Positions 1 through 64,000 of a DNA stretch of 64,000 nucleotides are shown piece after piece. The stretch's first letter is position 1, and each line of letters opens with the position of its first letter. Location of the stretch: the NCBI RefSeq assembly GCF_004519335.1, contig NZ_SOZD01000003.1:434001-498000 (forward strand), given 5' to 3'. The DNA is from Jiella endophytica. GTDB taxonomy: Bacteria; Pseudomonadota; Alphaproteobacteria; Rhizobiales; Rhizobiaceae. A model generated the notes under the pieces. It was not told the DNA's origin. It did no database searches and was given only the letters and a program-made list of their open reading frames with translations. The position numbers and the translations under genes were made by a program.

Positions 1-437
1 TCCGCCTGAACGCGCTCGGGGCGGCCCTGAGCTTCAAGGCGGCGACGCCGGCGCTTCTGGCGGCCGGGGATGGAGCCAGCGCGGTGTTCTTCTCGACGGT
101 CGCCGTCGATCAGGGTTTTGCCGCCCACGCCTCCATCGCCATGGCCAAGGGCGCCGTCGTCGGCCTGACCCGAACCCTCGCCACCGAATATGCCGGCAAG
201 ATCCGCGTCAACGCCATCGCGCCGTCGCTGGTAGACACGCCGCTCGGACAGACGGTGGCCGGAAACGAGCGGATGGCGAGCGCGATCGCCAGGATGCACG
301 CGATCCCGCGGCTGGGGCGGCCGGACGACGTCGCCGCCATGGCGGAGCTGCTGCTCACCGAGGCCGGCTCGTGGATCACCGGCCAGGTGATCGGCGTCGA
401 TGGCGGCCGCTCCTCGATCCGCGTCATGCGCAGCTAG
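1..437 (+). CDS. SDR-family protein, C-terminal part (5' truncated)
   Basis: The reading frame is open from base 3 and ends at a TAG at 435-437; the N-terminal half, with the TGxxxGxG nucleotide-binding motif, lies before the window. The visible part has the SDR core: a serine strand (FFSTVAV), the helix containing the catalytic lysine (MAKGAVVGLTR), the conserved RVNAIAPSLVDTP segment and the terminal ITGQVIGVDGG. In the active-site helix the residue four before the lysine, normally the catalytic Tyr of YxxxK, is Ile (HASIAMAK), so ordinary SDR oxidoreductase chemistry is doubtful. The photolyase gene starts 11 bp downstream, so the two are probably cotranscribed. Family assignment is firm; the function is unknown. 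Confidence 0.9.
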   Translation, partial: RLNALGAALSFKAATPALLAAGDGASAVFFSTVAVDQGFAAHASIAMAKGAVVGLTRTLATEYAGKIRVNAIAPSLVDTPLGQTVAGNERMASAIARMHAIPRLGRPDDVAAMAELLLTEAGSWITGQVIGVDGGRSSIRVMRS

Positions 438-448
438 GCCGCGGCGCG

Positions 449-1984
449 ATGCCGACCCTGCGCTTCGTTCTCGGCGACCAGCTCAGCCGGGACCTCTCCT
501 CTCTCCGCGACATGGAGGCCGGCGACGTCGTCCTGATGTGCGAGGTGGCGGACGAAACCCGCTACGTGCGCCATCACAAGCGCAAGATCGCCTTCCTCTT
601 TTCCGCCATGCGCCACTTTGCCGACGACCTCCGCGATCGCGGCGTCACGGTCGATTACGTGACGCTCGACGATGCGGACAACACCGGCTCCTTCACCAGC
701 GAGCTGAAGCGGGCGGTCGAAAAGCACGCGCCGGACGCCGTGGCCGTCACCGAACCGGGCGAATGGCGCGTCCGCCAGATGATGGACGACTGGCGCGAGG
801 AACTCGGCGTCGCCGTCGAGATCCGTCCCGACGACCGGTTCCTCTGCAGCCACGAAAAATTCCGCGGCTGGGCCGAGGGGCTCAAGGAACTGCGGATGGA
901 GTATTTCTATCGGGAGATGCGCAGGTCCACCGGCTATCTGATGGAGGGCGATCATCCGGCGGAAGGCAAGTGGAACTTCGACCATGCCAACCGCGAGCCG
1001 CTGAAGAAGGGCGTCGAGCCTCCCGAGCGGCCGACCTATGCCGTGGACGAGACGACCGAGGCAGTGCTGGGTCTCGTCGCCTCGCGCGTCGGCAATCATT
1101 TCGGCAGCCTCGACGATTTCGACTATCCGGTCTCGCGGCGCCAGGCGCTGCATTACCTCAACTGGTTCGTCGAAGAGGCGCTGCGGGATTTCGGCACCTA
1201 TCAGGATGCAATGCGCGAAGGCGCGCCGCTGCTCTTTCACTCCCATGTCTCGGCGCTGATCAATTGCGGGCTGATCGACCCGCGCGAAGCCTGCGAAAGG
1301 GCAGAGGCGGCCTGGCGGGATGGCAAGGCGCCGATCAACGCGGTCGAGGGGTTCATTCGCCAGATAATGGGCTGGCGCGAATTCATCCGCGGCGTCTACT
1401 GGCGGGAGATGCCCGGCTACGAGACGTCCAACAGGCTCGACGCCCAGCGCAGCCTGCCGGATTTCTTCTGGACCGGCGAGACCGACCTCAACTGCCTGCA
1501 TCACTGCATCGAGGAGGTGAAGGCCCGCGCCTACAACCATCACATCCAGCGTCTGATGGTGCTCGGCAATTTCTGCCTGCTCTGCGGCTTCGATCCGAAA
1601 GAGGTGCAGGAATGGTATCTCACCGTCTATCACGACGCCTATGAATGGGTGGAGATGCCCAACGTCGTCGGCATGATCCTTTATGCCGACGGCGGGCTCT
1701 TCGCCTCCAAGCCCTATGCGGCTTCCGCGAACTATATCGACAAGATGTCGGACTATTGCGGCGGCTGCCGCTATTCTCCGAAGGTGAAGACCGGCGAAGG
1801 GGCCTGCCCGTTCAATCTGCTCTACTGGGACTTCATCGTCCGCAACGAGAAGCGCCTGAAGGGCAATCCGCGGATGAACCGGACCTATGCGACCCTCGAC
1901 CGGATGGACGGCAGGAAGGTCCAGACGATCCGGAAGGAGGCGACGGCCTTTCTCGACGGTCTTTCGTCGACCGGCAATTATTGA
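449..1984 (+). CDS. phrB: FeS-type (6-4)/bacterial cryptochrome photolyase (PhrB/CryB family)
   Basis: A 511-residue protein starting MPTLRFVLGDQLSRD, typical of the deoxyribodipyrimidine-photolyase-related family that repairs (6-4) photoproducts with FAD and light. Cysteines at residues 349, 437, 440 and 453 match, with a constant offset of one, the four [4Fe-4S] ligands recalled for Agrobacterium PhrB (350, 438, 441, 454). The last three form YCGGC plus a C in GEGACPF. The length also matches that family (about 505-515). The ATG at 449 was chosen because the homologous N-terminus begins there; a longer in-frame extension would overlap the SDR gene. No good Shine-Dalgarno is visible, so coupling to the upstream gene is likely. 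Confidence 0.95.
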   Translation: MPTLRFVLGDQLSRDLSSLRDMEAGDVVLMCEVADETRYVRHHKRKIAFLFSAMRHFADDLRDRGVTVDYVTLDDADNTGSFTSELKRAVEKHAPDAVAVTEPGEWRVRQMMDDWREELGVAVEIRPDDRFLCSHEKFRGWAEGLKELRMEYFYREMRRSTGYLMEGDHPAEGKWNFDHANREPLKKGVEPPERPTYAVDETTEAVLGLVASRVGNHFGSLDDFDYPVSRRQALHYLNWFVEEALRDFGTYQDAMREGAPLLFHSHVSALINCGLIDPREACERAEAAWRDGKAPINAVEGFIRQIMGWREFIRGVYWREMPGYETSNRLDAQRSLPDFFWTGETDLNCLHHCIEEVKARAYNHHIQRLMVLGNFCLLCGFDPKEVQEWYLTVYHDAYEWVEMPNVVGMILYADGGLFASKPYAASANYIDKMSDYCGGCRYSPKVKTGEGACPFNLLYWDFIVRNEKRLKGNPRMNRTYATLDRMDGRKVQTIRKEATAFLDGLSSTGNY

Positions 1985-1995
1985 TGCCCAGTCGC

Positions 1996-2016
1996 CGCCC
2001 GGTCGGACGCCGGGCG
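1996..2016. terminator. GC hairpin between convergent genes
   Basis: CGCCCGG (1996-2002) and CCGGGCG (2010-2016) form a 7-bp perfect stem with a 7-nt loop between the photolyase stop and the tetR stop. There is no T-run on either side, so it is a hairpin in a terminator position rather than a classic intrinsic terminator. Confidence 0.4.
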
Positions 2017-2023
2017 CCGAACG

Positions 2024-2653
2024 TCATGCGACGCAGGCCGCGTCCCCTGTCGCTTCGGAGGGCTCTGCGCCCGGCCAGGACTGCATGAACTGCCGGACCA
2101 CGGCCCTCAGCTCTTCGGGCCTCGCGCCGCCATTCGCCTGCACCACCAGGCCGTTGGCGACGGTGGCGACGTAGCGGCCGAGGCTTTCGGTATCGGTGTC
2201 GTGCGGCAGGTCGCCGATCGCCTTCCAGTCTTCCAGCCGTTCGAAGAGCTGCTTCATCCGAGAGGAGCGACGCGAGAGGAGATCCTCCTTGACCGCTTCG
2301 CCGTCCGGGCTGCAGACCAGCGCGCCCTGCACCATCAGGCATCCGCAGGGTGTGCCGTCGGGAGCGTCTGCACCGGTGAACATCATCAGGAAGGCCTCGA
2401 TGGCCCGGCGGGACGACGGCTGGTCGAAGATGCCACCGAGAAAGGCGATGCGTCGCTCCTCGTAGCGGTCGACCGCCTTCTTGAACAGCTCTTCCTTGTT
2501 GCCGAAGGCGGCGTAGAGACTGGGCTTGGTGATGCCCATCGCATCGACGAGATCGCTCATCGACGTGCCCTCATAGCCCTGTCGCCAGAACAGGAAAACC
2601 GCCTTGTCGAGCGCCTCGTCGGCGTCGAACTCCCGTGGCCGTCCCTTGGCCAT
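2024..2653 (-). CDS. TetR/AcrR-family repressor of the adjacent RND pump
   Basis: A 209-residue regulator. The N-terminal 60 residues are a TetR helix-turn-helix (ADEALDKAVFLFWRQGYEGTSM, then GITKPSLYAAFGNKEELF). The C-terminal part is the ligand-binding/dimerisation domain with a CGCLMVQGAL segment seen in the AcrR-like TetR_C group. The start is supported by GGAGG seven bases upstream. It lies 215 bp downstream of the RND pump gene on the same strand, so it may be the last cistron of the pump operon or have its own promoter. Two palindromes of the kind bound by this family lie upstream of the pump operon (7747-7815), so it probably represses that operon. The inducer cannot be read from the sequence. 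Confidence 0.9.
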   Translation of the reverse strand: MAKGRPREFDADEALDKAVFLFWRQGYEGTSMSDLVDAMGITKPSLYAAFGNKEELFKKAVDRYEERRIAFLGGIFDQPSSRRAIEAFLMMFTGADAPDGTPCGCLMVQGALVCSPDGEAVKEDLLSRRSSRMKQLFERLEDWKAIGDLPHDTDTESLGRYVATVANGLVVQANGGARPEELRAVVRQFMQSWPGAEPSEATGDAACVA

Positions 2654-2868
2654 GTCGCTTCCTCCGCAGGCTGGTTCTTGTTTTCGCGCCGATGGCGGGA
2701 GCGTCCTGCGTGGCGCTCCGACAGTTGGTTCTGCCCATCCGGTCGACCGAAGATCGATTCCGATTTTGGGGTTTGTTCCCTAGCACATGTAGGCATTTTG
2801 CTGCCGTTTCGAAATGTTTCCTGTCTCGCAGCGTCTAGACTCATGGCATGTTTAGATCCCGTGCCGGG

Positions 2869-5800
2869 CTAAGGATGCGCCGCCGGAGCGTCCGCCTCGC
2901 CAACTTCCGGTGCCGCCTCGCCGCTCCGCCTGAGCGGCCGTCCGCCGGAAAGCGCGCGGACGAGGACGTAGAACACCGGCGTCAGGAAGATGCCGAAGAG
3001 CGTCACGCCGAGCATGCCGGCGAAGACCGCAACACCCATGGCCGCGCGCATCTCGGCGCCGGGCCCGGTCGACAGGACGAGCGGCACGACGCCCATGATG
3101 AAGGCGATCGACGTCATCAGGATCGGCCGTAGCCGCAGCCGGCTCGCCTCGACCGCCGCCTCGCGGGTCGCCATTCCGGAGATCTCCAGGTCGCGGGCGA
3201 ATTCGACGATGAGGATGGCGTTCTTTGCCGACAGGCCGACCAGCACGATGAAGCCGATCTGGGTGAAGATGTTATTGTCACCGTGATCGAGCCAGACGCC
3301 GATCAGTGCGGCGAGGATCCCCGTCGGCACGATCATGATGATGGCGAAGGGCAGCGTCAGGCTCTCATATTGGGCGGCCAGCACCAGGAAGACGAGGAGC
3401 ACGGCCAGCGGGAAGACGATCAGCCCGGAATTGCCGGCGATGATCTGCTGGTAGGTCAGGTCCGTCCACTCGAAGCCGATGCCCTTGGGCAGCGTCTCCG
3501 CCGCGACACGCTCGACCGCTGCCTGGGCCTCGCCGGAGGAAAAGCCCGGCGCCGCGCCGCCATTGATGTCGGCGGCGAGAAAGCCGTTGTAGCGGCTCGC
3601 AAGCTCCGGCCCGGCCGACGGCCTCACGGTCATCAGCGCCGAGAGTGGCACCATGGCGCCGTTCGACGAGCGGACCTTCAGGCGGGCAATGTCTTCCGGC
3701 TGGCTGCGATCGCCGGCGTCGGCCTGCACACGGACCGAGTAGGTCCGGCCGAAGGCGTTGAAGTCGTTCACATACAGCGATCCCAGATAGATCTGCAGCG
3801 TCTCGAAGACGTCGGTCACCGAGACGCCCAGCTGATGCGCCTTGGTCCGGTCGAGATCGGCGAAGAGCTGCGGCACCGAGATCCGGTAGCTCGAGAACAT
3901 GCCGGCCAGCTCCGGCGCCTGCCGCGCCTTGGCGAGGAAGGCGTTGGTCGCCTGGCTGAGCGCCTCGTAGCCGAGGCCGGCGCGGTCCTCGAGCTGCAGC
4001 TTGAAGCCGCCGATCGTGCCGAGACCCTGGACGGGCGGCGGCGGGAACATGGCGATGGTCGCTTCGCGGATGCCGGCATATTGCTGGTTGAGAGCCCCGG
4101 CGATCGCGCCGCCGGGCAGGCCCTCGCGCTCCTCGAAGGGGGCTTCGGTGACGAAGACGACGCCGGCGCTGGAAGAGTTGGTGAAGCCGTTGATCGACAA
4201 TCCGGGGAAGGACACCGTGTCGGTCGCCCCCGGCTGCTTCAGGGCGATCTGGTCCATCCGCTCGATGACGTCTTCCGTCCGGTCGAGGCTGGCACCGTCG
4301 GGCAGCTGCGCGAAGCCGACGAGATAGCCCTTGTCCTGCGCCGGCACGAAACCGCCCGGCACCTGGTTGAACATGTAGACGGTGCCGCCGACGAGCAGCA
4401 GATAGACGCCCATGACGATCGTCTTGCGCGAGAACAGCCGCCCGACGGAATTGCCATACTTTCGCGATCCGAAGCCGAAGGCCCGGTTGAAGCCGCGGAA
4501 GAACCAGCCGAGCAGGAAGTCCATCACCCGGGTCGGGACGTCCCTCTTAGCGCCATGTCCCTTCAAGAGAAGTGCCGCGAGTGCCGGCGACAGGGTCAGC
4601 GAATTGATCGCCGAGATCACCGTCGAGATCGCGATGGTCACCGCGAACTGCTTGTAGAACTGGCCGGTGAGGCCGGAGATGAAGGCCAGCGGCACGAAGA
4701 CGGCGACGAGCACCAGGGCGATCGCGATGATCGGGCCGGAGACCTCGCTCATCGCCTTGTAGGTCGCCTGGCGGGGTGGAAGCCCCTCTTCGATGTTGCG
4801 CTCGACATTCTCGACGACGACGATGGCGTCGTCGACGACGATGCCGATGGCCAGCACCAGCCCGAAGAGGCTCAGCGCATTGATCGAGAAGCCGAGGAGA
4901 TAGAGTGCGCCGAAAGTGCCGACGATCGACACCGGCACGGCGATCAGCGGGATGATCGACGCCCGCCAGGTCTGCAGGAAGACGATGACGACGATGACCA
5001 CCAGCACCACCGCCTCGAGCAGCGTGTGGACCACCGCTTCGATGGAGGCGCGCACGAACTGCGTCGTGTCGTAGACGATCTCGTATTGGACGCCCTGGGG
5101 CATGGCGGCCTGCAGCTCGTCCATCGTCTGGTGGATCGCGTCGGAGACGGCGATGGCATTGGAGCCCGGCGACTGGAAGATCGGCAGGGCGACCGCCGGC
5201 TTGCCGCTGAGCAGCGAGCGCAGCGAATAGCCGGACACGCCGAGTTCGACCCGTGCGACGTCGCGCAGCCGGACGACGGCGCCGTTCGGCGCGGTCTTGA
5301 CGATGATGTCGCCGAAGGCTTCCGGCGTGTTCAGCCGGCCCTCCGCATTGACGGACAGCTGCAGCTCGACGCCGCTTCCGGCCGGCGGCGCGCCGATCTG
5401 GCCGGCCGCCGCCTGGACGTTCTGCTCGCGGATTGCCGCGACGACGTCGCTCGCCGAGAGGCCGACCTCGGCGACCTTCTGCGGGTCGAGCCAGACGCGC
5501 ATGGCATAGTCGCCGGAGCCGAAGACCTGAACGTCGCCGACACCGGCGATCTGGGCGAGGCGATCCTTGACGTTAATGACGGCATAGTTGCGCAGATACT
5601 TGATGTCGTAGCGCCCGTCCGGCGAGACGAGGTGGACCACCATCATCAGGTCGGGCGAACTCTTCTTGGTGGTGATGCCGAGGGAGCGGACCTCTTCCGG
5701 CAGCCGCGGCTCGGCCTGGCTCACCCGGTTCTGGACCAGTTGCTGCGCCTTGTCGGGGTCGGTGCCGAGGGCGAAGGTCACGGTCAGGGTCAGCGCGCCG

Positions 5801-6060
5801 TCGGCGGTCGCCTGGCTGGACATATAGAGCATGCCCTCGACGCCGTTGATCTCCTCCTCGATCGGCGTCGCGACGGTCTCGGCGATGACCTTGGGGTTGG
5901 CGCCGGGATATTGCGCGCGCACCACGATCGAAGGCGGCACGACCTCGGGATATTCCGAGATCGGCAGGGCCTGCATGCCGAGAAGGCCGCAGATCAGGAT
6001 GAGCACCGAAAGCACGCCTGCGAAGACCGGGCGGTCGATGAAGAACTTGGAGATGTTCAT
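2869..6060 (-). CDS. RND multidrug efflux pump, inner-membrane subunit (AcrB/MexB type)
   Basis: A 1063-residue HAE1-type RND transporter, the usual length. The N-terminus MNISKFFIDRPVFAGVLSVL is the family signature and fixes the start at 6060; a longer in-frame extension has no support. TM4 carries the paired aspartates of the proton relay (GIVVDDAIVVVENVERN), and the C-terminal half carries the partner lysine (GLSAKNAILIVEFARD). Two large periplasmic loops follow TM1 and TM7. It follows the adaptor gene on the same strand, separated by 260 bp containing a strong hairpin. No outer-membrane TolC/OprM-type gene is present, so the pump probably uses an outer-membrane channel encoded elsewhere. 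Substrates are unknown. Confidence 0.96.
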   Translation of the reverse strand: MNISKFFIDRPVFAGVLSVLILICGLLGMQALPISEYPEVVPPSIVVRAQYPGANPKVIAETVATPIEEEINGVEGMLYMSSQATADGALTLTVTFALGTDPDKAQQLVQNRVSQAEPRLPEEVRSLGITTKKSSPDLMMVVHLVSPDGRYDIKYLRNYAVINVKDRLAQIAGVGDVQVFGSGDYAMRVWLDPQKVAEVGLSASDVVAAIREQNVQAAAGQIGAPPAGSGVELQLSVNAEGRLNTPEAFGDIIVKTAPNGAVVRLRDVARVELGVSGYSLRSLLSGKPAVALPIFQSPGSNAIAVSDAIHQTMDELQAAMPQGVQYEIVYDTTQFVRASIEAVVHTLLEAVVLVVIVVIVFLQTWRASIIPLIAVPVSIVGTFGALYLLGFSINALSLFGLVLAIGIVVDDAIVVVENVERNIEEGLPPRQATYKAMSEVSGPIIAIALVLVAVFVPLAFISGLTGQFYKQFAVTIAISTVISAINSLTLSPALAALLLKGHGAKRDVPTRVMDFLLGWFFRGFNRAFGFGSRKYGNSVGRLFSRKTIVMGVYLLLVGGTVYMFNQVPGGFVPAQDKGYLVGFAQLPDGASLDRTEDVIERMDQIALKQPGATDTVSFPGLSINGFTNSSSAGVVFVTEAPFEEREGLPGGAIAGALNQQYAGIREATIAMFPPPPVQGLGTIGGFKLQLEDRAGLGYEALSQATNAFLAKARQAPELAGMFSSYRISVPQLFADLDRTKAHQLGVSVTDVFETLQIYLGSLYVNDFNAFGRTYSVRVQADAGDRSQPEDIARLKVRSSNGAMVPLSALMTVRPSAGPELASRYNGFLAADINGGAAPGFSSGEAQAAVERVAAETLPKGIGFEWTDLTYQQIIAGNSGLIVFPLAVLLVFLVLAAQYESLTLPFAIIMIVPTGILAALIGVWLDHGDNNIFTQIGFIVLVGLSAKNAILIVEFARDLEISGMATREAAVEASRLRLRPILMTSIAFIMGVVPLVLSTGPGAEMRAAMGVAVFAGMLGVTLFGIFLTPVFYVLVRALSGGRPLRRSGEAAPEVGEADAPAAHP

Positions 6061-6269
6061 GATGGTCTCTTCGGCTCGGCGGTGGCGGCCTGGCGGCAAA
6101 GGCAGGCCCGGCACCCGGCAAGGCGGGCGCTAAGGCAGGCACGGATGGTGGCGGTATCGGGCGTGGAGCGCGCCGGGACGCGCCGCGCTCCCAAAGCCCG
6201 CTCGATCTCTCTGTCCGGCTTGATCGTTTCCGAAAGCCGGCTCCGACGCTTCGGGTCATGCAACAGGGG

Positions 6270-6308
6270 GAAGACGGTCCGGCCTCGGGGGTGAGACGGA
6301 CCGTCTTC
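6270..6308 (-). other. Intercistronic hairpin between efflux adaptor and pump genes
   Basis: GAAGACGGTCCG (6270-6281) and CGGACCGTCTTC (6297-6308) are perfect 12-nt inverted repeats with a 15-nt loop, starting 12 bases after the adaptor stop codon. On the minus strand the stem is followed by CCCCCT, not a U-tract, so full termination is unlikely. Partial attenuation or protection of the upstream mRNA from 3' decay would suit the position. Confidence 0.6.
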
Positions 6309-6320
6309 TGCCGTCGCGGG

Positions 6321-7511
6321 CTACTTCGCGGATGCCACGGCGACGGGTTCGGGATCGACGAGCGTGCCCGGCGCGAGGGACTGGATCCCCTCCGCGACGA
6401 TCTGCTCGCCGGGCTTCAGGCCCGAGGATACGACTCTGAGGCCGGCGACCGAGGCGCCGAGCTCGATCGTGCGGTACTCGACCTTGTTGTCCTTGCCGAC
6501 CACCAGGACGAACTTGCGGTCCTGGTCGGTGCCGACGGCTCTCTCGCTGATCAGGAGCTTGTCCTCGGGCTTCGGCTGTCCGAGCCGGATGCGGACGAAC
6601 TCGCCGGGCACGAGGGTGCCCTTCGGATTGTCGAGGGAGGCACGCAGCCGCAGGGTGCCGCTTTTCTCGTCGACCTCGTTGCCGATCAGCTGCACATGGC
6701 CGCGTACCGGCTTCGAGGCGTCCGTGGCGGAGAACCGCTCGACCTCGACCGGGATGTCGCCATAGGCGGGAAGCGGACCGTCCTGATCCGGCAAGGCGGA
6801 GAGGATCTCCGCAACATCGCCGGCATTGACGTCGAAGCCGGCATAGATCGGATCGACGGACACCACCGTCGTCAGCACCGGCGAGGAAAGGCCCGCCGCG
6901 ACGAGATTGCCCGCGGTGACCTCGATCTGCCCGATGCGCCCGTCGATCGGGCTGCGCACCGCGGTATGATCGAGGTCGAGCTCGGCCGTCCGCAGCGACG
7001 CCCTGGCGGCGTCGGCGCTGGCGAGCGCCTGGTCGTAGCCGCTGGAGCGCTGGTCGAGGGTGCTCTGCGAGACGGTGCGGGAGGTCACCAGCGATTTCGC
7101 CCGGTCGACTTCGAGCGCGGCCAGATGGACCTGCGCCTCGGCCGCCTCCACATCCGCCCTCGCCCGCGCGACGGCGGCCTGATAGGGCGCCGGATCGATG
7201 GTGGCGACGAGATCGCCCTTTTTCACCAGCGCGCCCTCGCGAAAGTGGAACGCCTCGATGGCGCCGGAAACGCGGGGCCTGATCTCGACCCGATCGACCG
7301 CCTCGAGCCGCCCGGAATATTCCTTCCAGAGCGTCACGGACTGCGGCTCGACCGGGTTGACCGGCACGCCGACGGCAGCCGGTGCCGGGGCTGCCGCTTC
7401 GGTCGCTGCCGCGGGCTCGGGTTCGTTGAAGGCCACGGTCGTTGCGGCCGCGGCAATGAGGACCGTCAGGCTCGAACTCCAGAGGAGCCGCCGAAAGGCT
7501 GTCTGTTTCAT
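6321..7511 (-). CDS. RND efflux periplasmic adaptor (membrane fusion protein, HlyD/AcrA family)
   Basis: A 396-residue adaptor. After an N-terminal membrane anchor (about residues 9-28, no lipobox cysteine) come the first lipoyl/beta-barrel strands (SGRLEAVDRVEIRPRVSGAI), an alpha-helical hairpin (about residues 95-165), the second lipoyl half (IDGRIGQIEVTAGNLVAAG), and the barrel and membrane-proximal domains. Adaptors of this type join an RND pump to an outer-membrane channel. It is the first gene of the pump operon, with a leader of roughly 250 nt if the promoter candidate at 7765-7793 is right. The adaptor-pump order is the usual one for this class. Confidence 0.94.
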   Translation of the reverse strand: MKQTAFRRLLWSSSLTVLIAAAATTVAFNEPEPAAATEAAAPAPAAVGVPVNPVEPQSVTLWKEYSGRLEAVDRVEIRPRVSGAIEAFHFREGALVKKGDLVATIDPAPYQAAVARARADVEAAEAQVHLAALEVDRAKSLVTSRTVSQSTLDQRSSGYDQALASADAARASLRTAELDLDHTAVRSPIDGRIGQIEVTAGNLVAAGLSSPVLTTVVSVDPIYAGFDVNAGDVAEILSALPDQDGPLPAYGDIPVEVERFSATDASKPVRGHVQLIGNEVDEKSGTLRLRASLDNPKGTLVPGEFVRIRLGQPKPEDKLLISERAVGTDQDRKFVLVVGKDNKVEYRTIELGASVAGLRVVSSGLKPGEQIVAEGIQSLAPGTLVDPEPVAVASAK

Positions 7512-7746
7512 GGAGAGAACTCGCTAACGAAATTTCAGGGATCGGACGCTGCAAGGGGACGGGGCGACAATGCCTCTGGTCCTGCGCATCCGCTGCGACG
7601 AGCGCCCCGGTTCTGCGGGGTTCCGCCCGTTGATTTACGTCGCCGGAAGCCGAGGGAGCCTCGCTGCCGAACTTGCTGGATTTGCCGAAAGTGCCCCGGT
7701 CATCGCTATGCCCTCTCGCAATCCCGCATGACCGACGCCAGTTATG

Positions 7747-7758
7747 TACCGAGCGGTA
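7747..7758. promoter_or_regulatory. TetR-type operator candidate 1
   Basis: TACCGAGCGGTA has 5-bp perfect inverted arms around a 2-bp centre. The arms are identical to those of the second site 57 bp away, and the two sites bracket the promoter candidate of the efflux operon. TetR/AcrR proteins commonly bind palindromes of this form. Confidence 0.55.
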
Positions 7759-7764
7759 GGGCTG

Positions 7765-7793
7765 CAGTTAAGTGGCCGATCACTCGTGGTCAA
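7765..7793 (-). promoter_or_regulatory. Promoter candidate for the RND efflux operon
   Basis: On the minus strand TTGACC (7788-7793) is followed after exactly 17 bp by TAACTG (7765-7770). The -35 is good and the -10 is weak. Its placement between the two TACCG-N2-CGGTA palindromes is what makes it credible. Confidence 0.4.
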
Positions 7794-7803
7794 GAGAAAT
7801 ATC

Positions 7804-7815
7804 TACCGATCGGTA
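7804..7815. promoter_or_regulatory. TetR-type operator candidate 2
   Basis: TACCGATCGGTA is a perfect 12-bp palindrome just upstream (minus-strand sense) of the -35 candidate. Together with 7747-7758 it is the probable binding site of the TetR protein encoded at 2024-2653. Confidence 0.6.
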
Positions 7816-7928
7816 TAAAAATATCCGAGGAAGGTTTTGTGACCACCACGGTGATCTGACGGCCCCGCCGCCGGCCCGACCCGCGAGATCCTGTCTCGAC
7901 TTCACCGCAAGACCCGTCCATTCTCTTC

Positions 7929-7942
7929 TTGGATCGATCCAA
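7929..7942. promoter_or_regulatory. LacI-type operator upstream of lacI-family gene
   Basis: TTGGATCGATCCAA is a perfect 14-bp palindrome with the central CG typical of LacI-family operators, 40 bp before the regulator start. A near-identical copy sits before the transporter operon at 9016-9031, so autoregulation plus control of the transporter is likely. Confidence 0.7.
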
Positions 7943-7982
7943 ATCGGCTCGGTCCCGTGGAATCGGATCGGGAGGGAACGCC

Positions 7983-9020
7983 GTGCCGAAGCGCCCAACC
8001 TTGCTCGACGTCGCCGACCGGGCCGGCGTCTCGCGTGCGACCGCCTCGCTGGTCGTGCGCAAGAGCCCGCTGGTCTCGGCTTCAACGCGGGAGCGGGTCG
8101 AGGCCGCCATGGCCGAGCTCGGCTATGTCTACAATGCCGGCGCCGCCCGCATGCGCGCGGCGCAGAGCCGGACGGTGGGTGTCGTCGTGCCGAACCTCAC
8201 CAACCCGTTCTTCGCCGTGCTTCTGGCCGGGATGGAATCGGTGTTCGAGACGGAAGGGCTCGCCGTCATCTTCGCCAATTCCAACGAATCGCTGGACAAG
8301 CAGAGCGGCTTCTTGCGGCGGATGCGCGAACATGCCGCCGACGGGGTCATCGTCTGCCCCTGCGAGGGAACCGACCTTCGTCTCGTCGAGGATGCCGCCG
8401 CCTGGAGCCTGCCGCTGGTCCAGGCGCTGCGCTACGTTCCCGGGACAGGCAGCGACTATGCCGGCATCGACTACCGCGCCGGCATGCGCGAGGCGACCGA
8501 GCGGCTGATCGGCCTCGGCCACCGGCGGATCCTGTTCGTCAGCGGCAATCGCCGGCACTCTGCGCAGGCCGACAGGCTGGCGGGCTTTCAGGAAGCGATG
8601 TCGGCTCGTCGGCTCGACGCGGACGCCGTCATCCACCTGCCGCTGACCCACGGCGCGGCGCGCGAGGCCGCTGCCGCCATCGCTGCCGGGCCGGACCGTC
8701 CGAGCGCCGTGATCTGCTTCAACGACGTCGTCGCCCTCGGCCTTCACCGGGGGTTCCTCGATCTCGGTCTCACCCTCGGCCGCGACATCTCCCTGGCCGG
8801 CTTCGACAATGTCGCGGAAGCCGCCCTCGTCCTGCCCGGCCTCACCTCCGTCGCGACCAAGCCCTTCAGCGTCGGAGAGAATGCCGCGCGGCTGCTGCTG
8901 CGCCGGATCGGCGAGCCGGCGGCGCCGGTGAGCCGCCTGATCGAACCCACCGAATTTGTGGCGCGCGAATCCGTCGGGCCCGCCGGACCGGCACTTGACC
9001 GGTCGTCTGACCTGCTTTAG
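7983..9020 (+). CDS. LacI-family transcriptional regulator
   Basis: A 345-residue regulator read from a GTG start, chosen because GGAGGG lies 6 bases upstream and the protein then begins at the family N-terminus (PKRPTLLDVADRAGVSRATAS). Residues 4-50 are the LacI helix-turn-helix plus hinge. The rest is a periplasmic-binding-protein-like effector domain (VGVVVPNLTNPFF, LIGLGHRRILFVSGN, DISLAGFDNVAEA). It is directly upstream of and codirectional with an amino-acid-type ABC transporter and a hydroxyacid dehydrogenase, and it is flanked by two copies of one palindrome. It is probably the local repressor of that operon, with the ligand likely being the transported compound or a product of it. 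Confidence 0.94.
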   Translation: MPKRPTLLDVADRAGVSRATASLVVRKSPLVSASTRERVEAAMAELGYVYNAGAARMRAAQSRTVGVVVPNLTNPFFAVLLAGMESVFETEGLAVIFANSNESLDKQSGFLRRMREHAADGVIVCPCEGTDLRLVEDAAAWSLPLVQALRYVPGTGSDYAGIDYRAGMREATERLIGLGHRRILFVSGNRRHSAQADRLAGFQEAMSARRLDADAVIHLPLTHGAAREAAAAIAAGPDRPSAVICFNDVVALGLHRGFLDLGLTLGRDISLAGFDNVAEAALVLPGLTSVATKPFSVGENAARLLLRRIGEPAAPVSRLIEPTEFVARESVGPAGPALDRSSDLL

Positions 9021-9031
9021 ATCGATCCAAA
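9016..9031. promoter_or_regulatory. LacI-type operator before the ABC transporter operon
   Basis: TTTAGATCGATCCAAA shares the GATCGATC core and the TT/AA flanks with the site at 7929-7942 (one mismatched pair). It overlaps the lacI stop codon and lies 61 bp before the first permease start, a suitable place to block the transporter promoter. Confidence 0.65.
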
Positions 9032-9091
9032 CGACGCTCGGTCGCTCGAAATGCCGCTCCACGGGAGGTTGCGGCTCGGAGGTTTCGGGAC

Positions 9092-9763
9092 TTGGACTAC
9101 CAGCTCAAATTTGCGCCGGTCTTCGACAATTTCGGCCATCTTCTGTCCGGACTTCTGGTCACGCTCGAACTGTCGTTCGGCGCCATGCTGCTCGGCACGC
9201 TGGTCGCGATCGTCTGCGCGGCCGGCAAGACCGGCGGCCCCCGGCCCGTCCGCTGGATCATCGACGTCTATATCGAGGTCATCCGGAACACGCCGTTCCT
9301 GATCCAGATCTTCTTCATCTTCTTCGGCCTGCCGGCCCTCGGCATCCGCTTTTCGCCGAACACCGCGGCCCTCGTCGCGCTGACAGTCAATGTCGGCGCC
9401 TATGCGACGGAGATCATCCGGGCCGGCATCGAGTCGATCCAGAAGGGCCAGGTCGAGGCTGGTACGGCGCTGGGGCTGAAGCCGGTCCAGATCTTCCGCT
9501 ACATCATCGTCAAGCCGGCGCTGCGCACCGTCTATCCGGCGCTGACCAGCCAGTTCATCTATCTTATGCTGACCTCGAGCGTCGTCTCGGTGATCTCGGC
9601 GACGGACCTTGCGGCGGCCGGCAACGACATCCAGTCCCAGACCTTCGCCTCCTTCGAGGTCTATCTCGTCATCACCGCCATGTATCTCGTCCTGTCGATC
9701 GCCTTTTCCGGGCTGTTCTCGCTGGTCGAGCGCATGGCGTTCAACTACCCGCTGAGCCGATAG
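9092..9763 (+). CDS. Polar amino-acid-type ABC transporter permease (HisM/GlnP family)
   Basis: A 223-residue inner-membrane permease. The TTG start is chosen because GGAGG lies at 9078-9082, nine bases upstream, and the next in-frame ATG would remove the first membrane segment. The protein shows the family N-terminus (LLSGLLVTLELSFGAMLLGTLVAIV), the IEVIRNTPFLIQIFFIFFGLP motif, and the ATPase-contact EAA loop (EAGTALGLKPVQIFRYIIVKPALRTVYPAL). It pairs with the permease 9 bp downstream. The substrate is probably an amino acid or related small compound, as is usual for the family; specificity cannot be read. Confidence 0.94.
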   Translation: MDYQLKFAPVFDNFGHLLSGLLVTLELSFGAMLLGTLVAIVCAAGKTGGPRPVRWIIDVYIEVIRNTPFLIQIFFIFFGLPALGIRFSPNTAALVALTVNVGAYATEIIRAGIESIQKGQVEAGTALGLKPVQIFRYIIVKPALRTVYPALTSQFIYLMLTSSVVSVISATDLAAAGNDIQSQTFASFEVYLVITAMYLVLSIAFSGLFSLVERMAFNYPLSR

Positions 9764-9772
9764 GAGCACGCG

Positions 9773-10429
9773 ATGATCCGCCCCTTCGGCATCGACGAAA
9801 TCCTGTTCATCGTGGCGGCCGTCCAGTGGACGCTGGCGCTGTCGGCGATCGCCTTTGCCGGCGGCGCGATCGGCGGCCTCGTCGTCGCGCTGGCAAGGGT
9901 GAGCCAGGTCAGAGCGCTGCGCTATCTCGCGCTCGGCTATGTCCGGCTGTTCCAGGGCACGCCGCTGCTGATGCAGCTCTTCCTGGTCTATTTCGGCCTT
10001 AACATCTTCGGCGCCGGCATCAATCCGTGGCTGGCCGCCTCGCTCGCCCTGACGCTGCATGCCAGCGCCTTTCTCGGCGAGATCTGGCGCGGCTGCATCG
10101 AGGCGGTGCCCTCCGGCCAGTCGGAGGCGTCCTGGGCGCTGGGTCTCGGCTATGTCGACCGGATGAAGTCGATCGTCCTGCCCCAGGCGGCGAAGATCGC
10201 CGTCGCGCCGACCGTCGGCTTCCTCGTCCAGCTGATCAAGGGCACCTCGCTCGCCTCGATCATCGGCTTCGTCGAACTGACCCGCGCCGGCCAGATCATC
10301 AACAACGCCACCTTCGTGCCGTTCAAGGTCTTCGGCCTGGTGGCGATCCTCTACTTCGTCCTGTGCTGGCCGCTCTCGCTGCTGGCCCGCTGGATGGAAC
10401 GTCGTTTCGCCGTGGCAACCCGGCGGTGA
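9773..10429 (+). CDS. Polar amino-acid-type ABC transporter permease, second subunit
   Basis: A 218-residue partner permease with the FQGTPLLMQLFLVYFGL motif and an EAA loop (QSEASWALGLGYVDRMKSIVLPQAAKIAVAP) that docks on the ATPase. Predicted membrane segments lie at about residues 12-35, 58-80, 85-105 and 185-210. It begins 9 bp after the first permease and is followed 44 bp later by the binding-protein gene, so the order is permease, permease, receptor, ATPase. The two permeases would form the heterodimeric channel. Confidence 0.94.
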   Translation: MIRPFGIDEILFIVAAVQWTLALSAIAFAGGAIGGLVVALARVSQVRALRYLALGYVRLFQGTPLLMQLFLVYFGLNIFGAGINPWLAASLALTLHASAFLGEIWRGCIEAVPSGQSEASWALGLGYVDRMKSIVLPQAAKIAVAPTVGFLVQLIKGTSLASIIGFVELTRAGQIINNATFVPFKVFGLVAILYFVLCWPLSLLARWMERRFAVATRR

Positions 10430-10473
10430 GCCGGGGCCGGCAAGACAAGCACGCAACAGGGAAGGAAACAGCC

Positions 10474-11277
10474 ATGAACATCTTCAGAAAAGCCGCGGCG
10501 ATCGCGGCCGCAGCGGCCATCTTCGTCGGGCTCGGCGCCGTCGCCGCCAAGGCGCAGACGCTGGAGGCCGTGAAGTCGCGCGGCACGATCAATGTCGGCA
10601 TGCTCGTCGACTTCCCGCCTTTCGGCATTCTCGACAATGCCGGCAAGCCGGACGGCTACGACGCCGATGTGGCAAAGCTCCTCGCCGAGGATCTCGGCGT
10701 GAAGCTCAATCTCGTCCCGGTCACCGGGCCGAACCGCATCCCCTATCTTCTCTCCGGCCAGGTCGACGTCCTCGTTGCCTCGCTCGGCATCACCCCCGCC
10801 CGTGCCGAACAGGTCGACTTCTCGCAGCCCTATGCCGGCATCGAGATCTTCGTCTTCGGCGACAAGGATCTGGCGGTGAAGGGCCCCGAGGATCTTTCCG
10901 GCAAGAATGTCGGCGTCGCCAGAGCCTCGACGCAGGACACCGCGATCACCAAGGTGGCGCCGCAGGACGCCAACATCCAGCGCTTCGACGACGACGCCTC
11001 CGCCGTCCAGGCGCTGCTTTCCGGCCAGGTGCCGCTGATCGGCTGCTCGAACACGGTCGTCGCCCAGGTCGAGAAGGTCCGCCCCGACACCTACGACACC
11101 AAGTTCTCGCTGGCTCAGCAGAAGCAGGGCATCGCGACGCGGCCGGGCTCCGACGAGCTGATGGCGGCGGTCAACGACTTCCTCGCCAAGGCCAAGCAGG
11201 ACGGCGCCCTCAGCAAGCTGCACGAGAAGTGGCTCGGCGCGCCGCTGCCGGACTTCATCGCCAACAGCAAGAGCTGA
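10474..11277 (+). CDS. Periplasmic amino-acid-type substrate-binding protein (SBP_bac_3)
   Basis: A 267-residue receptor with a signal peptide (MNIFRKAAAIAAAAAIFVGLG, cleavage near AKA-QT). The start has GGAAGGA nearby. The fold signature is clear: VKSRGTINVGMLVDFPPFGI, DVLVASLGITPARAEQVDFSQPY, and a C-terminal GALSKLHEKWLG. It would bind the ligand in the periplasm and deliver it to the two permeases encoded upstream. The ligand-contact arginine region seen in many amino-acid receptors (TPARAEQVDF) is present, which supports an amino acid or similar zwitterion without proving it. Confidence 0.94.
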   Translation: MNIFRKAAAIAAAAAIFVGLGAVAAKAQTLEAVKSRGTINVGMLVDFPPFGILDNAGKPDGYDADVAKLLAEDLGVKLNLVPVTGPNRIPYLLSGQVDVLVASLGITPARAEQVDFSQPYAGIEIFVFGDKDLAVKGPEDLSGKNVGVARASTQDTAITKVAPQDANIQRFDDDASAVQALLSGQVPLIGCSNTVVAQVEKVRPDTYDTKFSLAQQKQGIATRPGSDELMAAVNDFLAKAKQDGALSKLHEKWLGAPLPDFIANSKS

Positions 11278-11304
11278 TCTTTCAAGGAAAGCGGGACGTC
11301 AGCG

Positions 11305-12081
11305 ATGAGCAACACCTCGCCCGAAGGGCGCGCGGACAGCGCCCACATGCCCGCGGTCACCATGGAGGGTGTCGAGAAATACTACGGCACCTTCCACGCC
11401 CTCAAACACATCGACCTGACGGTCGCACGCGGCGAGAAGATCGTCGTGTGTGGGCCGTCGGGCTCGGGAAAGTCCACACTGATCCGCTGCGTCAACCAGC
11501 TCGAGGCGGTCCAGGAGGGCCGGATCGTCGTCGACGGCATCGAGCTGACCGCCGGGCCGAAGAACGTCGAACAGGTTCGCCGCGACGTCGGAATGGTGTT
11601 CCAGCAGTTCAACCTGTTCCCGCACATGACGGTGCTGCGCAACTGCATGCTGGCGCTGATGAAGGTGCGCGGCATCGCCAGGGACGAAGCCGAGGCGACG
11701 GCCCGCCGGTTCCTCGAGCGGGTGAAGATCCCCGAACAGGCGGAGAAATATCCCGCCCAGCTGTCCGGCGGCCAGCAGCAGCGCGTCGCCATCGCCCGGG
11801 CCCTCTGCATGAACCCGAAGATCATGCTGTTCGACGAGCCGACCTCGGCGCTCGACCCGGAAATGGTCAAGGAAGTGCTCGACACGATGATCGATCTTGC
11901 CCGCGAGGGCATGACGATGATGGTGGTCACCCACGAGATGGGATTTGCCCGGCAGGTCGCCGACCGGGTGATCTTCATGGACCGCGGCGAGATCGTCGAG
12001 ATCGCCGGGCCGACGGAGTTCTTCGGCAATCCCCGGCACGAGCGCACGCGGACCTTCCTCGGCCAGATCACCGGCCACTGA
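11305..12081 (+). CDS. Amino-acid-type ABC transporter ATPase (GlnQ/HisP family)
   Basis: A 258-residue ATPase with Walker [11 protein letters not shown]-loop region [13 protein letters not shown], signature [15 protein letters not shown], Walker [15 protein letters not shown] and switch histidine VVTHEMGFA. The first 20 residues ([17 protein letters not shown]) precede the conserved core; a start at the internal methionine of that stretch is possible. It lies 27 bp after the receptor gene and completes the importer. Confidence 0.94.
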
Positions 12082-12098
12082 CGAACCAACAGCGCTCC

Positions 12099-13085
12099 AT
12101 GAGGCATGACGTGAAACACGACATCCTGCTCGTCGAGCCGATGCTCGCCGAGATCGAGGCGCGGCTCGACGCCGCCTATCAGGTGACGCGGCTGTTCGCG
12201 CCGGACGGCGCCCGGGCGGCGGATCAGTCCGCGGGCCGGATCCGCGCCGTCGTCACCGGCGGCGGCACCGGCCTTTCGCCCGACTGGTTCGAAAAGCTTC
12301 CCTCCCTCGGCCTCGTCGCGGTGAACGGCGTCGGCACCGATAAGGTCGACCTCGATCTTGCGCGCCGGCGCGGCATCCATGTCTCGACGACGCCGGGCGT
12401 CCTCACCGACGATGTCGCCGATCTCGGCATGGCGCTGATCCTCGGCGTCATGCGCCGTCTCGGCCAGGGCGACCGGCTGGTGCGCAGCGGCGCCTGGGGC
12501 GCTGGCGAAACGCTGCCGCTCGGATCGAGCCTTACGGGCAAGCGTCTCGGCATTCTCGGCTTCGGCCAGATCGGCCGGGCGCTCGCCGGCCGTGCCGAGG
12601 CCTTCGGCATGAAGGTCGCCTATTGGAACCGCTCGGCCGTCGAGGCGTCCGAAAGCTACCGACGGTGCGAAACCGCCGTCGGCCTTGCGACCGAGTGCGA
12701 CATCCTCGCCGTCTGCGTCGCCGGCACCGCCGGGACGGAAAGGATGGTCGGCAACGAGATCCTGTCCGCACTCGGAGCGGACGGCGTTCTCGTCAACATC
12801 GCCCGCGGCAGCGTCGTCGACGAGGAGGCGCTGATCGCGGCGCTGAAGGGTGGCACGATCGCCGCGGCGGGCCTCGACGTCTTCGTCGGCGAGCCGAACA
12901 TCCGGCCGGAGTTTCTCGCCTTGGACAACGTGCTTCTGATGCCGCACCAGGGCAGCGCGACGATCGAGACCCGGCTTGCGATGGGCGAACTGGTGCTCGC
13001 CAATCTCGACGCCTTCTTCAAAGGCGAGACGCCGCCGACATCGGTGATCCGGGGAGAGCGCCGCGCGTCCGCCGGGACGCGCTGA
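12099..13085 (+). CDS. D-isomer 2-hydroxyacid dehydrogenase (NAD(P)H-dependent)
   Basis: A 328-residue dehydrogenase of the hydroxypyruvate/glyoxylate reductase class. It has the nucleotide-binding GFGQIGRALAGRA motif (about residue 152), the substrate arginine in VNIARGSVVDEEAL, the catalytic glutamate in AAGLDVFVGEPNI and the catalytic histidine in LMPHQGSAT. A GTG at 12111 has a better Shine-Dalgarno (GAGG, 6-nt spacer) than the ATG at 12099, so the true start may be four codons later. It follows the ABC transporter by 17 bp. I infer that it reduces or oxidises a 2-keto/2-hydroxy acid derived from the imported compound. Confidence 0.92.
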   Translation: MRHDVKHDILLVEPMLAEIEARLDAAYQVTRLFAPDGARAADQSAGRIRAVVTGGGTGLSPDWFEKLPSLGLVAVNGVGTDKVDLDLARRRGIHVSTTPGVLTDDVADLGMALILGVMRRLGQGDRLVRSGAWGAGETLPLGSSLTGKRLGILGFGQIGRALAGRAEAFGMKVAYWNRSAVEASESYRRCETAVGLATECDILAVCVAGTAGTERMVGNEILSALGADGVLVNIARGSVVDEEALIAALKGGTIAAAGLDVFVGEPNIRPEFLALDNVLLMPHQGSATIETRLAMGELVLANLDAFFKGETPPTSVIRGERRASAGTR

Positions 13086-13287
13086 AGACGCTCGAAATGC
13101 CATCGGCCCCCGTCGTCGTCCGGCGCAAGGCGGAGACGCTCGGGCACCGCGGGAACAGCTTCGGGCGACAGGGCGACAGGAAGTCGCCCTCTCCGGCCGT
13201 TGGCGTAACGCATTCAATCTGCTCATCGTGCCTTGCGAAGATCGATCCCGACCTTCGGCCCGGTGCCGCAAGCCAGGAGACAGTCAG

Positions 13288-13614
13288 ATGATCGTCCGAC
13301 AGGCGCTCTTCGAGGGCGCGATCCATGCCGGGAGCGAGACCGATTTCAGAAACTTCGTCGAAACCCGTCTCGTCCCGATGTGGCGGCAGTTTCCCGGCTT
13401 GCGCGATCTGAAGGTGATGTTCGCCCTTTCGCGGGACGACGGAGCCCCGTCCTTTCCGCTGACGCTGACGATGAGCTTCGAGGACGAGGCGGCCCTCGCC
13501 GCGGCTCTCGACGCGCCGATCCGCCTCGAAAGCCGGGCGGTGACCGGCGAACTCATGGCGATGTTCGACGGCCGGATCCACCATCACGTCTTCGAAGCGC
13601 TGGCCGAGCGCTGA
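13288..13614 (+). CDS. Small protein of probable dimeric alpha/beta-barrel fold
   Basis: A 108-residue protein starting MIVRQALFEGAIH, with AGGAGA seven bases before the ATG. Its pattern (strand, helix with FVETRLVPMWRQFPGLRDLKVMF, strand, helix with FEDEAALAAALDAPIRLES) resembles the EthD/ABM ferredoxin-like dimeric barrels, many of which are small accessory or monooxygenase-like proteins. I cannot name a specific family. It is the last gene on this strand after the hydroxyacid dehydrogenase, about 200 bp downstream, with nothing recognisable in the gap. A role in the same catabolic module is an inference from position only. Confidence 0.7.
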   Translation: MIVRQALFEGAIHAGSETDFRNFVETRLVPMWRQFPGLRDLKVMFALSRDDGAPSFPLTLTMSFEDEAALAAALDAPIRLESRAVTGELMAMFDGRIHHHVFEALAER

Positions 13615-13647
13615 GCATCCGATCTGCCGCTGAACGTCGCGCCCCGG

Positions 13648-14715
13648 TCATTGCGTGGGCGAGCGGCCTTTGATCGAGGCTTGCCAGTCGTGCAGGAACT
13701 TCGCCTTCTTCCGCCCGTCGAGCCAGGTCAGGAGGCTGGGCCTCAGGCGGATCGGCAGGAGCGAGGTTGAGCCCTCGAAGCGGCTCTCGAAAAAGGACTG
13801 GCCCTCGCGGAAGCTTTCGATCAGCGGGAAGAGCGAGGAGTTCCGGTCGATCAGCGTCTGGCCGGCATCGGAGAGCAGGAAGCGGATGAAATCCCCGGCC
13901 GCGCCCTTGGCATCGGACTCCTTCGGCACGAGCACCGAGCGGGTGAACACCAGCGCATAGTCGCTGAGGAGAAGAATGCCGAGCCGCGCGTCCTGGCGCA
14001 CCTGTTCGAGCGCATAGGAGCCGATGACGTTGTAGGCGAGGACCAGTTTTCCCGTCGCGACGTCGCCCACCATGTCGCTGGTGCAGCAATAGGTCCGCGC
14101 CCGGGCGCGGCCGAGGGATTCGACCAGGCGAGACGCCTGGAAACCCCGCTGCGCATCCTGTGCGGCGAACATGTAGCCGACGCCGGACAAGGCGACGTCG
14201 TAGGTCCCGACCCGACCGTCGAAGAAGGACGGCTCGTCGCGGATCATGCCGGCGAGCTCCGATCTCGTGCTCGGAAGCCGACGATCGGAAAACGCCTGCC
14301 GGTTGTAGACCAGCGCCACCGGCTCCTGGGTGAAGCCGAAGAGTTCCTCGCGCCAGCGCGCCCAGTCCGGCGTCTCGGGAACGTCCGAGACGGGGCTCGC
14401 CAGACCGCGATTGACCAGCTCGACCTGAAGATCCATCGCCGAGGAAATCACGACGTCGGGCATTTCCTTCGCCGCCAGGACGGCGTCCTGAAGCTCGGAG
14501 GTGTTGAACTCGGTGTAGCGGACGGAGACGTTCGGATAGGCGGCCTCGAAGCCGGCGACGATCGCCGACATCGCCGCCTTGTCCGTGGCGCTCCAGACGT
14601 CGAGGACCGTTCGCTCGGGCGCGTCCGATCCCTCCTTCAGGACGACGAGCCATATCGTCAGGGCCGCAAGGGCGACGAGTAACGCCGCAAGGACGGCGCG
14701 CGAGCGGACGGTCAT
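13648..14715 (-). CDS. Periplasmic ABC-type solute-binding protein coupled to a two-component system
   Basis: A 355-residue binding protein with an uncleaved-looking N-terminal anchor or signal (SRAVLAALLVALAALTIWLV). The fold is that of iron/putrescine-type solute-binding proteins: a TVLDVWSATDKAAMSAIVAGF opening, PDVVISSAMDLQVELVNRGL, and a closing FIRFLLSDAGQTLIDR segment. No permease or ATPase is adjacent. Its ATG overlaps the histidine kinase stop by 4 nt, so it is translationally coupled to the sensor. I infer a role as an extracytoplasmic ligand sensor for the kinase rather than a transport receptor. In Bordetella-type Bct/Tct systems a binding protein is known to contact the sensor kinase. 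Confidence 0.85.
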   Translation of the reverse strand: MTVRSRAVLAALLVALAALTIWLVVLKEGSDAPERTVLDVWSATDKAAMSAIVAGFEAAYPNVSVRYTEFNTSELQDAVLAAKEMPDVVISSAMDLQVELVNRGLASPVSDVPETPDWARWREELFGFTQEPVALVYNRQAFSDRRLPSTRSELAGMIRDEPSFFDGRVGTYDVALSGVGYMFAAQDAQRGFQASRLVESLGRARARTYCCTSDMVGDVATGKLVLAYNVIGSYALEQVRQDARLGILLLSDYALVFTRSVLVPKESDAKGAAGDFIRFLLSDAGQTLIDRNSSLFPLIESFREGQSFFESRFEGSTSLLPIRLRPSLLTWLDGRKKAKFLHDWQASIKGRSPTQ

Positions 14716-16178
14716 GGGGCCTCGCCCCCCGGCAGGGGCGATTGCGGCAGCGTCATGCTGGCGCGAAGCCCGGAGGGTTTGCGGTCGGCGAGATCGAGCC
14801 GCCCCTTGTGGCTCTCGGCGACCGCCGCGACGATGGCGAGGCCGACGCCGGAGCCGCCCCCCGGCCCGCTCGAATAGAAGCGCTCGACCACCCTCGGCTT
14901 GTCGGCATCGGCGATCCCCGGCCCCTGATCCTCGACGCCGATCGCGAAGGCCGGTCGCCCCCGCAGCGTCGTCGCAACGACGTGAAGGGTGATCTGGTTG
15001 TCGGGCGGGCCGTGGCGCACGGCATTGTCGACGAGGTTGCGCAGCGCCTCGCGGATCGCGATGGGATCGCCCATGACCTTCGCCGGGGTCGGCGGTGGCG
15101 GCAGCTCGACGGCGAAGTCGATGCCGCCCGCGCGCTCGTCCCGGACGATCTCCTCCATCAGTCGCCGGACGAGTTCACCGAGATCGATCGTCTCGAACAT
15201 CTCCTTGTCGGCCCGGTGGATCACCATCGCATGGCTGAGAAGCTGGTTGGTCAGCCGCACGGTCCGGCGGGCCTGGTCCCTGGCGCGCAGGACGGCGACG
15301 GTGCCCGCCTCGCCCTGGTCGCCGGCAGCCTCGAGATGGCTGTAGAGCGCCGCCAGGGAGGTGCGCATCTGGTGGGCGACGTCGGCGATGAAGGATTCCG
15401 CCTGATCGCGCGACAGGTCGAGGCGGCGCATGAAGCCGTTGATGGCGGTGATCAGGCTCTCGACCTCCCGCGGCGGCAATGCGTCGAGGGGCTTCAGGTC
15501 GTTGGGCTGGCGTTCGCGGATATCCCGCTCGATCCCGGCGAGCGGCCGCATGGCAAAGCCGATCCCGGCGCGCGCCATCGCCACCCCGGCGATCGACAGC
15601 GCCGCCAGCGGCACCAGCCCCTTCAGGATCAGGTCGCGTTCCATGGCATTGCGGGCGATCCGCGTCTGACCGATCTGGACGCCCACCCATTGCGGCTCGT
15701 CGGCGGAAAGGAGTGTGCGCCCGTTGACGACGAAGCGGACCGTCTCGCCGCTGTACTGGCTGTCGAAGAAGACCGGTTCCTGCAGCGGCGGCGATTTTGC
15801 CAGCGAGCCTTCCGACGGAAGGTCCGCTGTGCCGGTCAAGGTCGCGCCATCCGCGTCGACGACCCGGTAGAAGACCCGGTCGTCCTGGTCGAGGGCGAGG
15901 ATTTCCAGCGCCGAGGGCGGCAGGTCGATGTCGATCCCCTCGGGCGTCACCGAGATGCGTTCGAGAATCGCGATCGCCGCTCCGCGCAGGAGGAGGTCGT
16001 AGGTCTCGTTGGCCGAACTCCGCGCATAGGTCCACAGGCCGGCAGACAGGAGGGCGATCAAGACGGCGAAGGCGCCCATCGAGGCGACCATCAGCCTTCG
16101 GCGCAGCGAATAGGGCCGACGCCCGCTTGCATGGGCCGGGATGGCGCCGGAAGGCCGCGCCCGGCTCATCGCCGCCAT
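14712..16178 (-). CDS. tctE: TctE-like sensor histidine kinase
   Basis: A 488-residue membrane kinase: TM1 about residues 28-52, a periplasmic sensor domain about 53-185, TM2 about 186-210, a short linker (RPLAGIERDIRER), then the HisKA helix with the phospho-acceptor His269 (FIADVAHQMRTSLAAL). Next come the N box (REALRNLVDNAVRHG), the G1 box (VEDQGPGI) and the G2 box (GSGVGLAIVAA). The residues after the histidine are QMRTS rather than the more common E-x-R-T-P. Architecture and neighbours match TctE, the sensor of tricarboxylate uptake. It is 70 bp after the response-regulator gene, and its stop overlaps the following binding-protein gene. Confidence 0.93.
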   Translation of the reverse strand: MAAMSRARPSGAIPAHASGRRPYSLRRRLMVASMGAFAVLIALLSAGLWTYARSSANETYDLLLRGAAIAILERISVTPEGIDIDLPPSALEILALDQDDRVFYRVVDADGATLTGTADLPSEGSLAKSPPLQEPVFFDSQYSGETVRFVVNGRTLLSADEPQWVGVQIGQTRIARNAMERDLILKGLVPLAALSIAGVAMARAGIGFAMRPLAGIERDIRERQPNDLKPLDALPPREVESLITAINGFMRRLDLSRDQAESFIADVAHQMRTSLAALYSHLEAAGDQGEAGTVAVLRARDQARRTVRLTNQLLSHAMVIHRADKEMFETIDLGELVRRLMEEIVRDERAGGIDFAVELPPPPTPAKVMGDPIAIREALRNLVDNAVRHGPPDNQITLHVVATTLRGRPAFAIGVEDQGPGIADADKPRVVERFYSSGPGGGSGVGLAIVAAVAESHKGRLDLADRKPSGLRASMTLPQSPLPGGEAP

Positions 16179-16248
16179 CCGGCGGGAAGCCGCGCCGCGT
16201 TGACTACAGCCGCCCTCGGCTGCCGATCCGGTTTCGTCTCGCCCATCG

Positions 16249-16920
16249 TCAGTCGTCGCGAATGCTGGCGATGTAGCCGAGACCGCGGATCGTGCGGATC
16301 GCGACGGGCGAGCCGTCCAGCTTCTTGCGCAGCCGGGTCATCGTCTGTTCGACGGCATTGAGGCTCGGCGCCTCGTCGAAGCTGTAGATCCGGTCGGCGA
16401 CCTCGTCCTTGGTCAGCACCCGCCCGAGCTGGCCGAGGAAGAGCTCCAGCACCTGCACCTCGCGGTGGCGCAGCTCGAGATCGACGCCGGCGAGCAGCGC
16501 GCGCCGCGCCCCGCGATCGAACTCGAAGGCGCCCTGGACGAAGACGTTGCTGGCCTCGCCCGAGCGCCGCCTGACCAGCGCCCGGCAGCGCGCCGATATC
16601 TCCCGGAAGTCGAACGGCTTCACCATGTAGTCGTCGGCCCCGACATCGAGCCCGACGATCCGGTCGTCGATCTCCGAGCGGGCCGTCAGCACCAGCACCG
16701 GCGTGCGGTCGCCCCTCGCGCGCATCGCCCGCAGCACGTCGTAGCCGTTCATCGAGGGAAGATTGATGTCGAGGATCACCACGTCGAAGCTGGCGTGACG
16801 CAACAGCGCTTCCGCCTCGGCACCGTCGGTTTCGAGGTCGATCGCATGGCCCTCGCCGCGGAACCGTTCGAGAAGGGCTTCGGAGAGGTCGCGGCTGTCT
16901 TCGACAAGGAGAATCCGCAT
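16249..16920 (-). CDS. tctD: TctD-like OmpR-family response regulator
   Basis: A 223-residue regulator. The receiver domain has the acidic pocket (VEDSRD), phospho-acceptor Asp51 (VVILDINLPSMNGYD), the switch threonine in VLVLTAR and Lys101 in DDYMVKPFD. The C-terminal winged helix ends RTIRGLGYIASI, the OmpR-type wing. First gene of the regulator-kinase-binding protein operon, divergent from tctC. Four GTCA repeats spaced 11 bp apart in the intergenic region (17005-17043) are the natural binding site for an OmpR-family dimer pair. Probably activates the tct operon when its ligand is present. Confidence 0.94.
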   Translation of the reverse strand: MRILLVEDSRDLSEALLERFRGEGHAIDLETDGAEAEALLRHASFDVVILDINLPSMNGYDVLRAMRARGDRTPVLVLTARSEIDDRIVGLDVGADDYMVKPFDFREISARCRALVRRRSGEASNVFVQGAFEFDRGARRALLAGVDLELRHREVQVLELFLGQLGRVLTKDEVADRIYSFDEAPSLNAVEQTMTRLRKKLDGSPVAIRTIRGLGYIASIRDD

Positions 16921-17004
16921 GGTCGAAAAGGCTTAGCCGGGCGGCAAGCGTTTGAGAAGCGCGGGAATGTGACGCGCCGCAGCATGTCCTGCGCCAAGCA
17001 TCGG

Positions 17005-17043
17005 TGTCAGCTTCGTGTCAGTTTCGGGTCAAGTCGCCGTCAG
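17005..17043 (+). promoter_or_regulatory. Four 11-bp-spaced GTCA direct repeats (TctD box candidate)
   Basis: TGTCAG (17005), TGTCAG (17016), GGTCAA (17027) and CGTCAG (17038) recur at exactly 11 bp, one helical turn, which is the spacing used by PhoB/OmpR-family winged-helix regulators. The array lies between tctD (minus) and tctC (plus); a weak -10-like TTCTAA follows at 17051. It resembles a PhoB-type class II activator site at a -35 region. Confidence 0.7.
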
Positions 17044-17189
17044 TGCCGGCTTCTAAGTGCACGGTGGGAGAGGAATGGTGCTGCCCTAGATCACGGATTG
17101 CACTTGCATGGACGGCACGGTGGAAAAACCAGCGGCCGGACCTGGCGGACATCTCTCGCCAAACTGGAAAATCGATGGGAGGACCCTCA

Positions 17190-18158
17190 ATGACATTTGC
17201 CAAGACCGCATCCGCTCTGCTGCTGACGAGCTTCCTCGTCTCCCCGGCCTTCGCCCAGGAGATCGACCGGCCGGAATGCGTGGCCCCGGCCAAGCCGGGC
17301 GGCGGCTTCGACCTCACTTGCCGCATCGCCCAGCAGGGTCTTGAGAAGCAGTTCGACGGCCCGATGCAGGTGACCTTCATGCCCGGCGGCATCGGCGCCG
17401 TGGCGATCAACCTGTTCAACACCACCCGCACGGACGATCCGAACGCCATCGTCGCCTTCTCGTCCGGCTCGCTGCTCAACATGGCCACCGGCAAATACGG
17501 CCAGTGGGGCGCCGGTGACGTCCGGTTCCTGGCGACCGCAGGCACCGACTACGGCGCCGTGATCGTCCGCGACGACAGCCCCTACAAGACCCTCAAGGAC
17601 GTCATGGACGCCCTGAAGGAGAATCCGGGCGGCGTAGTCATGGGCGCCGGCGGCTCGGTCGGCTCGCAGGACTGGATGAAGGCCGCGATCCTGATGAAGT
17701 CGGAGGATCTCGATCCGCGCCAGATGCGCTACGTCGCCTTCGACGGCGGCGGCGACGCGATCGCCGGCCTGCTCGGCGGTTCGATCCAGGTCTATACCGG
17801 CGACGTCGGCGAGATGGTGTCGCATCTCGGCACCGGCGAGATGCGCATCCTCGCCGCCATGAGCGACGAGCGTCTTCCCGCGCCCTTCGCCGACATCCCG
17901 ACCGCCAAGGAAGCCGGCTACGACGCCGTCTGGCCGATCGTTCGCGGCTACTACATGGGCAAGAACGTGCCGGACGAGGCCTACAACAAGTGGGTCGAGG
18001 CCTTCCAGGCGGCCTACAAGACCGACGAATGGGCCGCTCTCGTCAAGGACAAGGGCCTTCTCCCGCTCGACCTCTCCGGCAAGGAGATGGACGCCGACAT
18101 GAAGAAGCGCGTCGAGCGCATGACCGGGATCGCCAAGGAAGCCGGTCTGATCCAGTAG
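17190..18158 (+). CDS. tctC: Tripartite tricarboxylate transporter receptor (TctC/Bug family)
   Basis: A 322-residue periplasmic receptor with signal peptide (MTFAKTASALLLTSFLVSPAFA-QE). The mature start (IDRPECVAPAKPGGGFDLTCRI) has the TctC ligand-loop pattern, followed by ATAGTDYGAVIVRDDSPYKT and GAGGSVGSQDWMKA. The start is set by GGGAGGA six to seven bases upstream. It captures a di- or tricarboxylate-like acid for the TctAB permease. It opens the tctCBA-abrB operon and is followed by a strong hairpin that may keep receptor mRNA more abundant than permease mRNA. Confidence 0.95.
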   Translation: MTFAKTASALLLTSFLVSPAFAQEIDRPECVAPAKPGGGFDLTCRIAQQGLEKQFDGPMQVTFMPGGIGAVAINLFNTTRTDDPNAIVAFSSGSLLNMATGKYGQWGAGDVRFLATAGTDYGAVIVRDDSPYKTLKDVMDALKENPGGVVMGAGGSVGSQDWMKAAILMKSEDLDPRQMRYVAFDGGGDAIAGLLGGSIQVYTGDVGEMVSHLGTGEMRILAAMSDERLPAPFADIPTAKEAGYDAVWPIVRGYYMGKNVPDEAYNKWVEAFQAAYKTDEWAALVKDKGLLPLDLSGKEMDADMKKRVERMTGIAKEAGLIQ

Positions 18159-18177
18159 TCCTCCCGGACTGATGCAG

Positions 18178-18212
18178 GGGCTGTGCCGGTCGTCCGACGA
18201 TCGGCGCAGCCC
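18178..18212 (+). other. Intercistronic hairpin after tctC
   Basis: GGGCTGTGCCGGTCGT (18178-18193) pairs with ACGATCGGCGCAGCCC (18197-18212) around a 3-nt loop: 16 bp with two G.U wobbles. No U-tract follows. It sits 20 nt after the tctC stop, inside the 141-bp gap before tctB, and is likely an attenuator or mRNA-stabilising structure. Confidence 0.65.
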
Positions 18213-18299
18213 GTGCCGCGTCATCATTCCGCCTTCACCCGCGAGGCGTCGTCCGCCCGGTGCGGCGGCGCTCTTTGCGCATCGTTCTCGGAGCATTTC

Positions 18300-18740
18300 A
18301 TGGCCGACCGGATTTTTGCCGGCGTGCTTCTCCTGGTGGCGATCGGCTATACGATCATCGCCTTCACGGTGATTCACGCCCCGTTCCAATATGACCCGCT
18401 CGGGCCCGAGAGCTGGCCGCGCATCCTCGGCATCGTCGCGATCCCCTGCATCCTGTTCGTCCTCGCCAAACCCGACGTCGCCAGCCTCGGCGTGCCGGCG
18501 AAGACCTGGGGCCGCCTCGCCGCACTCGTGATGATGCTGTTCGCCTATGCCTATCTGTTCCAGCCGCTCGGCTTCATCCTCGCCACCTTCGCCTTCTGCA
18601 TGGCGCTGTCGCTGATGCTCGGTTCGAGGCTGTTGCCGGCCCTCGCCTTCAGCGCCGGGATCGGCGTCGCCGGATATTTTCTCTGCACCAAGCTGCTCGA
18701 ACTCAACCTGCCGGCTGGCGTCCTGACGATCTTTAGGTGA
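18300..18740 (+). CDS. tctB: Tripartite tricarboxylate transporter small membrane subunit (TctB family)
   Basis: A 146-residue membrane protein with four predicted helices (about residues 4-24, 40-57, 68-100, 105-130) and the TctB pattern FQYDPLGPESWPRILG. The ATG at 18300 has GGAG six bases upstream, and the protein then starts MADRIFAGVLLL as expected for the family; an in-frame upstream extension is unsupported. It forms the transporter with TctA, whose gene begins 8 bp later. Confidence 0.93.
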   Translation: MADRIFAGVLLLVAIGYTIIAFTVIHAPFQYDPLGPESWPRILGIVAIPCILFVLAKPDVASLGVPAKTWGRLAALVMMLFAYAYLFQPLGFILATFAFCMALSLMLGSRLLPALAFSAGIGVAGYFLCTKLLELNLPAGVLTIFR

Positions 18741-18748
18741 GCTGAACC

Positions 18749-20272
18749 ATGGACGCTGTATTCTCCGGTCTTGCTTCCGGCTTCGAAGTCGCGCTCGACC
18801 CCTTCAATCTCTTCCTGGTGCTCGGCGGCTGCTTCGTCGGCACGTTGATCGGCGCGCTGCCGGGCATCGGCCCGATCAACGGTGTGGCGATCCTCTTGCC
18901 CATCGCCTACGGCCTCGGCTTCAAGCCGGAATCGGCGATCATCCTTCTCGCCGGCATCTATTACGGCGCCGAATATGGCGGCCGCATCTCCTCGATCCTG
19001 CTCAACGTGCCGGGCGACGCCGGCGCGGTGATGACCACCCTCGACGGCAACCCGATGGCGCGCAACGGCGAGGCGGGCAAGGCCCTGTCGCTGTCCGCCG
19101 TCGCGTCCTTCGTCGGTGGCACCTTCTCGGTCATCCTGATGAGCTTCTTCGGCCCGGCGCTGGCCTCCTACGCGATCCACTTCTCGCCGTCGGACTACGT
19201 GGCGCTGATGGTCTTCGCCTTCGCCTCGCTGGCTTCGCTGGTCGGCTCGAACCCGGTGAAGACCCTGCTGGCCGCCCTCATCGGACTGATGCTCGCCTCG
19301 ATCGGCATCGACGCCAATACCGGCGTCGCGCGCTACACCTTCGGCATTCCCGACATCCTCGCCGGCATCGACTTCCTGGTGGTGGTGATCGGCCTCTTCG
19401 GCATGGCCGAGCTGATCCATCTCGTCGAGCAGCAGGCCGCCGGCACGCTGAAGACACTGAAGATCGACAAGAGCTTCGTCACGCTGAAGGATCTCGCCTT
19501 CGTCAAGTGGACGATCCTGCGCGGCTCGCTGATCGGCTTCTTCATCGGCATCCTGCCGGGCACCGGCGCCTCCGTCGCCTCGGCCGTCGCCTATGGCACG
19601 GAGAAGCGCTCGGCCCGCGACTCCTCGAAATTCGGCCAGGGCGACATGCGCGGGCTTGCAGCGCCCGAGGCGGCCAACAACGCGTCGGCCGGCGGCGCCA
19701 TGGTGCCGATGCTGACCCTCGGCATTCCCGGCTCCGGCACCACCGCGATCCTGCTGGGCGCGCTGCTGCTGTTCAACGTCACGCCCGGTCCGCTGATGTT
19801 CCAGCAGCGCCCGGAGATCGCCTGGGGCCTGATCGCCTCGATGTATATCGGCAACGTGGCGCTTCTGATCATCAACCTGCCGCTGGTCGGGCTGTTTGCC
19901 CGCATGCTGACGATCCCGCAGCAGTTCCTGACCCCGCTGATCGCGGTCCTCGCCTTCATCGGCGTCTATTCGGTCGTCTCCAATCCGCACGATCTCTACA
20001 TGATCACCGCGCTCGGCGTCTTCGGCTGGTTCCTGCGCAAGCTCGACTTCTCGCTTGCACCGGTGATTCTCGGCTTCGTGCTCGGCGGCCTATTCGAGGA
20101 CAATCTGCGCCGCGCCCTGTCGATTTCCGGTGGCGACTGGACGATCCTCGTGACGTCCTGGAACAGCGTCGCGCTCTACGTGCTGGCGCTGCTGGTCGTC
20201 GCCGTGCCGGTCGTGGTCGGTCGGCGCCGGCGCGCCCGGGCAGAGGACGCATCACCGAAGGCGCCTGCATGA
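18749..20272 (+). CDS. tctA: Tripartite tricarboxylate transporter large permease (TctA family)
   Basis: A 507-residue permease with about twelve membrane segments. It carries the two TctA glycine-rich motifs: GALPGIGPINGVAILLPIAYGL near residue 35 and ILPGTGASVASAVAYGTEKR near residue 270. Other family segments are YYGAEYGGRISSILLNVPG and APEAANNASAGGAMVPML. Length is typical. It moves the acid captured by TctC using a cation gradient. Its stop codon overlaps the abrB-family start (ATGA). Confidence 0.96.
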   Translation: MDAVFSGLASGFEVALDPFNLFLVLGGCFVGTLIGALPGIGPINGVAILLPIAYGLGFKPESAIILLAGIYYGAEYGGRISSILLNVPGDAGAVMTTLDGNPMARNGEAGKALSLSAVASFVGGTFSVILMSFFGPALASYAIHFSPSDYVALMVFAFASLASLVGSNPVKTLLAALIGLMLASIGIDANTGVARYTFGIPDILAGIDFLVVVIGLFGMAELIHLVEQQAAGTLKTLKIDKSFVTLKDLAFVKWTILRGSLIGFFIGILPGTGASVASAVAYGTEKRSARDSSKFGQGDMRGLAAPEAANNASAGGAMVPMLTLGIPGSGTTAILLGALLLFNVTPGPLMFQQRPEIAWGLIASMYIGNVALLIINLPLVGLFARMLTIPQQFLTPLIAVLAFIGVYSVVSNPHDLYMITALGVFGWFLRKLDFSLAPVILGFVLGGLFEDNLRRALSISGGDWTILVTSWNSVALYVLALLVVAVPVVVGRRRRARAEDASPKAPA

Positions 20273-21312
20273 TTGCTGCATACCGGCCGGTGTTTCTGGC
20301 CATCGGCGCCGCGCTCTGCGGCGCCGCTCTGTTTCAGGCCCTCGGCGTTCCCGCCGGGCCGCTCGTCGGCTCCACTGTCGCCGTCACGGCGCTCTCGGCC
20401 GCCGGCCTGTCGCCGAAAGTCCCGCCGACGCTGCGCAATCTCGGCTTCACCGCCATCGGCGTGACGCTCGGTGCCGGCGTCACCACGCATTTCCTCACCG
20501 ACGTGCTGCGCTTTCCCTTGAGCCTTCTCGCACTGACGATCACCATGATTGCGGTGATGCTGATCTCGTCGACGGTGCTGAAGCGGTTCTTCGGCGCTTC
20601 GGGCGGCACCGCCGTCCTCGCCACCTCGCCGGGCGCCCTCTCCTACAGCCTGTCGCTCGCGGCCGATCGCCCGGCAGCGCAGATCGACATTCCCTTCGTC
20701 ATGGTGCTGCAGAGCCTCAGGCTTTTGGTCATCACCATCGCGCTGCCGCCGCTCGTCGCGCTGGTCGAGGCGGGCAGCGGCGGCCACGGCATCGCTCTCG
20801 CCAGCCATGCGCTGAGCTTTCCGGTCAGCATCGTCCTGATCGCGATCGCCGCCGCGGGTGGCTACCTGTTCGATCGGCTCAGCATTCCCGCCGCCTTTCT
20901 TCTCGCCGGCGTCGTCATCAGCGGACTGGGACACGGGGTCGGCTGGCTGGAAGGCCGCCCCTCGCCGATCCTGACCTTCATCGGCTTCTCGCTGGCCGGC
21001 GCCGTCATCGGCGCGAGATTCGCCTCGGTCACGCGGGCGCAGCTGCGCGACCTCTTCGTCGCCGGCCTGGTGGTCACGACGATCGCCCTGGCGCTCTCCG
21101 GTCTCGTCAGCTTCTTCGTCGCGGAGCTTCTCGGCCTGCCCTTCGGCCAGGTCTGGGTGTCCTTCGCGCCGGGCGGCGTCGAGGGGATGAGCGCCATGGC
21201 CCTGTCGCTCGGCTACGACCCGGCCTATGTCGCGACCCACCACATCTTCCGGCTGCTGTTGCTGATCGCCATCCTGCCGACCTTCATGCGTGCGCCCCAG
21301 CCTGATCCGTAG
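20269..21312 (+). CDS. AbrB-family membrane protein (PF05145, 'ammonia monooxygenase'/AbrB)
   Basis: A 347-residue protein with about ten membrane segments in two similar halves, each containing the family pattern (FTAIGVTLGAGV in the first, IGFSLAGAVIGARF in the second) and the signature FAPGGVEGMSAMALSLGYDPAYVATHH. Not related to the Bacillus AbrB regulator. It overlaps tctA by 4 nt, so it is translated with the transporter. I infer an accessory export, safety-valve or transport role for the same substrate; the family has no secure biochemical function. Confidence 0.88.
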   Translation: MIAAYRPVFLAIGAALCGAALFQALGVPAGPLVGSTVAVTALSAAGLSPKVPPTLRNLGFTAIGVTLGAGVTTHFLTDVLRFPLSLLALTITMIAVMLISSTVLKRFFGASGGTAVLATSPGALSYSLSLAADRPAAQIDIPFVMVLQSLRLLVITIALPPLVALVEAGSGGHGIALASHALSFPVSIVLIAIAAAGGYLFDRLSIPAAFLLAGVVISGLGHGVGWLEGRPSPILTFIGFSLAGAVIGARFASVTRAQLRDLFVAGLVVTTIALALSGLVSFFVAELLGLPFGQVWVSFAPGGVEGMSAMALSLGYDPAYVATHHIFRLLLLIAILPTFMRAPQPDP

Positions 21313-21357
21313 GAAATCGACCTCGGCTGCTCGCTGAAACAGCGTGAGCTCGGGGCT

Positions 21358-22323
21358 TCAGTCTCCGGATGTGCTGGAAAGAGCCTTGGCGAGCAGGATG
21401 AGCTGGCGGTCGCGCTCCGCATTGAGCGCGTCGACGCTTCTGCCACCCGCCTCGTCGAGCGTCTCCGCAATCAGCTTTTCGCGAAGCGGCCTGTCCAGCG
21501 TCGGGGTCCCGAGATCCTCCCAGCGCCGTTGCTGGCTGTCGCCCAGATGATCGAGATAGTGGCGGATGCCGCCCTCGCCTCCCCCGAGATGATAGGCCAT
21601 GTGCGGACCGACCGTCGCCCATCTGCGGCCGGGACCGTCGCGGACCGCCGCGTCGATGTCGGCGGCGGACGCCACTCCCTCGGCGACGAGATGCACCGCC
21701 TCGCGGTAGAGCGCTGCGCTGAGGCGGCCGGCGATATGACCCTGCACCGCCTTCTTCAGCCGCACCGGCGACTTCCCGAGAGAGCCATAGAACGCCACCA
21801 CGCGGTCGAGCACCGCCGGGTCGGTCATCGGCCCGCCGGACACTTCGACCAATGGCAGGAGATGCGGCGGGTTGAAGGGATGGCCGGCAACGCAGCGCTC
21901 CGGATGGGCACAGGCAGTCTGGATGTCGCCGATCAGCAGTGCCGAGGTCGAGGAGGCGAGAATGGCGTTTGGCGAGACGAAGCGCTCGATCTCGGCAAAG
22001 AGCGCGCGCTTCACGTCGAGCTTTTCCGGCGCGTTCTCCTGAACCAGCTGGATGTCGGCAAGGTCGGGGCCAGGCGAGGCGGCAAAGCGCAGCCGATCGA
22101 GCTCCGGCTCGCCAGCCGCCTGGCCGAGTTCCTGAAGGGCCGGCCACATCGAACGGATCGTCGCGACGAGCCTGTCTCTGGCGCCGGCTGCGGGGTCGAT
22201 CGCGACGACGTCCAGCCCGCGGGCGAGAAACGCCGCCGCCCAGCCCGCGCCGATCAGGCCCGAACCGATCACCGCCACCCGTTCGATCGGCTGCTCCGCC
22301 AGCAGCTGTACGGACTGCGTCAT
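21358..22323 (-). CDS. 3-hydroxyacyl-CoA dehydrogenase-like NAD-dependent dehydrogenase (carnitine/gulonate dehydrogenase type)
   Basis: A 321-residue dehydrogenase: Rossmann motif VAVIGSGLIGAGWAAAFLARG, SSTSALLIGDIQ, then the catalytic-histidine signature AGHPFNPPHLLPLVEV and a C-terminal all-helical dimerisation domain. Single-domain proteins of this length with GHPFNPP act on small hydroxy acids (L-carnitine, L-gulonate) as well as on hydroxyacyl-CoA, so the substrate may be a free 3-hydroxy acid. Its start overlaps the TRAP permease stop by 4 nt; it is the last gene of the AtuA/TRAP operon. Confidence 0.88.
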   Translation of the reverse strand: MTQSVQLLAEQPIERVAVIGSGLIGAGWAAAFLARGLDVVAIDPAAGARDRLVATIRSMWPALQELGQAAGEPELDRLRFAASPGPDLADIQLVQENAPEKLDVKRALFAEIERFVSPNAILASSTSALLIGDIQTACAHPERCVAGHPFNPPHLLPLVEVSGGPMTDPAVLDRVVAFYGSLGKSPVRLKKAVQGHIAGRLSAALYREAVHLVAEGVASAADIDAAVRDGPGRRWATVGPHMAYHLGGGEGGIRHYLDHLGDSQQRRWEDLGTPTLDRPLREKLIAETLDEAGGRSVDALNAERDRQLILLAKALSSTSGD

Positions 22324-24233
22324 GGGCGCACCTCGCCGGTCTTTGCTCGTGACAGTGCGACGGCGGCGCTCGACGTGCCGGCCATCGCCTTGGCCTTCTG
22401 GCCGCCTGCGAAGAAGGCGGCGGCAAAGACGCCGGCTGCGACGATGGGCAGGCCGACGATCGGCACGAAGGCGAGCGCGATGACCAGGAGATAGATGGCG
22501 ATGTCGAGGACGCGCTGGCCGAACAGCGGCATCCGGCCGAGCAGGCAGGGAATCGCGATCGTCAGGACGAGCCCGGTCATCACCGCGTCCACCACCGCCA
22601 TCGCACCGCCATTCCCGATCATGCCGGGATAGAGCAGCAGAAGGAACGGCACGACATAGGTCATCGCGCCGAGCCGCACCGCCTCGCGCGCGGCCGGCAG
22701 CCAGTTGGTCTGGGCGATGCCGGCGGCGACGAAGACGGCGACGCAGACCGGCGGCGTGATCACCGAGATCGTCGCGAAATAGAAGACGAACATATGCGCG
22801 GCGAGCGGCTCGACGCCGACGGAGGTCAGCGCCGGCGCAAGCACCGCGGCGACGAGCACATAGGCCGCAGTGGTCGGCAGGCCCATGCCGATGATCAGGC
22901 AGATGACGCCGACGATGAGCGCGATCAGGACCATCGAATTGCCGGCGATGGCGACGATCAGCGACGACAGGGTCACGCCGATGCCGGTGAGGTTGATCAT
23001 CGCGACGAGGATCTGCGCACCGGCAAGCAGCACGCCGATGATGACGAGGCCGCGGCCGGCATCGTCGAGCGAGGCGACGAGCTGGTGGCCCATCCGTTTC
23101 AGCGGGATTTGGCCGAGGCTGACGGCGAGATAGGCGACGAACAGGCCGGCGATCCCGTAGAAGGCGGCGGTCTGCACGGAGCGGCCGGCGAAGATGCCGA
23201 AGAACAGCCCGCCAAGCGCCGCAACGATCGGCAGGACGCGCCGCCATTTCACGATCGTCGCCCAGCTCGGGATCTCGCTCTCGTCGACGATGCGCATGTT
23301 GCGCCGGACCGAGACGACGTGGACCGTCATGAACACCGACAGATAGAAGAACAGCGCCGGGAGGACCGCCGCGACCATCACGTCCACATACGAGATGCCG
23401 AGGATCTCGGCCATGACGAAGGCCGCCGCTCCCATGATCGGCGGTGCCAGCTGGCCGCCGGTGGACGCCACCGCCTCGACCGCGGCGGCAAAGGGCGCCG
23501 GATAGTTCAGCCGCTTCATCAGGGGAATGGTGAAGTTGCCGGTGGTCGCGACATTGGCGACGGCGCTGCCGGAGACCATTCCGAAGAGGCCCGAAGCGAT
23601 GGTCGCCATCTTCGCCGCGCCGCCCGGGCTCTTGCCGCCGAGCCGCATGGCGAGATCCATGAAGGTCTGGCCACCGCCGGTGTTGAGGAGAAACGCGCCG
23701 AAGAGCACGAAGGCGGCGATCACCGTCGCCGCGACGCTGGTAAGCGAGCCCCAGATGCCAAGATCGCCGAGGAACAGCGTCTCGGTGACGAAATAGGCGT
23801 CGAACTGCCGGTGACCGAGGACGCCGGGAATGAGGTGCCCGAACAGCGCATAGGCGAGGCCCACGACGACGAGGGCCGGAAAGATGACGCCGACGACCCG
23901 CCGGCCGACCTCCAGGACGACGACGACAAGGCCGATCGTCATGGCGAGGTCATAGCCCGTCGCCCAGGGCAGGCTGTTCATGATCTCGTCGTAGTGGAGA
24001 ACGATATAGCCGCAGGCGATCCAGGCGACGATCGCGGCGCCGAGGTCGAAGACCATGCCGGGAACGCGGAAGCGCGTGTCCTTGCCGAGCGGATAGAGAA
24101 GCAGGCCGAGCGTGATCACCAGCGCCAGGAAGACCGCGCGCTGGACGAGACTCTCGAACGGCCCGAAGGCCGAGGTGTAGAGAACGAATAGCCCCGTCAG
24201 AACGGCGAGGATCCTGGCTGCCGTGTCGCGCAT
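22320..24233 (-). CDS. TRAP transporter fused permease (4TM + 12TM)
   Basis: A 637-residue inner-membrane protein combining the small (DctQ-like, about residues 1-100) and large (DctM-like) TRAP subunits, as is usual with TAXI receptors. Visible family segments are MRLGGKSPGGAAKMATIASGLFG, GSAVANVATTGNFTIP, GMGLPTTAAYVLVAAVLAPAL and FVFYFATISVITPPVC. The ATG at 24233 has GGGAGG eight to thirteen bases upstream. It uses a cation gradient to import the ligand of the TAXI receptor encoded just upstream. Confidence 0.95.
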   Translation of the reverse strand: MRDTAARILAVLTGLFVLYTSAFGPFESLVQRAVFLALVITLGLLLYPLGKDTRFRVPGMVFDLGAAIVAWIACGYIVLHYDEIMNSLPWATGYDLAMTIGLVVVVLEVGRRVVGVIFPALVVVGLAYALFGHLIPGVLGHRQFDAYFVTETLFLGDLGIWGSLTSVAATVIAAFVLFGAFLLNTGGGQTFMDLAMRLGGKSPGGAAKMATIASGLFGMVSGSAVANVATTGNFTIPLMKRLNYPAPFAAAVEAVASTGGQLAPPIMGAAAFVMAEILGISYVDVMVAAVLPALFFYLSVFMTVHVVSVRRNMRIVDESEIPSWATIVKWRRVLPIVAALGGLFFGIFAGRSVQTAAFYGIAGLFVAYLAVSLGQIPLKRMGHQLVASLDDAGRGLVIIGVLLAGAQILVAMINLTGIGVTLSSLIVAIAGNSMVLIALIVGVICLIIGMGLPTTAAYVLVAAVLAPALTSVGVEPLAAHMFVFYFATISVITPPVCVAVFVAAGIAQTNWLPAAREAVRLGAMTYVVPFLLLLYPGMIGNGGAMAVVDAVMTGLVLTIAIPCLLGRMPLFGQRVLDIAIYLLVIALAFVPIVGLPIVAAGVFAAAFFAGGQKAKAMAGTSSAAVALSRAKTGEVRP

Positions 24234-24281
24234 CGCTCCGCCTCCCGAAGATGTCTGAAGTTTTGCCGCCAGGCGGCGGCA

Positions 24282-24314
24282 GCACCCGGCCGGAGGAGTT
24301 CCCCGGCCGGGTGC
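24282..24314 (-). other. Intercistronic hairpin between TAXI receptor and TRAP permease genes
   Basis: GCACCCGGCCGG (24282-24293) and CCGGCCGGGTGC (24303-24314) form a perfect 12-bp stem with a 9-nt loop, 7 nt after the receptor stop. A second short GC inverted repeat (24265-24277) follows. No U-tract, so it is probably an attenuator or 3'-end stabiliser of the receptor message. Confidence 0.65.
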
Positions 24315-24321
24315 ATCGGTC

Positions 24322-25293
24322 TTACTGCGCTTCCGGCAGAAGCCGTTCGGGGATGTCGATCCCCTGCTCCTTGAAGTAGCGCGCGGCCCCCGGATGCAGC
24401 GGGACGGTGGCATATTGCATGGTCAGCTTGGCGAGATCGACGCCCTTCAGCGAGGCGAGCGCGTTGGCCTGGACGGTCTTGTCCTCCATCGCGGCCTTGG
24501 TGATCTGGTAGGCCGTCTCCTCGTCCATGTCGGGGCTGGCGGAGACGGCGAGCGCGAAGCTCCAGGTCTTGTAGGGGGCAATCCCCTCGCCAGCCTTCTC
24601 GATGTCGACGACGGAGATGTCCTTCATCTTCTGCTTCAGCGTTTCCGCCTGCTCGTCGGACAAAGAGACGACCGTGATCGGCGTGAAGGTGTTGATGTCG
24701 AGCGACGATGCGTCGAGCTTCTCGCCGGCCCCGGACTTCACATAGCCGACGAGCCGGTTGTCCTTGACCTGGTCGACGACGTCGGTCGTCGAGCCGCGGA
24801 CATAGTCCGGCTCGATGCCGAGGGTCTTGAACACGGCTTCGGCAGTCGCCTCGGTCGCCGAACCGCGGATGCCCGGATTGAAGCGCTTGCCGGCGAGGTC
24901 TTCGAGCGTCGAGACTTCGGCATCCTTGCGTATCACCACGTTCTGCGGCGCCGGCGAATAGACGAAGAGGATCGGCGCCTCCTGCGCATGGCCGTCGAAT
25001 TCCTGCGTGCCCTCCCAGGCATGCTGGACGACGTTGGTGGTGACGAGGCCGAGATCGACCTGGCCGCGCTGCATGCGCCGCAGATTGTCGAGCGTCGCGC
25101 CGGTCTCGGCGACCGAGCTGGTGACGCCGGGCACCTTGTCGTTGATCAGCTGGCCGAGCGCGACGAAATAGCCGTACTGGCTCGACGAGGCCGAGGTCGA
25201 GCCGATCAGGAGCCGCTTGTTCTGGGCGCTTGCCGGGCTGGCGAGCGCCAGCGAAAGGGCCGCCAGCGCGACGGCGAAGATGGTGCGTTTCAT
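24322..25293 (-). CDS. TAXI-family TRAP solute receptor
   Basis: A 323-residue periplasmic receptor with signal peptide (MKRTIFAVALAALSLALASPASA-QN). TAXI hallmarks are visible: LLIGSTSASSSQYGYFVALGQLI, SVAETGATLDNLRRMQRGQVDLGLV and LAGKRFNPGIRGSATEATAEAVF. C-terminal segments typical of the family are ITKAAMEDK and PLHPGAARYFKEQGI. It pairs with the fused permease downstream. Its start overlaps the small AtuA-C-like gene by 4 nt. The ligand is unknown; the neighbouring AtuA-type and hydroxyacid dehydrogenase genes suggest an organic acid. Confidence 0.95.
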   Translation of the reverse strand: MKRTIFAVALAALSLALASPASAQNKRLLIGSTSASSSQYGYFVALGQLINDKVPGVTSSVAETGATLDNLRRMQRGQVDLGLVTTNVVQHAWEGTQEFDGHAQEAPILFVYSPAPQNVVIRKDAEVSTLEDLAGKRFNPGIRGSATEATAEAVFKTLGIEPDYVRGSTTDVVDQVKDNRLVGYVKSGAGEKLDASSLDINTFTPITVVSLSDEQAETLKQKMKDISVVDIEKAGEGIAPYKTWSFALAVSASPDMDEETAYQITKAAMEDKTVQANALASLKGVDLAKLTMQYATVPLHPGAARYFKEQGIDIPERLLPEAQ

Positions 25294-25673
25294 GGTTTCT
25301 CCTCCCTGAGATGGTCGATCTGTCCGATCGTTTCCGCCCCGACCTCGATCTCCAGTTCGAGCAGGCGGAACGACAGGCTTTTTCCATGGCCGTCGAGGTT
25401 GAGGCTGGCATTGACGCCGCCACCCAGAACCGCATCGATCACGAAATTGAGGGCGCCGAGGCGCGGCAGTTCATAGCGGACGATCCCGGCCGGCCGGCGC
25501 TCGGCGAAGAGCTCGCGCACCCGCTCGACGGTCACGGCCCGGGCGATCAGCGGGTAGAATTCCGGCCGGTAGGCGATGACCGAAACATTCAGCCGATCGC
25601 CCTTGTCGCCGGCCCTTCCATGGGCAATCGCATGAAGCAGAATCGTGTGGCTGCGCGTGCCGACCGTATCCAT
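25290..25673 (-). CDS. AtuA C-terminal-domain-like protein (split AtuA, small part)
   Basis: A 127-residue protein matching the C-terminal domain that full-length AtuA-type proteins carry after the DUF1446 domain. Visible motifs are LHAIAHGRAGDKGDRLNVSVIAY near the start and LPRLGALNFVIDAVLGGGVNASLNLDG at the end. It starts at an ATG that overlaps the stop of the DUF1446 gene by 1 nt (TGATG), so the two are made together and presumably form one complex. Catalytic role unknown. Family recognition is good; the name AtuA comes from Pseudomonas acyclic-terpene use and need not describe the substrate here. Confidence 0.88.
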   Translation of the reverse strand: MDTVGTRSHTILLHAIAHGRAGDKGDRLNVSVIAYRPEFYPLIARAVTVERVRELFAERRPAGIVRYELPRLGALNFVIDAVLGGGVNASLNLDGHGKSLSFRLLELEIEVGAETIGQIDHLREEKP

Positions 25674-27031
25674 CAGGCGCTCCCGAGGAACTGGAGCGAC
25701 GGCGAGACGAATTGGCGCGGAACCAGCACCGAACCCGTCGAGATCCGCGAGCGAACGCTGGTCCGCACGCCGGCGCCGCCGGCCGGCCCGCACGTATAGA
25801 GCGCACCGACCTCGTAGACGGCAGCTTCCACGGCGGCTCGTTCCACTGCTGCGACCGCGACCCGCAACCGGACGTCCGAGGTCGGCGGCAGACGTGCCTC
25901 CTCGGCGATGAAGCGCCCGTCGTCGTCGGCGAACAGGCTGGCAGACCCGATCAGATCGGCGCGCAGTCTCAGCGCCGGGTCGACACGCCGGCGAATGGTC
26001 TCCATCGCAGCCTTCGCCCTGGCAAGGGCGTTCGGTCCGGCATAGGAAATCTCGCCTTCCCCGATGTAGCCGCCGTCGTAGCAGACGGTGGCCTTGAGCG
26101 TCTCCGGCCGTGGCTTGCCGCGCGCCCCCGCCACCTGGACACGGTCTCGGCCGATCTGCGAGACCTCCACCGCGGTCAGATCGAGGACGACGTCCGGAGT
26201 CAGATAGGCCGACGGATCGTGGATCTCGTAGAGCAGCTGTTCCTTGACCGTCCGCGCGTTGACGCAGCCGCCGGTCGCTTCCGGCTTGGTGATCACCAGG
26301 GATCCGTCGCCACTGACCTCGCAGATCGGAAAACCGATCGCCTCGAGCCCGTCGACGTCCTTGAAGCCGGGGTCGCAGTAATAACCGCCGGTCACCTGCG
26401 CTCCGCATTCGAGGAGATGGCCCGCCATGGTGGCCGCGGCGATCCGGTCGTGATCGTCGAAATCCCAGCCGAAATGCGAAACGATCGGCCCGACGGCGAG
26501 CGCCGGATCGGCGACCCTGCCGGTGACGACCACGTCGGCACCCCCGGTCAGCGCGGCGGCGATCTCGCGGGCGCCGAGATAGGCGTTGGCGCTGATCACC
26601 CGCTCGCCGGCCGGAACGCCCGTTGCCAGAAGCGCGGCAAGATCGGCGTCGTCGCGGCCGGAAACGAGATCGTCGCCGGAGACGATGGCGATCTTCGGCA
26701 CGCGGCAGCCAAGCCGGTCCGCAAGGCCGGCAATGGCTCTCGCCGCGCCCTCGGGATCGGCACAGCCGAAATTGCCGACGATGGCGATCCGGTGATCGAG
26801 ACAGTTTTTCAGAACGGGAGCAAGACGGTCGACGAGATGGGCGTCGTAGCCGATCCGGCCGGCCTTGCGTTCGAGCTGCGCCAGGGCGAGCGTGCGCTCC
26901 GCCAGCGTCTCGAACATCAGGCACGCCGGACCGCCCGCCTCGGCAAGCGCCGCGACGACGGGAACGGCGGCATCGAGCCGGTCACCGCCAAAGCCTGCAC
27001 CACAGCCGATCCGAAAGACGGATTGCGCCAC
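25673..27031 (-). CDS. DUF1446 / acyclic-terpene-utilisation AtuA-family protein
   Basis: A 452-residue protein with the DUF1446 pattern: RIGCGAGFGGDRLDAA at the N-terminus, then IAIVGNFGCADPEGAA, GADVVVTGRVADPALAVGP, ECGAQVTGGYYCDPG and TVKEQLLYEIHDPSAYLTPD. The enzymatic activity of the family is not established to my knowledge. First gene of a five-gene operon (DUF1446, AtuA-C, TAXI receptor, TRAP permease, dehydrogenase) and divergent from a LysR gene. No acyl-CoA carboxylase or ligase genes of the terpene pathway are nearby, so a different hydroxylated acid is more likely as substrate. Confidence 0.9.
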   Translation of the reverse strand: MAQSVFRIGCGAGFGGDRLDAAVPVVAALAEAGGPACLMFETLAERTLALAQLERKAGRIGYDAHLVDRLAPVLKNCLDHRIAIVGNFGCADPEGAARAIAGLADRLGCRVPKIAIVSGDDLVSGRDDADLAALLATGVPAGERVISANAYLGAREIAAALTGGADVVVTGRVADPALAVGPIVSHFGWDFDDHDRIAAATMAGHLLECGAQVTGGYYCDPGFKDVDGLEAIGFPICEVSGDGSLVITKPEATGGCVNARTVKEQLLYEIHDPSAYLTPDVVLDLTAVEVSQIGRDRVQVAGARGKPRPETLKATVCYDGGYIGEGEISYAGPNALARAKAAMETIRRRVDPALRLRADLIGSASLFADDDGRFIAEEARLPPTSDVRLRVAVAAVERAAVEAAVYEVGALYTCGPAGGAGVRTSVRSRISTGSVLVPRQFVSPSLQFLGSA

Positions 27032-27102
27032 CGGTCTCCTCCCATGCCCGCTCGGGCGATCGGCCCGAACGTCTCCTCGCTTTCAACCTCGCGCGAGCTG
27101 GT

Positions 27103-27130
27103 CTATTTGTCGAATTGAATGATCAAATAG
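27103..27130. promoter_or_regulatory. Inverted repeat between AtuA operon and lysR (LysR site candidate)
   Basis: CTATTTG (27103-27109) and CAAATAG (27124-27130) are perfect 7-bp inverted repeats 14 bp apart in the AT-richer part of the 116-bp divergent region, next to the lysR start. It is a reasonable LysR-type binding element. Confidence 0.5.
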
Positions 27131-27147
27131 TTCGATTTGCTGAATCA

Positions 27148-28092
27148 ATGACCATGCAGATGCGTCAGGTGCGCGCCTTTCTCGAACTGTCCGAAACACT
27201 GAGCTTCAGCGAGGCGTCGAGCCGGGTCGGCCTGTCACAGCCGGCCTTCAGCCTGTCCATCCAGAAGCTCGAGGAAGCGCTCGGAACGAGACTCTTCGAC
27301 CGGACGTCCCGCACCGTCTCGCTGACCCGCGAAGGCGAGGCCTTTCTGCCGCTGGCACGACGCCTCGCAGCCACCTGGGACGAGACGGTCGAGGAGATGG
27401 CCGATCTCGTCGCGGTCCGCCGCGGGCGCGTCGCGCTCGCCGCGTTGCCCTCGCTCGCCGCGCGCATCCTGCCCGATGCCGTCGCCCGCTTCGCCGCCTC
27501 GCATCCGGACGTCTCCATCCGCATCGCCGACGTTCTGCACGGCACCGTCGTCGATCTCGTCCTTGCCGGCCGGGTCGACTACGGCTTTTCGGTCGAACCG
27601 GAGAGCCAGGACGAGCTGAGTTTCACGCCCCTGGTCAGCGACAGGTTCGTCGCGGTCCTGCGCGACGACGACTCGCTGGCAGGTCGCGCCCGCCTGACAT
27701 GGAATGATCTCCTGTCCGAGCCGCTGATTTCGATGACCGGCATCACCAGCGTCCGTCGCCGCCTCGATGCCGCGCTGGCGGGCCGGAAGGCGCCGCGCCT
27801 CGTCGGCGAAGTCAATCAGCTGGCAACGGTCTCGGGCCTCGTCCTTGCCGGCCTCGGCGTCTCGGCGTTGCCAGCGCTCTGCCTACCGGTGGTGATGCGG
27901 CCCGGGCTCACATGGCGGCCTCTCGACGAGCCGGTAGCCGAGCGCACTCTCGGCCTCGTCCACCGCCGCAAGCAGAGCTTTTCGCTGGCCGCCAGGGCTT
28001 TTCTCAGTGAGCTTCGCAGCCTGCCGGACAGCCCGATGCTCTCCGGTCTCGGCGACGAGATCCGGTTCGAGCCGTTTCCAGGCAGCGCTTGA
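27148..28092 (+). CDS. LysR-family transcriptional regulator of the AtuA/TRAP operon
   Basis: A 314-residue regulator with the LysR helix-turn-helix (RQVRAFLELSETLSFSEASS, then LSQPAFSLSIQKLEEALGTRLFDRTSRTVSLT) and a PBP2-type effector domain. Three in-frame ATGs (27148, 27154, 27160) precede the conserved core; the first is given. The gene is divergent from DUF1446 and separated by 116 bp that contain an inverted repeat, the normal layout for a LysR activator and its target. The inducer is probably the TRAP substrate or a catabolite. Confidence 0.93.
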   Translation: MTMQMRQVRAFLELSETLSFSEASSRVGLSQPAFSLSIQKLEEALGTRLFDRTSRTVSLTREGEAFLPLARRLAATWDETVEEMADLVAVRRGRVALAALPSLAARILPDAVARFAASHPDVSIRIADVLHGTVVDLVLAGRVDYGFSVEPESQDELSFTPLVSDRFVAVLRDDDSLAGRARLTWNDLLSEPLISMTGITSVRRRLDAALAGRKAPRLVGEVNQLATVSGLVLAGLGVSALPALCLPVVMRPGLTWRPLDEPVAERTLGLVHRRKQSFSLAARAFLSELRSLPDSPMLSGLGDEIRFEPFPGSA

Positions 28093-28177
28093 CGATCCAC
28101 CGGCGCGTGGGCGACTTGCGGAGAGGACCGCGGCGCTCGCCGCACCGGCAATCACGGCCGACGCAAAGGACCTCGCC

Positions 28178-28726
28178 ATGGCAAAACGACCGATCGACCT
28201 CGACGAAACCGCCCTCACCCCGGCCCAGCAGGTGGTCTTCGACGCCATCGCCTCCGGCCCGCGCGGCATCGTCGAAGGTCCGCTGAGGGTCTGGCTGCAA
28301 TCGCCGGAGCTTGCCGAGAAAGCGCAGGCGCTCGGCGCTTTCTGCCGATACGGCACGCGCCTGCCGCCGAAACTCTCCGAACTTGCGATCCTCGTCACCG
28401 GCGCATTCTGGCGCTCCGGCTTCGAATGGGCGGTGCATGCGCCGATCGCGGTCAGGGAAGGATTGTCCTCTACAGTCGTCGAGGCGATCAGGATCGGCGA
28501 GCGGCCGGAATTTTCAGATCCGGCCGAGGCGGCAGTCTACGATTTTGCCGACGAACTCCACCGCGAGCATCGCGTCACTGACGCGACCTATGCCAGGATC
28601 ACCGGCCTCTTCGGCGAGGAGGGAGCAGTCGAGCTGACCGGGATCCTCGGCTATTACACGCTGATTTCTATGACGATCAACGCCTTCGCGGTTCCCCTGC
28701 CCGACGGTGCGGCGGATCCGTTCTGA
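28178..28726 (+). CDS. Carboxymuconolactone decarboxylase-family protein
   Basis: A 182-residue all-helical protein. The start is set by AAAGGA seven bases upstream. It has the family core LSELAILVTGAFWRSGFEWAVHAPIAVREGLS, where EW..H are the conserved polar residues. The CxxC pair of AhpD peroxidases is absent, so this is the decarboxylase-like rather than the peroxidase-like group. It lies 85 bp after lysR on the same strand. Members often act in aromatic or hydroxyacid catabolism, but the substrate is not evident. Confidence 0.88.
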   Translation: MAKRPIDLDETALTPAQQVVFDAIASGPRGIVEGPLRVWLQSPELAEKAQALGAFCRYGTRLPPKLSELAILVTGAFWRSGFEWAVHAPIAVREGLSSTVVEAIRIGERPEFSDPAEAAVYDFADELHREHRVTDATYARITGLFGEEGAVELTGILGYYTLISMTINAFAVPLPDGAADPF

Positions 28727-28847
28727 GCGTCGGCGAAGGGCGTTTGCCGTGCAGGACTCGAGCCTGCGTGGCTCGAGCCCCTCTGGTAACGGCGATCGCA
28801 ACAACGATCCGGCTCAGTCGGAATTTGTCGACAGCCGGCGTGATCGG

Positions 28848-28855
28848 CGTATACA
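28848..28855. promoter_or_regulatory. GTATAC palindrome before gntR
   Basis: CGTATACA, nine bases before the GntR start, matches 7 of 8 positions of TGTATACA at 32631-32638 upstream of the neighbouring ABC operon. A GntR/FCD regulator often binds short palindromes of this form. Confidence 0.4.
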
Positions 28856-28863
28856 CCTCGTCC

Positions 28864-29523
28864 ATGGACACCGACCTTCCCGCCTCAGGATCACGGCCAC
28901 AGATCAACCAGTCCGGCAAGGCCTATCGCGCGGTCTACGAGCTGATCCGCCGGCGGGAGCTGCGCGGCGGCGAGGTCATCATCGAGACCAAGCTCGCCGA
29001 TACGCTTGGGCTGTCGCGGACCCCCTTGCGCGAGGCCCTGCAGCGGCTCGAGGGCGAAGGCCTGATCGTCAAGGAGGCGGGCCGCTCCTTTGCCGTGCGG
29101 CATGTGGATCTCGCCGAATATCTGCACAGCCTGAAGGTCCGCGAGATCCTCGAAGGCGAGGCCGCGGCACTGGCCGCGGGACAGGTGCCGAAGGGTCTCC
29201 TGGGCGATGCCCGGGCAGAGATCGAGGCGCTCGGCGATGCCTCCGGCCAGCACACCTATGCCCACTGGCAGTCGGACGACCATGTCCACGGCCTTTATAT
29301 CGACGCCTGCGGCAATCCGATCCTCGCAAAGATCATCCGCTCGCTCCGGGTGACGACCCGGCTCTTCGAGGTCGCCCGGCTCGCCGATCGCGTCGCCCCC
29401 GACAATGCCGAGCACCTCGCCATCATCGACGCGCTGGAGGCCGAGGAGGCCAGGCGCGCCAAGCGCGCCGCGCAGACCCATATCCGAAGCCTCCTGCGCT
29501 TTTCCCTGAAAAGCGTCTCCTGA
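28864..29523 (+). CDS. GntR-family regulator (FadR/FCD subfamily)
   Basis: A 219-residue regulator with an N-terminal winged helix (AYRAVYELIRRRELRGGEVI, LADTLGLSRTPLREALQRLEGEGLI) and an FCD effector domain with the metal-site pattern (LKVREILEGEAAAL, DDHVHGLYIDACGNPIL, EHLAIIDALE). No clear Shine-Dalgarno precedes the ATG at 28864; an upstream in-frame start at 28744 exists but adds sequence outside the family. It is convergent with the polar-amino-acid ABC operon at 29587-32543, which it probably controls through GTATAC-type sites. Confidence 0.92.
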   Translation: MDTDLPASGSRPQINQSGKAYRAVYELIRRRELRGGEVIIETKLADTLGLSRTPLREALQRLEGEGLIVKEAGRSFAVRHVDLAEYLHSLKVREILEGEAAALAAGQVPKGLLGDARAEIEALGDASGQHTYAHWQSDDHVHGLYIDACGNPILAKIIRSLRVTTRLFEVARLADRVAPDNAEHLAIIDALEAEEARRAKRAAQTHIRSLLRFSLKSVS

Positions 29524-29544
29524 ACATCAGGAACGCGCCGAGGC

Positions 29545-29566
29545 CGGAGCGGCTTCGCCGGCTCCG
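29545..29566. terminator. Hairpin between convergent gntR and ABC operon
   Basis: CGGAGC (29545-29550) and GCTCCG (29561-29566) pair, extended by two inner G-C pairs around CTTCG with one bulged base. No T-run; terminator position only. Confidence 0.35.
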
Positions 29567-29586
29567 ATCGCGACCCCGGCCAGGGC

Positions 29587-30324
29587 TCAGTGCCGTAGGA
29601 TCTTCGAGACGAACTCCCGGGTCCGCGTCTCCTGCGGCGTCTCGAAGACCTCGCCCGGCGTCCCCGTCTCGACGATGCGGCCATCCGCCATGAACACCAC
29701 GCGCGATGAAAGTTCGCGCACGAAGCCCATTTCGTGGCTGACGATCAGCATGGTCATGCCCTCGGCAGCGAGCAGCCGGATCGTATCGAGCACTTCGCTG
29801 ACGAGTTCGGGATCGAGCGAGGCGGTCACCTCGTCGAGAAGCAGGATCTCCGGCTTCAGCGCCAGCGCCCGGGCGATCGCCACGCGCTGCTGCTGGCCCC
29901 CGGAGAGCTCGTCGGGATAGGCGTTTAACTTTTCCCCGAGGCCGACCTTTCGCAGCAGCTCCTTTGCCTCCTCGCGCACCTCGCCCTTCGCCCGCTTCTT
30001 GATCTTCACTGGCGCGATGGTGACGTTCTCGAGCACCGTCATGTTCTGGAAGAGGTTGAACTGCTGGAAGACGATCGCCAGGCGGTCGCGGACGGCACGG
30101 ACCTCGGCCGCCTTCCCGAAATCGACGGGGCGACCGTCGATCGCGATGGTGCCGGCGGTCGGCTTCAGGAGACCGACGAGGACGCGCAGGAGCGTGCTTT
30201 TGCCGGAGCCGGACGGGCCGATCAGGCCGATGATCTCGCCCTTCTCGACGGCGAGCGACACCGATTTCAGCACCGCCAGCTTGCCGTAGGTCGCGCTAAG
30301 ATTGTCGATTGCGAGTTGCGGCAA
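29587..30324 (-). CDS. Polar amino-acid-type ABC transporter ATPase
   Basis: A 245-residue ATPase: Walker [11 protein letters not shown]-loop [13 protein letters not shown], signature [15 protein letters not shown], Walker B ILLLDEVTASLDPE (Val in place of the usual Pro after DE, a known variant), and SHEMGFVREL with the switch histidine. Last gene of a receptor-permease-permease-ATPase operon; its start overlaps the preceding permease by 29 nt. Confidence 0.94.
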   Translation of the reverse strand: MPQLAIDNLSATYGKLAVLKSVSLAVEKGEIIGLIGPSGSGKSTLLRVLVGLLKPTAGTIAIDGRPVDFGKAAEVRAVRDRLAIVFQQFNLFQNMTVLENVTIAPVKIKKRAKGEVREEAKELLRKVGLGEKLNAYPDELSGGQQQRVAIARALALKPEILLLDEVTASLDPELVSEVLDTIRLLAAEGMTMLIVSHEMGFVRELSSRVVFMADGRIVETGTPGEVFETPQETRTREFVSKILRH

Positions 30325-30994
30325 GTCTGGCCTCCAGGCGCGCGCCGATGAGCGACAGCGGATATGACAGTAGGAAGTAGAACAGAAGCACGGTCCCGAA
30401 GCTGAGCGTTGCGGAGAAGCCGCGATTGTTCAGCACCTTGCCGGCGAAGGTCAGTTCGGTGACGCCGATCTGCGAGGCGAGCGCGGTGTCCTTGATGAAC
30501 AGCACGAAGAAGCCGAAGGCCGGCGGCAGGATGATGCGCCAGGCCTGCGGCAGGATCACATGGAAGATGGTCTGGCCGAGGGAGAAGTTCATCGCCGCTG
30601 CCGCATCCCATTGATTGTGATGCACGGAGAGAAGGCCGCTGCGGATGATCTCGGCGAGATAGGCCGCGGCGATGAGGAAGACGCTCATTGCCGCGATCGC
30701 AAAGAGCGGCCACTCGTTGCCGCTCATCTGCGAGACGAAGAACACCAGCATCAAGGTGACGAGGAACGGCACGCGGCGGAAGAACTCGGTGACGACGATC
30801 GCCAGGATCCGCACCGGCAGCAGGACGCCGCCGCGGGTCATCCGCGTCACCGCAAGAACGAAGCCGACCAGCGCCCCGAACACCGAACCCGTCACCGACA
30901 GAGCCAGCGTCGTCAGCGCCGCCTCGACGAAGAAGCGCAGGTTCCAGTAGGTGAAGAAGCGCGGCGCTTCCTCGACGAGGCGGTCCCACATCAT
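30296..30994 (-). CDS. Polar amino-acid-type ABC transporter permease (second)
   Basis: A 232-residue permease with TM segments at about residues 20-45, 60-85, 90-115 and 195-215. It has the FRRVPFLVTLMLVFFVSQ variant of the first-loop motif and an EAA-like loop (QWDAAAAMNFSLGQTIFHVILPQAWRIILPP). Overlaps the preceding permease by 4 nt and the ATPase gene by 29 nt, a tightly coupled operon. Confidence 0.93.
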   Translation of the reverse strand: MMWDRLVEEAPRFFTYWNLRFFVEAALTTLALSVTGSVFGALVGFVLAVTRMTRGGVLLPVRILAIVVTEFFRRVPFLVTLMLVFFVSQMSGNEWPLFAIAAMSVFLIAAAYLAEIIRSGLLSVHHNQWDAAAAMNFSLGQTIFHVILPQAWRIILPPAFGFFVLFIKDTALASQIGVTELTFAGKVLNNRGFSATLSFGTVLLFYFLLSYPLSLIGARLEARLAATRNRQS

Positions 30995-31665
30995 AGGATC
31001 CGCATCCTCGCCCGAAAGGCCAGCCGCCCGATCAGCGCCAGAGCCAGCGTCGCGGCGAAGGTGATGACCACGTAGAACACCGCGACGAGGGAGAAGATCT
31101 CCACCGAGCGGAACGTCTCGGCATTGACGTTGAAGGCGCGACCGGTCAGCTCCTCGACGCCGAAGACGGCGGCCATGGACGTGCCGAGGGTCATCAGGAT
31201 GTACTGGTTGGCCAGCGGCGGAAACAGCACCTTGGCGATATGCGGCAGGATCACGTAGCGGATCTGCTGCCAGCGCGAGAAGCCGAGCACCTCGGCCGCC
31301 TCCATCTCCGTCTGGCGCCGCGACAGGAAGCCGGCGCGCTGGATCTCGGTGAGATACGCCCCGGCATTCAGCGTCATGCCGATCAGCACCGCCTGATACG
31401 AGCTGAGCAGGATGCCGGCGTCCGGCAGTGCGAAATAGAGGAAATAGATCTGGACGAGCTGCGGCGTGTTGGTGAAGGCCGTGACATAAACCTTCACCAG
31501 GACCCGCAGCGGCCGCGGCCCGAAAGCTGTGACCGATGCGAAACCGGTCCCGATGACGAGACCGCCGCAGAACGAAAGGAAGGCGATCTGCAACGACAAC
31601 AGCGCGCCGCCGGCAAAGTAGCCGAGATAGGGCAGCACCTGCCCATATTGCAGCGTGTAGTTCAT
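30991..31665 (-). CDS. Polar amino-acid-type ABC transporter permease (first)
   Basis: A 224-residue permease. The ATG at 31665 (MNYTLQYGQVLPYLGYFAGG) is chosen because the protein then begins as the family does; an upstream in-frame extension would run into the receptor gene. Motifs: VTAFTNTPQLVQIYFLYFALPD and an EAA loop (ETEMEAAEVLGFSRWQQI is partly visible as MEAAEVLGFSRWQQIRYVIL). It pairs with the next permease to form the channel. Confidence 0.93.
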   Translation of the reverse strand: MNYTLQYGQVLPYLGYFAGGALLSLQIAFLSFCGGLVIGTGFASVTAFGPRPLRVLVKVYVTAFTNTPQLVQIYFLYFALPDAGILLSSYQAVLIGMTLNAGAYLTEIQRAGFLSRRQTEMEAAEVLGFSRWQQIRYVILPHIAKVLFPPLANQYILMTLGTSMAAVFGVEELTGRAFNVNAETFRSVEIFSLVAVFYVVITFAATLALALIGRLAFRARMRIL

Positions 31666-31733
31666 CGCCTGCGCATCGCCCTGGTCGCTTTCACCGTGAC
31701 GGAACGGACAGACCGTCCCGTCGCCCGGCTGCC

Positions 31734-32543
31734 TCAGAAATACGGGTTCAGCGGGATCGGATAGGTCATGTCGAGGCCGAACCACTTCTTCCACAATTCG
31801 CCCCGCTTGCCGGAGCGCTCGAGCTCGAAGGCGGCGATGTCGAGCCAGTCCTTCAGCGAGGAATTGCCCTTGGCAACGCCCATGCAGTCATAGTCGACAT
31901 CGACGGGCATCGAGGTCACCTGCCATTCGACGCCGGTGTAGGTCTTGGTATAGGAGCCGAGATAGTCGACGACGTCGATGATCGTGTTGCCGCGGCCCTG
32001 CGCCAGCGCGCGCACCGCATCCGGATAGTTGTCGAGCAGGGTCAGCTGCGCCTTCGGCAGCGTCTCCTTGATGAAGCTGACGGGCGTCGTGCCGCGCACC
32101 TCGACGAGCTTGGTGTCCGGCGTATTGAGTTCGTTCCAGCTCTTCGGCTTGGTGCCACCGGTCTGCAGGACGCTGAGGCCCTCGGTATAAACCGGCACCG
32201 TGAAGTCGATGACCTTGGCGCGCTCGGAATTGCGGGTCATGCCGCCGAGGACGAAGTCGACGCGGTCCGAGGTGACGAAGGGGATGCGGTCGGGCGAACC
32301 GACCGACACGACTTCGAGCTTCACCCCCAGCTTGTCGGCGATCTCCTTCGCATATTCGACGTCGAAGCCGGAGATCTCGTTCTTGTCGTCATAGGTCCCG
32401 AGCGGCGGCAGCGTCGGGTTCACGCCGACCCGGATGCTTCCCGACTTGATGATGGCGTCGAGGCTGCGGGCCTCGGAGGGCGGGGCGGCGAGCAGCGCGG
32501 TGGCCAGAAACCCCGCGGCTGCGACCCAGGCGGACTTCAGCAT
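31734..32543 (-). CDS. Periplasmic amino-acid-type substrate-binding protein
   Basis: A 269-residue receptor with signal peptide (MLKSAWVAAAGFLATALLAAPPSEA-RS). SBP_bac_3 features: IIKSGSIRVGVNPTLPPLG, FVLGGMTRNSERAKVIDFTVPVY and VRGTTPVSFIKETLP. First gene of the operon, 68 bp before the first permease. The 293 bp upstream carry two adjacent perfect palindromes (32621-32638) likely to be operators. The ligand is probably an amino acid or an imino/hydroxy acid, given the DapA-family and amine-oxidase-like genes encoded divergently. Confidence 0.93.
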   Translation of the reverse strand: MLKSAWVAAAGFLATALLAAPPSEARSLDAIIKSGSIRVGVNPTLPPLGTYDDKNEISGFDVEYAKEIADKLGVKLEVVSVGSPDRIPFVTSDRVDFVLGGMTRNSERAKVIDFTVPVYTEGLSVLQTGGTKPKSWNELNTPDTKLVEVRGTTPVSFIKETLPKAQLTLLDNYPDAVRALAQGRGNTIIDVVDYLGSYTKTYTGVEWQVTSMPVDVDYDCMGVAKGNSSLKDWLDIAAFELERSGKRGELWKKWFGLDMTYPIPLNPYF

Positions 32544-32620
32544 GTCGATCGATCCTTTGCTCGAGGGAGATGTCGGGCGTCTTCAAGGCGGTTCCCGTCG
32601 GCGACGAGCTTGCACCGACT

Positions 32621-32638
32621 GTCTATAGACTGTATACA
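32621..32638. promoter_or_regulatory. Tandem palindromes upstream of the ABC operon (GntR site candidates)
   Basis: GTCTATAGAC (32621-32630) is a perfect 10-bp palindrome directly followed by TGTATACA (32631-32638), a perfect 8-bp palindrome. They lie 78-95 bp before the receptor start in the divergent region shared with the DapA-family gene. TGTATACA recurs (one mismatch) before gntR. Confidence 0.5.
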
Positions 32639-32836
32639 AAATTGCGACTTGTAAAGCGGGATATCCGAGTTTCCATCGCAACGCACATACCCCCTTCCTC
32701 ACCCATTCCGGCTGCTGTCGGCATTCCGGTGCAGCGCCAGGGGCGGCGGCCGGCGGCCTGACGCGGGCCGCCGCGAAAGGGGATGGTGCCGCGGAAAGAC
32801 TGGTGCGATCCGAGCATATCGAACGACAGGAAGACA

Positions 32837-33772
32837 GTGCCCACACAGCCCATCCGAGAGCGCCTCAGGGGAATCCACGCCGCGACCGTCACCCCGCTGA
32901 CGGCGGCCTTCGCCGTGGACGAGGCGGCGCTTGCCGACCATGTCGCGCCGCTCGCGAGAACCCCCGGCATCCGCGGTCTGCTTGTCAACGGTCATGCGGG
33001 CGAGAATTTCACGCTGCCACGCGGCGAAAAGGCCAAGGCACTCGGCATCGTGCGCGAAACGGTCCCCGCCGACTGCCTGATCGTCGCCGGGGTCAACGCC
33101 GAATCGAGCCTCGATGCCGCCGACCAGGCGCGGGACGCCGAAGCCATGGGCGCCGATGCGATCCTGGTGTTTCCGCCGAACAGCTGGGCGCTCACCCAGG
33201 ACCCGGACGTGATCCTCGCCCATCACCGGATCGTCGAGACCGCGACCGGCCTGCCGATCCTGCTCTACCAGGCGCCGGTCGGCGCCGGGCGAATGGCCTA
33301 TGCCAAAGGGGTGATCGAGGCGCTGATCGCCTCGCCGCGGGTCGTCGGGGTGAAGGAAGGCAGCTGGGAAATCGCCACCTATGAGGAGAACGCCCGGCTG
33401 ATCCGCGCGCGCCGCCCGGACATCGCCGTGCTCGGTTCGGGCGACGAGCATCTCCTGACGAGCTATCTGATCGGCACCGACGGCAGCCAAGTGAGCCTTG
33501 CGGCCGTGGTGCCGGAGCAGATCGTCGCGCTCTTCGCGGCGGCGGAGGCACAGGATTGGGCGCGCGCCCGGGCTGTCCACGAGGCGCTCTATCCCCTCGC
33601 CGCGGCCGTCTATCGCCGTGCGCCGACCGGACGGGCGACCGCGCGGCTGAAGACCTGCCTGAAGCTGCTCGGGCGGCTGGCGAGCGACCGGGTCTGCCCG
33701 CCGATGGTCTCGCCCTCGCCGGCCGAAATCGCCGAACTCGAGGCGGCGCTCGCCGTCGCCCGAGCCGCTTGA
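32837..33772 (+). CDS. DapA/N-acetylneuraminate-lyase-family aldolase (DHDPS-like)
   Basis: A 311-residue TIM-barrel protein read from GTG at 32837, which has AGGA six bases upstream; an ATG at 32783 would add a non-homologous tail. It has the Schiff-base lysine in VVGVKEGSWE (about residue 173), the catalytic tyrosine in LLYQAPVGAG and a GVNAESSLDAADQA strand. The family includes dihydrodipicolinate synthase and many aldolases or dehydratases acting on keto acids. Housekeeping DHDPS has a different phosphate/keto-acid loop (GTTGE); here it is NGHAGE, so a catabolic lyase is more likely. First of three genes on this strand. Confidence 0.92.
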   Translation: MPTQPIRERLRGIHAATVTPLTAAFAVDEAALADHVAPLARTPGIRGLLVNGHAGENFTLPRGEKAKALGIVRETVPADCLIVAGVNAESSLDAADQARDAEAMGADAILVFPPNSWALTQDPDVILAHHRIVETATGLPILLYQAPVGAGRMAYAKGVIEALIASPRVVGVKEGSWEIATYEENARLIRARRPDIAVLGSGDEHLLTSYLIGTDGSQVSLAAVVPEQIVALFAAAEAQDWARARAVHEALYPLAAAVYRRAPTGRATARLKTCLKLLGRLASDRVCPPMVSPSPAEIAELEAALAVARAA

Positions 33773-33806
33773 AGCGCGCCCGGCCGTTCCGATCCGCCGT
33801 TGCAGC

Positions 33807-33833
33807 GCCGCTTGCCTGAGGCGGGCAAGCGGC
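33807..33833 (+). other. Intergenic hairpin after the DapA-family gene
   Basis: GCCGCTTGCC (33807-33816) and GGCAAGCGGC (33824-33833) form a 10-bp perfect stem with a 7-nt loop, 34 nt after the stop, in the 168-bp gap before the DUF3830 gene. No U-tract; possibly attenuating or stabilising. Confidence 0.5.
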
Positions 33834-33940
33834 AGCGCCTGCGCCAAAACGGTTGCCGCCTGCTTCCGGAGGGCTGAGAGACGGGTTTCGGCCGCTTCCG
33901 GGCTCCCAACGATTCGATTGCATCGACATAGGACCACGAC

Positions 33941-34363
33941 ATGACCAAGCTCAAGATCACCGCCGGCCCGTTCACCTTCGACGCACGGCTGGAGACCGAA
34001 AAGGCGCCGCAGACCTGCGCGGCCTTCCAGAAGGTGCTGCCCTTCGAAAGTCAGATCGTCCATGTCCGCTGGAGCGGCGAAGGCGTCTGGATCCCGCTCG
34101 GCGACACCGACTTTTCCGTCGGCTACGAGAACCACACGAGCTACCCGGCGCCGGGCCAGATCATCCTCTATCCCGGCGGCATCAGCGAAACCGAGATCCT
34201 GCTCGCCTATGGCGGCGTGCACTTCGCCTCGAAGATGGGCCAGCTCGCCGGCAATCATTTCATCACCCTGACCTCCGATCTCGACAAGCTCGCCGAACTC
34301 GGCCCCTACGTCCTCTACAAGGGTGCCCAGCCGATCCGCTTCGAACTCGCCGAAGCGGCCTGA
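33941..34363 (+). CDS. DUF3830 family protein (cyclophilin-like fold)
   Basis: A 140-residue cytosolic protein with the DUF3830 pattern: FTFDARLETEKAPQTCAAF, HVRWSGEGVWIPLGD, YENHTSYPAPGQIILYPGGISETEILLAYG and GNHFITLT. The family has a cyclophilin-like barrel and no defined enzyme activity that I know of; members commonly sit beside amino-acid ABC transporters and dihydropyrimidinase- or aldolase-type enzymes. The FAD oxidoreductase gene begins 5 bp downstream. Confidence 0.85.
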   Translation: MTKLKITAGPFTFDARLETEKAPQTCAAFQKVLPFESQIVHVRWSGEGVWIPLGDTDFSVGYENHTSYPAPGQIILYPGGISETEILLAYGGVHFASKMGQLAGNHFITLTSDLDKLAELGPYVLYKGAQPIRFELAEAA

Positions 34364-34368
34364 CGACG

Positions 34369-35760
34369 ATGGCGCCGGTGGCCGATCCAACGCGGGACTT
34401 CGACGTCGTCATCGTCGGTGCCGGCATCGCCGGGCTCGCCGCCGCGCGCCGCCTCAGGCATCGCAGGCTGCTCGTCCTGGAAGCGTCGGAGAGGGTGGGC
34501 GGGCGCATCCTGTCGGAGCCCCGCGGCGACTACTGGCTGAATTTCGGCGCCCATCTCTTCGGCGACGACGCATCTCCCGCCGGCCGGCTGGCCGGGGAGA
34601 TGGGGCTCGAAGCCCTGCCGATCCCGGGCGATCGCGCCGGCCTTGCCTTCCATGGCCGCATCATCGCCGGCGCGAGGGCCGAGACCTATCCGCTCCGCCT
34701 GCCGCTCGGCCTTTCCGGCCGGGCGTCGCTGGTGAAGATGGGACTGAGGCTGCGCAGCGGCGTGAAACGGCTGCTGGACGTGCAGCGCGCCGTTCAGGGC
34801 GAAAGCGCGGCGGCACGGCGGATGCGTCAGCTCGGCTTCGACAACAGCCGCACGCTCGCCGACCTTGTCGGGCCGCTGCATCCGGACGTCGAACTGATGC
34901 TGACGACGATCACCGAGCGCACCTCGGCCGCGCCGTCCGCGATGGCCGCCGGATATGGCCTCACCTCATTCGCGCAGGTGTGGAGCAAGCATTCCTTCGG
35001 CCGCAACCTTTTCGGCGGCTCGGCCAGTCTGCCACAGGCGATCGCGGCGGATCTCGGGGCAAGGGTGTCGCTCGGGGCGACGGTCGAGACGGTCCAGGCG
35101 ACCGGAGACGGGGTCGTGGTGAGCTATCGCCAGGGCGGCGAAACGCACCGGGTCACGGCCCGGCAGGCGATCGTCGCGGCGCCGGCGGATGTCGCCGCAG
35201 CCATCATCAGCGGGATCGCCGACGAGACCCTCGCGGCCCTGAGGCAGATCCGCTACGGCCCGTTCCTTTCGGCCGCCGTCGCGACCGCCGAGACCGGGCC
35301 GATGCCCTATGACGACATCTACGCCCTGGCGACACCCGGCCTATCCTTCGGGGTCTTCTTCAATCAGGCGAGCACGCTGCGCTTCGGTCCGCGTCGCCCG
35401 GGCGGCGGCCTGATGCTGTTTCGCGGGGCGGCCGGCGCCGCCGAACTGATGCGCGGCTCCGACCAGGACATCGAGGCGGCGTTCCTCGCCGATCTCGACC
35501 GGCTCTATCCGGGCACCCGGACCATCGTGCGCGAGATCCGCGTCCAGCGATGGGTGAAGGGCGCACCCTACGCCTTCGTCGGCCGCGCCGCCCTCCAGCC
35601 GGCGCTCACAAGGGCGAACGGGCCGGTCCATCTGGCCGGCGACTATCTGGAATTTCCCTGCATGGATGCGGCGATCGCCACCGGCGAAGAGGCGGCCGGG
35701 CGCGTCGAGGCAGCACTCGGGCCGGGCGTAGCGCAGGAAATGGCAACGGACAGGCCCTGA
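34369..35760 (+). CDS. FAD-dependent amine-oxidase-family protein
   Basis: A 463-residue flavoprotein: FAD-binding FDVVIVGAGIAGLAAARRL at the N-terminus, LLVLEASERVGGRILSE (second dinucleotide motif and the RVGGR hallmark), and a C-terminal FAD contact GPVHLAGDYLEFPCMDAAIATGEEAA. This is the monoamine oxidase/protoporphyrinogen oxidase/desaturase fold. The substrate is probably an amine or related reduced compound handled by the adjacent module. The ATG at 34369 directly precedes the FAD motif; an upstream in-frame extension overlaps DUF3830 and is rejected. Confidence 0.9.
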   Translation: MAPVADPTRDFDVVIVGAGIAGLAAARRLRHRRLLVLEASERVGGRILSEPRGDYWLNFGAHLFGDDASPAGRLAGEMGLEALPIPGDRAGLAFHGRIIAGARAETYPLRLPLGLSGRASLVKMGLRLRSGVKRLLDVQRAVQGESAAARRMRQLGFDNSRTLADLVGPLHPDVELMLTTITERTSAAPSAMAAGYGLTSFAQVWSKHSFGRNLFGGSASLPQAIAADLGARVSLGATVETVQATGDGVVVSYRQGGETHRVTARQAIVAAPADVAAAIISGIADETLAALRQIRYGPFLSAAVATAETGPMPYDDIYALATPGLSFGVFFNQASTLRFGPRRPGGGLMLFRGAAGAAELMRGSDQDIEAAFLADLDRLYPGTRTIVREIRVQRWVKGAPYAFVGRAALQPALTRANGPVHLAGDYLEFPCMDAAIATGEEAAGRVEAALGPGVAQEMATDRP

Positions 35761-35830
35761 ACGGACGGGGCCCGGCTCGGACTACAGTGTCGGCCCGCCC
35801 ACACCTCTCGACGCACAGCCCGCCCGCACG

Positions 35831-35868
35831 AAAAGGGGCGCCGGATCGCTCCGACGCCCCCCTTTTTC
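35831..35868. terminator. Bidirectional rho-independent terminator
   Basis: GGGGCG (35835-35840) and CGCCCC (35855-35860) pair, with inner CGGA/TCCG pairs around a TCGC loop. On the plus strand CCTTTTT follows; on the minus strand the stem is followed by TTTT. It lies between the convergent flavoprotein and autotransporter genes and can terminate both. Confidence 0.85.
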
Positions 35869-35925
35869 TGATGCCGCTCGCGGGTTCTCAAGGCGCGACC
35901 GGCAGCGATCCGATCGGATCGCGCC

Positions 35926-38900
35926 TCAGAAGTCGTAGCGGATGCCGGCGACGCCCTTGTAGTTCTGGTAGTCGTCCTCGCCGAACTGGGCGTTGAACTT
36001 GGCAAAGCCGCTGGCGCCGGTCTCGCCGGTCTTCATCAGGTTCACCCCGGCCGACACCTCGCCGATGGTCTGGTCGATCTTCTCCGCCGCGACCACCTCG
36101 AGGCCGTTGCTGACCACCTTGGCGGTGTTGTCGCCGAGGAACTCCTGCCAGACGCTGACACCGAGGAACGGTTCGACCCGGACGCTGGCGGCGTCGAAGG
36201 AGGTCCCGACCCGCAGGCCGAGACGGCCGCGCAGGCTCTCGCCGTCGTCGAACGCGACGGTCTCGCCGAAGATGCCGAGGTCGTCGATGTTGCTGCTGAC
36301 ATAGGACAAGGTCGCGCCGGGCTCGATGAAGACGTTGCCGGCGAGCGCGTAGCGATAGCCCGCGTCGATCGTGGCGCCGACGGAGGTGAAGTCGGTGTCC
36401 TGATCCTCGACGAAGATGCCCGAGACCGACTTGTAGTTCGCCGTACCGATCTGGGCGATCAGCGCCGCGTCGACGAAAAGGCCGCCATTCAGATAGTTGG
36501 CATAGGCGCCGACGACACCGGCATCGTACTCGACCTCGGTCTGCGACCCGTCGAAGGTGAGGTCGGAGTTCACATAGCCGCCGAGCGCACCGAGGACGAA
36601 GCTGCCCTCGCCCGCCTGCCAGGCCGTGTCGACACCGCCGAGGAAGCCGTAGGTGTCCTGGTCCTTCCGGATGTCGAAGGCGAGGTTCTTGTTGAGGAGG
36701 ACGAATTCCTGCCTCTGATCGCTGTGCCGGGTGGAGGCGCCGAGCGCCTTCGCCCAGATCCCCGGCCCGCTCGACGTCACCGGGCATGCAGGGTCCTTCA
36801 GACCGCTCACGCAGGGTTCGCCGAGGGCGCCGCGAAGATCGGCGGTGCGGTCCTGCCAGACGCCGGCAGTGTCGTGCCACATCTGCTGGGCGCCGGTGAC
36901 GATCCCCGGCAGTTCGAAGAAGGTCTGGTTCGGCGCGCTCGCCAGCACCCAGTCCTTGTTCGCCTCGTCGAGGAAGATGTCGAAGCTGAACAGACCCTTG
37001 TCGATCGGCCCGCCATTCAGCACGAAGGCGTCGTCGTCGGTCTGATCGAGGAAGCTCGCAAAGATCACGCCTTGCGGATTGAAGCCGGCCGGCACGTCGG
37101 CGAGGAGGTCGTTGACGTTAACGCCGGTGGTCTCGCGGAAGTTCTCGGCGGTGAGGAGATCGGCAAGATCGGCGCCGCTTTCATCGCCGAGTTCGGCATC
37201 GATGGCCAGCGTGCTGTCGGCGCTGTCAGCCGCGCCGACGAAGTCGCCATCGATATTGGTGGTGCCGAAGGCGCCGTCACCGAGCTGCATGTTGAGCAGG
37301 CCGCCGGCATTGTTGAAGGTCTCGAGGCCGAAGAAGTTGGTGACTTCGAAGGCGTTGACGACGCCGGTATTGTTGACCACGTCCTCGTCGCCGCCGAAGA
37401 GGTTGTCGCCGCCGACATTCCACAGGCCGCTGTTGTCGAGGGTCGCGCCGTCGGCGGCGTTGAGCTCGACATTGCCGATCAGGATGCCGGCGTTGTCGAA
37501 GGTGATGTCGGCACCCGTCGAGGACGCGAAGACGACCCGCTCGAAGACCCCTGCGATGGCCTCCTGATCGGCGACATTGGTCTGGATGAGACCGGTGTTG
37601 TCGATGGCGACCGCGCCCTCGGCATCGGCTTCGATGGCGATGTCGCCCTGGATCAGCGCAGTGCCGGCCTCCGTCGAGAGGTTTGCGATGGCGATGGTCC
37701 CGCCCGCTTCGGCATGAACGCCGACACGCCCGCCCTTGACCGTGGCGGTGTTGGCGACGGCGACGTTGCCGAGGGCGGCAGATGCGTCGATGCCGGCCTC
37801 GAGGCCGTCGATGGATCCGTCATTCGTCACGGCGACGTTGCCGGTGCCGTTCGCGGAGGCGAGGACGCCGTTTTCCGCGCCTTCGATCGTCGCGCCGGCA
37901 AGGTTGTCGATCGCGACGTTGCCAGCTCCGTCGGATTCGGCGTCGATGCCGTTGCCGAGCGCGGTGATCGTGCCGGCATTGGCCGCGGCGACGTTGCCGT
38001 CGCCATTGGCGTCGAGCTCGAAGCCGTTGTCGCCGGCATCGATGGTCGCTCCGGCAAGATTGGCGACGATGAGGTCGCCGATGCCGTCGGTCGCAGCGTC
38101 GATGCCGTCTGCGCCAGCGAGGATCGTGCCGGCATTGGTCGCCGTCACGGCGCCGTCGCCATTGGCATCCGCCTCGATGCCGTCCGCACCGGCATCGATG
38201 ACGGCGCCGGCGAGGTTTTCGGCGACGATGTCACCGGCACCGTCCGTTGCGAGATCCATCCCGTCGTCACCGGCGAGGATCGTGCCGGCATTGGTCGCCG
38301 CTACGCTGCCGTCGCCGTTGGCATCCGCCTCGATGCCGTCTCCATCGACATCGATGACCGCGCCGGCGAGGTTTTCGGCGACGATGTCACCGTCACCGTC
38401 CGTTGCGAGATCCATCCCGTCGTCACCGGCGAGGATCGTGCCGGCATTGGTCGCCGCTACGCTGCCGTCGCCGTTGGCATCCGCCTCGATGCCATCTCCC
38501 TCGACATCGATGACCGCGCCGGCGAGGTTTTCGGCGACGATGTCACCGTCACCGTCCGTTGCGAGATCCATCCCGTCGTCACCGGCGAGGATGGTGCCGG
38601 CATTGGTCGCCGCTACGCTGCCGTCGCCAGTCGCCTCAGCCACGATACCGTCCCCACCGGCGTCGATGAGCGCGGCGGCAAGGTTGTCGGCGATGATGTT
38701 GCCGGCTCCGGACGTCGCCGCGTTGATGCCGTCGCTGCCGGCGGTGATCGACCCGCCATTCGTCGCGGTGACGGTTCCGTCGACGGCGCTGCCGCGCAGG
38801 CCGACCAGCCCTGCAACGATGAAGCCGCCGTCCTCGTTTTCGATCGTCACCGCCCCGAAGCCACCGGTCGCTGCGGCGATGCCATCGCTGTCGGCGGTGA

Positions 38901-41900
38901 TCAGGCCGCCGGCGAAATTCGTCGCGGTGACGTTGCCGGCCGTGCCGCGAAGATCCATGCCGTTCGCGCCGACGTCGATCTCGCCGCGGTTCTCCGCCAC
39001 GATCTCGCCGGCGCCTGCGGCCTCGGCATCGATGCCGTTGTTGGCGGCAAGGACGGTGCCGGCGTTCGTCGCTGTGATGTTGCCGTTGCCATTGGCTCCG
39101 AGCTCGAAGCCGTTGTCTCCGGCATCGATCGTCGCCCCGGCGAGGTTGTCGGCAACGATATTGCCGGCACCCGCGGTCTCGGCGTCGATGCCGTCCGCGC
39201 CGGCGACGATGGTGCCGGCATTGGCCGCCGTCACGCTGCCTTCGCCATTGGCGTCGAGCTCGAAACCGTCGCTTCCGGCCTCGATCGTCGCCCCGGCGAG
39301 GTTGTCGGCGACGATATTGCCGGCACCCTCGGTCTCGGCGTCGACGCCGTCAATGCCGGCGAGGACCGTGCCGGCATTGGTCGCGGAAACGTTGCCGTCG
39401 CCATTGGCATCGAGCTCGAAGCCGTTGTCGTCGACATCCATCGTCGCGCCGGCAAGGTTGGTGGCGGTCACATCGCCATTGCCGTTTGTCGCGGCGTCGA
39501 TGCCGTCGTCACCGGCGAGGATCGTGCCCGCATTGGTGGCCGTCACGGCGCCGTCGCCACTGGCATCGGCCTCGATCCCGTAACCATCGGCGTCGATGAC
39601 GGCCCCGGCAAGATTGTCCGCGACGATGTCGCCGTCTTCCGAGGACAGGTCCATGCCGTCGTCGCCGGCCTCGATCGTGCCGGCATTCGTCGCCGTGACA
39701 GTGCCGTCATTGGCCGCATCGCCGACGAGGCCGTCGCCGCCCGCCGTGATGGTCTGGTCGGGATCGTTCTGGACGATGACGTCGCCATCGGTGGATGCGG
39801 CGTCGATGCCATTGCCGCCGGCCGTGATCGTTCCGGCATTGATCGCCGTGACGTCGCCGCCGGCATCCACCGTGATGCCGTTGTCGTCGGCCTCGATGGT
39901 GGCGCCGTCGAGATTTTCGGCGATCACGTCGCCACTGACGGTCGAAAGCACCATGCCGTCGTTGCCTGCGAGGATCGTGCCGGCGTTCGCCGTCCTGACG
40001 TCGCCGCCGTCGGTGCCGAGCGCAAAGCCGTTGCCGTCGGCATCGATCAGCGCTTCGGCGAGATTCATCGCGACGATGTCGCCGGCTTCCGTATCCGCAT
40101 TGATCCCGTCTTCGCCGGCAAGAATCGTCCCCGCATTCGCAGCCGTGATCGCGCCGTTGCCGGAGACATCGGCCTCGATGCCGTTGTCGTCGGCGTCGAT
40201 GACGCCCCCGGCGACGTTCTCGGCGACGATGTCGCCGTCGACGGAGGAGAGATCCATGCCGTCGTCGCCAGCGGTGATCGTGCCGGCATTGGTGGCGGTT
40301 ACGGTGCCGTCGGCCGCCGCGTCCGCCACGATGCCGTCGCCGCCGGCGTCGATCGTGTCGCCGGCATTGTTCACGGCGACGATGTCGCCGCCGGCCGCTG
40401 ACAGATCCATGCCGTCCGCTTCGGCGGTGATTGTACCGTCATTCGTGGCGGTGACGTTGCCGGTGCCGGTCGCATCCGCATGGATACCGTCTTCGTCGGC
40501 CTGGATCCGGGCATGGGAGAGGTTCTTGGCGACGATGTCGCCGGCGCCGGCCGTCGCGAGATTCATGCCGTTGTTGCCAGCATAGATCGTGCCGTCATTC
40601 GCCGCGGTCACCTGGCCGGCGCCATTGGCCGAAAGATCGAAGCCGTCGCCGCCGACATCAATCAGCGAGCCGCGCAGATTGTCCGCGGTGATCGAGCCGT
40701 CGCCGAGGGTCAGAGCGAAGATGCCGTCGTCGCCGGCATTAATCGTTCCCTCGTTGGCGGCGATGATCTTGCCGTCGCCGGTGGTCTGAAGGTTGAAGCC
40801 GTCACCGCCGGCATCGAACTGGCCGGCGTTGATGGTGGCGCCGGCAAAGTTCGTCGCGGTGAGATTGCCGTCGACGCTCGCTGCGGTGGCGCCGTTGGCC
40901 CCGGCATTGATCGTGCCGGCATTGGTGACGATCGCGGTTCCGGCGCCGGTGGTGGTCGCCAGCATGCCGTCCGCCGTCGTCGAGGCGAGCGTCCCACCGT
41001 CGAGGTTGCGCGCCGCGACATTGCCGCCGGCCGCAGTCGCGACCATGCCCTCGGCATTGGCATTGACGGTGCCGCCATTGCCGAGCTGGACGTTGCCGAG
41101 CCCGATGGCGGTGGCGTCGATGCCGCGATTGGCGTTGGAGGTAATGGTGCCGCCGGAGGCGTTCGTCACCGTGATGTTGCCGTCGACGGAGTCGGCGACG
41201 ATGCCCGTGTCGAAACTCGTGATCAGGCCACCATTGGTCGCCGTGATGATGCCCGCGGCGGTGACGCCGAGGTCGAAGCCGTTGCCGGTGGTCGCGAAGA
41301 TCGATCCGCCCGAAAGGTTGTTGGCGGAAATGTTGCCGCCGCCGATGGCGTCCGCTTCGATGCCGCTGTCGGCCGCGGTGATCGTGCCGCCGTTCACCGC
41401 CGAGATGATGCCGGTGCCGACCGTCGTCAGCTTGAAGCCGTCGCCACCGGCGTTCTGCTGGCCGGCGGTGATCGTGCCGCCTGCCAGATTCGTGGCGGTG
41501 ATGTTGCCATTGCCGTTGGCGACGGCTTCGACGCCGTTGTCGCCGGCGATGATGACGCCGCCATTGGTGGCGGAGATCAGGCCGTTGCCGGCGCTCACCG
41601 CCTCGATGCCGTCGTCGGCGGCGTTGATCGTGCCCTGATTGCTGGCAATGACATTGCCGTTGCCGCCGGCCGAAAGCTGGAAGCCGTCGCCGGTCGCATT
41701 GGCCTGACCCGCATTGATCACGCCGCCCTGGAGCTGGGCGACCGAGACGCTGCCGTCGCCGAGCGTCACCGCCCTGACGCCGGATGCACCGGCGGTGACC
41801 GAACCGGCGGTGGTGACGGTGACGCTGCCGGCCCCGGCGGCGGCCAGGTCGAAGCCGTCGCCGTTCACATTGGCCTGGCCGGCATTGATCGTCGCGCCCT

Positions 41901-43311
41901 GGAGATGGTTGACCGAAATATTGCCGTCGACGCTTACCGCATTGACGCCGTCGTCGGCGGCAAGGATCGTCCCGCCATTGGTGACGGTGACGAGCCCGGC
42001 CGCGGCCGCCGACAGCGACAGGCCGTCGCCGTCGACATTGTTCTGGCCGGCGGTGATCTGGCCGCCGAGATATTGCGTGACGGAAACGTTGCCGCCGCCG
42101 GTCGCCGCGGCGTTGACGCCGGCCGCCGCCGCGGTGATCGCGCCGCCGGAATTGACGGTGACGCTGCCGGTCCCGTTGGTCGTCAGCTGCATCCCGTCGC
42201 CGGTCGCATTGGTCTGGCCGGCATTGATCGTGCCGCCCTGGAGATGGGTGATGGTGATGTTGCCGTCAGCAGCGACGGCATCGATGCCGTCGTCGGCCGC
42301 GGTGATGGCTCCGCCATTGATGGCGGTCACGGTGCCTGCCGCTTCGGTCTGCAGCTGCAGGCCGTCGCCGTCGATGCTGTTGAGGCCGGCGACGATGTCG
42401 GCGCCGAGGAGCTGCGAGAAGTAGACGTTGCCGCCCCCGGCGACGGCGATGACGCCCTCGCCGCCGGCGCTGATCGAGCCGCCGTTGAGCGCGGTGATGT
42501 TGCCGGCCCCCGCGGCCCGCAGCTCCATGCCGTCCTCACCTGCGGTGATGGCGCCGCCGGCAAGGTTGTTGGCGAGGATGTTGCCGTCGACCGCCGAGAG
42601 ATCCATGCCGTCCTCGCCGGCGGTGATCGTGCCGGCATTGGTGGCGGTGACATTGCCGGCACTCTGCGCAGCCGCGGCAATGCCGTCGCCGCCGACCGTG
42701 ATGGTATCGCCCGCCCCGTTGTCGACGACGACGTCGCCGGCGGCCGCGGCGAGCGCCATGCCGTTGCCGGCGGCGGTGATCGCGCCTCCATTGTTCGCCG
42801 TGACGTTGCCGGCACCGAGGGCGCTGGCATCGATGCCGTCCTCGCCGAGGCTGGCGTCGAGCGTCCCGGCATTCGTCGCGGTGATCGCGCCATCTCCGGT
42901 CGCAACGAGGCTGAAGCCGTCCGCGCCGGCCGTGACCGTGGCGCCGGTGCCGTTGGTGACGGTGATGTTGGCGGTTTCGCTGGTGGTCAGCGCGACGCCG
43001 TCACCGGCGCCCTCGACGGTCGAACCGGCGGCCGTGTCGAGGAAGATCTCGCCGTTCGACTGGACGTTGAAGGCGTCGCCCTGATTGAGATTGAGGTCGA
43101 GATTCTGCACCGTCGCATTGGCGAGAACGTCGATGTCGAAGGTCAGGTTCGCATCCGCATTGACGTCGGCGAAGCCGTCGAGATCCTGGGCGTCGCAGTC
43201 AACGTCGATGATGGCGCCATTGTCGTTCCGCACACAATCCGCCAGGGCAGGCGAAGCGAAAACGGCAGCAATGGCGAGCGCGCTGGCGCTCGCGAAGAAT
43301 GTCCTGGCCAT
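35926..43311 (-). CDS. Giant autotransporter built from 52- to 56-residue passenger repeats
   Basis: A 2461-residue secreted surface protein. Signal peptide MARTFFASASALAIAAVFASPALA (cleavage before DC). The passenger (about residues 25-2150) is almost entirely tandem repeats. The N-terminal part has units of about 56 residues (INAGQ.N..GDGF.L motif); the C-terminal part has units of 52 residues made of two 26-residue halves (ATNAGTILAGDDGMDL / ENLAGAVIDVDGDGIEA). This regularity suggests a long beta-helix. Residues about 1560-1700 are three almost identical 156-bp units. The passenger is Asp/Gly/Asn-rich with two early cysteines and a Cys pair just before the barrel. The last 280 or so residues form an autotransporter beta-domain (GPGIWAKALG, GFLGGVDTAWQ, ending GVAGIRYDF with terminal Phe). 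A LuxR gene lies directly upstream. Likely roles are adhesion, aggregation or biofilm. Confidence 0.93.
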   Translation of the reverse strand: MARTFFASASALAIAAVFASPALADCVRNDNGAIIDVDCDAQDLDGFADVNADANLTFDIDVLANATVQNLDLNLNQGDAFNVQSNGEIFLDTAAGSTVEGAGDGVALTTSETANITVTNGTGATVTAGADGFSLVATGDGAITATNAGTLDASLGEDGIDASALGAGNVTANNGGAITAAGNGMALAAAAGDVVVDNGAGDTITVGGDGIAAAAQSAGNVTATNAGTITAGEDGMDLSAVDGNILANNLAGGAITAGEDGMELRAAGAGNITALNGGSISAGGEGVIAVAGGGNVYFSQLLGADIVAGLNSIDGDGLQLQTEAAGTVTAINGGAITAADDGIDAVAADGNITITHLQGGTINAGQTNATGDGMQLTTNGTGSVTVNSGGAITAAAAGVNAAATGGGNVSVTQYLGGQITAGQNNVDGDGLSLSAAAAGLVTVTNGGTILAADDGVNAVSVDGNISVNHLQGATINAGQANVNGDGFDLAAAGAGSVTVTTAGSVTAGASGVRAVTLGDGSVSVAQLQGGVINAGQANATGDGFQLSAGGNGNVIASNQGTINAADDGIEAVSAGNGLISATNGGVIIAGDNGVEAVANGNGNITATNLAGGTITAGQQNAGGDGFKLTTVGTGIISAVNGGTITAADSGIEADAIGGGNISANNLSGGSIFATTGNGFDLGVTAAGIITATNGGLITSFDTGIVADSVDGNITVTNASGGTITSNANRGIDATAIGLGNVQLGNGGTVNANAEGMVATAAGGNVAARNLDGGTLASTTADGMLATTTGAGTAIVTNAGTINAGANGATAASVDGNLTATNFAGATINAGQFDAGGDGFNLQTTGDGKIIAANEGTINAGDDGIFALTLGDGSITADNLRGSLIDVGGDGFDLSANGAGQVTAANDGTIYAGNNGMNLATAGAGDIVAKNLSHARIQADEDGIHADATGTGNVTATNDGTITAEADGMDLSAAGGDIVAVNNAGDTIDAGGDGIVADAAADGTVTATNAGTITAGDDGMDLSSVDGDIVAENVAGGVIDADDNGIEADVSGNGAITAANAGTILAGEDGINADTEAGDIVAMNLAEALIDADGNGFALGTDGGDVRTANAGTILAGNDGMVLSTVSGDVIAENLDGATIEADDNGITVDAGGDVTAINAGTITAGGNGIDAASTDGDVIVQNDPDQTITAGGDGLVGDAANDGTVTATNAGTIEAGDDGMDLSSEDGDIVADNLAGAVIDADGYGIEADASGDGAVTATNAGTILAGDDGIDAATNGNGDVTATNLAGATMDVDDNGFELDANGDGNVSATNAGTVLAGIDGVDAETEGAGNIVADNLAGATIEAGSDGFELDANGEGSVTAANAGTIVAGADGIDAETAGAGNIVADNLAGATIDAGDNGFELGANGNGNITATNAGTVLAANNGIDAEAAGAGEIVAENRGEIDVGANGMDLRGTAGNVTATNFAGGLITADSDGIAAATGGFGAVTIENEDGGFIVAGLVGLRGSAVDGTVTATNGGSITAGSDGINAATSGAGNIIADNLAAALIDAGGDGIVAEATGDGSVAATNAGTILAGDDGMDLATDGDGDIVAENLAGAVIDVEGDGIEADANGDGSVAATNAGTILAGDDGMDLATDGDGDIVAENLAGAVIDVDGDGIEADANGDGSVAATNAGTILAGDDGMDLATDGAGDIVAENLAGAVIDAGADGIEADANGDGAVTATNAGTILAGADGIDAATDGIGDLIVANLAGATIDAGDNGFELDANGDGNVAAANAGTITALGNGIDAESDGAGNVAIDNLAGATIEGAENGVLASANGTGNVAVTNDGSIDGLEAGIDASAALGNVAVANTATVKGGRVGVHAEAGGTIAIANLSTEAGTALIQGDIAIEADAEGAVAIDNTGLIQTNVADQEAIAGVFERVVFASSTGADITFDNAGILIGNVELNAADGATLDNSGLWNVGGDNLFGGDEDVVNNTGVVNAFEVTNFFGLETFNNAGGLLNMQLGDGAFGTTNIDGDFVGAADSADSTLAIDAELGDESGADLADLLTAENFRETTGVNVNDLLADVPAGFNPQGVIFASFLDQTDDDAFVLNGGPIDKGLFSFDIFLDEANKDWVLASAPNQTFFELPGIVTGAQQMWHDTAGVWQDRTADLRGALGEPCVSGLKDPACPVTSSGPGIWAKALGASTRHSDQRQEFVLLNKNLAFDIRKDQDTYGFLGGVDTAWQAGEGSFVLGALGGYVNSDLTFDGSQTEVEYDAGVVGAYANYLNGGLFVDAALIAQIGTANYKSVSGIFVEDQDTDFTSVGATIDAGYRYALAGNVFIEPGATLSYVSSNIDDLGIFGETVAFDDGESLRGRLGLRVGTSFDAASVRVEPFLGVSVWQEFLGDNTAKVVSNGLEVVAAEKIDQTIGEVSAGVNLMKTGETGASGFAKFNAQFGEDDYQNYKGVAGIRYDF
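38206..38633 (-). repeat. Near-identical 156-bp tandem repeats in the autotransporter
   Basis: The same sequence recurs with a period of exactly 156 bp: GAGATCCATC occurs at 38251, 38407 and 38563, with only a few base differences between units. Each unit encodes 52 residues. Neighbouring units are much more diverged, so this block looks recently duplicated and could vary in copy number between strains. Confidence 0.9.
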
Positions 43312-43395
43312 AGTGATCCCCTCTCTTGGCGACCGGACGTTACTTTTGCTGCCGATTTCCCGCTTCAGAGGAACCTATGACAAACTGACCGTAAG

Positions 43396-43431
43396 CTTGC
43401 GTTCCGACTGGCCCTCCCGGCCAATCGCAAG
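43396..43431 (-). other. Hairpin in the luxR-autotransporter gap
   Basis: CTTGCG/CGCAAG outer arms and GACTGGCC/GGCCAATC inner arms (one G.U pair) around a CTCCC loop form a long interrupted stem 7 nt after the luxR stop and 85 nt before the autotransporter start. No U-tract on the minus strand. It may be a partial terminator separating regulator and target expression. Confidence 0.45.
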
Positions 43432-43437
43432 GCAGTG

Positions 43438-44631
43438 TTACAATTTTGCACCATGTAGTGGCGGCGCGAGCCGGTGCATCAGGGCGACCAGTTCGCTCTG
43501 GCGGGAAACGCCCGTCTTGCCGAAGATCCGGGTGAGATGGGTGCGGATCGTTCCCTCGCTGATGCCGAGCGCCTTGGCCGCCTCGATCGAGCTCTGGCCG
43601 CTGGCGAGAGCCTCGGCGACACGTTGCTCGGCGGCCGTCAGCTCATAGACCCGGGCGAGGAGCTGGGCCCTCGGCCCGCCGGACTGTTCGCTGGCATCCG
43701 AAGTGAGAAGAACGGCAGCGGCGGCGACATCCTCGGGATGATGCTTCACGCCATCATTGATCAGCGGCAGGACGTGGGCGACCGCAAAGCCGGTCTCGAT
43801 GCTGCCGAGAATGACGGAGGTGTCGGGATTGTCCTTCGGCGACGCTGCGGCCGACCGGATGGCCGCGATCAGCGCATCCCCCTGCCGGGGGCGGACGGCG
43901 CCGAGGCGGCCTTCCCGCTCGTGAATGAACCGCGGATGGGCGAAGTGGCTTCGCGCCGCCTTGTTCGCCTCGAGGATCGCGCCGGTGCGGGTTACGAGGA
44001 TCGTCGGGGTCGACAGGTTGCGGACGATCGAGCGCAGGCCATGGGTCCAGGATTTCTGCATCTCGAACAGCCGCGACAGGGCGAGCGCCCGACTGAGATG
44101 CGGCTGCAGCAGCGTCGCCATGGCGATCTCGTCGTCGCCGAAGGGACCATGGCTCTCGCGCCGGCCGAAGCAGATCGCGCCGCTCCGCCCGTCGTCGGTC
44201 GCGAACGGGATCTGCATGATGTCGACGAGCCCCTGGGTCTTCAGCCAGTCGAGATGCGACGGGCTGTCGACGTAGCGCTCGCGCGGGACGTCGCGGGAGA
44301 GAAGCCGCGGCGTCGCGTGGGGCAGCGAGGCGAAGAGCTCGCTCGTCACCACCATGACCTCCCCCGGCCGCGACGGAGCGGCGGCGTCCGCGCCGTTGAT
44401 CCGGAAGCAGCGATGGAGCGCGATGGTCTGGGTGACGGGATCGAGGATGTAGAGAAAGGCGCAGGTGAAGCGTCCGCGCCGGCAGACCCTGTCGAGGGCG
44501 AGCCGCCATTTGCGCGGCGACGTTGCACAATCGTAGATCTCGGCGACGAGTTCGCCGAACTCGTCCGGGCGGAAGGCCGCGAAGGGTGCGGCGGGGCCGG
44601 CCTCGCCCGCGGAGGGGTCTTGGTTACGCAT
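43438..44631 (-). CDS. LuxR-type regulator with N-terminal sensory region
   Basis: A 397-residue protein. The C-terminal 65 residues are a LuxR helix-turn-helix (LTAAEQRVAEALASGQSS, EAAKALGISEGTIRTHLTRIFGKTGVSRQSELVALM). The N-terminal 330 residues contain a probable GAF-like region (FLYILDPVTQTIALHRCF, FATDDGRSGAICFGRRES) and a PAS-like segment (TPTILVTRTGAILEANKAARSHF); no receiver or autoinducer domain is recognisable. It lies 126 bp upstream of the giant autotransporter on the same strand and is its obvious candidate regulator. The ATG at 44631 is chosen; an in-frame GTG two codons earlier is possible. Confidence 0.9.
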   Translation of the reverse strand: MRNQDPSAGEAGPAAPFAAFRPDEFGELVAEIYDCATSPRKWRLALDRVCRRGRFTCAFLYILDPVTQTIALHRCFRINGADAAAPSRPGEVMVVTSELFASLPHATPRLLSRDVPRERYVDSPSHLDWLKTQGLVDIMQIPFATDDGRSGAICFGRRESHGPFGDDEIAMATLLQPHLSRALALSRLFEMQKSWTHGLRSIVRNLSTPTILVTRTGAILEANKAARSHFAHPRFIHEREGRLGAVRPRQGDALIAAIRSAAASPKDNPDTSVILGSIETGFAVAHVLPLINDGVKHHPEDVAAAAVLLTSDASEQSGGPRAQLLARVYELTAAEQRVAEALASGQSSIEAAKALGISEGTIRTHLTRIFGKTGVSRQSELVALMHRLAPPLHGAKL

Positions 44632-45196
44632 GGATACAGTCCAGAACAATCGGGGTTGCGTGCGCCGCTTCGAACCATCGCGACGACGGGGAGCCCCGTT
44701 TCCTCGGAAAGAGACCCGCGCCGCATTGCCGATGTAGCCAATCCGAACCGCCCGCCCGTGTGATCTGCAGCACTCTCCGGACGGTCCGGTCAGCCGCCGA
44801 CTGGAGGAGATCGGGTCGCTCCTATTAATACAACCATACTTTTTTGACAGCTCAAAGGAACCTCGGGTGCTGCGCATTCCATCCACTGAGATTGCAAAGG
44901 AAGGCCCCCGGCGGAGGCTCGATGACAATGTGCCGCATTCCCCGTAAAGCCTTCTCGCCGCAGCAGAGAAGACCGATCGGACGCCGACACCCAGCAGCAA
45001 AGATCGGCCCCACGGACAAGGCAGGGCCGCAAGGCCGATCGCGTGTCGTTGCAACCGGCCGGCGTCCCATCTTGCAAAGAGAGTTAAGAGGAGATGACCG
45101 CCTCCACCTCCAAAGGACCGGCGATTCTGCTACGGTCTTGTTCTGGCCATGCGTGGATGCTGGAAGTCACCGGACAGCTTTCTGGAGCACACGAAG
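44632..45196. other. Gene-free 565-bp intergenic region
   Basis: I see no supportable gene between luxR (minus) and the DUF1007 gene (plus). It contains an AT-rich island (44821-44860) with a minus-strand promoter candidate and a 13-bp palindrome CCGGAC-G-GTCCGG (44777-44789) that could be an operator. The rest shows nothing I can name. Confidence 0.6.
44827..44855 (-). promoter_or_regulatory. Promoter candidate for luxR
   Basis: On the minus strand TTGAGC (44850-44855) is followed after 17 bp by TGTATT (44827-44832), inside the only AT-rich stretch of the region. This would give a leader of about 190 nt. Confidence 0.3.
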
Positions 45197-45898
45197 ATGG
45201 CTCGACCATCCGGCCGCCGGACCGTTCCCTCGCCCGGCGCGCTTACCCTTGTTGCGATGGGTCTCGCCGTCGCTGCCATCGTTTTTCAGAGCCAGCCCGC
45301 GGCGGCCCATCCGCATGTCTTCGTGACCGCGTCAGTGCAGTTCGTCGGGGACGAGAACGGCGACCTCGCCGCGATCAGGAGCGGCTGGGTGTTCGACGAG
45401 ATGTTCTCGTCCTCGCTGCTCTTCGACTTCGACGAGAATGCCGACGGCAAGCTCGACGAGGAGGAACTGAACGCGGTGGCAGGCACGGTGCTTGGCTCGG
45501 CAAAGGACTATCAGTTCTTCACCTTCCTGAAGGAGGCCGGCGTGCCGGTGGAGCTGTCGCCGCCAGACCGGTTCCGCGCGCGCTTCGAGAAGGGCCACCT
45601 CGTCATCTTCACGCAGATGCATCCGGCGGCGCAGGTGAAGCTCGCCGGCGCTGAGCTGACGCTGTCGATCTACGATCCGAGCTACTACGTCTCCTTCGAC
45701 GTCGGCCGCAACGAACAGGTCGGGCTGACCGACCTTCCCGCCGCCTGCCGCGCGACGCTCGACGCCACCCATCCGGACGAGGGCGCGACTGCCTGGATGA
45801 AGCAGGTCGCCGGCCTCGGCAAGTCGCAGAGCATTCCTGCCGACGGCATAAACTATGCCGAACTCCTGTCGACGCGGATCGCCCTCGACTGCCGCTGA
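45197..45898 (+). CDS. DUF1007 family periplasmic protein
   Basis: A 233-residue protein with a signal peptide (ALTLVAMGLAVAAIVFQSQP, cleavage near AAA-HPH). The mature N-terminus HPHVFVTASVQFVGDENG is the DUF1007 hallmark. It contains an EF-hand-like acidic loop (DFDENADGKLDEEEL, about residues 75-89). DUF1007 proteins often accompany nickel/cobalt or other metal transporters and are thought to be accessory periplasmic proteins; none is adjacent here except the heme locus. The ATG at 45197 has GGAG nine bases upstream; an in-frame ATG at 45149 would only lengthen the signal region. Convergent with the heme receptor gene. Confidence 0.85.
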   Translation: MARPSGRRTVPSPGALTLVAMGLAVAAIVFQSQPAAAHPHVFVTASVQFVGDENGDLAAIRSGWVFDEMFSSSLLFDFDENADGKLDEEELNAVAGTVLGSAKDYQFFTFLKEAGVPVELSPPDRFRARFEKGHLVIFTQMHPAAQVKLAGAELTLSIYDPSYYVSFDVGRNEQVGLTDLPAACRATLDATHPDEGATAWMKQVAGLGKSQSIPADGINYAELLSTRIALDCR

Positions 45899-45910
45899 AC
45901 CCGTCATGCG

Positions 45911-45933
45911 GGATCCCTGCGATGGCAGGGTCC
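45911..45933. terminator. Hairpin between convergent DUF1007 and heme-receptor genes
   Basis: GGA(T)CCCTGC and GCAGGGTCC pair over 9 bp with one bulged T around a GATG loop. No T-run, but its position in the 48-bp gap between two stops suits a bidirectional terminator. Confidence 0.5.
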
Positions 45934-45946
45934 AGCCAGCGTAACG

Positions 45947-48172
45947 TCAGAACTGGTAGGTCACGGTCGCCCTGACGCTGCGCCCCGGCTCGGTGTAGTA
46001 GTCCTTCGGTCGGCTGGCGCTGTCGGGTATGTCGAGCGTGTCGTAATAGGTCTCGTCGAAGACGTTGTAGAGCCCGGCCTGAAGCTTCAGGTTCTCGACC
46101 TGCGTCGGCCGCCACCAGGCGGTCAAATCGACCAGCGCATAGCCCGGCGTCTCAGAGATCTCGTTCTCGACGTCGCGCCGCGCCGCGGCGAGGGTCAGAT
46201 AGGCGTCGGCGCCCCAGACGCCGTTGCCGTAGCCGAAGTTGAGGATGCCCTTGGCGGCGGGAATGGTGTTCAGATGCTCGTCGGTGTCGAGATCGCGGCC
46301 CTGGTAGCTCGCCAGCGACAGGGCGCTGTGCCAGACATCGGTCATCTGCCATTTCGCATTCGCCTCGATGCCGTAGATCTCGACATTCGCCCGGTTGAAG
46401 GAGCGGGTGATGCCGAACGGATAGTCGCCAGGGGAAAGGCCGACCTCCGAGGGATCGACGGATTCGGTGTCGATGAAGTTCTTGTATCGGTTGTAGAAGG
46501 CAGAGACGCCCCAGTCGAAACCGGCCTGTTCCGCCCGCAGACCGACCTCGTAGCCGTTGCTCGTCTCGGCCTCGAGATCGGGATTGCCGATGGAAAGATA
46601 GGTGCCGGGCCCGCCATAGCTGAGATAGAGCTCGGTCGCCGACGGGGCGCGGAAGCCCTGTGCCCACTGGGCATAGACCGTCGCCCGTTCGGTGACGTCG
46701 AACTCGGCCCGCAGCTTCGGCGAGACGGCGCTGTCGCTCGACGCATCCGGCAGGCCCCGATAGGTGGGGTTGAGGGTGAAGGCCTCGGTCTCCTGCGGGT
46801 TCTCTTCGTAGTAGTCGAAGCGCAGGCCCGGAGTGAGCCGGAACCGGTCGGTCAGCGAGATCTCGTCCTCGACGAACAGCCCGACGCTCGCGCCGTGGAC
46901 TTCGGGCATGTCGGCCTGGTTGGTGTGCAGGAAATTGCAGTTGTAATAGTACCAGTAGTAGTATGGCCCCGGCGGGCAGGTGTCCTCGCCGCTCGCCATC
47001 TGGCTGGTGCGGTTGCCGTAGACCTCGCCACCGAGGCTGAGCTTGTGGTCCAGCCCGGCAAGGTCGAAATGCTTCATGACGCTGCCGTTGACGCCGAAGG
47101 TCGTCTCCTCGATGTCGCTGAGGCGGGAATAGGCACCGGCCGGCTCTGACAGGCGCTCGCCGTCGAAATCCTCCGAAAGCTCCTGGCGCTGCCAGTAGAC
47201 GACCGCATCGGCAGCATCGAGCCAGGCATCGGCGCCCGCGCCGAGTTCGTAGTGTCCGGAGATCCTCTCGCGCTTTTCGACCTTGTCGCGGTAGGCCGAA
47301 CCCGCCTCATAGGTCGCAGTCGACGCCGAGAACTCGTCGATATTCTCGTCACGGTCGTAGATCTCGCCGGTAATGCCGAAGACCTGATCGACGCCGACAT
47401 GCTGGCGAAGCTTCACGAGCAGGTTCTTCCGGTCGTAGTCGAGCGGATCGGGCTCGCTTCTCTCGCTGCCATAGCCGCCGACATCGCCCCGGTTGTCGCG
47501 CTCCTCCCCGAAGCGATAGCCGCCTTCGAGAAGCATGTAGGTGTCGCCGAGCCTGGCCGCGAGCGCCTGGTCGATGCCGAAGCTCTGGTCCTCGCTGTTG
47601 TAGGTGCCGCGCGTCAGCCCGCCGAAGGTCTTGTCGCCGGGCAGCAGATCCTCCGGGTTCAGCGTGCGCACAGCGACGACGCCGCCAAGGGCCCCGGCGC
47701 CGAAGACGCTGGAATCGCTGCCCTTGACGATGTCGAGCGACGACAGCGTGTCGAAGTCGAAGGTCGTGCCGCCGCCGTTGACGCCGCGGGCGCCGTCGTC
47801 CAGCCAGGGCAGGCGAACGCCGTCGATGGTGGTCAGCACCCGATTGGAATCGAGCCCGCGAATGATGAAGCTGCCATTCAGCGCATTGTAGCCGACGCCG
47901 GGATCGATGCGGTCGATGTCCTGCGGATCGAAGACCTCGGCCGCGTCGAGTTCGGCGCGGGTGACGCGCTCGGTGAGCACGGTTTCGGCGCGGGTCGCGG
48001 TCTGGTTTTCCGGCGCATCGCCGTCGCCCTCCCCGCCGATATAGACCGGCTCGAGCAGGATCGAACCGTCGCCGGTGACGCTCGCCTGTTGAGCGTTTGC
48101 GGAAATTCCCAGTGCAAGTGAAATTGCAATGCCGGACGCAGCGCCGGCCAGGTGGCGCAGATGACGAGCCAT
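45947..48172 (-). CDS. hmuR: TonB-dependent heme receptor (HmuR/ShmR family)
   Basis: A 741-residue outer-membrane receptor with signal peptide (ending SANA-QQ). The plug domain contains IDRIDPGVGYNALNGSFIIRGLDSNRVLTTIDGVRLPW and VKGSDSSVFGAGALGGVVAVRT. A 22-strand barrel follows and ends VRATVTYQF with terminal Phe. Heme-receptor boxes FRAPSATELY (FRAP) and NPDLEAET (NPNL-like) are present; the histidine usually found between them is absent. The ATG at 48172 gives the normal signal sequence; a longer in-frame start does not. It is divergent from hemP-hmuTUV and shares an iron-responsive operator. It brings heme or hemoprotein-derived heme into the periplasm. Confidence 0.95.
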   Translation of the reverse strand: MARHLRHLAGAASGIAISLALGISANAQQASVTGDGSILLEPVYIGGEGDGDAPENQTATRAETVLTERVTRAELDAAEVFDPQDIDRIDPGVGYNALNGSFIIRGLDSNRVLTTIDGVRLPWLDDGARGVNGGGTTFDFDTLSSLDIVKGSDSSVFGAGALGGVVAVRTLNPEDLLPGDKTFGGLTRGTYNSEDQSFGIDQALAARLGDTYMLLEGGYRFGEERDNRGDVGGYGSERSEPDPLDYDRKNLLVKLRQHVGVDQVFGITGEIYDRDENIDEFSASTATYEAGSAYRDKVEKRERISGHYELGAGADAWLDAADAVVYWQRQELSEDFDGERLSEPAGAYSRLSDIEETTFGVNGSVMKHFDLAGLDHKLSLGGEVYGNRTSQMASGEDTCPPGPYYYWYYYNCNFLHTNQADMPEVHGASVGLFVEDEISLTDRFRLTPGLRFDYYEENPQETEAFTLNPTYRGLPDASSDSAVSPKLRAEFDVTERATVYAQWAQGFRAPSATELYLSYGGPGTYLSIGNPDLEAETSNGYEVGLRAEQAGFDWGVSAFYNRYKNFIDTESVDPSEVGLSPGDYPFGITRSFNRANVEIYGIEANAKWQMTDVWHSALSLASYQGRDLDTDEHLNTIPAAKGILNFGYGNGVWGADAYLTLAAARRDVENEISETPGYALVDLTAWWRPTQVENLKLQAGLYNVFDETYYDTLDIPDSASRPKDYYTEPGRSVRATVTYQF

Positions 48173-48310
48173 GACGAGTCCCCCTCGGTCGATGTGAGAT
48201 GACGGACCTGGCTGGCTTGCGCGATGCGCGCGGTCTGGCTTGCTAACGTCCCCGGATGGCGGCGGAACCCCCTTGGTCGTCGCCGCTGCCATTGACCTCC
48301 CTATTTAATA

Positions 48311-48325
48311 TGATAATCAGAGTCA
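48311..48325. promoter_or_regulatory. RirA-type iron-responsive operator (TGA-N9-TCA)
   Basis: TGATAATCAGAGTCA fits the TGA-N9-TCA iron-responsive operator known from rhizobial heme and siderophore genes. It lies in the AT-rich divergent region between hmuR and hemP and overlaps a minus-strand TTGACT that could be the hmuR -35; TTGACC (48292) is a plus-strand -35 candidate. Confidence 0.6.
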
Positions 48326-48370
48326 ACTTATATCACTCTGAAAACGCTAGAGAATTATAGGTCTTCTAAA

Positions 48371-48547
48371 GTGCAAGACGACGCCGGCGATGCCATTGCC
48401 GAAGCCGCGACCCCAATGCCGGACGGCAGGCTGGTCCTGCGGGCCGACCGCCTGTTCGGAACGCGGCAGGAGGTCGAGATCCATGTCGGCGCCATCGTCT
48501 ATCGTCTGCGGCTGACCAAGGCCGGCAAACTCATCCTCACCAAGTGA
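48371..48547 (+). CDS. hemP: Hemin uptake protein HemP
   Basis: A 58-residue small protein from a GTG start (43 residues if the ATG at 48416 is used). It ends with the HemP signature: LFGTRQEVEIHVGAIVYRLR followed by LTKAGKLILTK. HemP/HmuP proteins are short cytosolic factors needed for heme uptake gene expression; in rhizobia and Burkholderia they act as coactivators of the heme receptor gene. The usual family length of 50-65 residues favours the GTG. It is the first gene of hemP-hmuTUV, ending 10 bp before hmuT. Confidence 0.85.
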   Translation: MQDDAGDAIAEAATPMPDGRLVLRADRLFGTRQEVEIHVGAIVYRLRLTKAGKLILTK

Positions 48548-48557
48548 AGCTCCCGCG

Positions 48558-49460
48558 ATGAAAACAGCCACACCCTTCCGTTCCGCCCTCGCCACGGCAT
48601 GGTCCGTTCTTCTGGCAGCGCTTCTGGCACTGACGGCCCTCGCCGGCCCCGCCGACGCCGAAAGCCCCGCCCCCCGGCGGATCGTCGCCATCGGCGGCGC
48701 CGTCACCGAGACGCTTTACGCCCTCGGCGCAAAGGACCGGATCGTCGCGGTCGACACCACGGCGGTCTATCCGCCAGAGGCGCGGCGGAAGCCGAATGTC
48801 GGCTATATGCGCGCCCTGTCGGCCGAGGGCGTTCTGGCTCAGTCCCCCGATCTCGTGCTGATGGAGGACGGCGCCGGCCCGCCGCAGGCGATCGAGCTCC
48901 TCGAGGCCTCGGGCGTTGCGATCACGACAGTGCCGAAGGGCCAGAGTCTCGCGACGATCGGCGAGAAGATCGCCGTCATCGCCGATGCGGTTGGCGAGGC
49001 CGAAAAGGGCAAGGAACTCGCCGCCGGCATCGAACGGGACCTGCAGCGCCTCGAGAGCGATCTTGCGAAAATCGGCGAGCGCAAGCGCGTCCTCTTCCTG
49101 CTGTCGATCGTCGACGGCCGGCCGATGGCGGCAGGCTCCGGCACCGCTGCCGACGCGATGATCGGCCTTGCCGGCGGGGTGAACGTCTTTGCCGGGACGA
49201 CGGGCTACAAGACCCTCTCGACGGAGGTCGCGACCGAACTCGCCCCGGACGTCGTGGTGATGATGACCGGCGCCGGACCGGGCCATGGCAGCGCCGATCC
49301 GTTTGCGATCTTGGCACTGAAGGCGACGCCTGCCGGCCAGAGGAATGCGATCATCAGGATGGACGGCGCCTATCTCCTCGGCTTCGGCCCCCGCGTCGCG
49401 AACGCCGCACGGGACTTTGCCGCGCGGCTCTATCCGGGCGAGATCGCGCCGGTGCAATGA
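48558..49460 (+). CDS. hmuT: Periplasmic heme-binding protein HmuT
   Basis: A 300-residue class III receptor with a signal peptide (about residues 1-35, ending near ADA-ES). Visible features are RRIVAIGGAVTETLYALGAKDRIVAVDTTAVYPPEA, NVGYMRALSAEGVLAQSPDLVL with the likely heme-ligand tyrosine, and AGSGTAADAMIGLAGGVNVF. It carries heme from the outer-membrane receptor to HmuUV. Its stop overlaps the hmuU start by 4 nt. Confidence 0.94.
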   Translation: MKTATPFRSALATAWSVLLAALLALTALAGPADAESPAPRRIVAIGGAVTETLYALGAKDRIVAVDTTAVYPPEARRKPNVGYMRALSAEGVLAQSPDLVLMEDGAGPPQAIELLEASGVAITTVPKGQSLATIGEKIAVIADAVGEAEKGKELAAGIERDLQRLESDLAKIGERKRVLFLLSIVDGRPMAAGSGTAADAMIGLAGGVNVFAGTTGYKTLSTEVATELAPDVVVMMTGAGPGHGSADPFAILALKATPAGQRNAIIRMDGAYLLGFGPRVANAARDFAARLYPGEIAPVQ

Positions 49461-50542
49461 CCGACCTTTCGGAAACGACCGTATCCCCCCGCTCGCTCGG
49501 CGATCGCTCGCATGACCAGGCGGTCGCGATCGCGATCCTGGCGGCGGCCGTCGTCGTCGCCGGCATCGTCGCGCTCGGCGTCGGGCCGGCGTCGCTCCCC
49601 CCGTCGCGTGTCGTCGCCATCCTCGCCGCAGGGCCGCAGGCGACGGATTATCCCTTGGGCGAAACCGTCATCGTCTGGCAGATCCGCCTGCCGCGGGTCC
49701 TTTTGGGCGGCCTGATCGGCGCGGCCCTCGCTCTGGCTGGCGCGGTGATGCAGGGGCTGTTCCGCAATCCCCTCGCCGATCCCGGCATCGTCGGCGTCTC
49801 GTCCGGAGCGGCGCTCGGCGCGGTGGCGATGATCGTTCTTGGCTCGGGCCTCCTGTCGCCTTTCGCCATGCTGCTCGGCGCCTTCGCCCTTCCCGCCGCG
49901 GCATTTGCGGGTGCTCTCGCCGCGACCGTCGTTCTCTATGTCATCGCAACACGCGACGGTATGACCTCGGTCGCCACCATGCTCCTCGCGGGCATCGCGC
50001 TTGCCGCCTTCGCCGCCGCGATCACCGGCTTCCTGATCTTTCGGAGCGACGACACCCAGCTCCGCGACATCACCTTCTGGACCCTCGGCGGCCTCGGCGG
50101 CACGACCTGGGAGAAGCTCGCCGCGACGGGACCGATCATGCTGGCGGTGCTCGTTGCGGCGCCGTTCCTCGCGCGCGGGCTCGACGCCCTGGCGCTCGGC
50201 GAGGCGGAGGCCTTTCACATGGGACTGAAGGTCGAGAGGCTGAAGCGGCTGGCGATCTTCCTCGTCGCCGCGGCGACCGGCGCAGCGGTCGCGGTGTCGG
50301 GGATCATCGGCTTTGTCGGCATCGTCGTCCCGCATCTCTTGCGGCTCGCGGTCGGCGCCGATCATCGCTTCCTGCTGCCGGCGTCGGCATTCGGCGGAGC
50401 GCTGCTGCTGCTCCTCGCCGACATGGCGGCACGCACCCTCGTCGCGCCGGCGGAACTGCCGATCGGCATCATCACCGCCGCGCTCGGCGCGCCGTTCTTC
50501 CTGTGGCTGCTCCTGAAGCGTCGCGACTTCGATGGGGTCTGA
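49457..50542 (+). CDS. hmuU: Heme ABC transporter permease HmuU
   Basis: A 361-residue FecCD-family permease with about ten membrane segments. Family motifs: IRLPRVLLGGLIGAALALAG, MQGLFRNPLADPGIVGVSSGAALG, FWTLGGLGG and GIIGFVGIVVPHLLRLAVG. Start at the ATG overlapping the hmuT stop. It would work as a homodimer with two HmuV subunits to move heme into the cytoplasm. Confidence 0.95.
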   Translation: MTDLSETTVSPRSLGDRSHDQAVAIAILAAAVVVAGIVALGVGPASLPPSRVVAILAAGPQATDYPLGETVIVWQIRLPRVLLGGLIGAALALAGAVMQGLFRNPLADPGIVGVSSGAALGAVAMIVLGSGLLSPFAMLLGAFALPAAAFAGALAATVVLYVIATRDGMTSVATMLLAGIALAAFAAAITGFLIFRSDDTQLRDITFWTLGGLGGTTWEKLAATGPIMLAVLVAAPFLARGLDALALGEAEAFHMGLKVERLKRLAIFLVAAATGAAVAVSGIIGFVGIVVPHLLRLAVGADHRFLLPASAFGGALLLLLADMAARTLVAPAELPIGIITAALGAPFFLWLLLKRRDFDGV

Positions 50543-50546
50543 CGCG

Positions 50547-51380
50547 ATGACTATGGCGCTCGACGGTGTGGAGGTCGTCGCCGGCGGGCGGCGGATCCTC
50601 GGTCCGGTTTCGTTCGACCTTGAGCCCGGCAGCCTCACCGCCGTGGTCGGACCCAATGGTGCCGGCAAGTCGACGCTGGTGCGAGCAATGAGCGGCGAGC
50701 GGCGGCTCACGGCGGGAAATGTCAGGCTGCATGGCGAGGAGGTCGGGCAGACGTCGCCGGGGCTTCTCGCGGCCCGTCGCGCGGTGCTGCCCCAGGCAAC
50801 GACGATCGCCTTCCCCTTCACGGTCTTCGAGATCGTCGGCCTCGGCCTGCGGACGCGGCCGGGACTGACCGCGGCAAGGCGCCGGGCGATCGTCGCAGAA
50901 GCGCTCGCAGCGGTCGATCTCGGCGATTTCGGTCCCCGCCCCTATCCGCAGCTCTCCGGCGGCGAAAAGCAGCGGGTGCAGCTTGCCCGCGTCCTCTGCC
51001 AGATCGGCGCACCGGTGGAAGACGGCCGGTCGAAACTGCTGATCCTCGACGAGCCGACATCGAGCCTCGACGTGCGCCACCAGATCGACGTTCTGGCGAT
51101 CGCCCGGCGGTTTGCCGACGAGGGCGGCACCGTCGTCGCCGTGCTCCACGATCTCAATCTGGCGGCGGGCTTTTCCGACCGGATGATCGTGCTCGATTCG
51201 GGACTTGTCGTCGCCGACGGCGATCCGGCGGAGCTGTTGCCGTCGGATGTGCTGCCCCGGACCTTCGGGGCCAAGATGGCGGTGCTGCATCCGCCGGGAT
51301 GGCGCTCGCCGGTGGTCCTGCCGGAGATCCTCGGGCGAGCCCGGGTCGATCAGCGGCCCCGATCCGGATCGCCGGGGTGA
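50547..51380 (+). CDS. hmuV: Heme ABC transporter ATPase HmuV
   Basis: A 277-residue ATPase: Walker A GPNGAGKST, Q-loop LPQATTIAFPFTVFEIV, signature LSGGEKQRVQLARVL, Walker B LLILDEPTSSLD and switch histidine VLHDLNLA. The ATG at 50547 lies just after the hmuU stop; an in-frame ATG at 50532 would overlap hmuU by 11 nt and is possible. The gene ends inside a strong hairpin (51364-51403) that separates it from the convergent ridA operon. Confidence 0.94.
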   Translation: MTMALDGVEVVAGGRRILGPVSFDLEPGSLTAVVGPNGAGKSTLVRAMSGERRLTAGNVRLHGEEVGQTSPGLLAARRAVLPQATTIAFPFTVFEIVGLGLRTRPGLTAARRRAIVAEALAAVDLGDFGPRPYPQLSGGEKQRVQLARVLCQIGAPVEDGRSKLLILDEPTSSLDVRHQIDVLAIARRFADEGGTVVAVLHDLNLAAGFSDRMIVLDSGLVVADGDPAELLPSDVLPRTFGAKMAVLHPPGWRSPVVLPEILGRARVDQRPRSGSPG

Positions 51381-51403
51381 AAAACAGCACCCCGGCCATC
51401 CGG
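51364..51403. terminator. Strong hairpin spanning the hmuV stop codon
   Basis: CCGGAT-C-GCCGGGGTG (51364-51379) pairs with CACCCCGGC-C-ATCCGG (51388-51403): 15 bp with one C.C mismatch and an A-rich 8-nt loop. The hmuV TGA is at the loop edge. No T-run; it lies between convergent operons and probably acts as a transcript end or barrier. Confidence 0.55.
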
Positions 51404-51413
51404 CATGCGTCTG

Positions 51414-51758
51414 TTACTTGGCCGCGGAGATGACGACCTCGATGAGAACGTCCTTGCCGAGTTCGGCGACGCCGATGGTCGCGCGGGTCGGCAGGTGCTC
51501 GGCCGGGATCCATTCGAGCCAGGCTTCGTTCATGCCGTCCTTCTGGGCAAAGTCGGAAATGTAGATCATCGCGGTCAGGAGCTTCTCTTTCGAGGAGCCG
51601 ACCTTGGCCAGGAGATCGTCGAGCTTGGCGCAGATCTCGGCGGTCTGACCCTTCATGTCCTTGGATTTGTCGTCGGCGACGAGGCCGCCGAAATAGAGGA
51701 CGCCGTTGTGCTCGACGACGCGGTGATTGATCTTGGTCTGGATGTGGCGGGTGATCAC
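51414..51758 (-). CDS. RidA-family enamine/imine deaminase
   Basis: A 114-residue RidA/YjgF-family protein: NGVLYFGGLVADD, EICAKLDDLLAKVG, the substrate-carboxylate arginine in LPTRATIGVAEL and a glutamate in VLIEVVISA. RidA proteins hydrolyse reactive enamine/imine intermediates to keto acids. Last gene of the operon, overlapping the preceding FAD oxidoreductase by 4 nt. This fits removal of imines released by the operon's amine dehydrogenases. Confidence 0.92.
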   Translation of the reverse strand: MITRHIQTKINHRVVEHNGVLYFGGLVADDKSKDMKGQTAEICAKLDDLLAKVGSSKEKLLTAMIYISDFAQKDGMNEAWLEWIPAEHLPTRATIGVAELGKDVLIEVVISAAK

Positions 51759-52921
51759 GCGGAAATTCCTTGGCTATGCGTGGGAGATGATCCGGAGGCG
51801 CCTGCCTCCGGGGCGAAACGGGTGATCGAGAACGGCGCGATCGGCGCATTGGTGCGGCCGGTGGCGATGAGTTCGCCCATGATCTCGCCGACGCCCGGCC
51901 CGAGCTGGAAGCCATGGGAGGAAAAGCCGAAGGCGTGGTAGGCGCCCTCTTCCGTCGAGGACGGCGAGATCACCGGAATGCCGTCCGGCATGCGGCCCTC
52001 GATGCCGGCCCAGGAGCGCACGATCGTCGCGCCGCGCATGATCGGAAAGACCGCCATCGCCGTCGCGGCGGTCTGGCGCAGCTCCGAGAAGATCAATTCC
52101 GAAACGTTGGTTTCGGGGTTCGGCCGGCCGCGCCGTCCTCCGCCGATGACGACCGTGCCGTTCTGCATCTGCTTGAAGGAGAGCGGTCGCGTCTCGTTGC
52201 CGACCACCGCCGTGCAGAAGCGCGGCATGCGGGAGGTGACGATCATCATCGGCGCGGTCGCCGCGACCTCGACCGGTTCGCCGAGCTGGCGGGCGATCTG
52301 GCCGGCCCAGGCGCCGCCGCAATTCAAGAGCTTGCGCGAGGTGAAGACACCGCGCTCGGTCGTCACCTTGAAGTCGCGGCCGACCCGTTCGACGGTCTCG
52401 GCCCGGCAGTTCTCCTCGAAGCGCACGCCGAGCGAGCGGGCCTTGCGCTGGAAGGCGAAGGTCGTCTGGTAGGGCAGTGCGAAACCGTCGCCGAGGCTGG
52501 CGAGCGCCCCGACGCAGTGATCCGAGACGGCCGGGAGGTGTTCGCGCATCTGGGCACGGTCGAGCACCACCTCGTGGTCGAAGCCCATGGCGCGGAGATC
52601 CGCGGCGCGGGCCTTCAGCCGGTCGAGATCCGCCTCGGTCTCGGCCACCTTGATCTGCGGCGCCCGCTGGAAGCCGCAGTCGTCGTCGAGGAGTTCCTCG
52701 ATGCGGTACCAGATCTCCATCGAGCGCTGGGAGATCGGCACTTCGGCATAGTCGCGGCCGAGCCGGCGCACGCCGCCGGCATTCACGCCGGAGGCATGGC
52801 GGGCGACCGTGTCCTTCTCGATCACCACCACCTCGAGCCCGCGCATCGCGGCATGCAGCGCCGCCGAGCAGCCGTGTATGCCCCCGCCAATGACGAGGAG
52901 GTCGACCGTGCGGTTTGCCAT
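51755..52921 (-). CDS. FAD-dependent amino-acid/amine oxidoreductase (DAO family)
   Basis: A 388-residue flavoprotein: FAD motif LLVIGGGIHGCSAALHAAMRG, second-strand VVVIEKDTVARHASGVNAGG (the ASGxNAGG pattern of the D-amino acid/sarcosine/glycine oxidase family) and C-terminal FGFSSHGFQLGPGVGEIMGELI. It sits between the large NAD/FAD subunit gene (30 bp upstream) and ridA. It is a second DAO-type protein in the operon beside 54638-55747, so it either replaces that subunit for another substrate or acts alone. Confidence 0.92.
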   Translation of the reverse strand: MANRTVDLLVIGGGIHGCSAALHAAMRGLEVVVIEKDTVARHASGVNAGGVRRLGRDYAEVPISQRSMEIWYRIEELLDDDCGFQRAPQIKVAETEADLDRLKARAADLRAMGFDHEVVLDRAQMREHLPAVSDHCVGALASLGDGFALPYQTTFAFQRKARSLGVRFEENCRAETVERVGRDFKVTTERGVFTSRKLLNCGGAWAGQIARQLGEPVEVAATAPMMIVTSRMPRFCTAVVGNETRPLSFKQMQNGTVVIGGGRRGRPNPETNVSELIFSELRQTAATAMAVFPIMRGATIVRSWAGIEGRMPDGIPVISPSSTEEGAYHAFGFSSHGFQLGPGVGEIMGELIATGRTNAPIAPFSITRFAPEAGASGSSPTHSQGISA

Positions 52922-52951
52922 GGATGGGCCCTTCTCTCTGGCGCGCCGCGG

Positions 52952-54367
52952 CTATTCGGCGGCTTGCCGCGGTGCCTCTTCGGCGCCGAAGTCGGCGAGT
53001 TCGGACAACAGCAGCGGCTTCAGCGGCGGCCGGATGCGGTAGTAGTCGACGCTCGAGGGCTCCTCGCCCTTCGCCGCGGCGATGATCTCGCTGACGGCGA
53101 GACCGCACATGCGGCCCTGGCAGGGGCCCATGCCGGCACGCAGGAAGGATTTGACCTGGTTCGGGCCCGGCGCGCCGAGCGCCACCGCCTCGCGGATCTG
53201 GCCGGCGGTGATCTCCTCGCAGCGGCAGACCAGCGTCGAATCGGCCGGCGACAGGGTATCCTCGGAGGGTGCGTAGAGCGTCTCGAGCAGCGGGCGGACG
53301 GCAGCGTCCTTCCGGAGCGCCGCCTTCAACGTCTCGCGCTCCCCGGAAACCGGCCTGCCGGCCTTCTCCGCAACGCGCATGGCGACGAGGCGGCCGCGCA
53401 TGGCGGCGGATTTCGCCCCGCCGATGCCGGCGCCGTCGCCGGCAACGAAGACGTTATCGACCGACGTCTCGAAATGCTCGTCGAGAACCGGCAGGAAAGC
53501 CCGCTGGCTCTTGTCGAAGCGATGCCGGCAGTTCATCAGCCGGGTGATCTGCTGGTTCGGCACGACACCCTGATGCAGCGCCACATGGGCCGTCTCGATC
53601 CGCTGCCGCTTGCCGCCGCTCACAAAGCTGACGGCGCTCGCCGCCGTCTCGCCTTCGATGACGATCTCCTCGGCATCGCGGTGGACCGGCACGCCGGCGC
53701 GCTTCACCTCCCGCATCATCGCAAAACCCTTGGCGAGGTAGCGCCAGCCGGGCAGTGCCTTGCCGAGGTGCTTCGCCGCCTCGCGGTAGCGGGCCGCCGG
53801 CACCGTCTCGACGATGGCCTTCGGCGGCGTGCGGGCGGCGATCAGCTGGGTGGCCGCCAGCCAGAGCAGCGGGCCGGAGCCGACCATCACGAGATCCTCC
53901 ATGACGACGCCGGAGGTCTTCAGGAGAATCTGCACCGCGCCGACCGTGGTGACGCCGGGCAGCGTCCAGCCGGGCATCGGCGTCGGCCGCTCGATGGCGC
54001 CGGTGGCGACGACGATGGTCGCCGCCTTGACGCTCCTGGAGCCGCCACCCGCGGAGAAGTCGATCTGCTTCTCGCTGTCGATGTTCCAGACGACGGCACC
54101 CGGCAGATATTCGGCCGTCGAGGCGCGCAGGCCGGACGCGAGATGCGCGCCGGCCTCGTAGTCCTTGCCGAGGATGCCGCGACGCCCGGAGTCGCTCGCC
54201 TCGATGTCGCGATAGATCTGGCCGCCCGGCCGCGGCTGCTCGTCGAGGACGAGGGTCGAAAGCCCCGCTCGGCTCGCCTCTGTCGCGCAGGCCATGCCGG
54301 CCGGGCCGGCGCCGATGACGACGACGTCGTATGCCGGAAGGGTGGCGGTCTTCGGTTCGGTCTTCAT
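52952..54367 (-). CDS. NAD(P)/FAD oxidoreductase subunit with BFD-like [2Fe-2S] domain (HcnB/OoxA-like)
   Basis: A 471-residue flavoprotein: VVVIGAGPAGMACATEASRAG near the N-terminus, VLDEQPRPGGQIYRDI, an internal second dinucleotide-binding region (GVVMEDLVMVGSGPLLW), and a C-terminal [2Fe-2S] BFD-like domain with CRCEEIT and GPCQGRMCG. This is the large subunit of heterotrimeric dehydrogenases such as opine oxidase, hydrogen cyanide synthase HcnB and hydroxyproline dehydrogenase. Its start overlaps the small [2Fe-2S] subunit gene by 4 nt. Confidence 0.92.
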   Translation of the reverse strand: MKTEPKTATLPAYDVVVIGAGPAGMACATEASRAGLSTLVLDEQPRPGGQIYRDIEASDSGRRGILGKDYEAGAHLASGLRASTAEYLPGAVVWNIDSEKQIDFSAGGGSRSVKAATIVVATGAIERPTPMPGWTLPGVTTVGAVQILLKTSGVVMEDLVMVGSGPLLWLAATQLIAARTPPKAIVETVPAARYREAAKHLGKALPGWRYLAKGFAMMREVKRAGVPVHRDAEEIVIEGETAASAVSFVSGGKRQRIETAHVALHQGVVPNQQITRLMNCRHRFDKSQRAFLPVLDEHFETSVDNVFVAGDGAGIGGAKSAAMRGRLVAMRVAEKAGRPVSGERETLKAALRKDAAVRPLLETLYAPSEDTLSPADSTLVCRCEEITAGQIREAVALGAPGPNQVKSFLRAGMGPCQGRMCGLAVSEIIAAAKGEEPSSVDYYRIRPPLKPLLLSELADFGAEEAPRQAAE

Positions 54368-54654
54368 GCCGCCACCTCGTCGGCCTTCTGGAGGCTCACC
54401 GCGATGCCGGGTTCGACCGCGATCATGCAGGCCTGCCGGTTCGGCACGCCGTCGATCTCGACCAGGCATTCGAAGCAGACGCCCATCATGCAGAACGGGC
54501 CGCGCGGCGCGCCGGAGACCACCGACTCGCGCGTCGTCGTTTCGCCAGCGGCGATCAGCGCCGCGGCGATGGTCTCGCCGGCACGCGCCGCGATCTCCCG
54601 TCCCTCGAAGGTGAAGCGGACCGTCTCGCCGCTCCCGTCAATTCGCTGGGGCAT
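54364..54654 (-). CDS. Small (2Fe-2S)-binding subunit (HcnA-like)
   Basis: A 96-residue plant-type ferredoxin-like subunit: FEGREIAARAGETIAAALIAAG then cysteines in FCMMGVCFECLVEIDG and RQACM, the C-x4-C-x2-C...C arrangement. It is the small subunit of HcnABC/opine-oxidase-type dehydrogenases and passes electrons between the flavoprotein subunits. Overlaps the preceding DAO gene by 17 nt and the next gene by 4 nt. Confidence 0.92.
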   Translation of the reverse strand: MPQRIDGSGETVRFTFEGREIAARAGETIAAALIAAGETTTRESVVSGAPRGPFCMMGVCFECLVEIDGVPNRQACMIAVEPGIAVSLQKADEVAA

Positions 54655-55747
54655 CGAACCTCCTTGCAGAAAATGCCGACAGCTCTTCGCCGAGTTCGCC
54701 CTTGGCGATCATCGGCGCGAGCGCCAGTGCGTGGGAACCGGCGAGAGTGACGCCGGAATGGCAGTTGACCGAGAAGATCCCCGGATGGGTCTCGGACTGC
54801 TGGTAGATCGGATAGCCGTCCGGGCTCATGATCCTGAGCGCCGCCCATGAGCGGACGATCCGAAGGTCCGTCAGGAACGGGAACATGCGGATCGCCCTTG
54901 CGGCGAGCATCGCCATCACGTCCGAGGAGGAGGAGACGTCGAAGCCGACGTCCTCGTGGCTGTCGCCGATCATGATCGAGCCCTCGCCGGTCTGACGGAC
55001 GACGTGGGTGGGCATGTCGAGGCGCGGCCGGGTGCGCTCGGTGACGAGGATCTGCCCCTTGAGGGGCGCAATCGAGAGGTTCAGCCCGACCTTCTCGCCG
55101 AGCGGCTTGTTGCCGAGGCCGGCGGCGAGAACGATGCGCTCGGAACGGAACGTCCCGGCGGGCGTCGTGACCGCGTAGCCGTCGCCGTCACGGCTGATGT
55201 CCCTTGCGCCGGCATCGGCGACGATCCTGCCGCCGCGACGCTTCAGCCCGTCATGCAAAGCGCGCAGCAGGTAGAGCGGGCTCGCATGGCCGTCGTGCTC
55301 GCAATAGGTGCCGCCGACGACATCCGGCCCGAGGCCCGGCATCATCGCATGCACCTCCTGACGGTCGAGCACCCTGGCACCGTAATTGGCCGCGCCATGA
55401 ACGTTGTGCAGCCGGGCGATCAGCGCCTTGCGGTTCTCGAGCTCTTCCTCCGACAGGCAGAAATGCAGCCCGCCCGGCTTCTGATAGGCGGTGGAGACGC
55501 CGGTCTCGTCCTTCAGCATGGCATCGAGGCCAGGCCAGAGGTCGGCGCTCTTGCGGGTCCAGATCGCATAGTCCGGATAACCGTCGCCCTTCGACTGCAC
55601 CCAGACGAGGCCGAAATTGCCCCGCGACGCACGGAAGGCGACGTCGCCCTCGTCGAGAACGGTGACGGTGAGGCCCTCGCGGGCCAAACCATAGGCGGTG
55701 GCGGCGCCGACGAGGCCGCCGCCGATGACGATCGCATCGCTCTGCAT
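54638..55747 (-). CDS. FAD-dependent catalytic subunit, DAO family (HcnC/OoxB-like)
   Basis: A 369-residue flavoprotein: AIVIGGGLVGAATAYGLAREG, VLDEGDVAFRASRGNFGLVW, and a C-terminal GIFSVNCHSGVTLAGSHALALAP segment typical of the amino-oxidising subunit of opine/hydroxyproline/HCN-synthase dehydrogenases. The ATG at 55747 shares a base with the permease stop (TGATG), so it is coupled to the transporter genes. With 54364-54654 and 52952-54367 it probably forms a heterotrimer that oxidises a secondary or primary amine imported by the ABC system. Confidence 0.92.
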   Translation of the reverse strand: MQSDAIVIGGGLVGAATAYGLAREGLTVTVLDEGDVAFRASRGNFGLVWVQSKGDGYPDYAIWTRKSADLWPGLDAMLKDETGVSTAYQKPGGLHFCLSEEELENRKALIARLHNVHGAANYGARVLDRQEVHAMMPGLGPDVVGGTYCEHDGHASPLYLLRALHDGLKRRGGRIVADAGARDISRDGDGYAVTTPAGTFRSERIVLAAGLGNKPLGEKVGLNLSIAPLKGQILVTERTRPRLDMPTHVVRQTGEGSIMIGDSHEDVGFDVSSSSDVMAMLAARAIRMFPFLTDLRIVRSWAALRIMSPDGYPIYQQSETHPGIFSVNCHSGVTLAGSHALALAPMIAKGELGEELSAFSARRFDAPAN

Positions 55748-56547
55748 CAGCGCGATCCTTCTCCGATGAGCAGACGGTCGAGCCCGTAGATCCGGTCGAC
55801 GATCAGCATCAGCGCGACCGTGAACAGGATGGCGACCGTCGAGACCGACGCGACCAGCGGGTCGGTGGTCTGGGTGATGTGGGAAAACAGCTTGACCGGC
55901 AGCGTCGTCGTCGCCGGGTTGACGATGAACACCGTGACGGTGAGTTCGTCGAAGCTGGTGATGAAGGCGAGCACCCAACCGCCGACGACGCCGGGGATGA
56001 TCGCCGGCAGGGTGATCCGCCGGAAGACGGTCCAGTCGCTGGCGCCGAGCGAGGTGGCGGCCCGGGCGATCGACGGGTCGAGACCGGTCACCGAGGCGAG
56101 GACGAGGCGCAAAACGAAAGGCACGATGATGACGACGTGGCAGAAGACCAGCCCCCAGAACGTGCCGTTCAGGCCCATCATCGAGAGGAACCGCAGAAAG
56201 GCGATGCCGAGCACCACGGTCGGCACCGTCAGCGGCGACAGGAACAGCGCCTGCAGCGCGTCGCGGCCGGCGAAGCGCCCGCTGCCGATGGCGAGCGCCG
56301 CCGGAATGCAGATCACGGTCGCGATGGTCGCGGAGGCGACGCCGAGCTGAACGCTCATGATCGCCGCCTCGATGAAGTCCGGATTGTCGAGGATCGCCCG
56401 GAACCAGCGCAGCGAGATGCCGCTCGGCGGAAATTCCAGGAAGCCCTCCGGCGTGAAGGAGACGCCGATGACGACCACCAGCGGCGCCAGCATGAAGACC
56501 GCGAAGACGATGCTGAAGAGCTTGGCAAAGAGGCCGTTCCGGATCAT
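55747..56547 (-). CDS. PotC-type ABC transporter permease
   Basis: A 266-residue permease with about six membrane segments; LFSIVFAVFMLAPLVVVIGVSF at the N-terminus and EAA loop RAATSLGASDWTVFRRITLPAIIPG. The spermidine/putrescine/opine-type importer family. Overlaps the PotB-type gene by 4 nt upstream and the DAO subunit gene by 1 nt downstream. Confidence 0.94.
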   Translation of the reverse strand: MIRNGLFAKLFSIVFAVFMLAPLVVVIGVSFTPEGFLEFPPSGISLRWFRAILDNPDFIEAAIMSVQLGVASATIATVICIPAALAIGSGRFAGRDALQALFLSPLTVPTVVLGIAFLRFLSMMGLNGTFWGLVFCHVVIIVPFVLRLVLASVTGLDPSIARAATSLGASDWTVFRRITLPAIIPGVVGGWVLAFITSFDELTVTVFIVNPATTTLPVKLFSHITQTTDPLVASVSTVAILFTVALMLIVDRIYGLDRLLIGEGSR

Positions 56548-57395
56548 TGGAACACTCCCGCAAAGCGCTTCTCGACCAGCCGGTTCCAGGCGACCATGAT
56601 GGCGAGGACGGCGACGAGCAGGATGATCGCGATGGCGGCGCCGAGCGGCCAGTTCAGCGTGTTGAGGAACTCGTCATAGACGGTGGTGGACGCGACCTTC
56701 ACCCGGCGCCCGCCGAGGATCGCCGGCGTCGCAAACGCGCTCGCCGAAAGCGAGAAGACGATCAGCGAGCCGGAGAGGATGCCGGGCATCGCCTGCGGCA
56801 GGACGATCCGGCGGAACACCGTGAATGGCCCCGCCCCGAGGGATTCGGCGGCCTTCTCGGTCGCCGGATCCTGGCGCTGCAGCGCCGCCCAGACGGCGAG
56901 GATCATGAACGGCACCATCACGTGCACCAGCGCCAGCACGATGCCGCCCGAGGTGTACATCATCTTGATCGGCCGCTCAATCATGTCGAAGCGCCGCAGT
57001 GCCTCGTTGATGACGCCGTTGTTGCCGAGCAGAATCGCCCAGCCGAGGGTCCTGACCACCACCGAGATCAGCAGCGGCCCGAGCACGACGAGGATCATCA
57101 CCGAGCGCCAGAACGGATGCATCCGCAGCATGAAATAGGCCTGCGGCGTGCCGATCAGCGCCGCGATCACCGTCGTCACCAGCGCGATCATGAAGGTGCG
57201 GCCGAAGATCTCGTAGAAATAGGAATCGCTGAGCACGTCGGCATAGTTGCCGAGACCGAAGGTCGGCTTGATGCCGCCATAGAAGTCGAAGCTGTTGAAG
57301 GAGAGCACCGCCGTCATGATCAGCGGCGTCACCAGCATGACGAGGAAGAGCACCAGCGCCGGCGCGCTGAGGAGCCATGGACGCGTGCCGATCAT
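56544..57395 (-). CDS. PotB-type ABC transporter permease
   Basis: A 283-residue permease starting MIGTRPWLLSAPALVLFLVM; a longer in-frame upstream start overlaps the ATPase and is not supported. EAA loop KAAESLGAGPFTVFRRIVLPQAMPG. It pairs with the PotC-type subunit to form the channel. Overlaps the ATPase stop by 4 nt. Confidence 0.94.
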   Translation of the reverse strand: MIGTRPWLLSAPALVLFLVMLVTPLIMTAVLSFNSFDFYGGIKPTFGLGNYADVLSDSYFYEIFGRTFMIALVTTVIAALIGTPQAYFMLRMHPFWRSVMILVVLGPLLISVVVRTLGWAILLGNNGVINEALRRFDMIERPIKMMYTSGGIVLALVHVMVPFMILAVWAALQRQDPATEKAAESLGAGPFTVFRRIVLPQAMPGILSGSLIVFSLSASAFATPAILGGRRVKVASTTVYDEFLNTLNWPLGAAIAIILLVAVLAIMVAWNRLVEKRFAGVFQ

Positions 57396-58450
57396 TCGGC
57401 GCTCTCCGCCGAAAGCACGCGCAGGTGTTCGGCCTGCCAGAAGAGATGCACGGCCTCGCCGACCTCGGGTTCTCGGCGGCCGCTGTTGCGGCGAACGACG
57501 AGAAGCTCGCCGAGCCCGGTCTCGACCTTGAACAGCCACTTGTCGCCGAGGAAGATCCGCTCCGATACGCGGCCGGCGACGATGCCCTCGGCCTCGCCGG
57601 TGAACTCGATGCGTTCGGGGCGCAGCGAGATCAGCACCGGACCGGGCGTCTCGCCCGAGGCGGGGCCGTCGAGGGTCAGTTCGCGGCAGCGCAGCTTCGT
57701 GCCGGCGGCGCCGCCTTCCAGATGCCCGGGAATGGCGTTGCTCTTGCCGAGGAAGGAGGAGACGAAGCCGTTGGCCGGCCGGTCATAGGCGTCGAAGGGC
57801 GAGGCTTCCTGGATCAGCCGGCCGCCCTGCATCACCGCGATGCGGTCCGAAAGCGCCATCGCCTCGGACTGGTCGTGGGTGACGAGAAGCGTGGTGACGC
57901 CGGCCTCCTGCTGAATGCGGCGAAGTTCCAGCTGCATCTCCTCGCGCAGCTTCGCGTCGAGATTGGAGAGCGGCTCGTCGAGCAGCAGGAGTTCCGGCTC
58001 GATGACGAGGGCTCTTGCGAGCGCCACGCGCTGGCGCTGGCCGCCGGACATCTGCCGCGGATAGCGGCCGGAAAGATGCGACAGATGGACGAGATCGAGG
58101 GTCTGGGCGATCCGGCGCCTGCGCTCGTCCGCCGGCACCTTGCGCATTTCCAGGCCGAAGCCGACATTCTCCTCGACCGTCATGTGGGGGAAGAGCGCAT
58201 AGGTCTGGAAGACGATGCCGAGGCCGCGCGCCCGCGCCGGCACCTTGGCGAGATCGCGCCCGTTGAGGAGGATCGTGCCGCCCGACGGCGTCTCGAAGCC
58301 GGCGATCATCTGCAGCGTCGTCGTCTTGCCGCAGCCGGAGGGCCCGAGCAGCGAGACGAATTCGCCCTTTTCCACCGACAGCGTGAAGCGATCGACCGCG
58401 ACGGTCTCGCCGAAGCGCTTGGTCAGATCGCGAAGTTCCAGAATTGCCAT
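57392..58450 (-). CDS. PotA-type ABC transporter ATPase
   Basis: A 352-residue ATPase: Walker A GPSGCGKTT, signature MSGGQRQRVALARAL, Walker B LLLLDEPLSNLD, switch histidine LLVTHDQSEA, plus a C-terminal TOBE-type regulatory domain (about residues 235-345). Drives uptake through the two permeases encoded downstream. A 6-bp tetraloop hairpin lies between it and the receptor gene. Confidence 0.95.
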   Translation of the reverse strand: MAILELRDLTKRFGETVAVDRFTLSVEKGEFVSLLGPSGCGKTTTLQMIAGFETPSGGTILLNGRDLAKVPARARGLGIVFQTYALFPHMTVEENVGFGLEMRKVPADERRRRIAQTLDLVHLSHLSGRYPRQMSGGQRQRVALARALVIEPELLLLDEPLSNLDAKLREEMQLELRRIQQEAGVTTLLVTHDQSEAMALSDRIAVMQGGRLIQEASPFDAYDRPANGFVSSFLGKSNAIPGHLEGGAAGTKLRCRELTLDGPASGETPGPVLISLRPERIEFTGEAEGIVAGRVSERIFLGDKWLFKVETGLGELLVVRRNSGRREPEVGEAVHLFWQAEHLRVLSAESAE

Positions 58451-58491
58451 GGGGTTCGTTCGTTCCGTCGCGCATTCGCCGCGGGATCGGA

Positions 58492-58507
58492 GCGGGCCGG
58501 AGCCCGC
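58492..58507 (-). other. Short hairpin between receptor and ATPase genes
   Basis: GCGGGC (58492-58497) and GCCCGC (58502-58507) pair around a 4-nt loop in the 87-bp gap after the receptor stop. No U-tract. Same position as the stronger receptor-gene hairpins elsewhere in the window. Confidence 0.45.
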
Positions 58508-58537
58508 CCCCGTTGATGCTCAGCTAAGAGGTCGCGC

Positions 58538-59572
58538 TCAGCGCTCGACCTCGCGGGCCCAGCGCTGGGTCCATTCCTGGCGGTTCTGGTTGATCGTGTC
58601 CCAGTCGACCTTGACCAGCTTGGAGATCTTCTCCGGGCCGTAGGGCAGCGTCTCGGCGAGTTCCGGCGGCAGCTTGGTCTTCTTGTTGACCGGGCCGGAC
58701 CCCATGGCATCGCCGAGCTTCACCTGGATCTCCGGGTCGAGGAGATATTTGATGAACTCCTGCGCCGCCTCGGGCGCGTCGCTCTCGACCACCGGGCAGG
58801 CGGCGAGCATCAGCGCGACGGCGCCTTCCTTCGGATAGGCGAACTTCGCCGGGAAGCCGGTGTCGGCGAGGGACTTGGTGCGGCCCGAGCCCCAGATCGA
58901 CAGGGCGATCTCCTTCGACTGAAAGAGCTCCGACATCTTGCCCGAGGACGGCTCGAAGACGAGGACATTGGGCGCGACGTCGTCGGCCATGGCGGTGAAG
59001 CCGGGGTCGATGTCCTTCTCGCCGCCACCATTGAGACGGGCCATCATCACCAGGGCATGCAGGCCATAGGTGTTGGAGATCGGCGGGATGGAGAGGATCT
59101 GCTCGTATTTCGGATCTTCCAGATCCTTCCAGCTCGACGGCGGCTCCCAGCCCTTCTCCTTGAACCAGTCGGCATTGTAGGTGAAGCCGGTGGCGACGAA
59201 GCCGACGCCGATCGAATCCGGGCCGATCTTGGCAAGGTCGTAGATATCGTCGGAGGCGACGTCCTTGGCGAGCGGCGCGCAGAAGCCCAGCGCGTCGGCC
59301 TGGTACATCGGGCCGTCGTCGAGGATGACGACGTCGAGTTCCTGGTTGCCCTTCTGGGCCTGCAGCCGGGCGAGGTTCTCGGTCGAGTTGCCGGCGACGA
59401 ACTGGATCTTGACGTCGTGGGCCTTCTCGAATTCGGGAATGATGAGTTCCTTCATCAGCGTCTCGAAGGACCCGCCGTAGCCGCCGACGGTCAGCGTCTT
59501 GGTCTGCGCCTGGGCGCTGACAGCCGCCAGGAGCGAGCCCGCCGCGGCGAGCATGAGGATGTGTTTCTTCAT
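58538..59572 (-). CDS. PotD-type periplasmic substrate-binding protein
   Basis: A 344-residue receptor with signal peptide (MKKHILMLAAAGSLLAAVSA-QA). Family features: LTVGGYGGSFETLMKELIIPEFEK, GNQELDVVILDDGPMYQADA and AAQEFIKYLLDPEIQVKLGDA. AGGGA lies six bases before the ATG at 59572. First gene of a nine-gene operon (receptor, ATPase, two permeases, three-part dehydrogenase, DAO protein, RidA). The ligand is probably a polyamine-like, opine-like or cyclic amino compound. Confidence 0.94.
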   Translation of the reverse strand: MKKHILMLAAAGSLLAAVSAQAQTKTLTVGGYGGSFETLMKELIIPEFEKAHDVKIQFVAGNSTENLARLQAQKGNQELDVVILDDGPMYQADALGFCAPLAKDVASDDIYDLAKIGPDSIGVGFVATGFTYNADWFKEKGWEPPSSWKDLEDPKYEQILSIPPISNTYGLHALVMMARLNGGGEKDIDPGFTAMADDVAPNVLVFEPSSGKMSELFQSKEIALSIWGSGRTKSLADTGFPAKFAYPKEGAVALMLAACPVVESDAPEAAQEFIKYLLDPEIQVKLGDAMGSGPVNKKTKLPPELAETLPYGPEKISKLVKVDWDTINQNRQEWTQRWAREVER

Positions 59573-59625
59573 GAAGATCCCTGCCGATACCAGTTTTTGA
59601 GCAGGGTCACCTTTTAGGCGTTTCA

Positions 59626-59640
59626 CATTCCATGCAAATG
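59626..59640. promoter_or_regulatory. LysR-type box candidate (CATT-N7-AATG)
   Basis: CATT (59626-59629) and AATG (59637-59640) are inverted repeats 7 bp apart in the divergent promoter region. The half-sites match those of the longer palindrome 15 bp away, as expected for the second binding element of a LysR regulator. Confidence 0.45.
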
Positions 59641-59654
59641 AAATTAAAGGATGG

Positions 59655-59670
59655 ACTCATTCCAATGAGT
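59655..59670. promoter_or_regulatory. LysR binding palindrome
   Basis: ACTCATT-CC-AATGAGT has perfect 7-bp arms. It lies 17 bp before the lysR start and 83 bp before the receptor start, with a second CATT...AATG element nearer the receptor gene. This is a likely LysR recognition site that also allows autorepression. Confidence 0.6.
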
Positions 59671-59686
59671 TATCCGGTCGGGAGCA

Positions 59687-60616
59687 ATGGCACCGCTCAA
59701 CATCCGTCAGTTGTCCGCCTTCAACGCCGTGATGAAGGCCGGCTCGGTCACCGAGGCGGCGGAGCGGCTGCATGTCAGTCAGCCGGCGGTGACCAAGCTG
59801 CTCAAGGGCTTCGAGGAGTCCTGCGGGCTGAGGCTGTTCGAGCGCGGCCAGGGCCGGGTTAAACCGACCAGCGAGGCCCGCCAGCTCTTCGCCGAGACCG
59901 AGAAGCTCGAGGCGGGAATGATCCGCGTCGGCAAGCTTGCCGAGTCGATCCGCAATGTCGAACGTGGCGAGGTCTCGACCGTCACCTTCCCGGGGCTGAG
60001 CATGCATGTCGCGCCGCAGGCGGCGGCGGCGCTGCTCGACCGCGCGCCGGGTGTCTTCGTCCAGCTGTTCAGCCGCACCTCGCGCAGCATCGAGGATTCG
60101 ATGGTGACCGGAAAGGCCGATTTCGGCATCAGCCTGCGGCCCTCGACGGCGCCGTCGCTGAATGCCGAAAGGTTCGAGGAGCTCGATTTCGTCGCTGCCC
60201 TTCCCGCCCGGCATCCCCTTGCGGCGAAGGAGGTCGTCAGCATCGCCGATCTCGACGGCGAGCGCTTCATCGCGCTTGGTCGTGACGATCTGTCCTATCC
60301 GCTGACCGAGGCCGCCTTCCAGCGGGCCGGCGCGCGGATGAACGCCATTGCCGAGGTGCACATGGCGGATGCCGTCTGCGCCATGGTCTCCGCAGGAGCG
60401 GGCGTCGCCATTGTGCTGTCGATCACCAATGCCGGCAAGGAGGACAGCCGGCTGGTGTTCCGGCCCCTGCGCGAAGCCTTCACCATGACATCGTGGCTGA
60501 TCACCCCCCGCGGCGAGCCGATGTCGCTCCTGGCGGTGAGCCTGCTCGACGAGATCAGGCGGCGGGTCCGCCGGCTCCGCAGCCGGACTGACTTGCCGCA
60601 GCCGGGCGCCGGATAG
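59687..60616 (+). CDS. LysR-family regulator of the amine-catabolism operon
   Basis: A 309-residue regulator with LysR helix-turn-helix (NIRQLSAFNAVMKAGSVTEAAERLHVSQPAVTK) and a PBP2-type effector domain. The overall look resembles OccR/NocR opine regulators. Divergent from the receptor gene with 114 bp between starts containing two related inverted repeats. It probably activates the operon in response to the imported compound. Confidence 0.92.
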   Translation: MAPLNIRQLSAFNAVMKAGSVTEAAERLHVSQPAVTKLLKGFEESCGLRLFERGQGRVKPTSEARQLFAETEKLEAGMIRVGKLAESIRNVERGEVSTVTFPGLSMHVAPQAAAALLDRAPGVFVQLFSRTSRSIEDSMVTGKADFGISLRPSTAPSLNAERFEELDFVAALPARHPLAAKEVVSIADLDGERFIALGRDDLSYPLTEAAFQRAGARMNAIAEVHMADAVCAMVSAGAGVAIVLSITNAGKEDSRLVFRPLREAFTMTSWLITPRGEPMSLLAVSLLDEIRRRVRRLRSRTDLPQPGAG

Positions 60617-60629
60617 CGGAAACGTCGGG

Positions 60630-60649
60630 TCGAGGACGCGCTGCCTCGA
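60630..60649. terminator. Weak hairpin between convergent lysR and ABC operon
   Basis: TCGAGG (60630-60635) and CCTCGA (60644-60649) pair around an 8-nt loop in the 40-bp gap between stops. No T-run. Confidence 0.3.
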
Positions 60650-60656
60650 AGGACGG

Positions 60657-61715
60657 TCAGGCAGCCGGGAGCATCACGAGGTCGTCGCGGTTCCAGCGGA
60701 GCTCGACGGGCCTGCCGATCTCGATCGCGGTGCCGCCGCCACGCTGGACGACGGACTTGATCTCCTTGCCCCCGCAGTCGACCACATAGGTGCTGAGGCT
60801 GCCGGAGAAGCTCCGGCGCTTGACGACGCCCTGCAGCTGGCCCCCAGCCGTCGCCGCGTCCGGGAGGGCGCTGAGATGGACGCGCTCGGGGCGGATCGCG
60901 CAGCGGAAATCGCCGGCGACGGTGCCACCTTCCGGCGGCAGATCGATCGCGAGACCGTTGTCCAGTCGCAGCCTGCCGTTCTCGGCTGTCCCAGAGAGGA
61001 TGTTCGCCTCGCCGAGGAAGGTTGCGGCGAATTCGCTGGCCGGCCGGTCGTAGATCTCTTCGGGGGCGCCTTCCTGGACGATCCTGCCGTCCTTCAGGAT
61101 GCCGATCCGGTCGGAGATCGACAACGCCTCTTCCTGATCGTGGGTGACGAAGATGGTGGTGACGCCGACCTCGCGCTGGATGCGCTTGAGTTCGACCTGC
61201 ATGTCGGTCCTCAGCGCCTTGTCGAGGGCCGAGAGCGGCTCGTCGAGAAGCAGCACGCGTGGTTTGGTCACAATGGCCCTGGCCAGCGCGACGCGCTGGC
61301 GCTGGCCGCCGGAAAGCTGGTGCGGCCGGCGCTTGGCGAGGGCCCCGAGTTGCACGAGGTCAAGCGCATCGGCGACCTCGCGGCGGAGGGTCTCGCCCTT
61401 CTCGCCGCGCACCTCGAGGCCGAAGGCGACGTTGTCGGCGACACTCATGTTGGGGAACAGGGCGTAGTTCTGGAACACCATGCCGATGCGGCGCTTGTTG
61501 ACCGGGACGTTCTCCACCGCCTCGCCGTCGATGCGGATCGAGCCCGTGTCTGGAAACTCGAAGCCGGCGATCATCCTCAGAAGCGTCGTCTTGCCGGAAC
61601 CCGACGGTCCGAGGAGGGCGTAGAAGCCGCCGTCCTCGAAGGCGATCGACACGTCGTCGACGGCCTTGTGGACACCGAAGGTGAGGCTGACGTTCTGAAC
61701 TTCGACGCGCGCCAT
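60657..61715 (-). CDS. PotA-type ABC transporter ATPase (second system)
   Basis: A 352-residue ATPase: Walker A GPSGSGKTT, signature LSGGQRQRVALARAI, Walker B LLLDEPLSALD, switch histidine FVTHDQEEA, and a C-terminal TOBE-type domain (about residues 265-350). Its ATG overlaps the permease stop (TAATG). Last gene of the second PotABCD-type operon; distinct in sequence from the ATPase at 57392-58450. Confidence 0.95.
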   Translation of the reverse strand: MARVEVQNVSLTFGVHKAVDDVSIAFEDGGFYALLGPSGSGKTTLLRMIAGFEFPDTGSIRIDGEAVENVPVNKRRIGMVFQNYALFPNMSVADNVAFGLEVRGEKGETLRREVADALDLVQLGALAKRRPHQLSGGQRQRVALARAIVTKPRVLLLDEPLSALDKALRTDMQVELKRIQREVGVTTIFVTHDQEEALSISDRIGILKDGRIVQEGAPEEIYDRPASEFAATFLGEANILSGTAENGRLRLDNGLAIDLPPEGGTVAGDFRCAIRPERVHLSALPDAATAGGQLQGVVKRRSFSGSLSTYVVDCGGKEIKSVVQRGGGTAIEIGRPVELRWNRDDLVMLPAA

Positions 61716-62506
61716 TACTGATCGCCTCCAAAGCGGAAAAACCGGGATACGACGAACATCAGGCTCATGGAGAACACGATGATGATCGTCGAGACGGCAT
61801 TGATTTCGGGTGTGAAGCCCTTGCGGATCGCCGCATAGATCTCGACCGGCAGGGTCGTCTGGCCGGGCGTCGCCAGGAAATAGGAAACGACGAACTGGTC
61901 GAAGGAGACGGCGAAGGCGAACAGCCCGCCGGCGACGATGCCCGGCGCGATGCAGGGCAGCGTCACCTTGCGCGTCGTCTGCCAGGCGCTGGCGCCGAGG
62001 GAATAGGCGGCGTCCTCGAGGTCCTTCGAAAAGGTCGCCAGCCGCGCCGAGACGACGATGATCACGTAAGGCAAAGCCAGCGCGACATGGCCGAGCAGGA
62101 TCGCATGCAGCCCGCGGCCGACGCCGGTGCCGAAGAAGAAGATCAGCATCGCCGTGCCTGAGATCAGCCAGGGAATGGCGATCGGCGGGAAGAGCAGCGC
62201 CTGCAGCACCCGCTTGCCGGCAAAGTCGTAGCGGAAGAGCGCCAGCGAGGCGGCGGTGCCGAGGATCGTCGCGATGATGGTGGTCATCACGGCGATCTCC
62301 AGCGAGTTCAGCGTCGCGGCGATCAGACCGTCATTGTCCGACAGCGCCACGTACCATTCCGTCGTCCATTCGAAGGGCAGCTGGTAGAAGGGCGAGACGT
62401 TGAAGGACATCGCCGCCATGATGACCAGCGGCAGATAGAGGAAGACGAGGACGAGGCCGATATAGAAACGGCCGAGCCCCGACAGGAAGGCGGGAGCGCG
62501 GATCAT
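61715..62506 (-). CDS. PotC-type ABC transporter permease (second system)
   Basis: A 263-residue permease: FYIGLVLVFLYLPLVIMAAMSF at the N-terminus and EAA loop DAAYSLGASAWQTTRKVTLPCIAPG. The start at 62506 overlaps the preceding permease by 4 nt; longer frames upstream are unsupported. Confidence 0.94.
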   Translation of the reverse strand: MIRAPAFLSGLGRFYIGLVLVFLYLPLVIMAAMSFNVSPFYQLPFEWTTEWYVALSDNDGLIAATLNSLEIAVMTTIIATILGTAASLALFRYDFAGKRVLQALLFPPIAIPWLISGTAMLIFFFGTGVGRGLHAILLGHVALALPYVIIVVSARLATFSKDLEDAAYSLGASAWQTTRKVTLPCIAPGIVAGGLFAFAVSFDQFVVSYFLATPGQTTLPVEIYAAIRKGFTPEINAVSTIIIVFSMSLMFVVSRFFRFGGDQ

Positions 62507-63369
62507 GCGGCTTTCCTCAGGACCGGCGCCGAGACGAGCAGGATCACCAGCACGACGGCGAGGAGGATGAAGGACAGAGCGGCGCCGAGCGGCCAGTTGT
62601 AGACGGCGGTGAACTGGTCCTCGATGACCGTGCCGTAGAGCGTGCCACCGTGCCCGCCGAGAATGCGCGGCTCCATGAAGGAGCCGACGACGGGGATGAA
62701 GATCAGCGCCGAGCCGGCGAGAACGCCCGGCAGCGCCAGCGGCGCGATCACCCGGCGCAGCGTCGTGAAGCGCGAGGCGCCGAGCGAGCGGGCAGCCTCG
62801 ATCAGCGCGTCGTCGATCGCCTGCAGGCTGAGATAGCAGGTCAGCACCATATAGGGCAGATAGGAGTGGACGAGGCCGATGATGACGGCCGGATAGGAAT
62901 ACATCAGGTCGAAGGTGACCTTGAACGGCAGGATGGCATTCAGCGCCGTATCGAGGATGCCGCCCTCGCGCAGCACCATCGACCAGGAGAACACCCGCAC
63001 CAGCGAGTTGCTCCAGAACGGCAGAATCACCAGGAGAAAGATCGCCTCGCGGGCGCGGCCCTTGAAGATCTTGGCGAGCACATAGGCCGCCGGAAAGCCG
63101 ATCAGGACGCAGACCAGCGTGACGATCAGCCCGAGTTCCAGCGAACGCACCAGCAGCGTCGCATAGAGCGGGTCGGAAAAGAACGTCGCGTAGTTGCCGA
63201 GCGTCAGCGTCGCCGACTGGCCGCTTGGCGACATCGAGGTCAGCAGCGAGAAATAGACCATGGCCGACAGCGGCAGGAAGATCGCCAGTGTCAGCCAGGC
63301 ATAGGCGGGCAGGAGAAGCGGCATCGCCTTCACCAGGCCGCTGTCTCGCCTCTTGCCGGTCATTGCCAT
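62503..63369 (-). CDS. PotB-type ABC transporter permease (second system)
   Basis: A 288-residue permease: MPLLLPAYAWLTLAIFLPLSAMVYFSLL at the N-terminus and EAA loop EAARSLGASRFTTLRRVIAPLALPG. The ATG at 63369 is preceded by GGGA; an ATG two codons later is also possible, and a start at 63447 would add a non-homologous tail into the hairpin-rich spacer. Confidence 0.92.
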   Translation of the reverse strand: MAMTGKRRDSGLVKAMPLLLPAYAWLTLAIFLPLSAMVYFSLLTSMSPSGQSATLTLGNYATFFSDPLYATLLVRSLELGLIVTLVCVLIGFPAAYVLAKIFKGRAREAIFLLVILPFWSNSLVRVFSWSMVLREGGILDTALNAILPFKVTFDLMYSYPAVIIGLVHSYLPYMVLTCYLSLQAIDDALIEAARSLGASRFTTLRRVIAPLALPGVLAGSALIFIPVVGSFMEPRILGGHGGTLYGTVIEDQFTAVYNWPLGAALSFILLAVVLVILLVSAPVLRKAA

Positions 63370-63454
63370 GATCCTGTTCCCTGCCCCGGAGCGACGTGCG
63401 TCCGACGGGACGCCCGAAGGCCGCTCCACCTCTTTGAGCAGACGCATCGTGCCG

Positions 63455-63480
63455 CCCGAACATCCATTCCGATGTTCGGG
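63455..63480 (-). other. Intercistronic hairpin 2 (receptor-permease spacer)
   Basis: CCCGAACATC (63455-63464) and GATGTTCGGG (63471-63480) form a perfect 10-bp stem with a 6-nt loop. With the hairpin at 63513-63555 it fills the 192-bp spacer between the receptor and permease genes. No U-tract. Confidence 0.6.
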
Positions 63481-63512
63481 CCGGTGCAGCGCCGCTTCCG
63501 CCTCATTCGTCG

Positions 63513-63555
63513 TTCGCCCCGGCCGCTCTTTCGGTCCGCCTGCGGCCGGGGCGAA
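63513..63555 (-). other. Intercistronic hairpin 1 directly after the receptor gene
   Basis: TTCGCCCCGGCCG (63513-63525) and CGGCCGGGGCGAA (63543-63555) form a perfect 13-bp stem with a 17-nt loop, starting 6 nt after the receptor stop on the minus strand. This is the strongest member of the receptor-gene hairpins in the window; probably attenuation or 3'-end protection. Confidence 0.65.
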
Positions 63556-63561
63556 GCCGCC

Positions 63562-64000
63562 TCAGTTCGCGCCGACCTTCAGGCTCTGCCAGACCTTGAG
63601 ATAGTCCTCGCGCTGCTGGTCGGTGATCGGCTCCTGGAACTGGACCCGCTCGGCGACTTCCGGCGCGCCCATGACCTTGCGGTTGAAGCTGTCCTCGGGG
63701 AGTGCGGCGACGGCGCGCTTGCTGGCCGAGACCGGAGCGCCGACCGTTTCGTCCCACTCCTTGTAGAACTCCGGCGAGATCATGTAGTTGATGAACTTCT
63801 CGGCGCCCTCGACATTGGTCGAGCCGACCGGAATGGCGAAGCTGTCGAGCCAGCCGACGGCCCCTTCCTCGGGCACTGCGAGCGAGACCGGCAGGTTGAA
63901 CTTGGTCTTCGCCCGGCCGGCCGAGCCGGACCAGTAGGTGCCGAGGTCGATCTGGTTGGAGGCGACCATCTGGTTCCAGTCGTTCTCCGACGACCAGAAG
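63562..64000 (-). CDS. PotD-type periplasmic binding protein, C-terminal part (runs off window)
   Basis: The frame is open from the window end to a TGA at 63562-63564; 146 residues are visible and the N-terminus with signal peptide lies beyond base 64000. Features of the putrescine/spermidine receptor family: FWSSENDWNQMVASNQIDLG, the GWLDSFAIPVGSTNVEGAEKF segment and the closing FINYMISPEFYKEW. First visible gene of the second PotABCD-type operon. Confidence 0.92.
   Translation of the reverse strand, partial: FWSSENDWNQMVASNQIDLGTYWSGSAGRAKTKFNLPVSLAVPEEGAVGWLDSFAIPVGSTNVEGAEKFINYMISPEFYKEWDETVGAPVSASKRAVAALPEDSFNRKVMGAPEVAERVQFQEPITDQQREDYLKVWQSLKVGAN

What the first reader, a model, noticed from the sequence alone, without database searches (positions are those of the whole stretch)
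35926..43311. 2461-residue autotransporter with a 52- to 56-residue modular passenger
The passenger is almost wholly repeats. The N-terminal part uses units of about 56 residues with an INAGQ.N..GDGF insert; the C-terminal part uses 52-residue units made of two 26-residue halves. This implies a long, regular, acidic beta-helix on the cell surface. I do not recognise a named adhesin with this unit. The two repeat classes suggest two zones of the fibre with different width or binding surface.
Basis: partly seen in the sequence, partly recalled or inferred. Interest (0 to 1): 0.75.

Follow-up and report, generated by a model that had tools for sequence, protein, structure and literature searches.

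The report
Giant beta-helix autotransporter, probable surface adhesin
The gene encodes a very large but otherwise ordinary type of self-exporting bacterial surface protein, predicted to be a rod of some 65 similar coils, about 30 nanometres long, that probably sticks the cell to something; the design is a known one, although no close match to this repeat turned up.

Summary
Window 35926-43311 (minus) is one 2461-residue frame: signal-peptide-like start, about 1700 residues of repeats, C-terminal autotransporter barrel (PF03797 114 bits, TIGR01414 128 bits, fold match to EspP/BrkA). The interpretation needs one correction. There are not two repeat classes: a single 25+27-residue two-coil unit parses residues 118-1827 as 65 coils. 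'INAGQ.N..GDGF' is a five-residue loop added at one turn of the second coil, in 7 of 33 such coils (five consecutive, residues 274-555; two scattered), not throughout the N-terminal part. A prediction of residues 223-637 (mean pLDDT 94) gives a regular three-strand beta-helix with its six loops at the same turn. The other difference along the rod is charge: -7 per 100 residues before residue 851, -17 after. Barrel relatives occur in some same-family genomes and in Sphingomonadales, with other passenger sequences; nine genus-mates have no close counterpart. No passenger family matched, though composition filters weaken that test. Best reading: a new member of the classical (type Va) autotransporters, probably a cell-attached adhesin, ligand unknown. 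Ordinary in kind, unusual in length and regularity.

The parts
35926..43311 (-). complete gene, 2461-aa autotransporter
43240..43311 (-). signal-peptide-like N-terminus, residues 1-24 (cut site read by eye after A-L-A)
   Evidence: sequence read; no predictor run
43195..43236 (-). N-terminal cysteine pair, residues 26 and 39, the only cysteines before residue 2167; a pair at the corresponding place is seen in 7 of 7 relatives whose N-terminus was in the DNA read
37831..42960 (-). 65 regular beta-helix coils, residues 118-1827 (33 rows of a 25+27-residue A/B unit, one row a single coil)
41647..42492 (-). five consecutive units with the 5-residue loop at the second turn, residues 274-555
41401..41496 (-). 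single coil with the loop, residues 606-637, at a slip of the A/B alternation
40762..40929 (-). isolated unit with the loop, residues 795-850
37831..40761 (-). strongly acidic, membrane-side part of the rod, residues 851-1827 (net -17 per 100 aa)
38143..38610 (-). three nearly identical units, residues 1568-1723 (DNA identity 0.98, 0.93, 0.91): recent tandem duplication
36928..37830 (-). irregular beta-rich end of the passenger and conserved linker, residues 1828-2128
36826..36927 (-). helical segment before the barrel, residues 2129-2162
35929..36762 (-). autotransporter beta-barrel, residues 2184-2461 (PF03797 match at residues 2216-2428)
43438..45054 (-). upstream same-strand gene with a LuxR-type (GerE) DNA-binding domain; possible regulator, link unproven

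Best explanation
A classical (type Va) autotransporter that carries itself to the cell surface and stays there as a long rod. Shown by sequence or prediction: signal-peptide-like start, 65 regular coils of a kind predicted to form a three-strand beta-helix, an irregular beta end, a helix and an autotransporter barrel. Inferred from general knowledge of the class: the Sec system takes it to the periplasm, the BAM complex inserts the barrel, the chain passes out through the barrel and folds coil by coil, giving a rod of about 31 nm for the regular part (65 coils at a recalled 0.48 nm each) with the N-terminus at the tip. The N-terminal cysteine pair probably closes the tip (inferred). Five units in a row in the tip-side third, plus two further coils, carry a short loop at the same turn, making a row of loops that is the best candidate for a ligand-binding patch; the membrane-side half is a uniform, strongly acidic shaft. 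Most likely function: adhesion to a surface, matrix or other cells. Ligand unknown.
For: Barrel: PF03797 114.2 bits against a cut-off of 26, TIGR01414 127.9 bits against 16, BrkA sequence match E 5.1e-8, fold matches to EspP, BrkA, EstA, NalP and AIDA-I translocators. Rod: pLDDT 94.4, pTM 0.91 for residues 223-637, 364 of 415 residues at 90 or more, three strands per coil. In 65 parsed coils the G of the second turn is present in 65, preceded by D or N in 57; Asn stands at the column next to the first turn in 58, comparable to the Asn ladder described for Pmps (PMC10715098, passages). The loop sits at the same turn in 6 of 6 loops inside the model. None of three short recalled motifs of protease, lipase or subtilase passengers occurs, and no enzyme family matched. 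Passengers of barrel relatives are periodic above every one of 200 shuffles in 8 of 10 cases.
Against: No experiment; adhesion rests on analogy. The C-terminal part of the rod was modelled poorly with the relatives' alignment (block means of pLDDT 29-56 over residues 1516-1715, 29-79 over the regular coils after that), so its regularity rests on sequence. Foldseek found no solved structure with E below 0.001 for the rod (best is pertactin, E 0.048), so handedness and width are not settled. A rod this acidic should repel copies of itself unless ions bridge it. Family scans may have missed passenger or enzyme domains through composition filters (searches missed even the barrel). Two of ten relatives with the same barrel (L021, L023) show no passenger periodicity above shuffles. 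The promoter scan found nothing upstream, but 0.1 sites were expected by chance, so this says little.
Confidence: 0.72

Rival explanations
1. A self-associating autotransporter of the Ag43 kind: rods on neighbouring cells zip together and clump the cells, helped by divalent ions that bridge the acidic stacks.
For: Beta-helix rod in one chain with a barrel, as in that group (group described in PMC9289746, passages). D or N stacked at the same turn in 57 of 65 coils could hold ions.
Against: Net charge -17 per 100 residues in the membrane-side half disfavours direct rod-rod contact. Ag43 ranks sixteenth in the fold search, E 0.31. No ion site was tested.
Confidence: 0.15
2. A structural spacer or shield: the rod's job is length and negative charge, with no specific ligand.
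For: Very uniform coils, recent in-frame duplications, almost no basic or aromatic residues, no close counterpart in genus-mates.
Against: Loops are kept at one turn with a shared motif in seven coils, which a pure spacer does not need.
Confidence: 0.1
3. A released enzyme or other secreted effector passenger.
For: Many autotransporter passengers are enzymes (general knowledge).
Against: No catalytic motif of three tried and no enzyme family found; no non-repeat stretch of domain size between residues 118 and 1827.
Confidence: 0.03

Closest known systems
Classical (type Va) autotransporters with beta-helical passenger: pertactin, BrkA, UpaB, Ag43, AIDA-I
   Same: Signal-peptide-like start, beta-helical passenger, helix and C-terminal barrel; barrel fold and sequence match. 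UpaB also has a run of consecutive loops forming a groove that binds glycosaminoglycans and a ladder of charged or polar residues that binds fibronectin (PMC6488583, passages).
   Different: 65 regular coils with a fixed two-coil unit; no sequence relation of the passenger to solved members was detected; the loops here add only five residues.
Chlamydial Pmp proteins
   Same: Regular repeat rod with Asn ladder and loops leaving one face (PMC10715098: abstract, section 9, passages).
   Different: The defining FxxN and GGA(I,V,L) pairs are lacking: 1 and 4 occurrences in residues 27-2128.
BmaC of Brucella, a very large monomeric autotransporter adhesin
   Same: Very large monomeric autotransporter (340 kDa, PMC7697752, passages).
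   Different: BmaC is described with a pectin-lyase domain and PATR repeats; no Pfam match to either in the pieces scanned here, a weak test because of composition filters.
AutA, AutB, AutC of Rhizobium leguminosarum
   Same: Predicted autotransporters found by similarity to BrkA; BrkA is also the only PDB sequence match here (PMC2275737, passages).
   Different: 875-1290 residues; not compared directly with the window protein.
Unnamed barrel relatives in same-family and same-order genomes (L019-L023) and in Sphingomonadales (L029-L033)
   Same: Conserved linker, helix and barrel (31-43% identity for the nine aligned); N-terminal cysteine pair in 7 of 7 read; passenger lag of 24-28 residues above all shuffles in 7 of 10.
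   Different: Passenger sequences differ; the five Sphingomonadales ones add a polyproline stretch and a further tail.

Membership tests
Type Va autotransporter | C-terminal translocator barrel of the 12-strand type | tested here: met
   PF03797 and TIGR01414 above cut-off; fold match to EspP, BrkA, NalP; exact strand number not counted
Type Va autotransporter | N-terminal Sec signal peptide | tested here: inconclusive
   Typical n-, h- and c-regions read by eye; no predictor available
Type Va autotransporter | Passenger N-terminal to the barrel in the same chain, beta-helical | tested here: met
   the C-terminal half only by sequence (low confidence)
Type Va autotransporter | Secretion of the passenger to the cell surface | not testable with these tools
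   Needs fractionation or labelling
Self-associating autotransporter (Ag43 group) | Passenger-passenger contact that clumps cells | not testable with these tools
   Fold similarity weak
Chlamydial-type Pmp | Repeated FxxN and GGA(I,L,V) motifs | tested here: not met
   1 and 4 occurrences in residues 27-2128
BmaC-type adhesin | PATR repeats and pectin-lyase domain in the passenger | tested here: inconclusive
   No Pfam match in three pieces covering residues 1-2043, but composition filters may hide one
RTX adhesin | Arrays of the GGxGxDxUx nonapeptide (pattern recalled) | tested here: not met
   1 occurrence in residues 27-2128

The most novel reading that the evidence does not exclude
The barrel, linker and N-terminal cysteine cap define an undescribed alphaproteobacterial subfamily of adhesins in which the two ends are conserved while the beta-helix rod between them is rapidly rebuilt by coil duplication, and in this member a short comb of loops towards the tip is the binding site on an otherwise acidic, ion-stabilised shaft.
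Probability: 0.3. Interest if true: 0.45.

Novelty: new member of a known kind. Interest (0 to 1): 0.27.

Why it matters
It adds an unusually long and regular rod to the known beta-helical autotransporters and shows a clean case in which one two-coil unit, plus a five-residue loop at one turn, gives the appearance of two repeat classes. That makes it a convenient natural system for asking how loop position and charge on a beta-helix rod set binding. It does not change what is known about how such proteins work.

Tried and rejected
Two separate repeat families: rejected, one circular 52-column A/B profile fits residues 118-1827. Whole-protein Pfam and NCBIfam scans gave no hit although the C-terminal piece alone scores far above the cut-offs; I infer an effect of the biased composition on the search filters, which I did not test. 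Antisense gene: the plus-strand frame has one stop in 2462 codons of the interval and holds ORFs of 1225 and 966 aa, but GC at the third positions of the minus-strand gene is 0.864 and all domain evidence is on the minus strand, so I treat them as by-products. Passenger residues 1258-1880 against plasmid records: no match at 1e-5. Two-unit profile against PDB sequences: one weak match, IceA2, E 0.0076, not followed. PHROGs: one weak unnamed family, E 0.0031, not followed. Viral fold library: one entry at E 3.4e-4 with TM-score 0.18; many of the other 49 rows listed are tail spikes or pectate-lyase-type proteins with weak scores. The first alignment meant for structure prediction (A4) aligned overlapping slices on themselves and was dropped. 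Linking the LuxR-type neighbour to the autotransporter: a similar gene was detected in 1 of 11 relative loci (L029; L021 and L028 are the same contig; flanks of limited length), so unproven. Paper searches for autotransporters with an OmpA-like tail: 0 papers and 2 papers, seen as listings only, neither of which by title and abstract start describes this arrangement. Terminator scan downstream: none found.

Full report
What is there. The minus-strand frame 35926-43311 is open for 2461 residues from an ATG to its stop. It starts with a signal-peptide-like stretch ending in A-L-A (read by eye), followed by a cysteine pair at residues 26 and 39. Its C-terminal piece matches the autotransporter barrel: PF03797 at 114.2 bits with a cut-off of 26 (117.1 bits in the genome search), TIGR01414 at 127.9 bits with a cut-off of 16, and the solved BrkA barrel at E 5.1e-8. 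A structure prediction of residues 1516-2461, with six relatives' sequences in the alignment, gave long barrel strands (block means of pLDDT 68-94) and a helical segment before them, residues 2129-2162. Its best fold matches are autotransporter translocators: EspP, AaaA, EstA, BrkA, Hbp, AIDA-I, NalP. In the same model the regular coils had low confidence: block means 29-56 over residues 1516-1715 and 29-79 over the rest of them.

The repeats. Identity at lag 52 over residues 1-2041 is 0.266 and at lag 25 0.192; the highest value at any lag from 10 to 139 in 200 shuffles was 0.142. I fitted a circular profile seeded with ten clean units of 51-52 residues and let it parse residues 101-1990. Residues 118-1827 fall into 33 rows, of which one (606-637) is a single coil: 65 coils in all. 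The part nearest the N-terminus, 118-273, lacks it. A few rows have other extra stretches of 1-2 residues, and the A/B alternation slips near residues 556-637 and 1414-1515. The 113-residue period in the N-terminal part corresponds to two such units.

Structure of the rod. Residues 223-637, aligned with four other stretches and one shorter stretch of the same protein (A6, six rows), were predicted at mean pLDDT 94.4 and pTM 0.91, with 364 of 415 residues at 90 or above. A coil has strands of 4, 5 and 5 residues (exceptions at the ends of the model); the first turn is 2 residues in coil A and 4 in coil B, the second 4 or, with the insert, 9-10, the third 4-5. All six loops in the modelled part lie at the second turn. 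Across 65 coils the glycine of that turn is present in 65, with D or N before it in 57; the Asn next to the first turn is present in 58. Foldseek against the PDB found nothing at E below 0.001; the top match is pertactin at E 0.048, and most of the 50 rows listed are, to my knowledge, right-handed beta-helices. I therefore call it a three-strand beta-helix; right-handedness is inferred, because I had no coordinates and the second-look aligner was not available.

Charge. Residues 27-1900 hold 257 D+E and 16 K+R, no tryptophan and one cysteine. Residues 118-850 carry a net -7.0 per 100 residues, residues 851-1827 -17.0. In an autotransporter the C-terminal end is the membrane side (general knowledge), so the loop-bearing, less charged part lies towards the tip. 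Loops and charge, not two repeat classes, are the differences along the rod.

Recent history. Units at residues 1568, 1620 and 1672 are 91-98% identical in DNA, whereas the other 33 pairs among the nine units compared are 64-85% identical. The rod has thus grown recently by tandem duplication.

Relatives. In 61 genomes (own and 60 relatives) 10 had a match to the 418-residue C-terminal piece at E 1e-3 or better; of the nine genus-mates, one of them 84% complete, seven had none and two only weak partial ones, E 1e-5 and 2.4e-5. With a six-sequence profile one of these two, G008, matches better (E 3.5e-25, part of the barrel, a 1219-residue frame), so genus-mates can have more distant autotransporters. 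In that search 35 of 199 genomes of the family sample matched at E 1e-20 or better, of which 10 (own and profile members included) at 1e-70 or better. A ten-sequence profile matched 2 of 385 genomes of the class sample at 1e-50, own included. A scan of named genome contigs gave six relatives: a Mesorhizobium MAG, two Novosphingobium MAGs, Croceicoccus estronivorus, a Sphingomonadales MAG and an Altererythrobacter. Of ten relatives tested, eight have a passenger periodicity above every one of 200 shuffles, seven of them at a lag of 24-28 residues; L021 and L023 show none. The window's own two-unit profile matches 10 of 199 family genomes (own included) at 1e-5 and only the own genome among 385 of the class sample at 1e-7; residues 1258-1880 match no plasmid record at 1e-5. 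Inside the own genome the 21 matches all lie in this gene. So the ends of the protein are shared, and the rod in this form appears special to this lineage.

Neighbourhood. Upstream on the same strand is a 538-residue protein with a LuxR-type DNA-binding domain; it matches only the own genome among the ten of the genus at E 1e-20. The next block is a TonB-dependent receptor (Pfam) and genes that I read as hemin uptake (names recalled, not searched). The receptor matches in 9 of 10 genomes of the genus, own included. Four genus-mate stretches were fetched. In the three that reach about 10 kb beyond the receptor, the autotransporter, the regulator and the small gene between were not found at 1e-8; the fourth ends about 0.6 kb beyond the receptor and says nothing. 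The autotransporter therefore looks like accessory gene content. No tRNA was found in the window and G+C in 2-kb steps stays between 0.636 and 0.702, so neither measure marks a recent island.

Mechanism and standing. The parts are those of a classical type Va autotransporter, and no enzyme domain or motif was found, so a cell-attached adhesin is the most likely role. UpaB offers the best worked analogy: consecutive loops and extended strands there form a groove that binds glycosaminoglycans, and a ladder of charged or polar residues binds fibronectin (PMC6488583, passages read). Chlamydial Pmps also put loops on one face of a regular beta-helix (PMC10715098: abstract, section 9, passages). The present protein is not a Pmp (motifs lacking). 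It showed no match to the PATR or pectin-lyase domains given for BmaC (PMC7697752, passages; Pfam), but that scan may be blunted by composition filters: whole-protein scans missed even the barrel. A review notes a rhizobial autotransporter, AoaA, that affects legume symbiosis (PMC9289746, passages), so a role with a plant host is possible but nothing here points to it. The novelty is in length, regularity and lineage-specific sequence, not in kind.

Limits. Export, surface display and adhesion are untested. The membrane-side half of the rod is inferred from sequence. I looked for print on such proteins in seven searches of open-access papers and did not see this repeat described in the listings, which does not show that it is unpublished.

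Noticed in passing
L029, L030, L031, L032, L033 (C-terminal ends of the ORFs): All five Sphingomonadales relatives carry 17-30 prolines in a row after the autotransporter barrel and then a further tail (116-117 residues; L030 is cut after 20 by the contig end); none of L019-L023 nor the window protein does. In L033, the only one scanned, the tail matches OmpA/Pal-type peptidoglycan-binding models below their curated cut-offs; the tails of the others look alike by eye. A classical autotransporter tied to the cell wall from inside would be unusual; searches listed no description.
   Followed up: partly
window 43195-43236 and the N-termini of L019, L020, L021, L023, L030, L032, L033: A cysteine pair 8-15 positions apart just after the signal-peptide-like stretch in 8 of 8 proteins read, window included (L022, L029 and L031 lack an N-terminus in the DNA held). 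Not seen at that place in three other autotransporters of the same genome.
   Followed up: partly
window 36724-40401 and 40480-43380, plus strand: Long antisense open frames (1225 and 966 aa) opposite the repeat gene, probably a by-product of the G+C-rich repeats.
   Followed up: partly
window 43438-51380: TonB receptor with what I read as hemin-uptake genes (names recalled) is kept in the genus, while the autotransporter and the LuxR-type gene beside it are not found there.
   Followed up: partly
window 29587-34363: What reads as an amino-acid-type ABC transporter (by eye), a dihydrodipicolinate-synthase-like gene and a DUF3830 protein (Pfam) side by side; perhaps a small uptake and breakdown cluster.
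   Followed up: no
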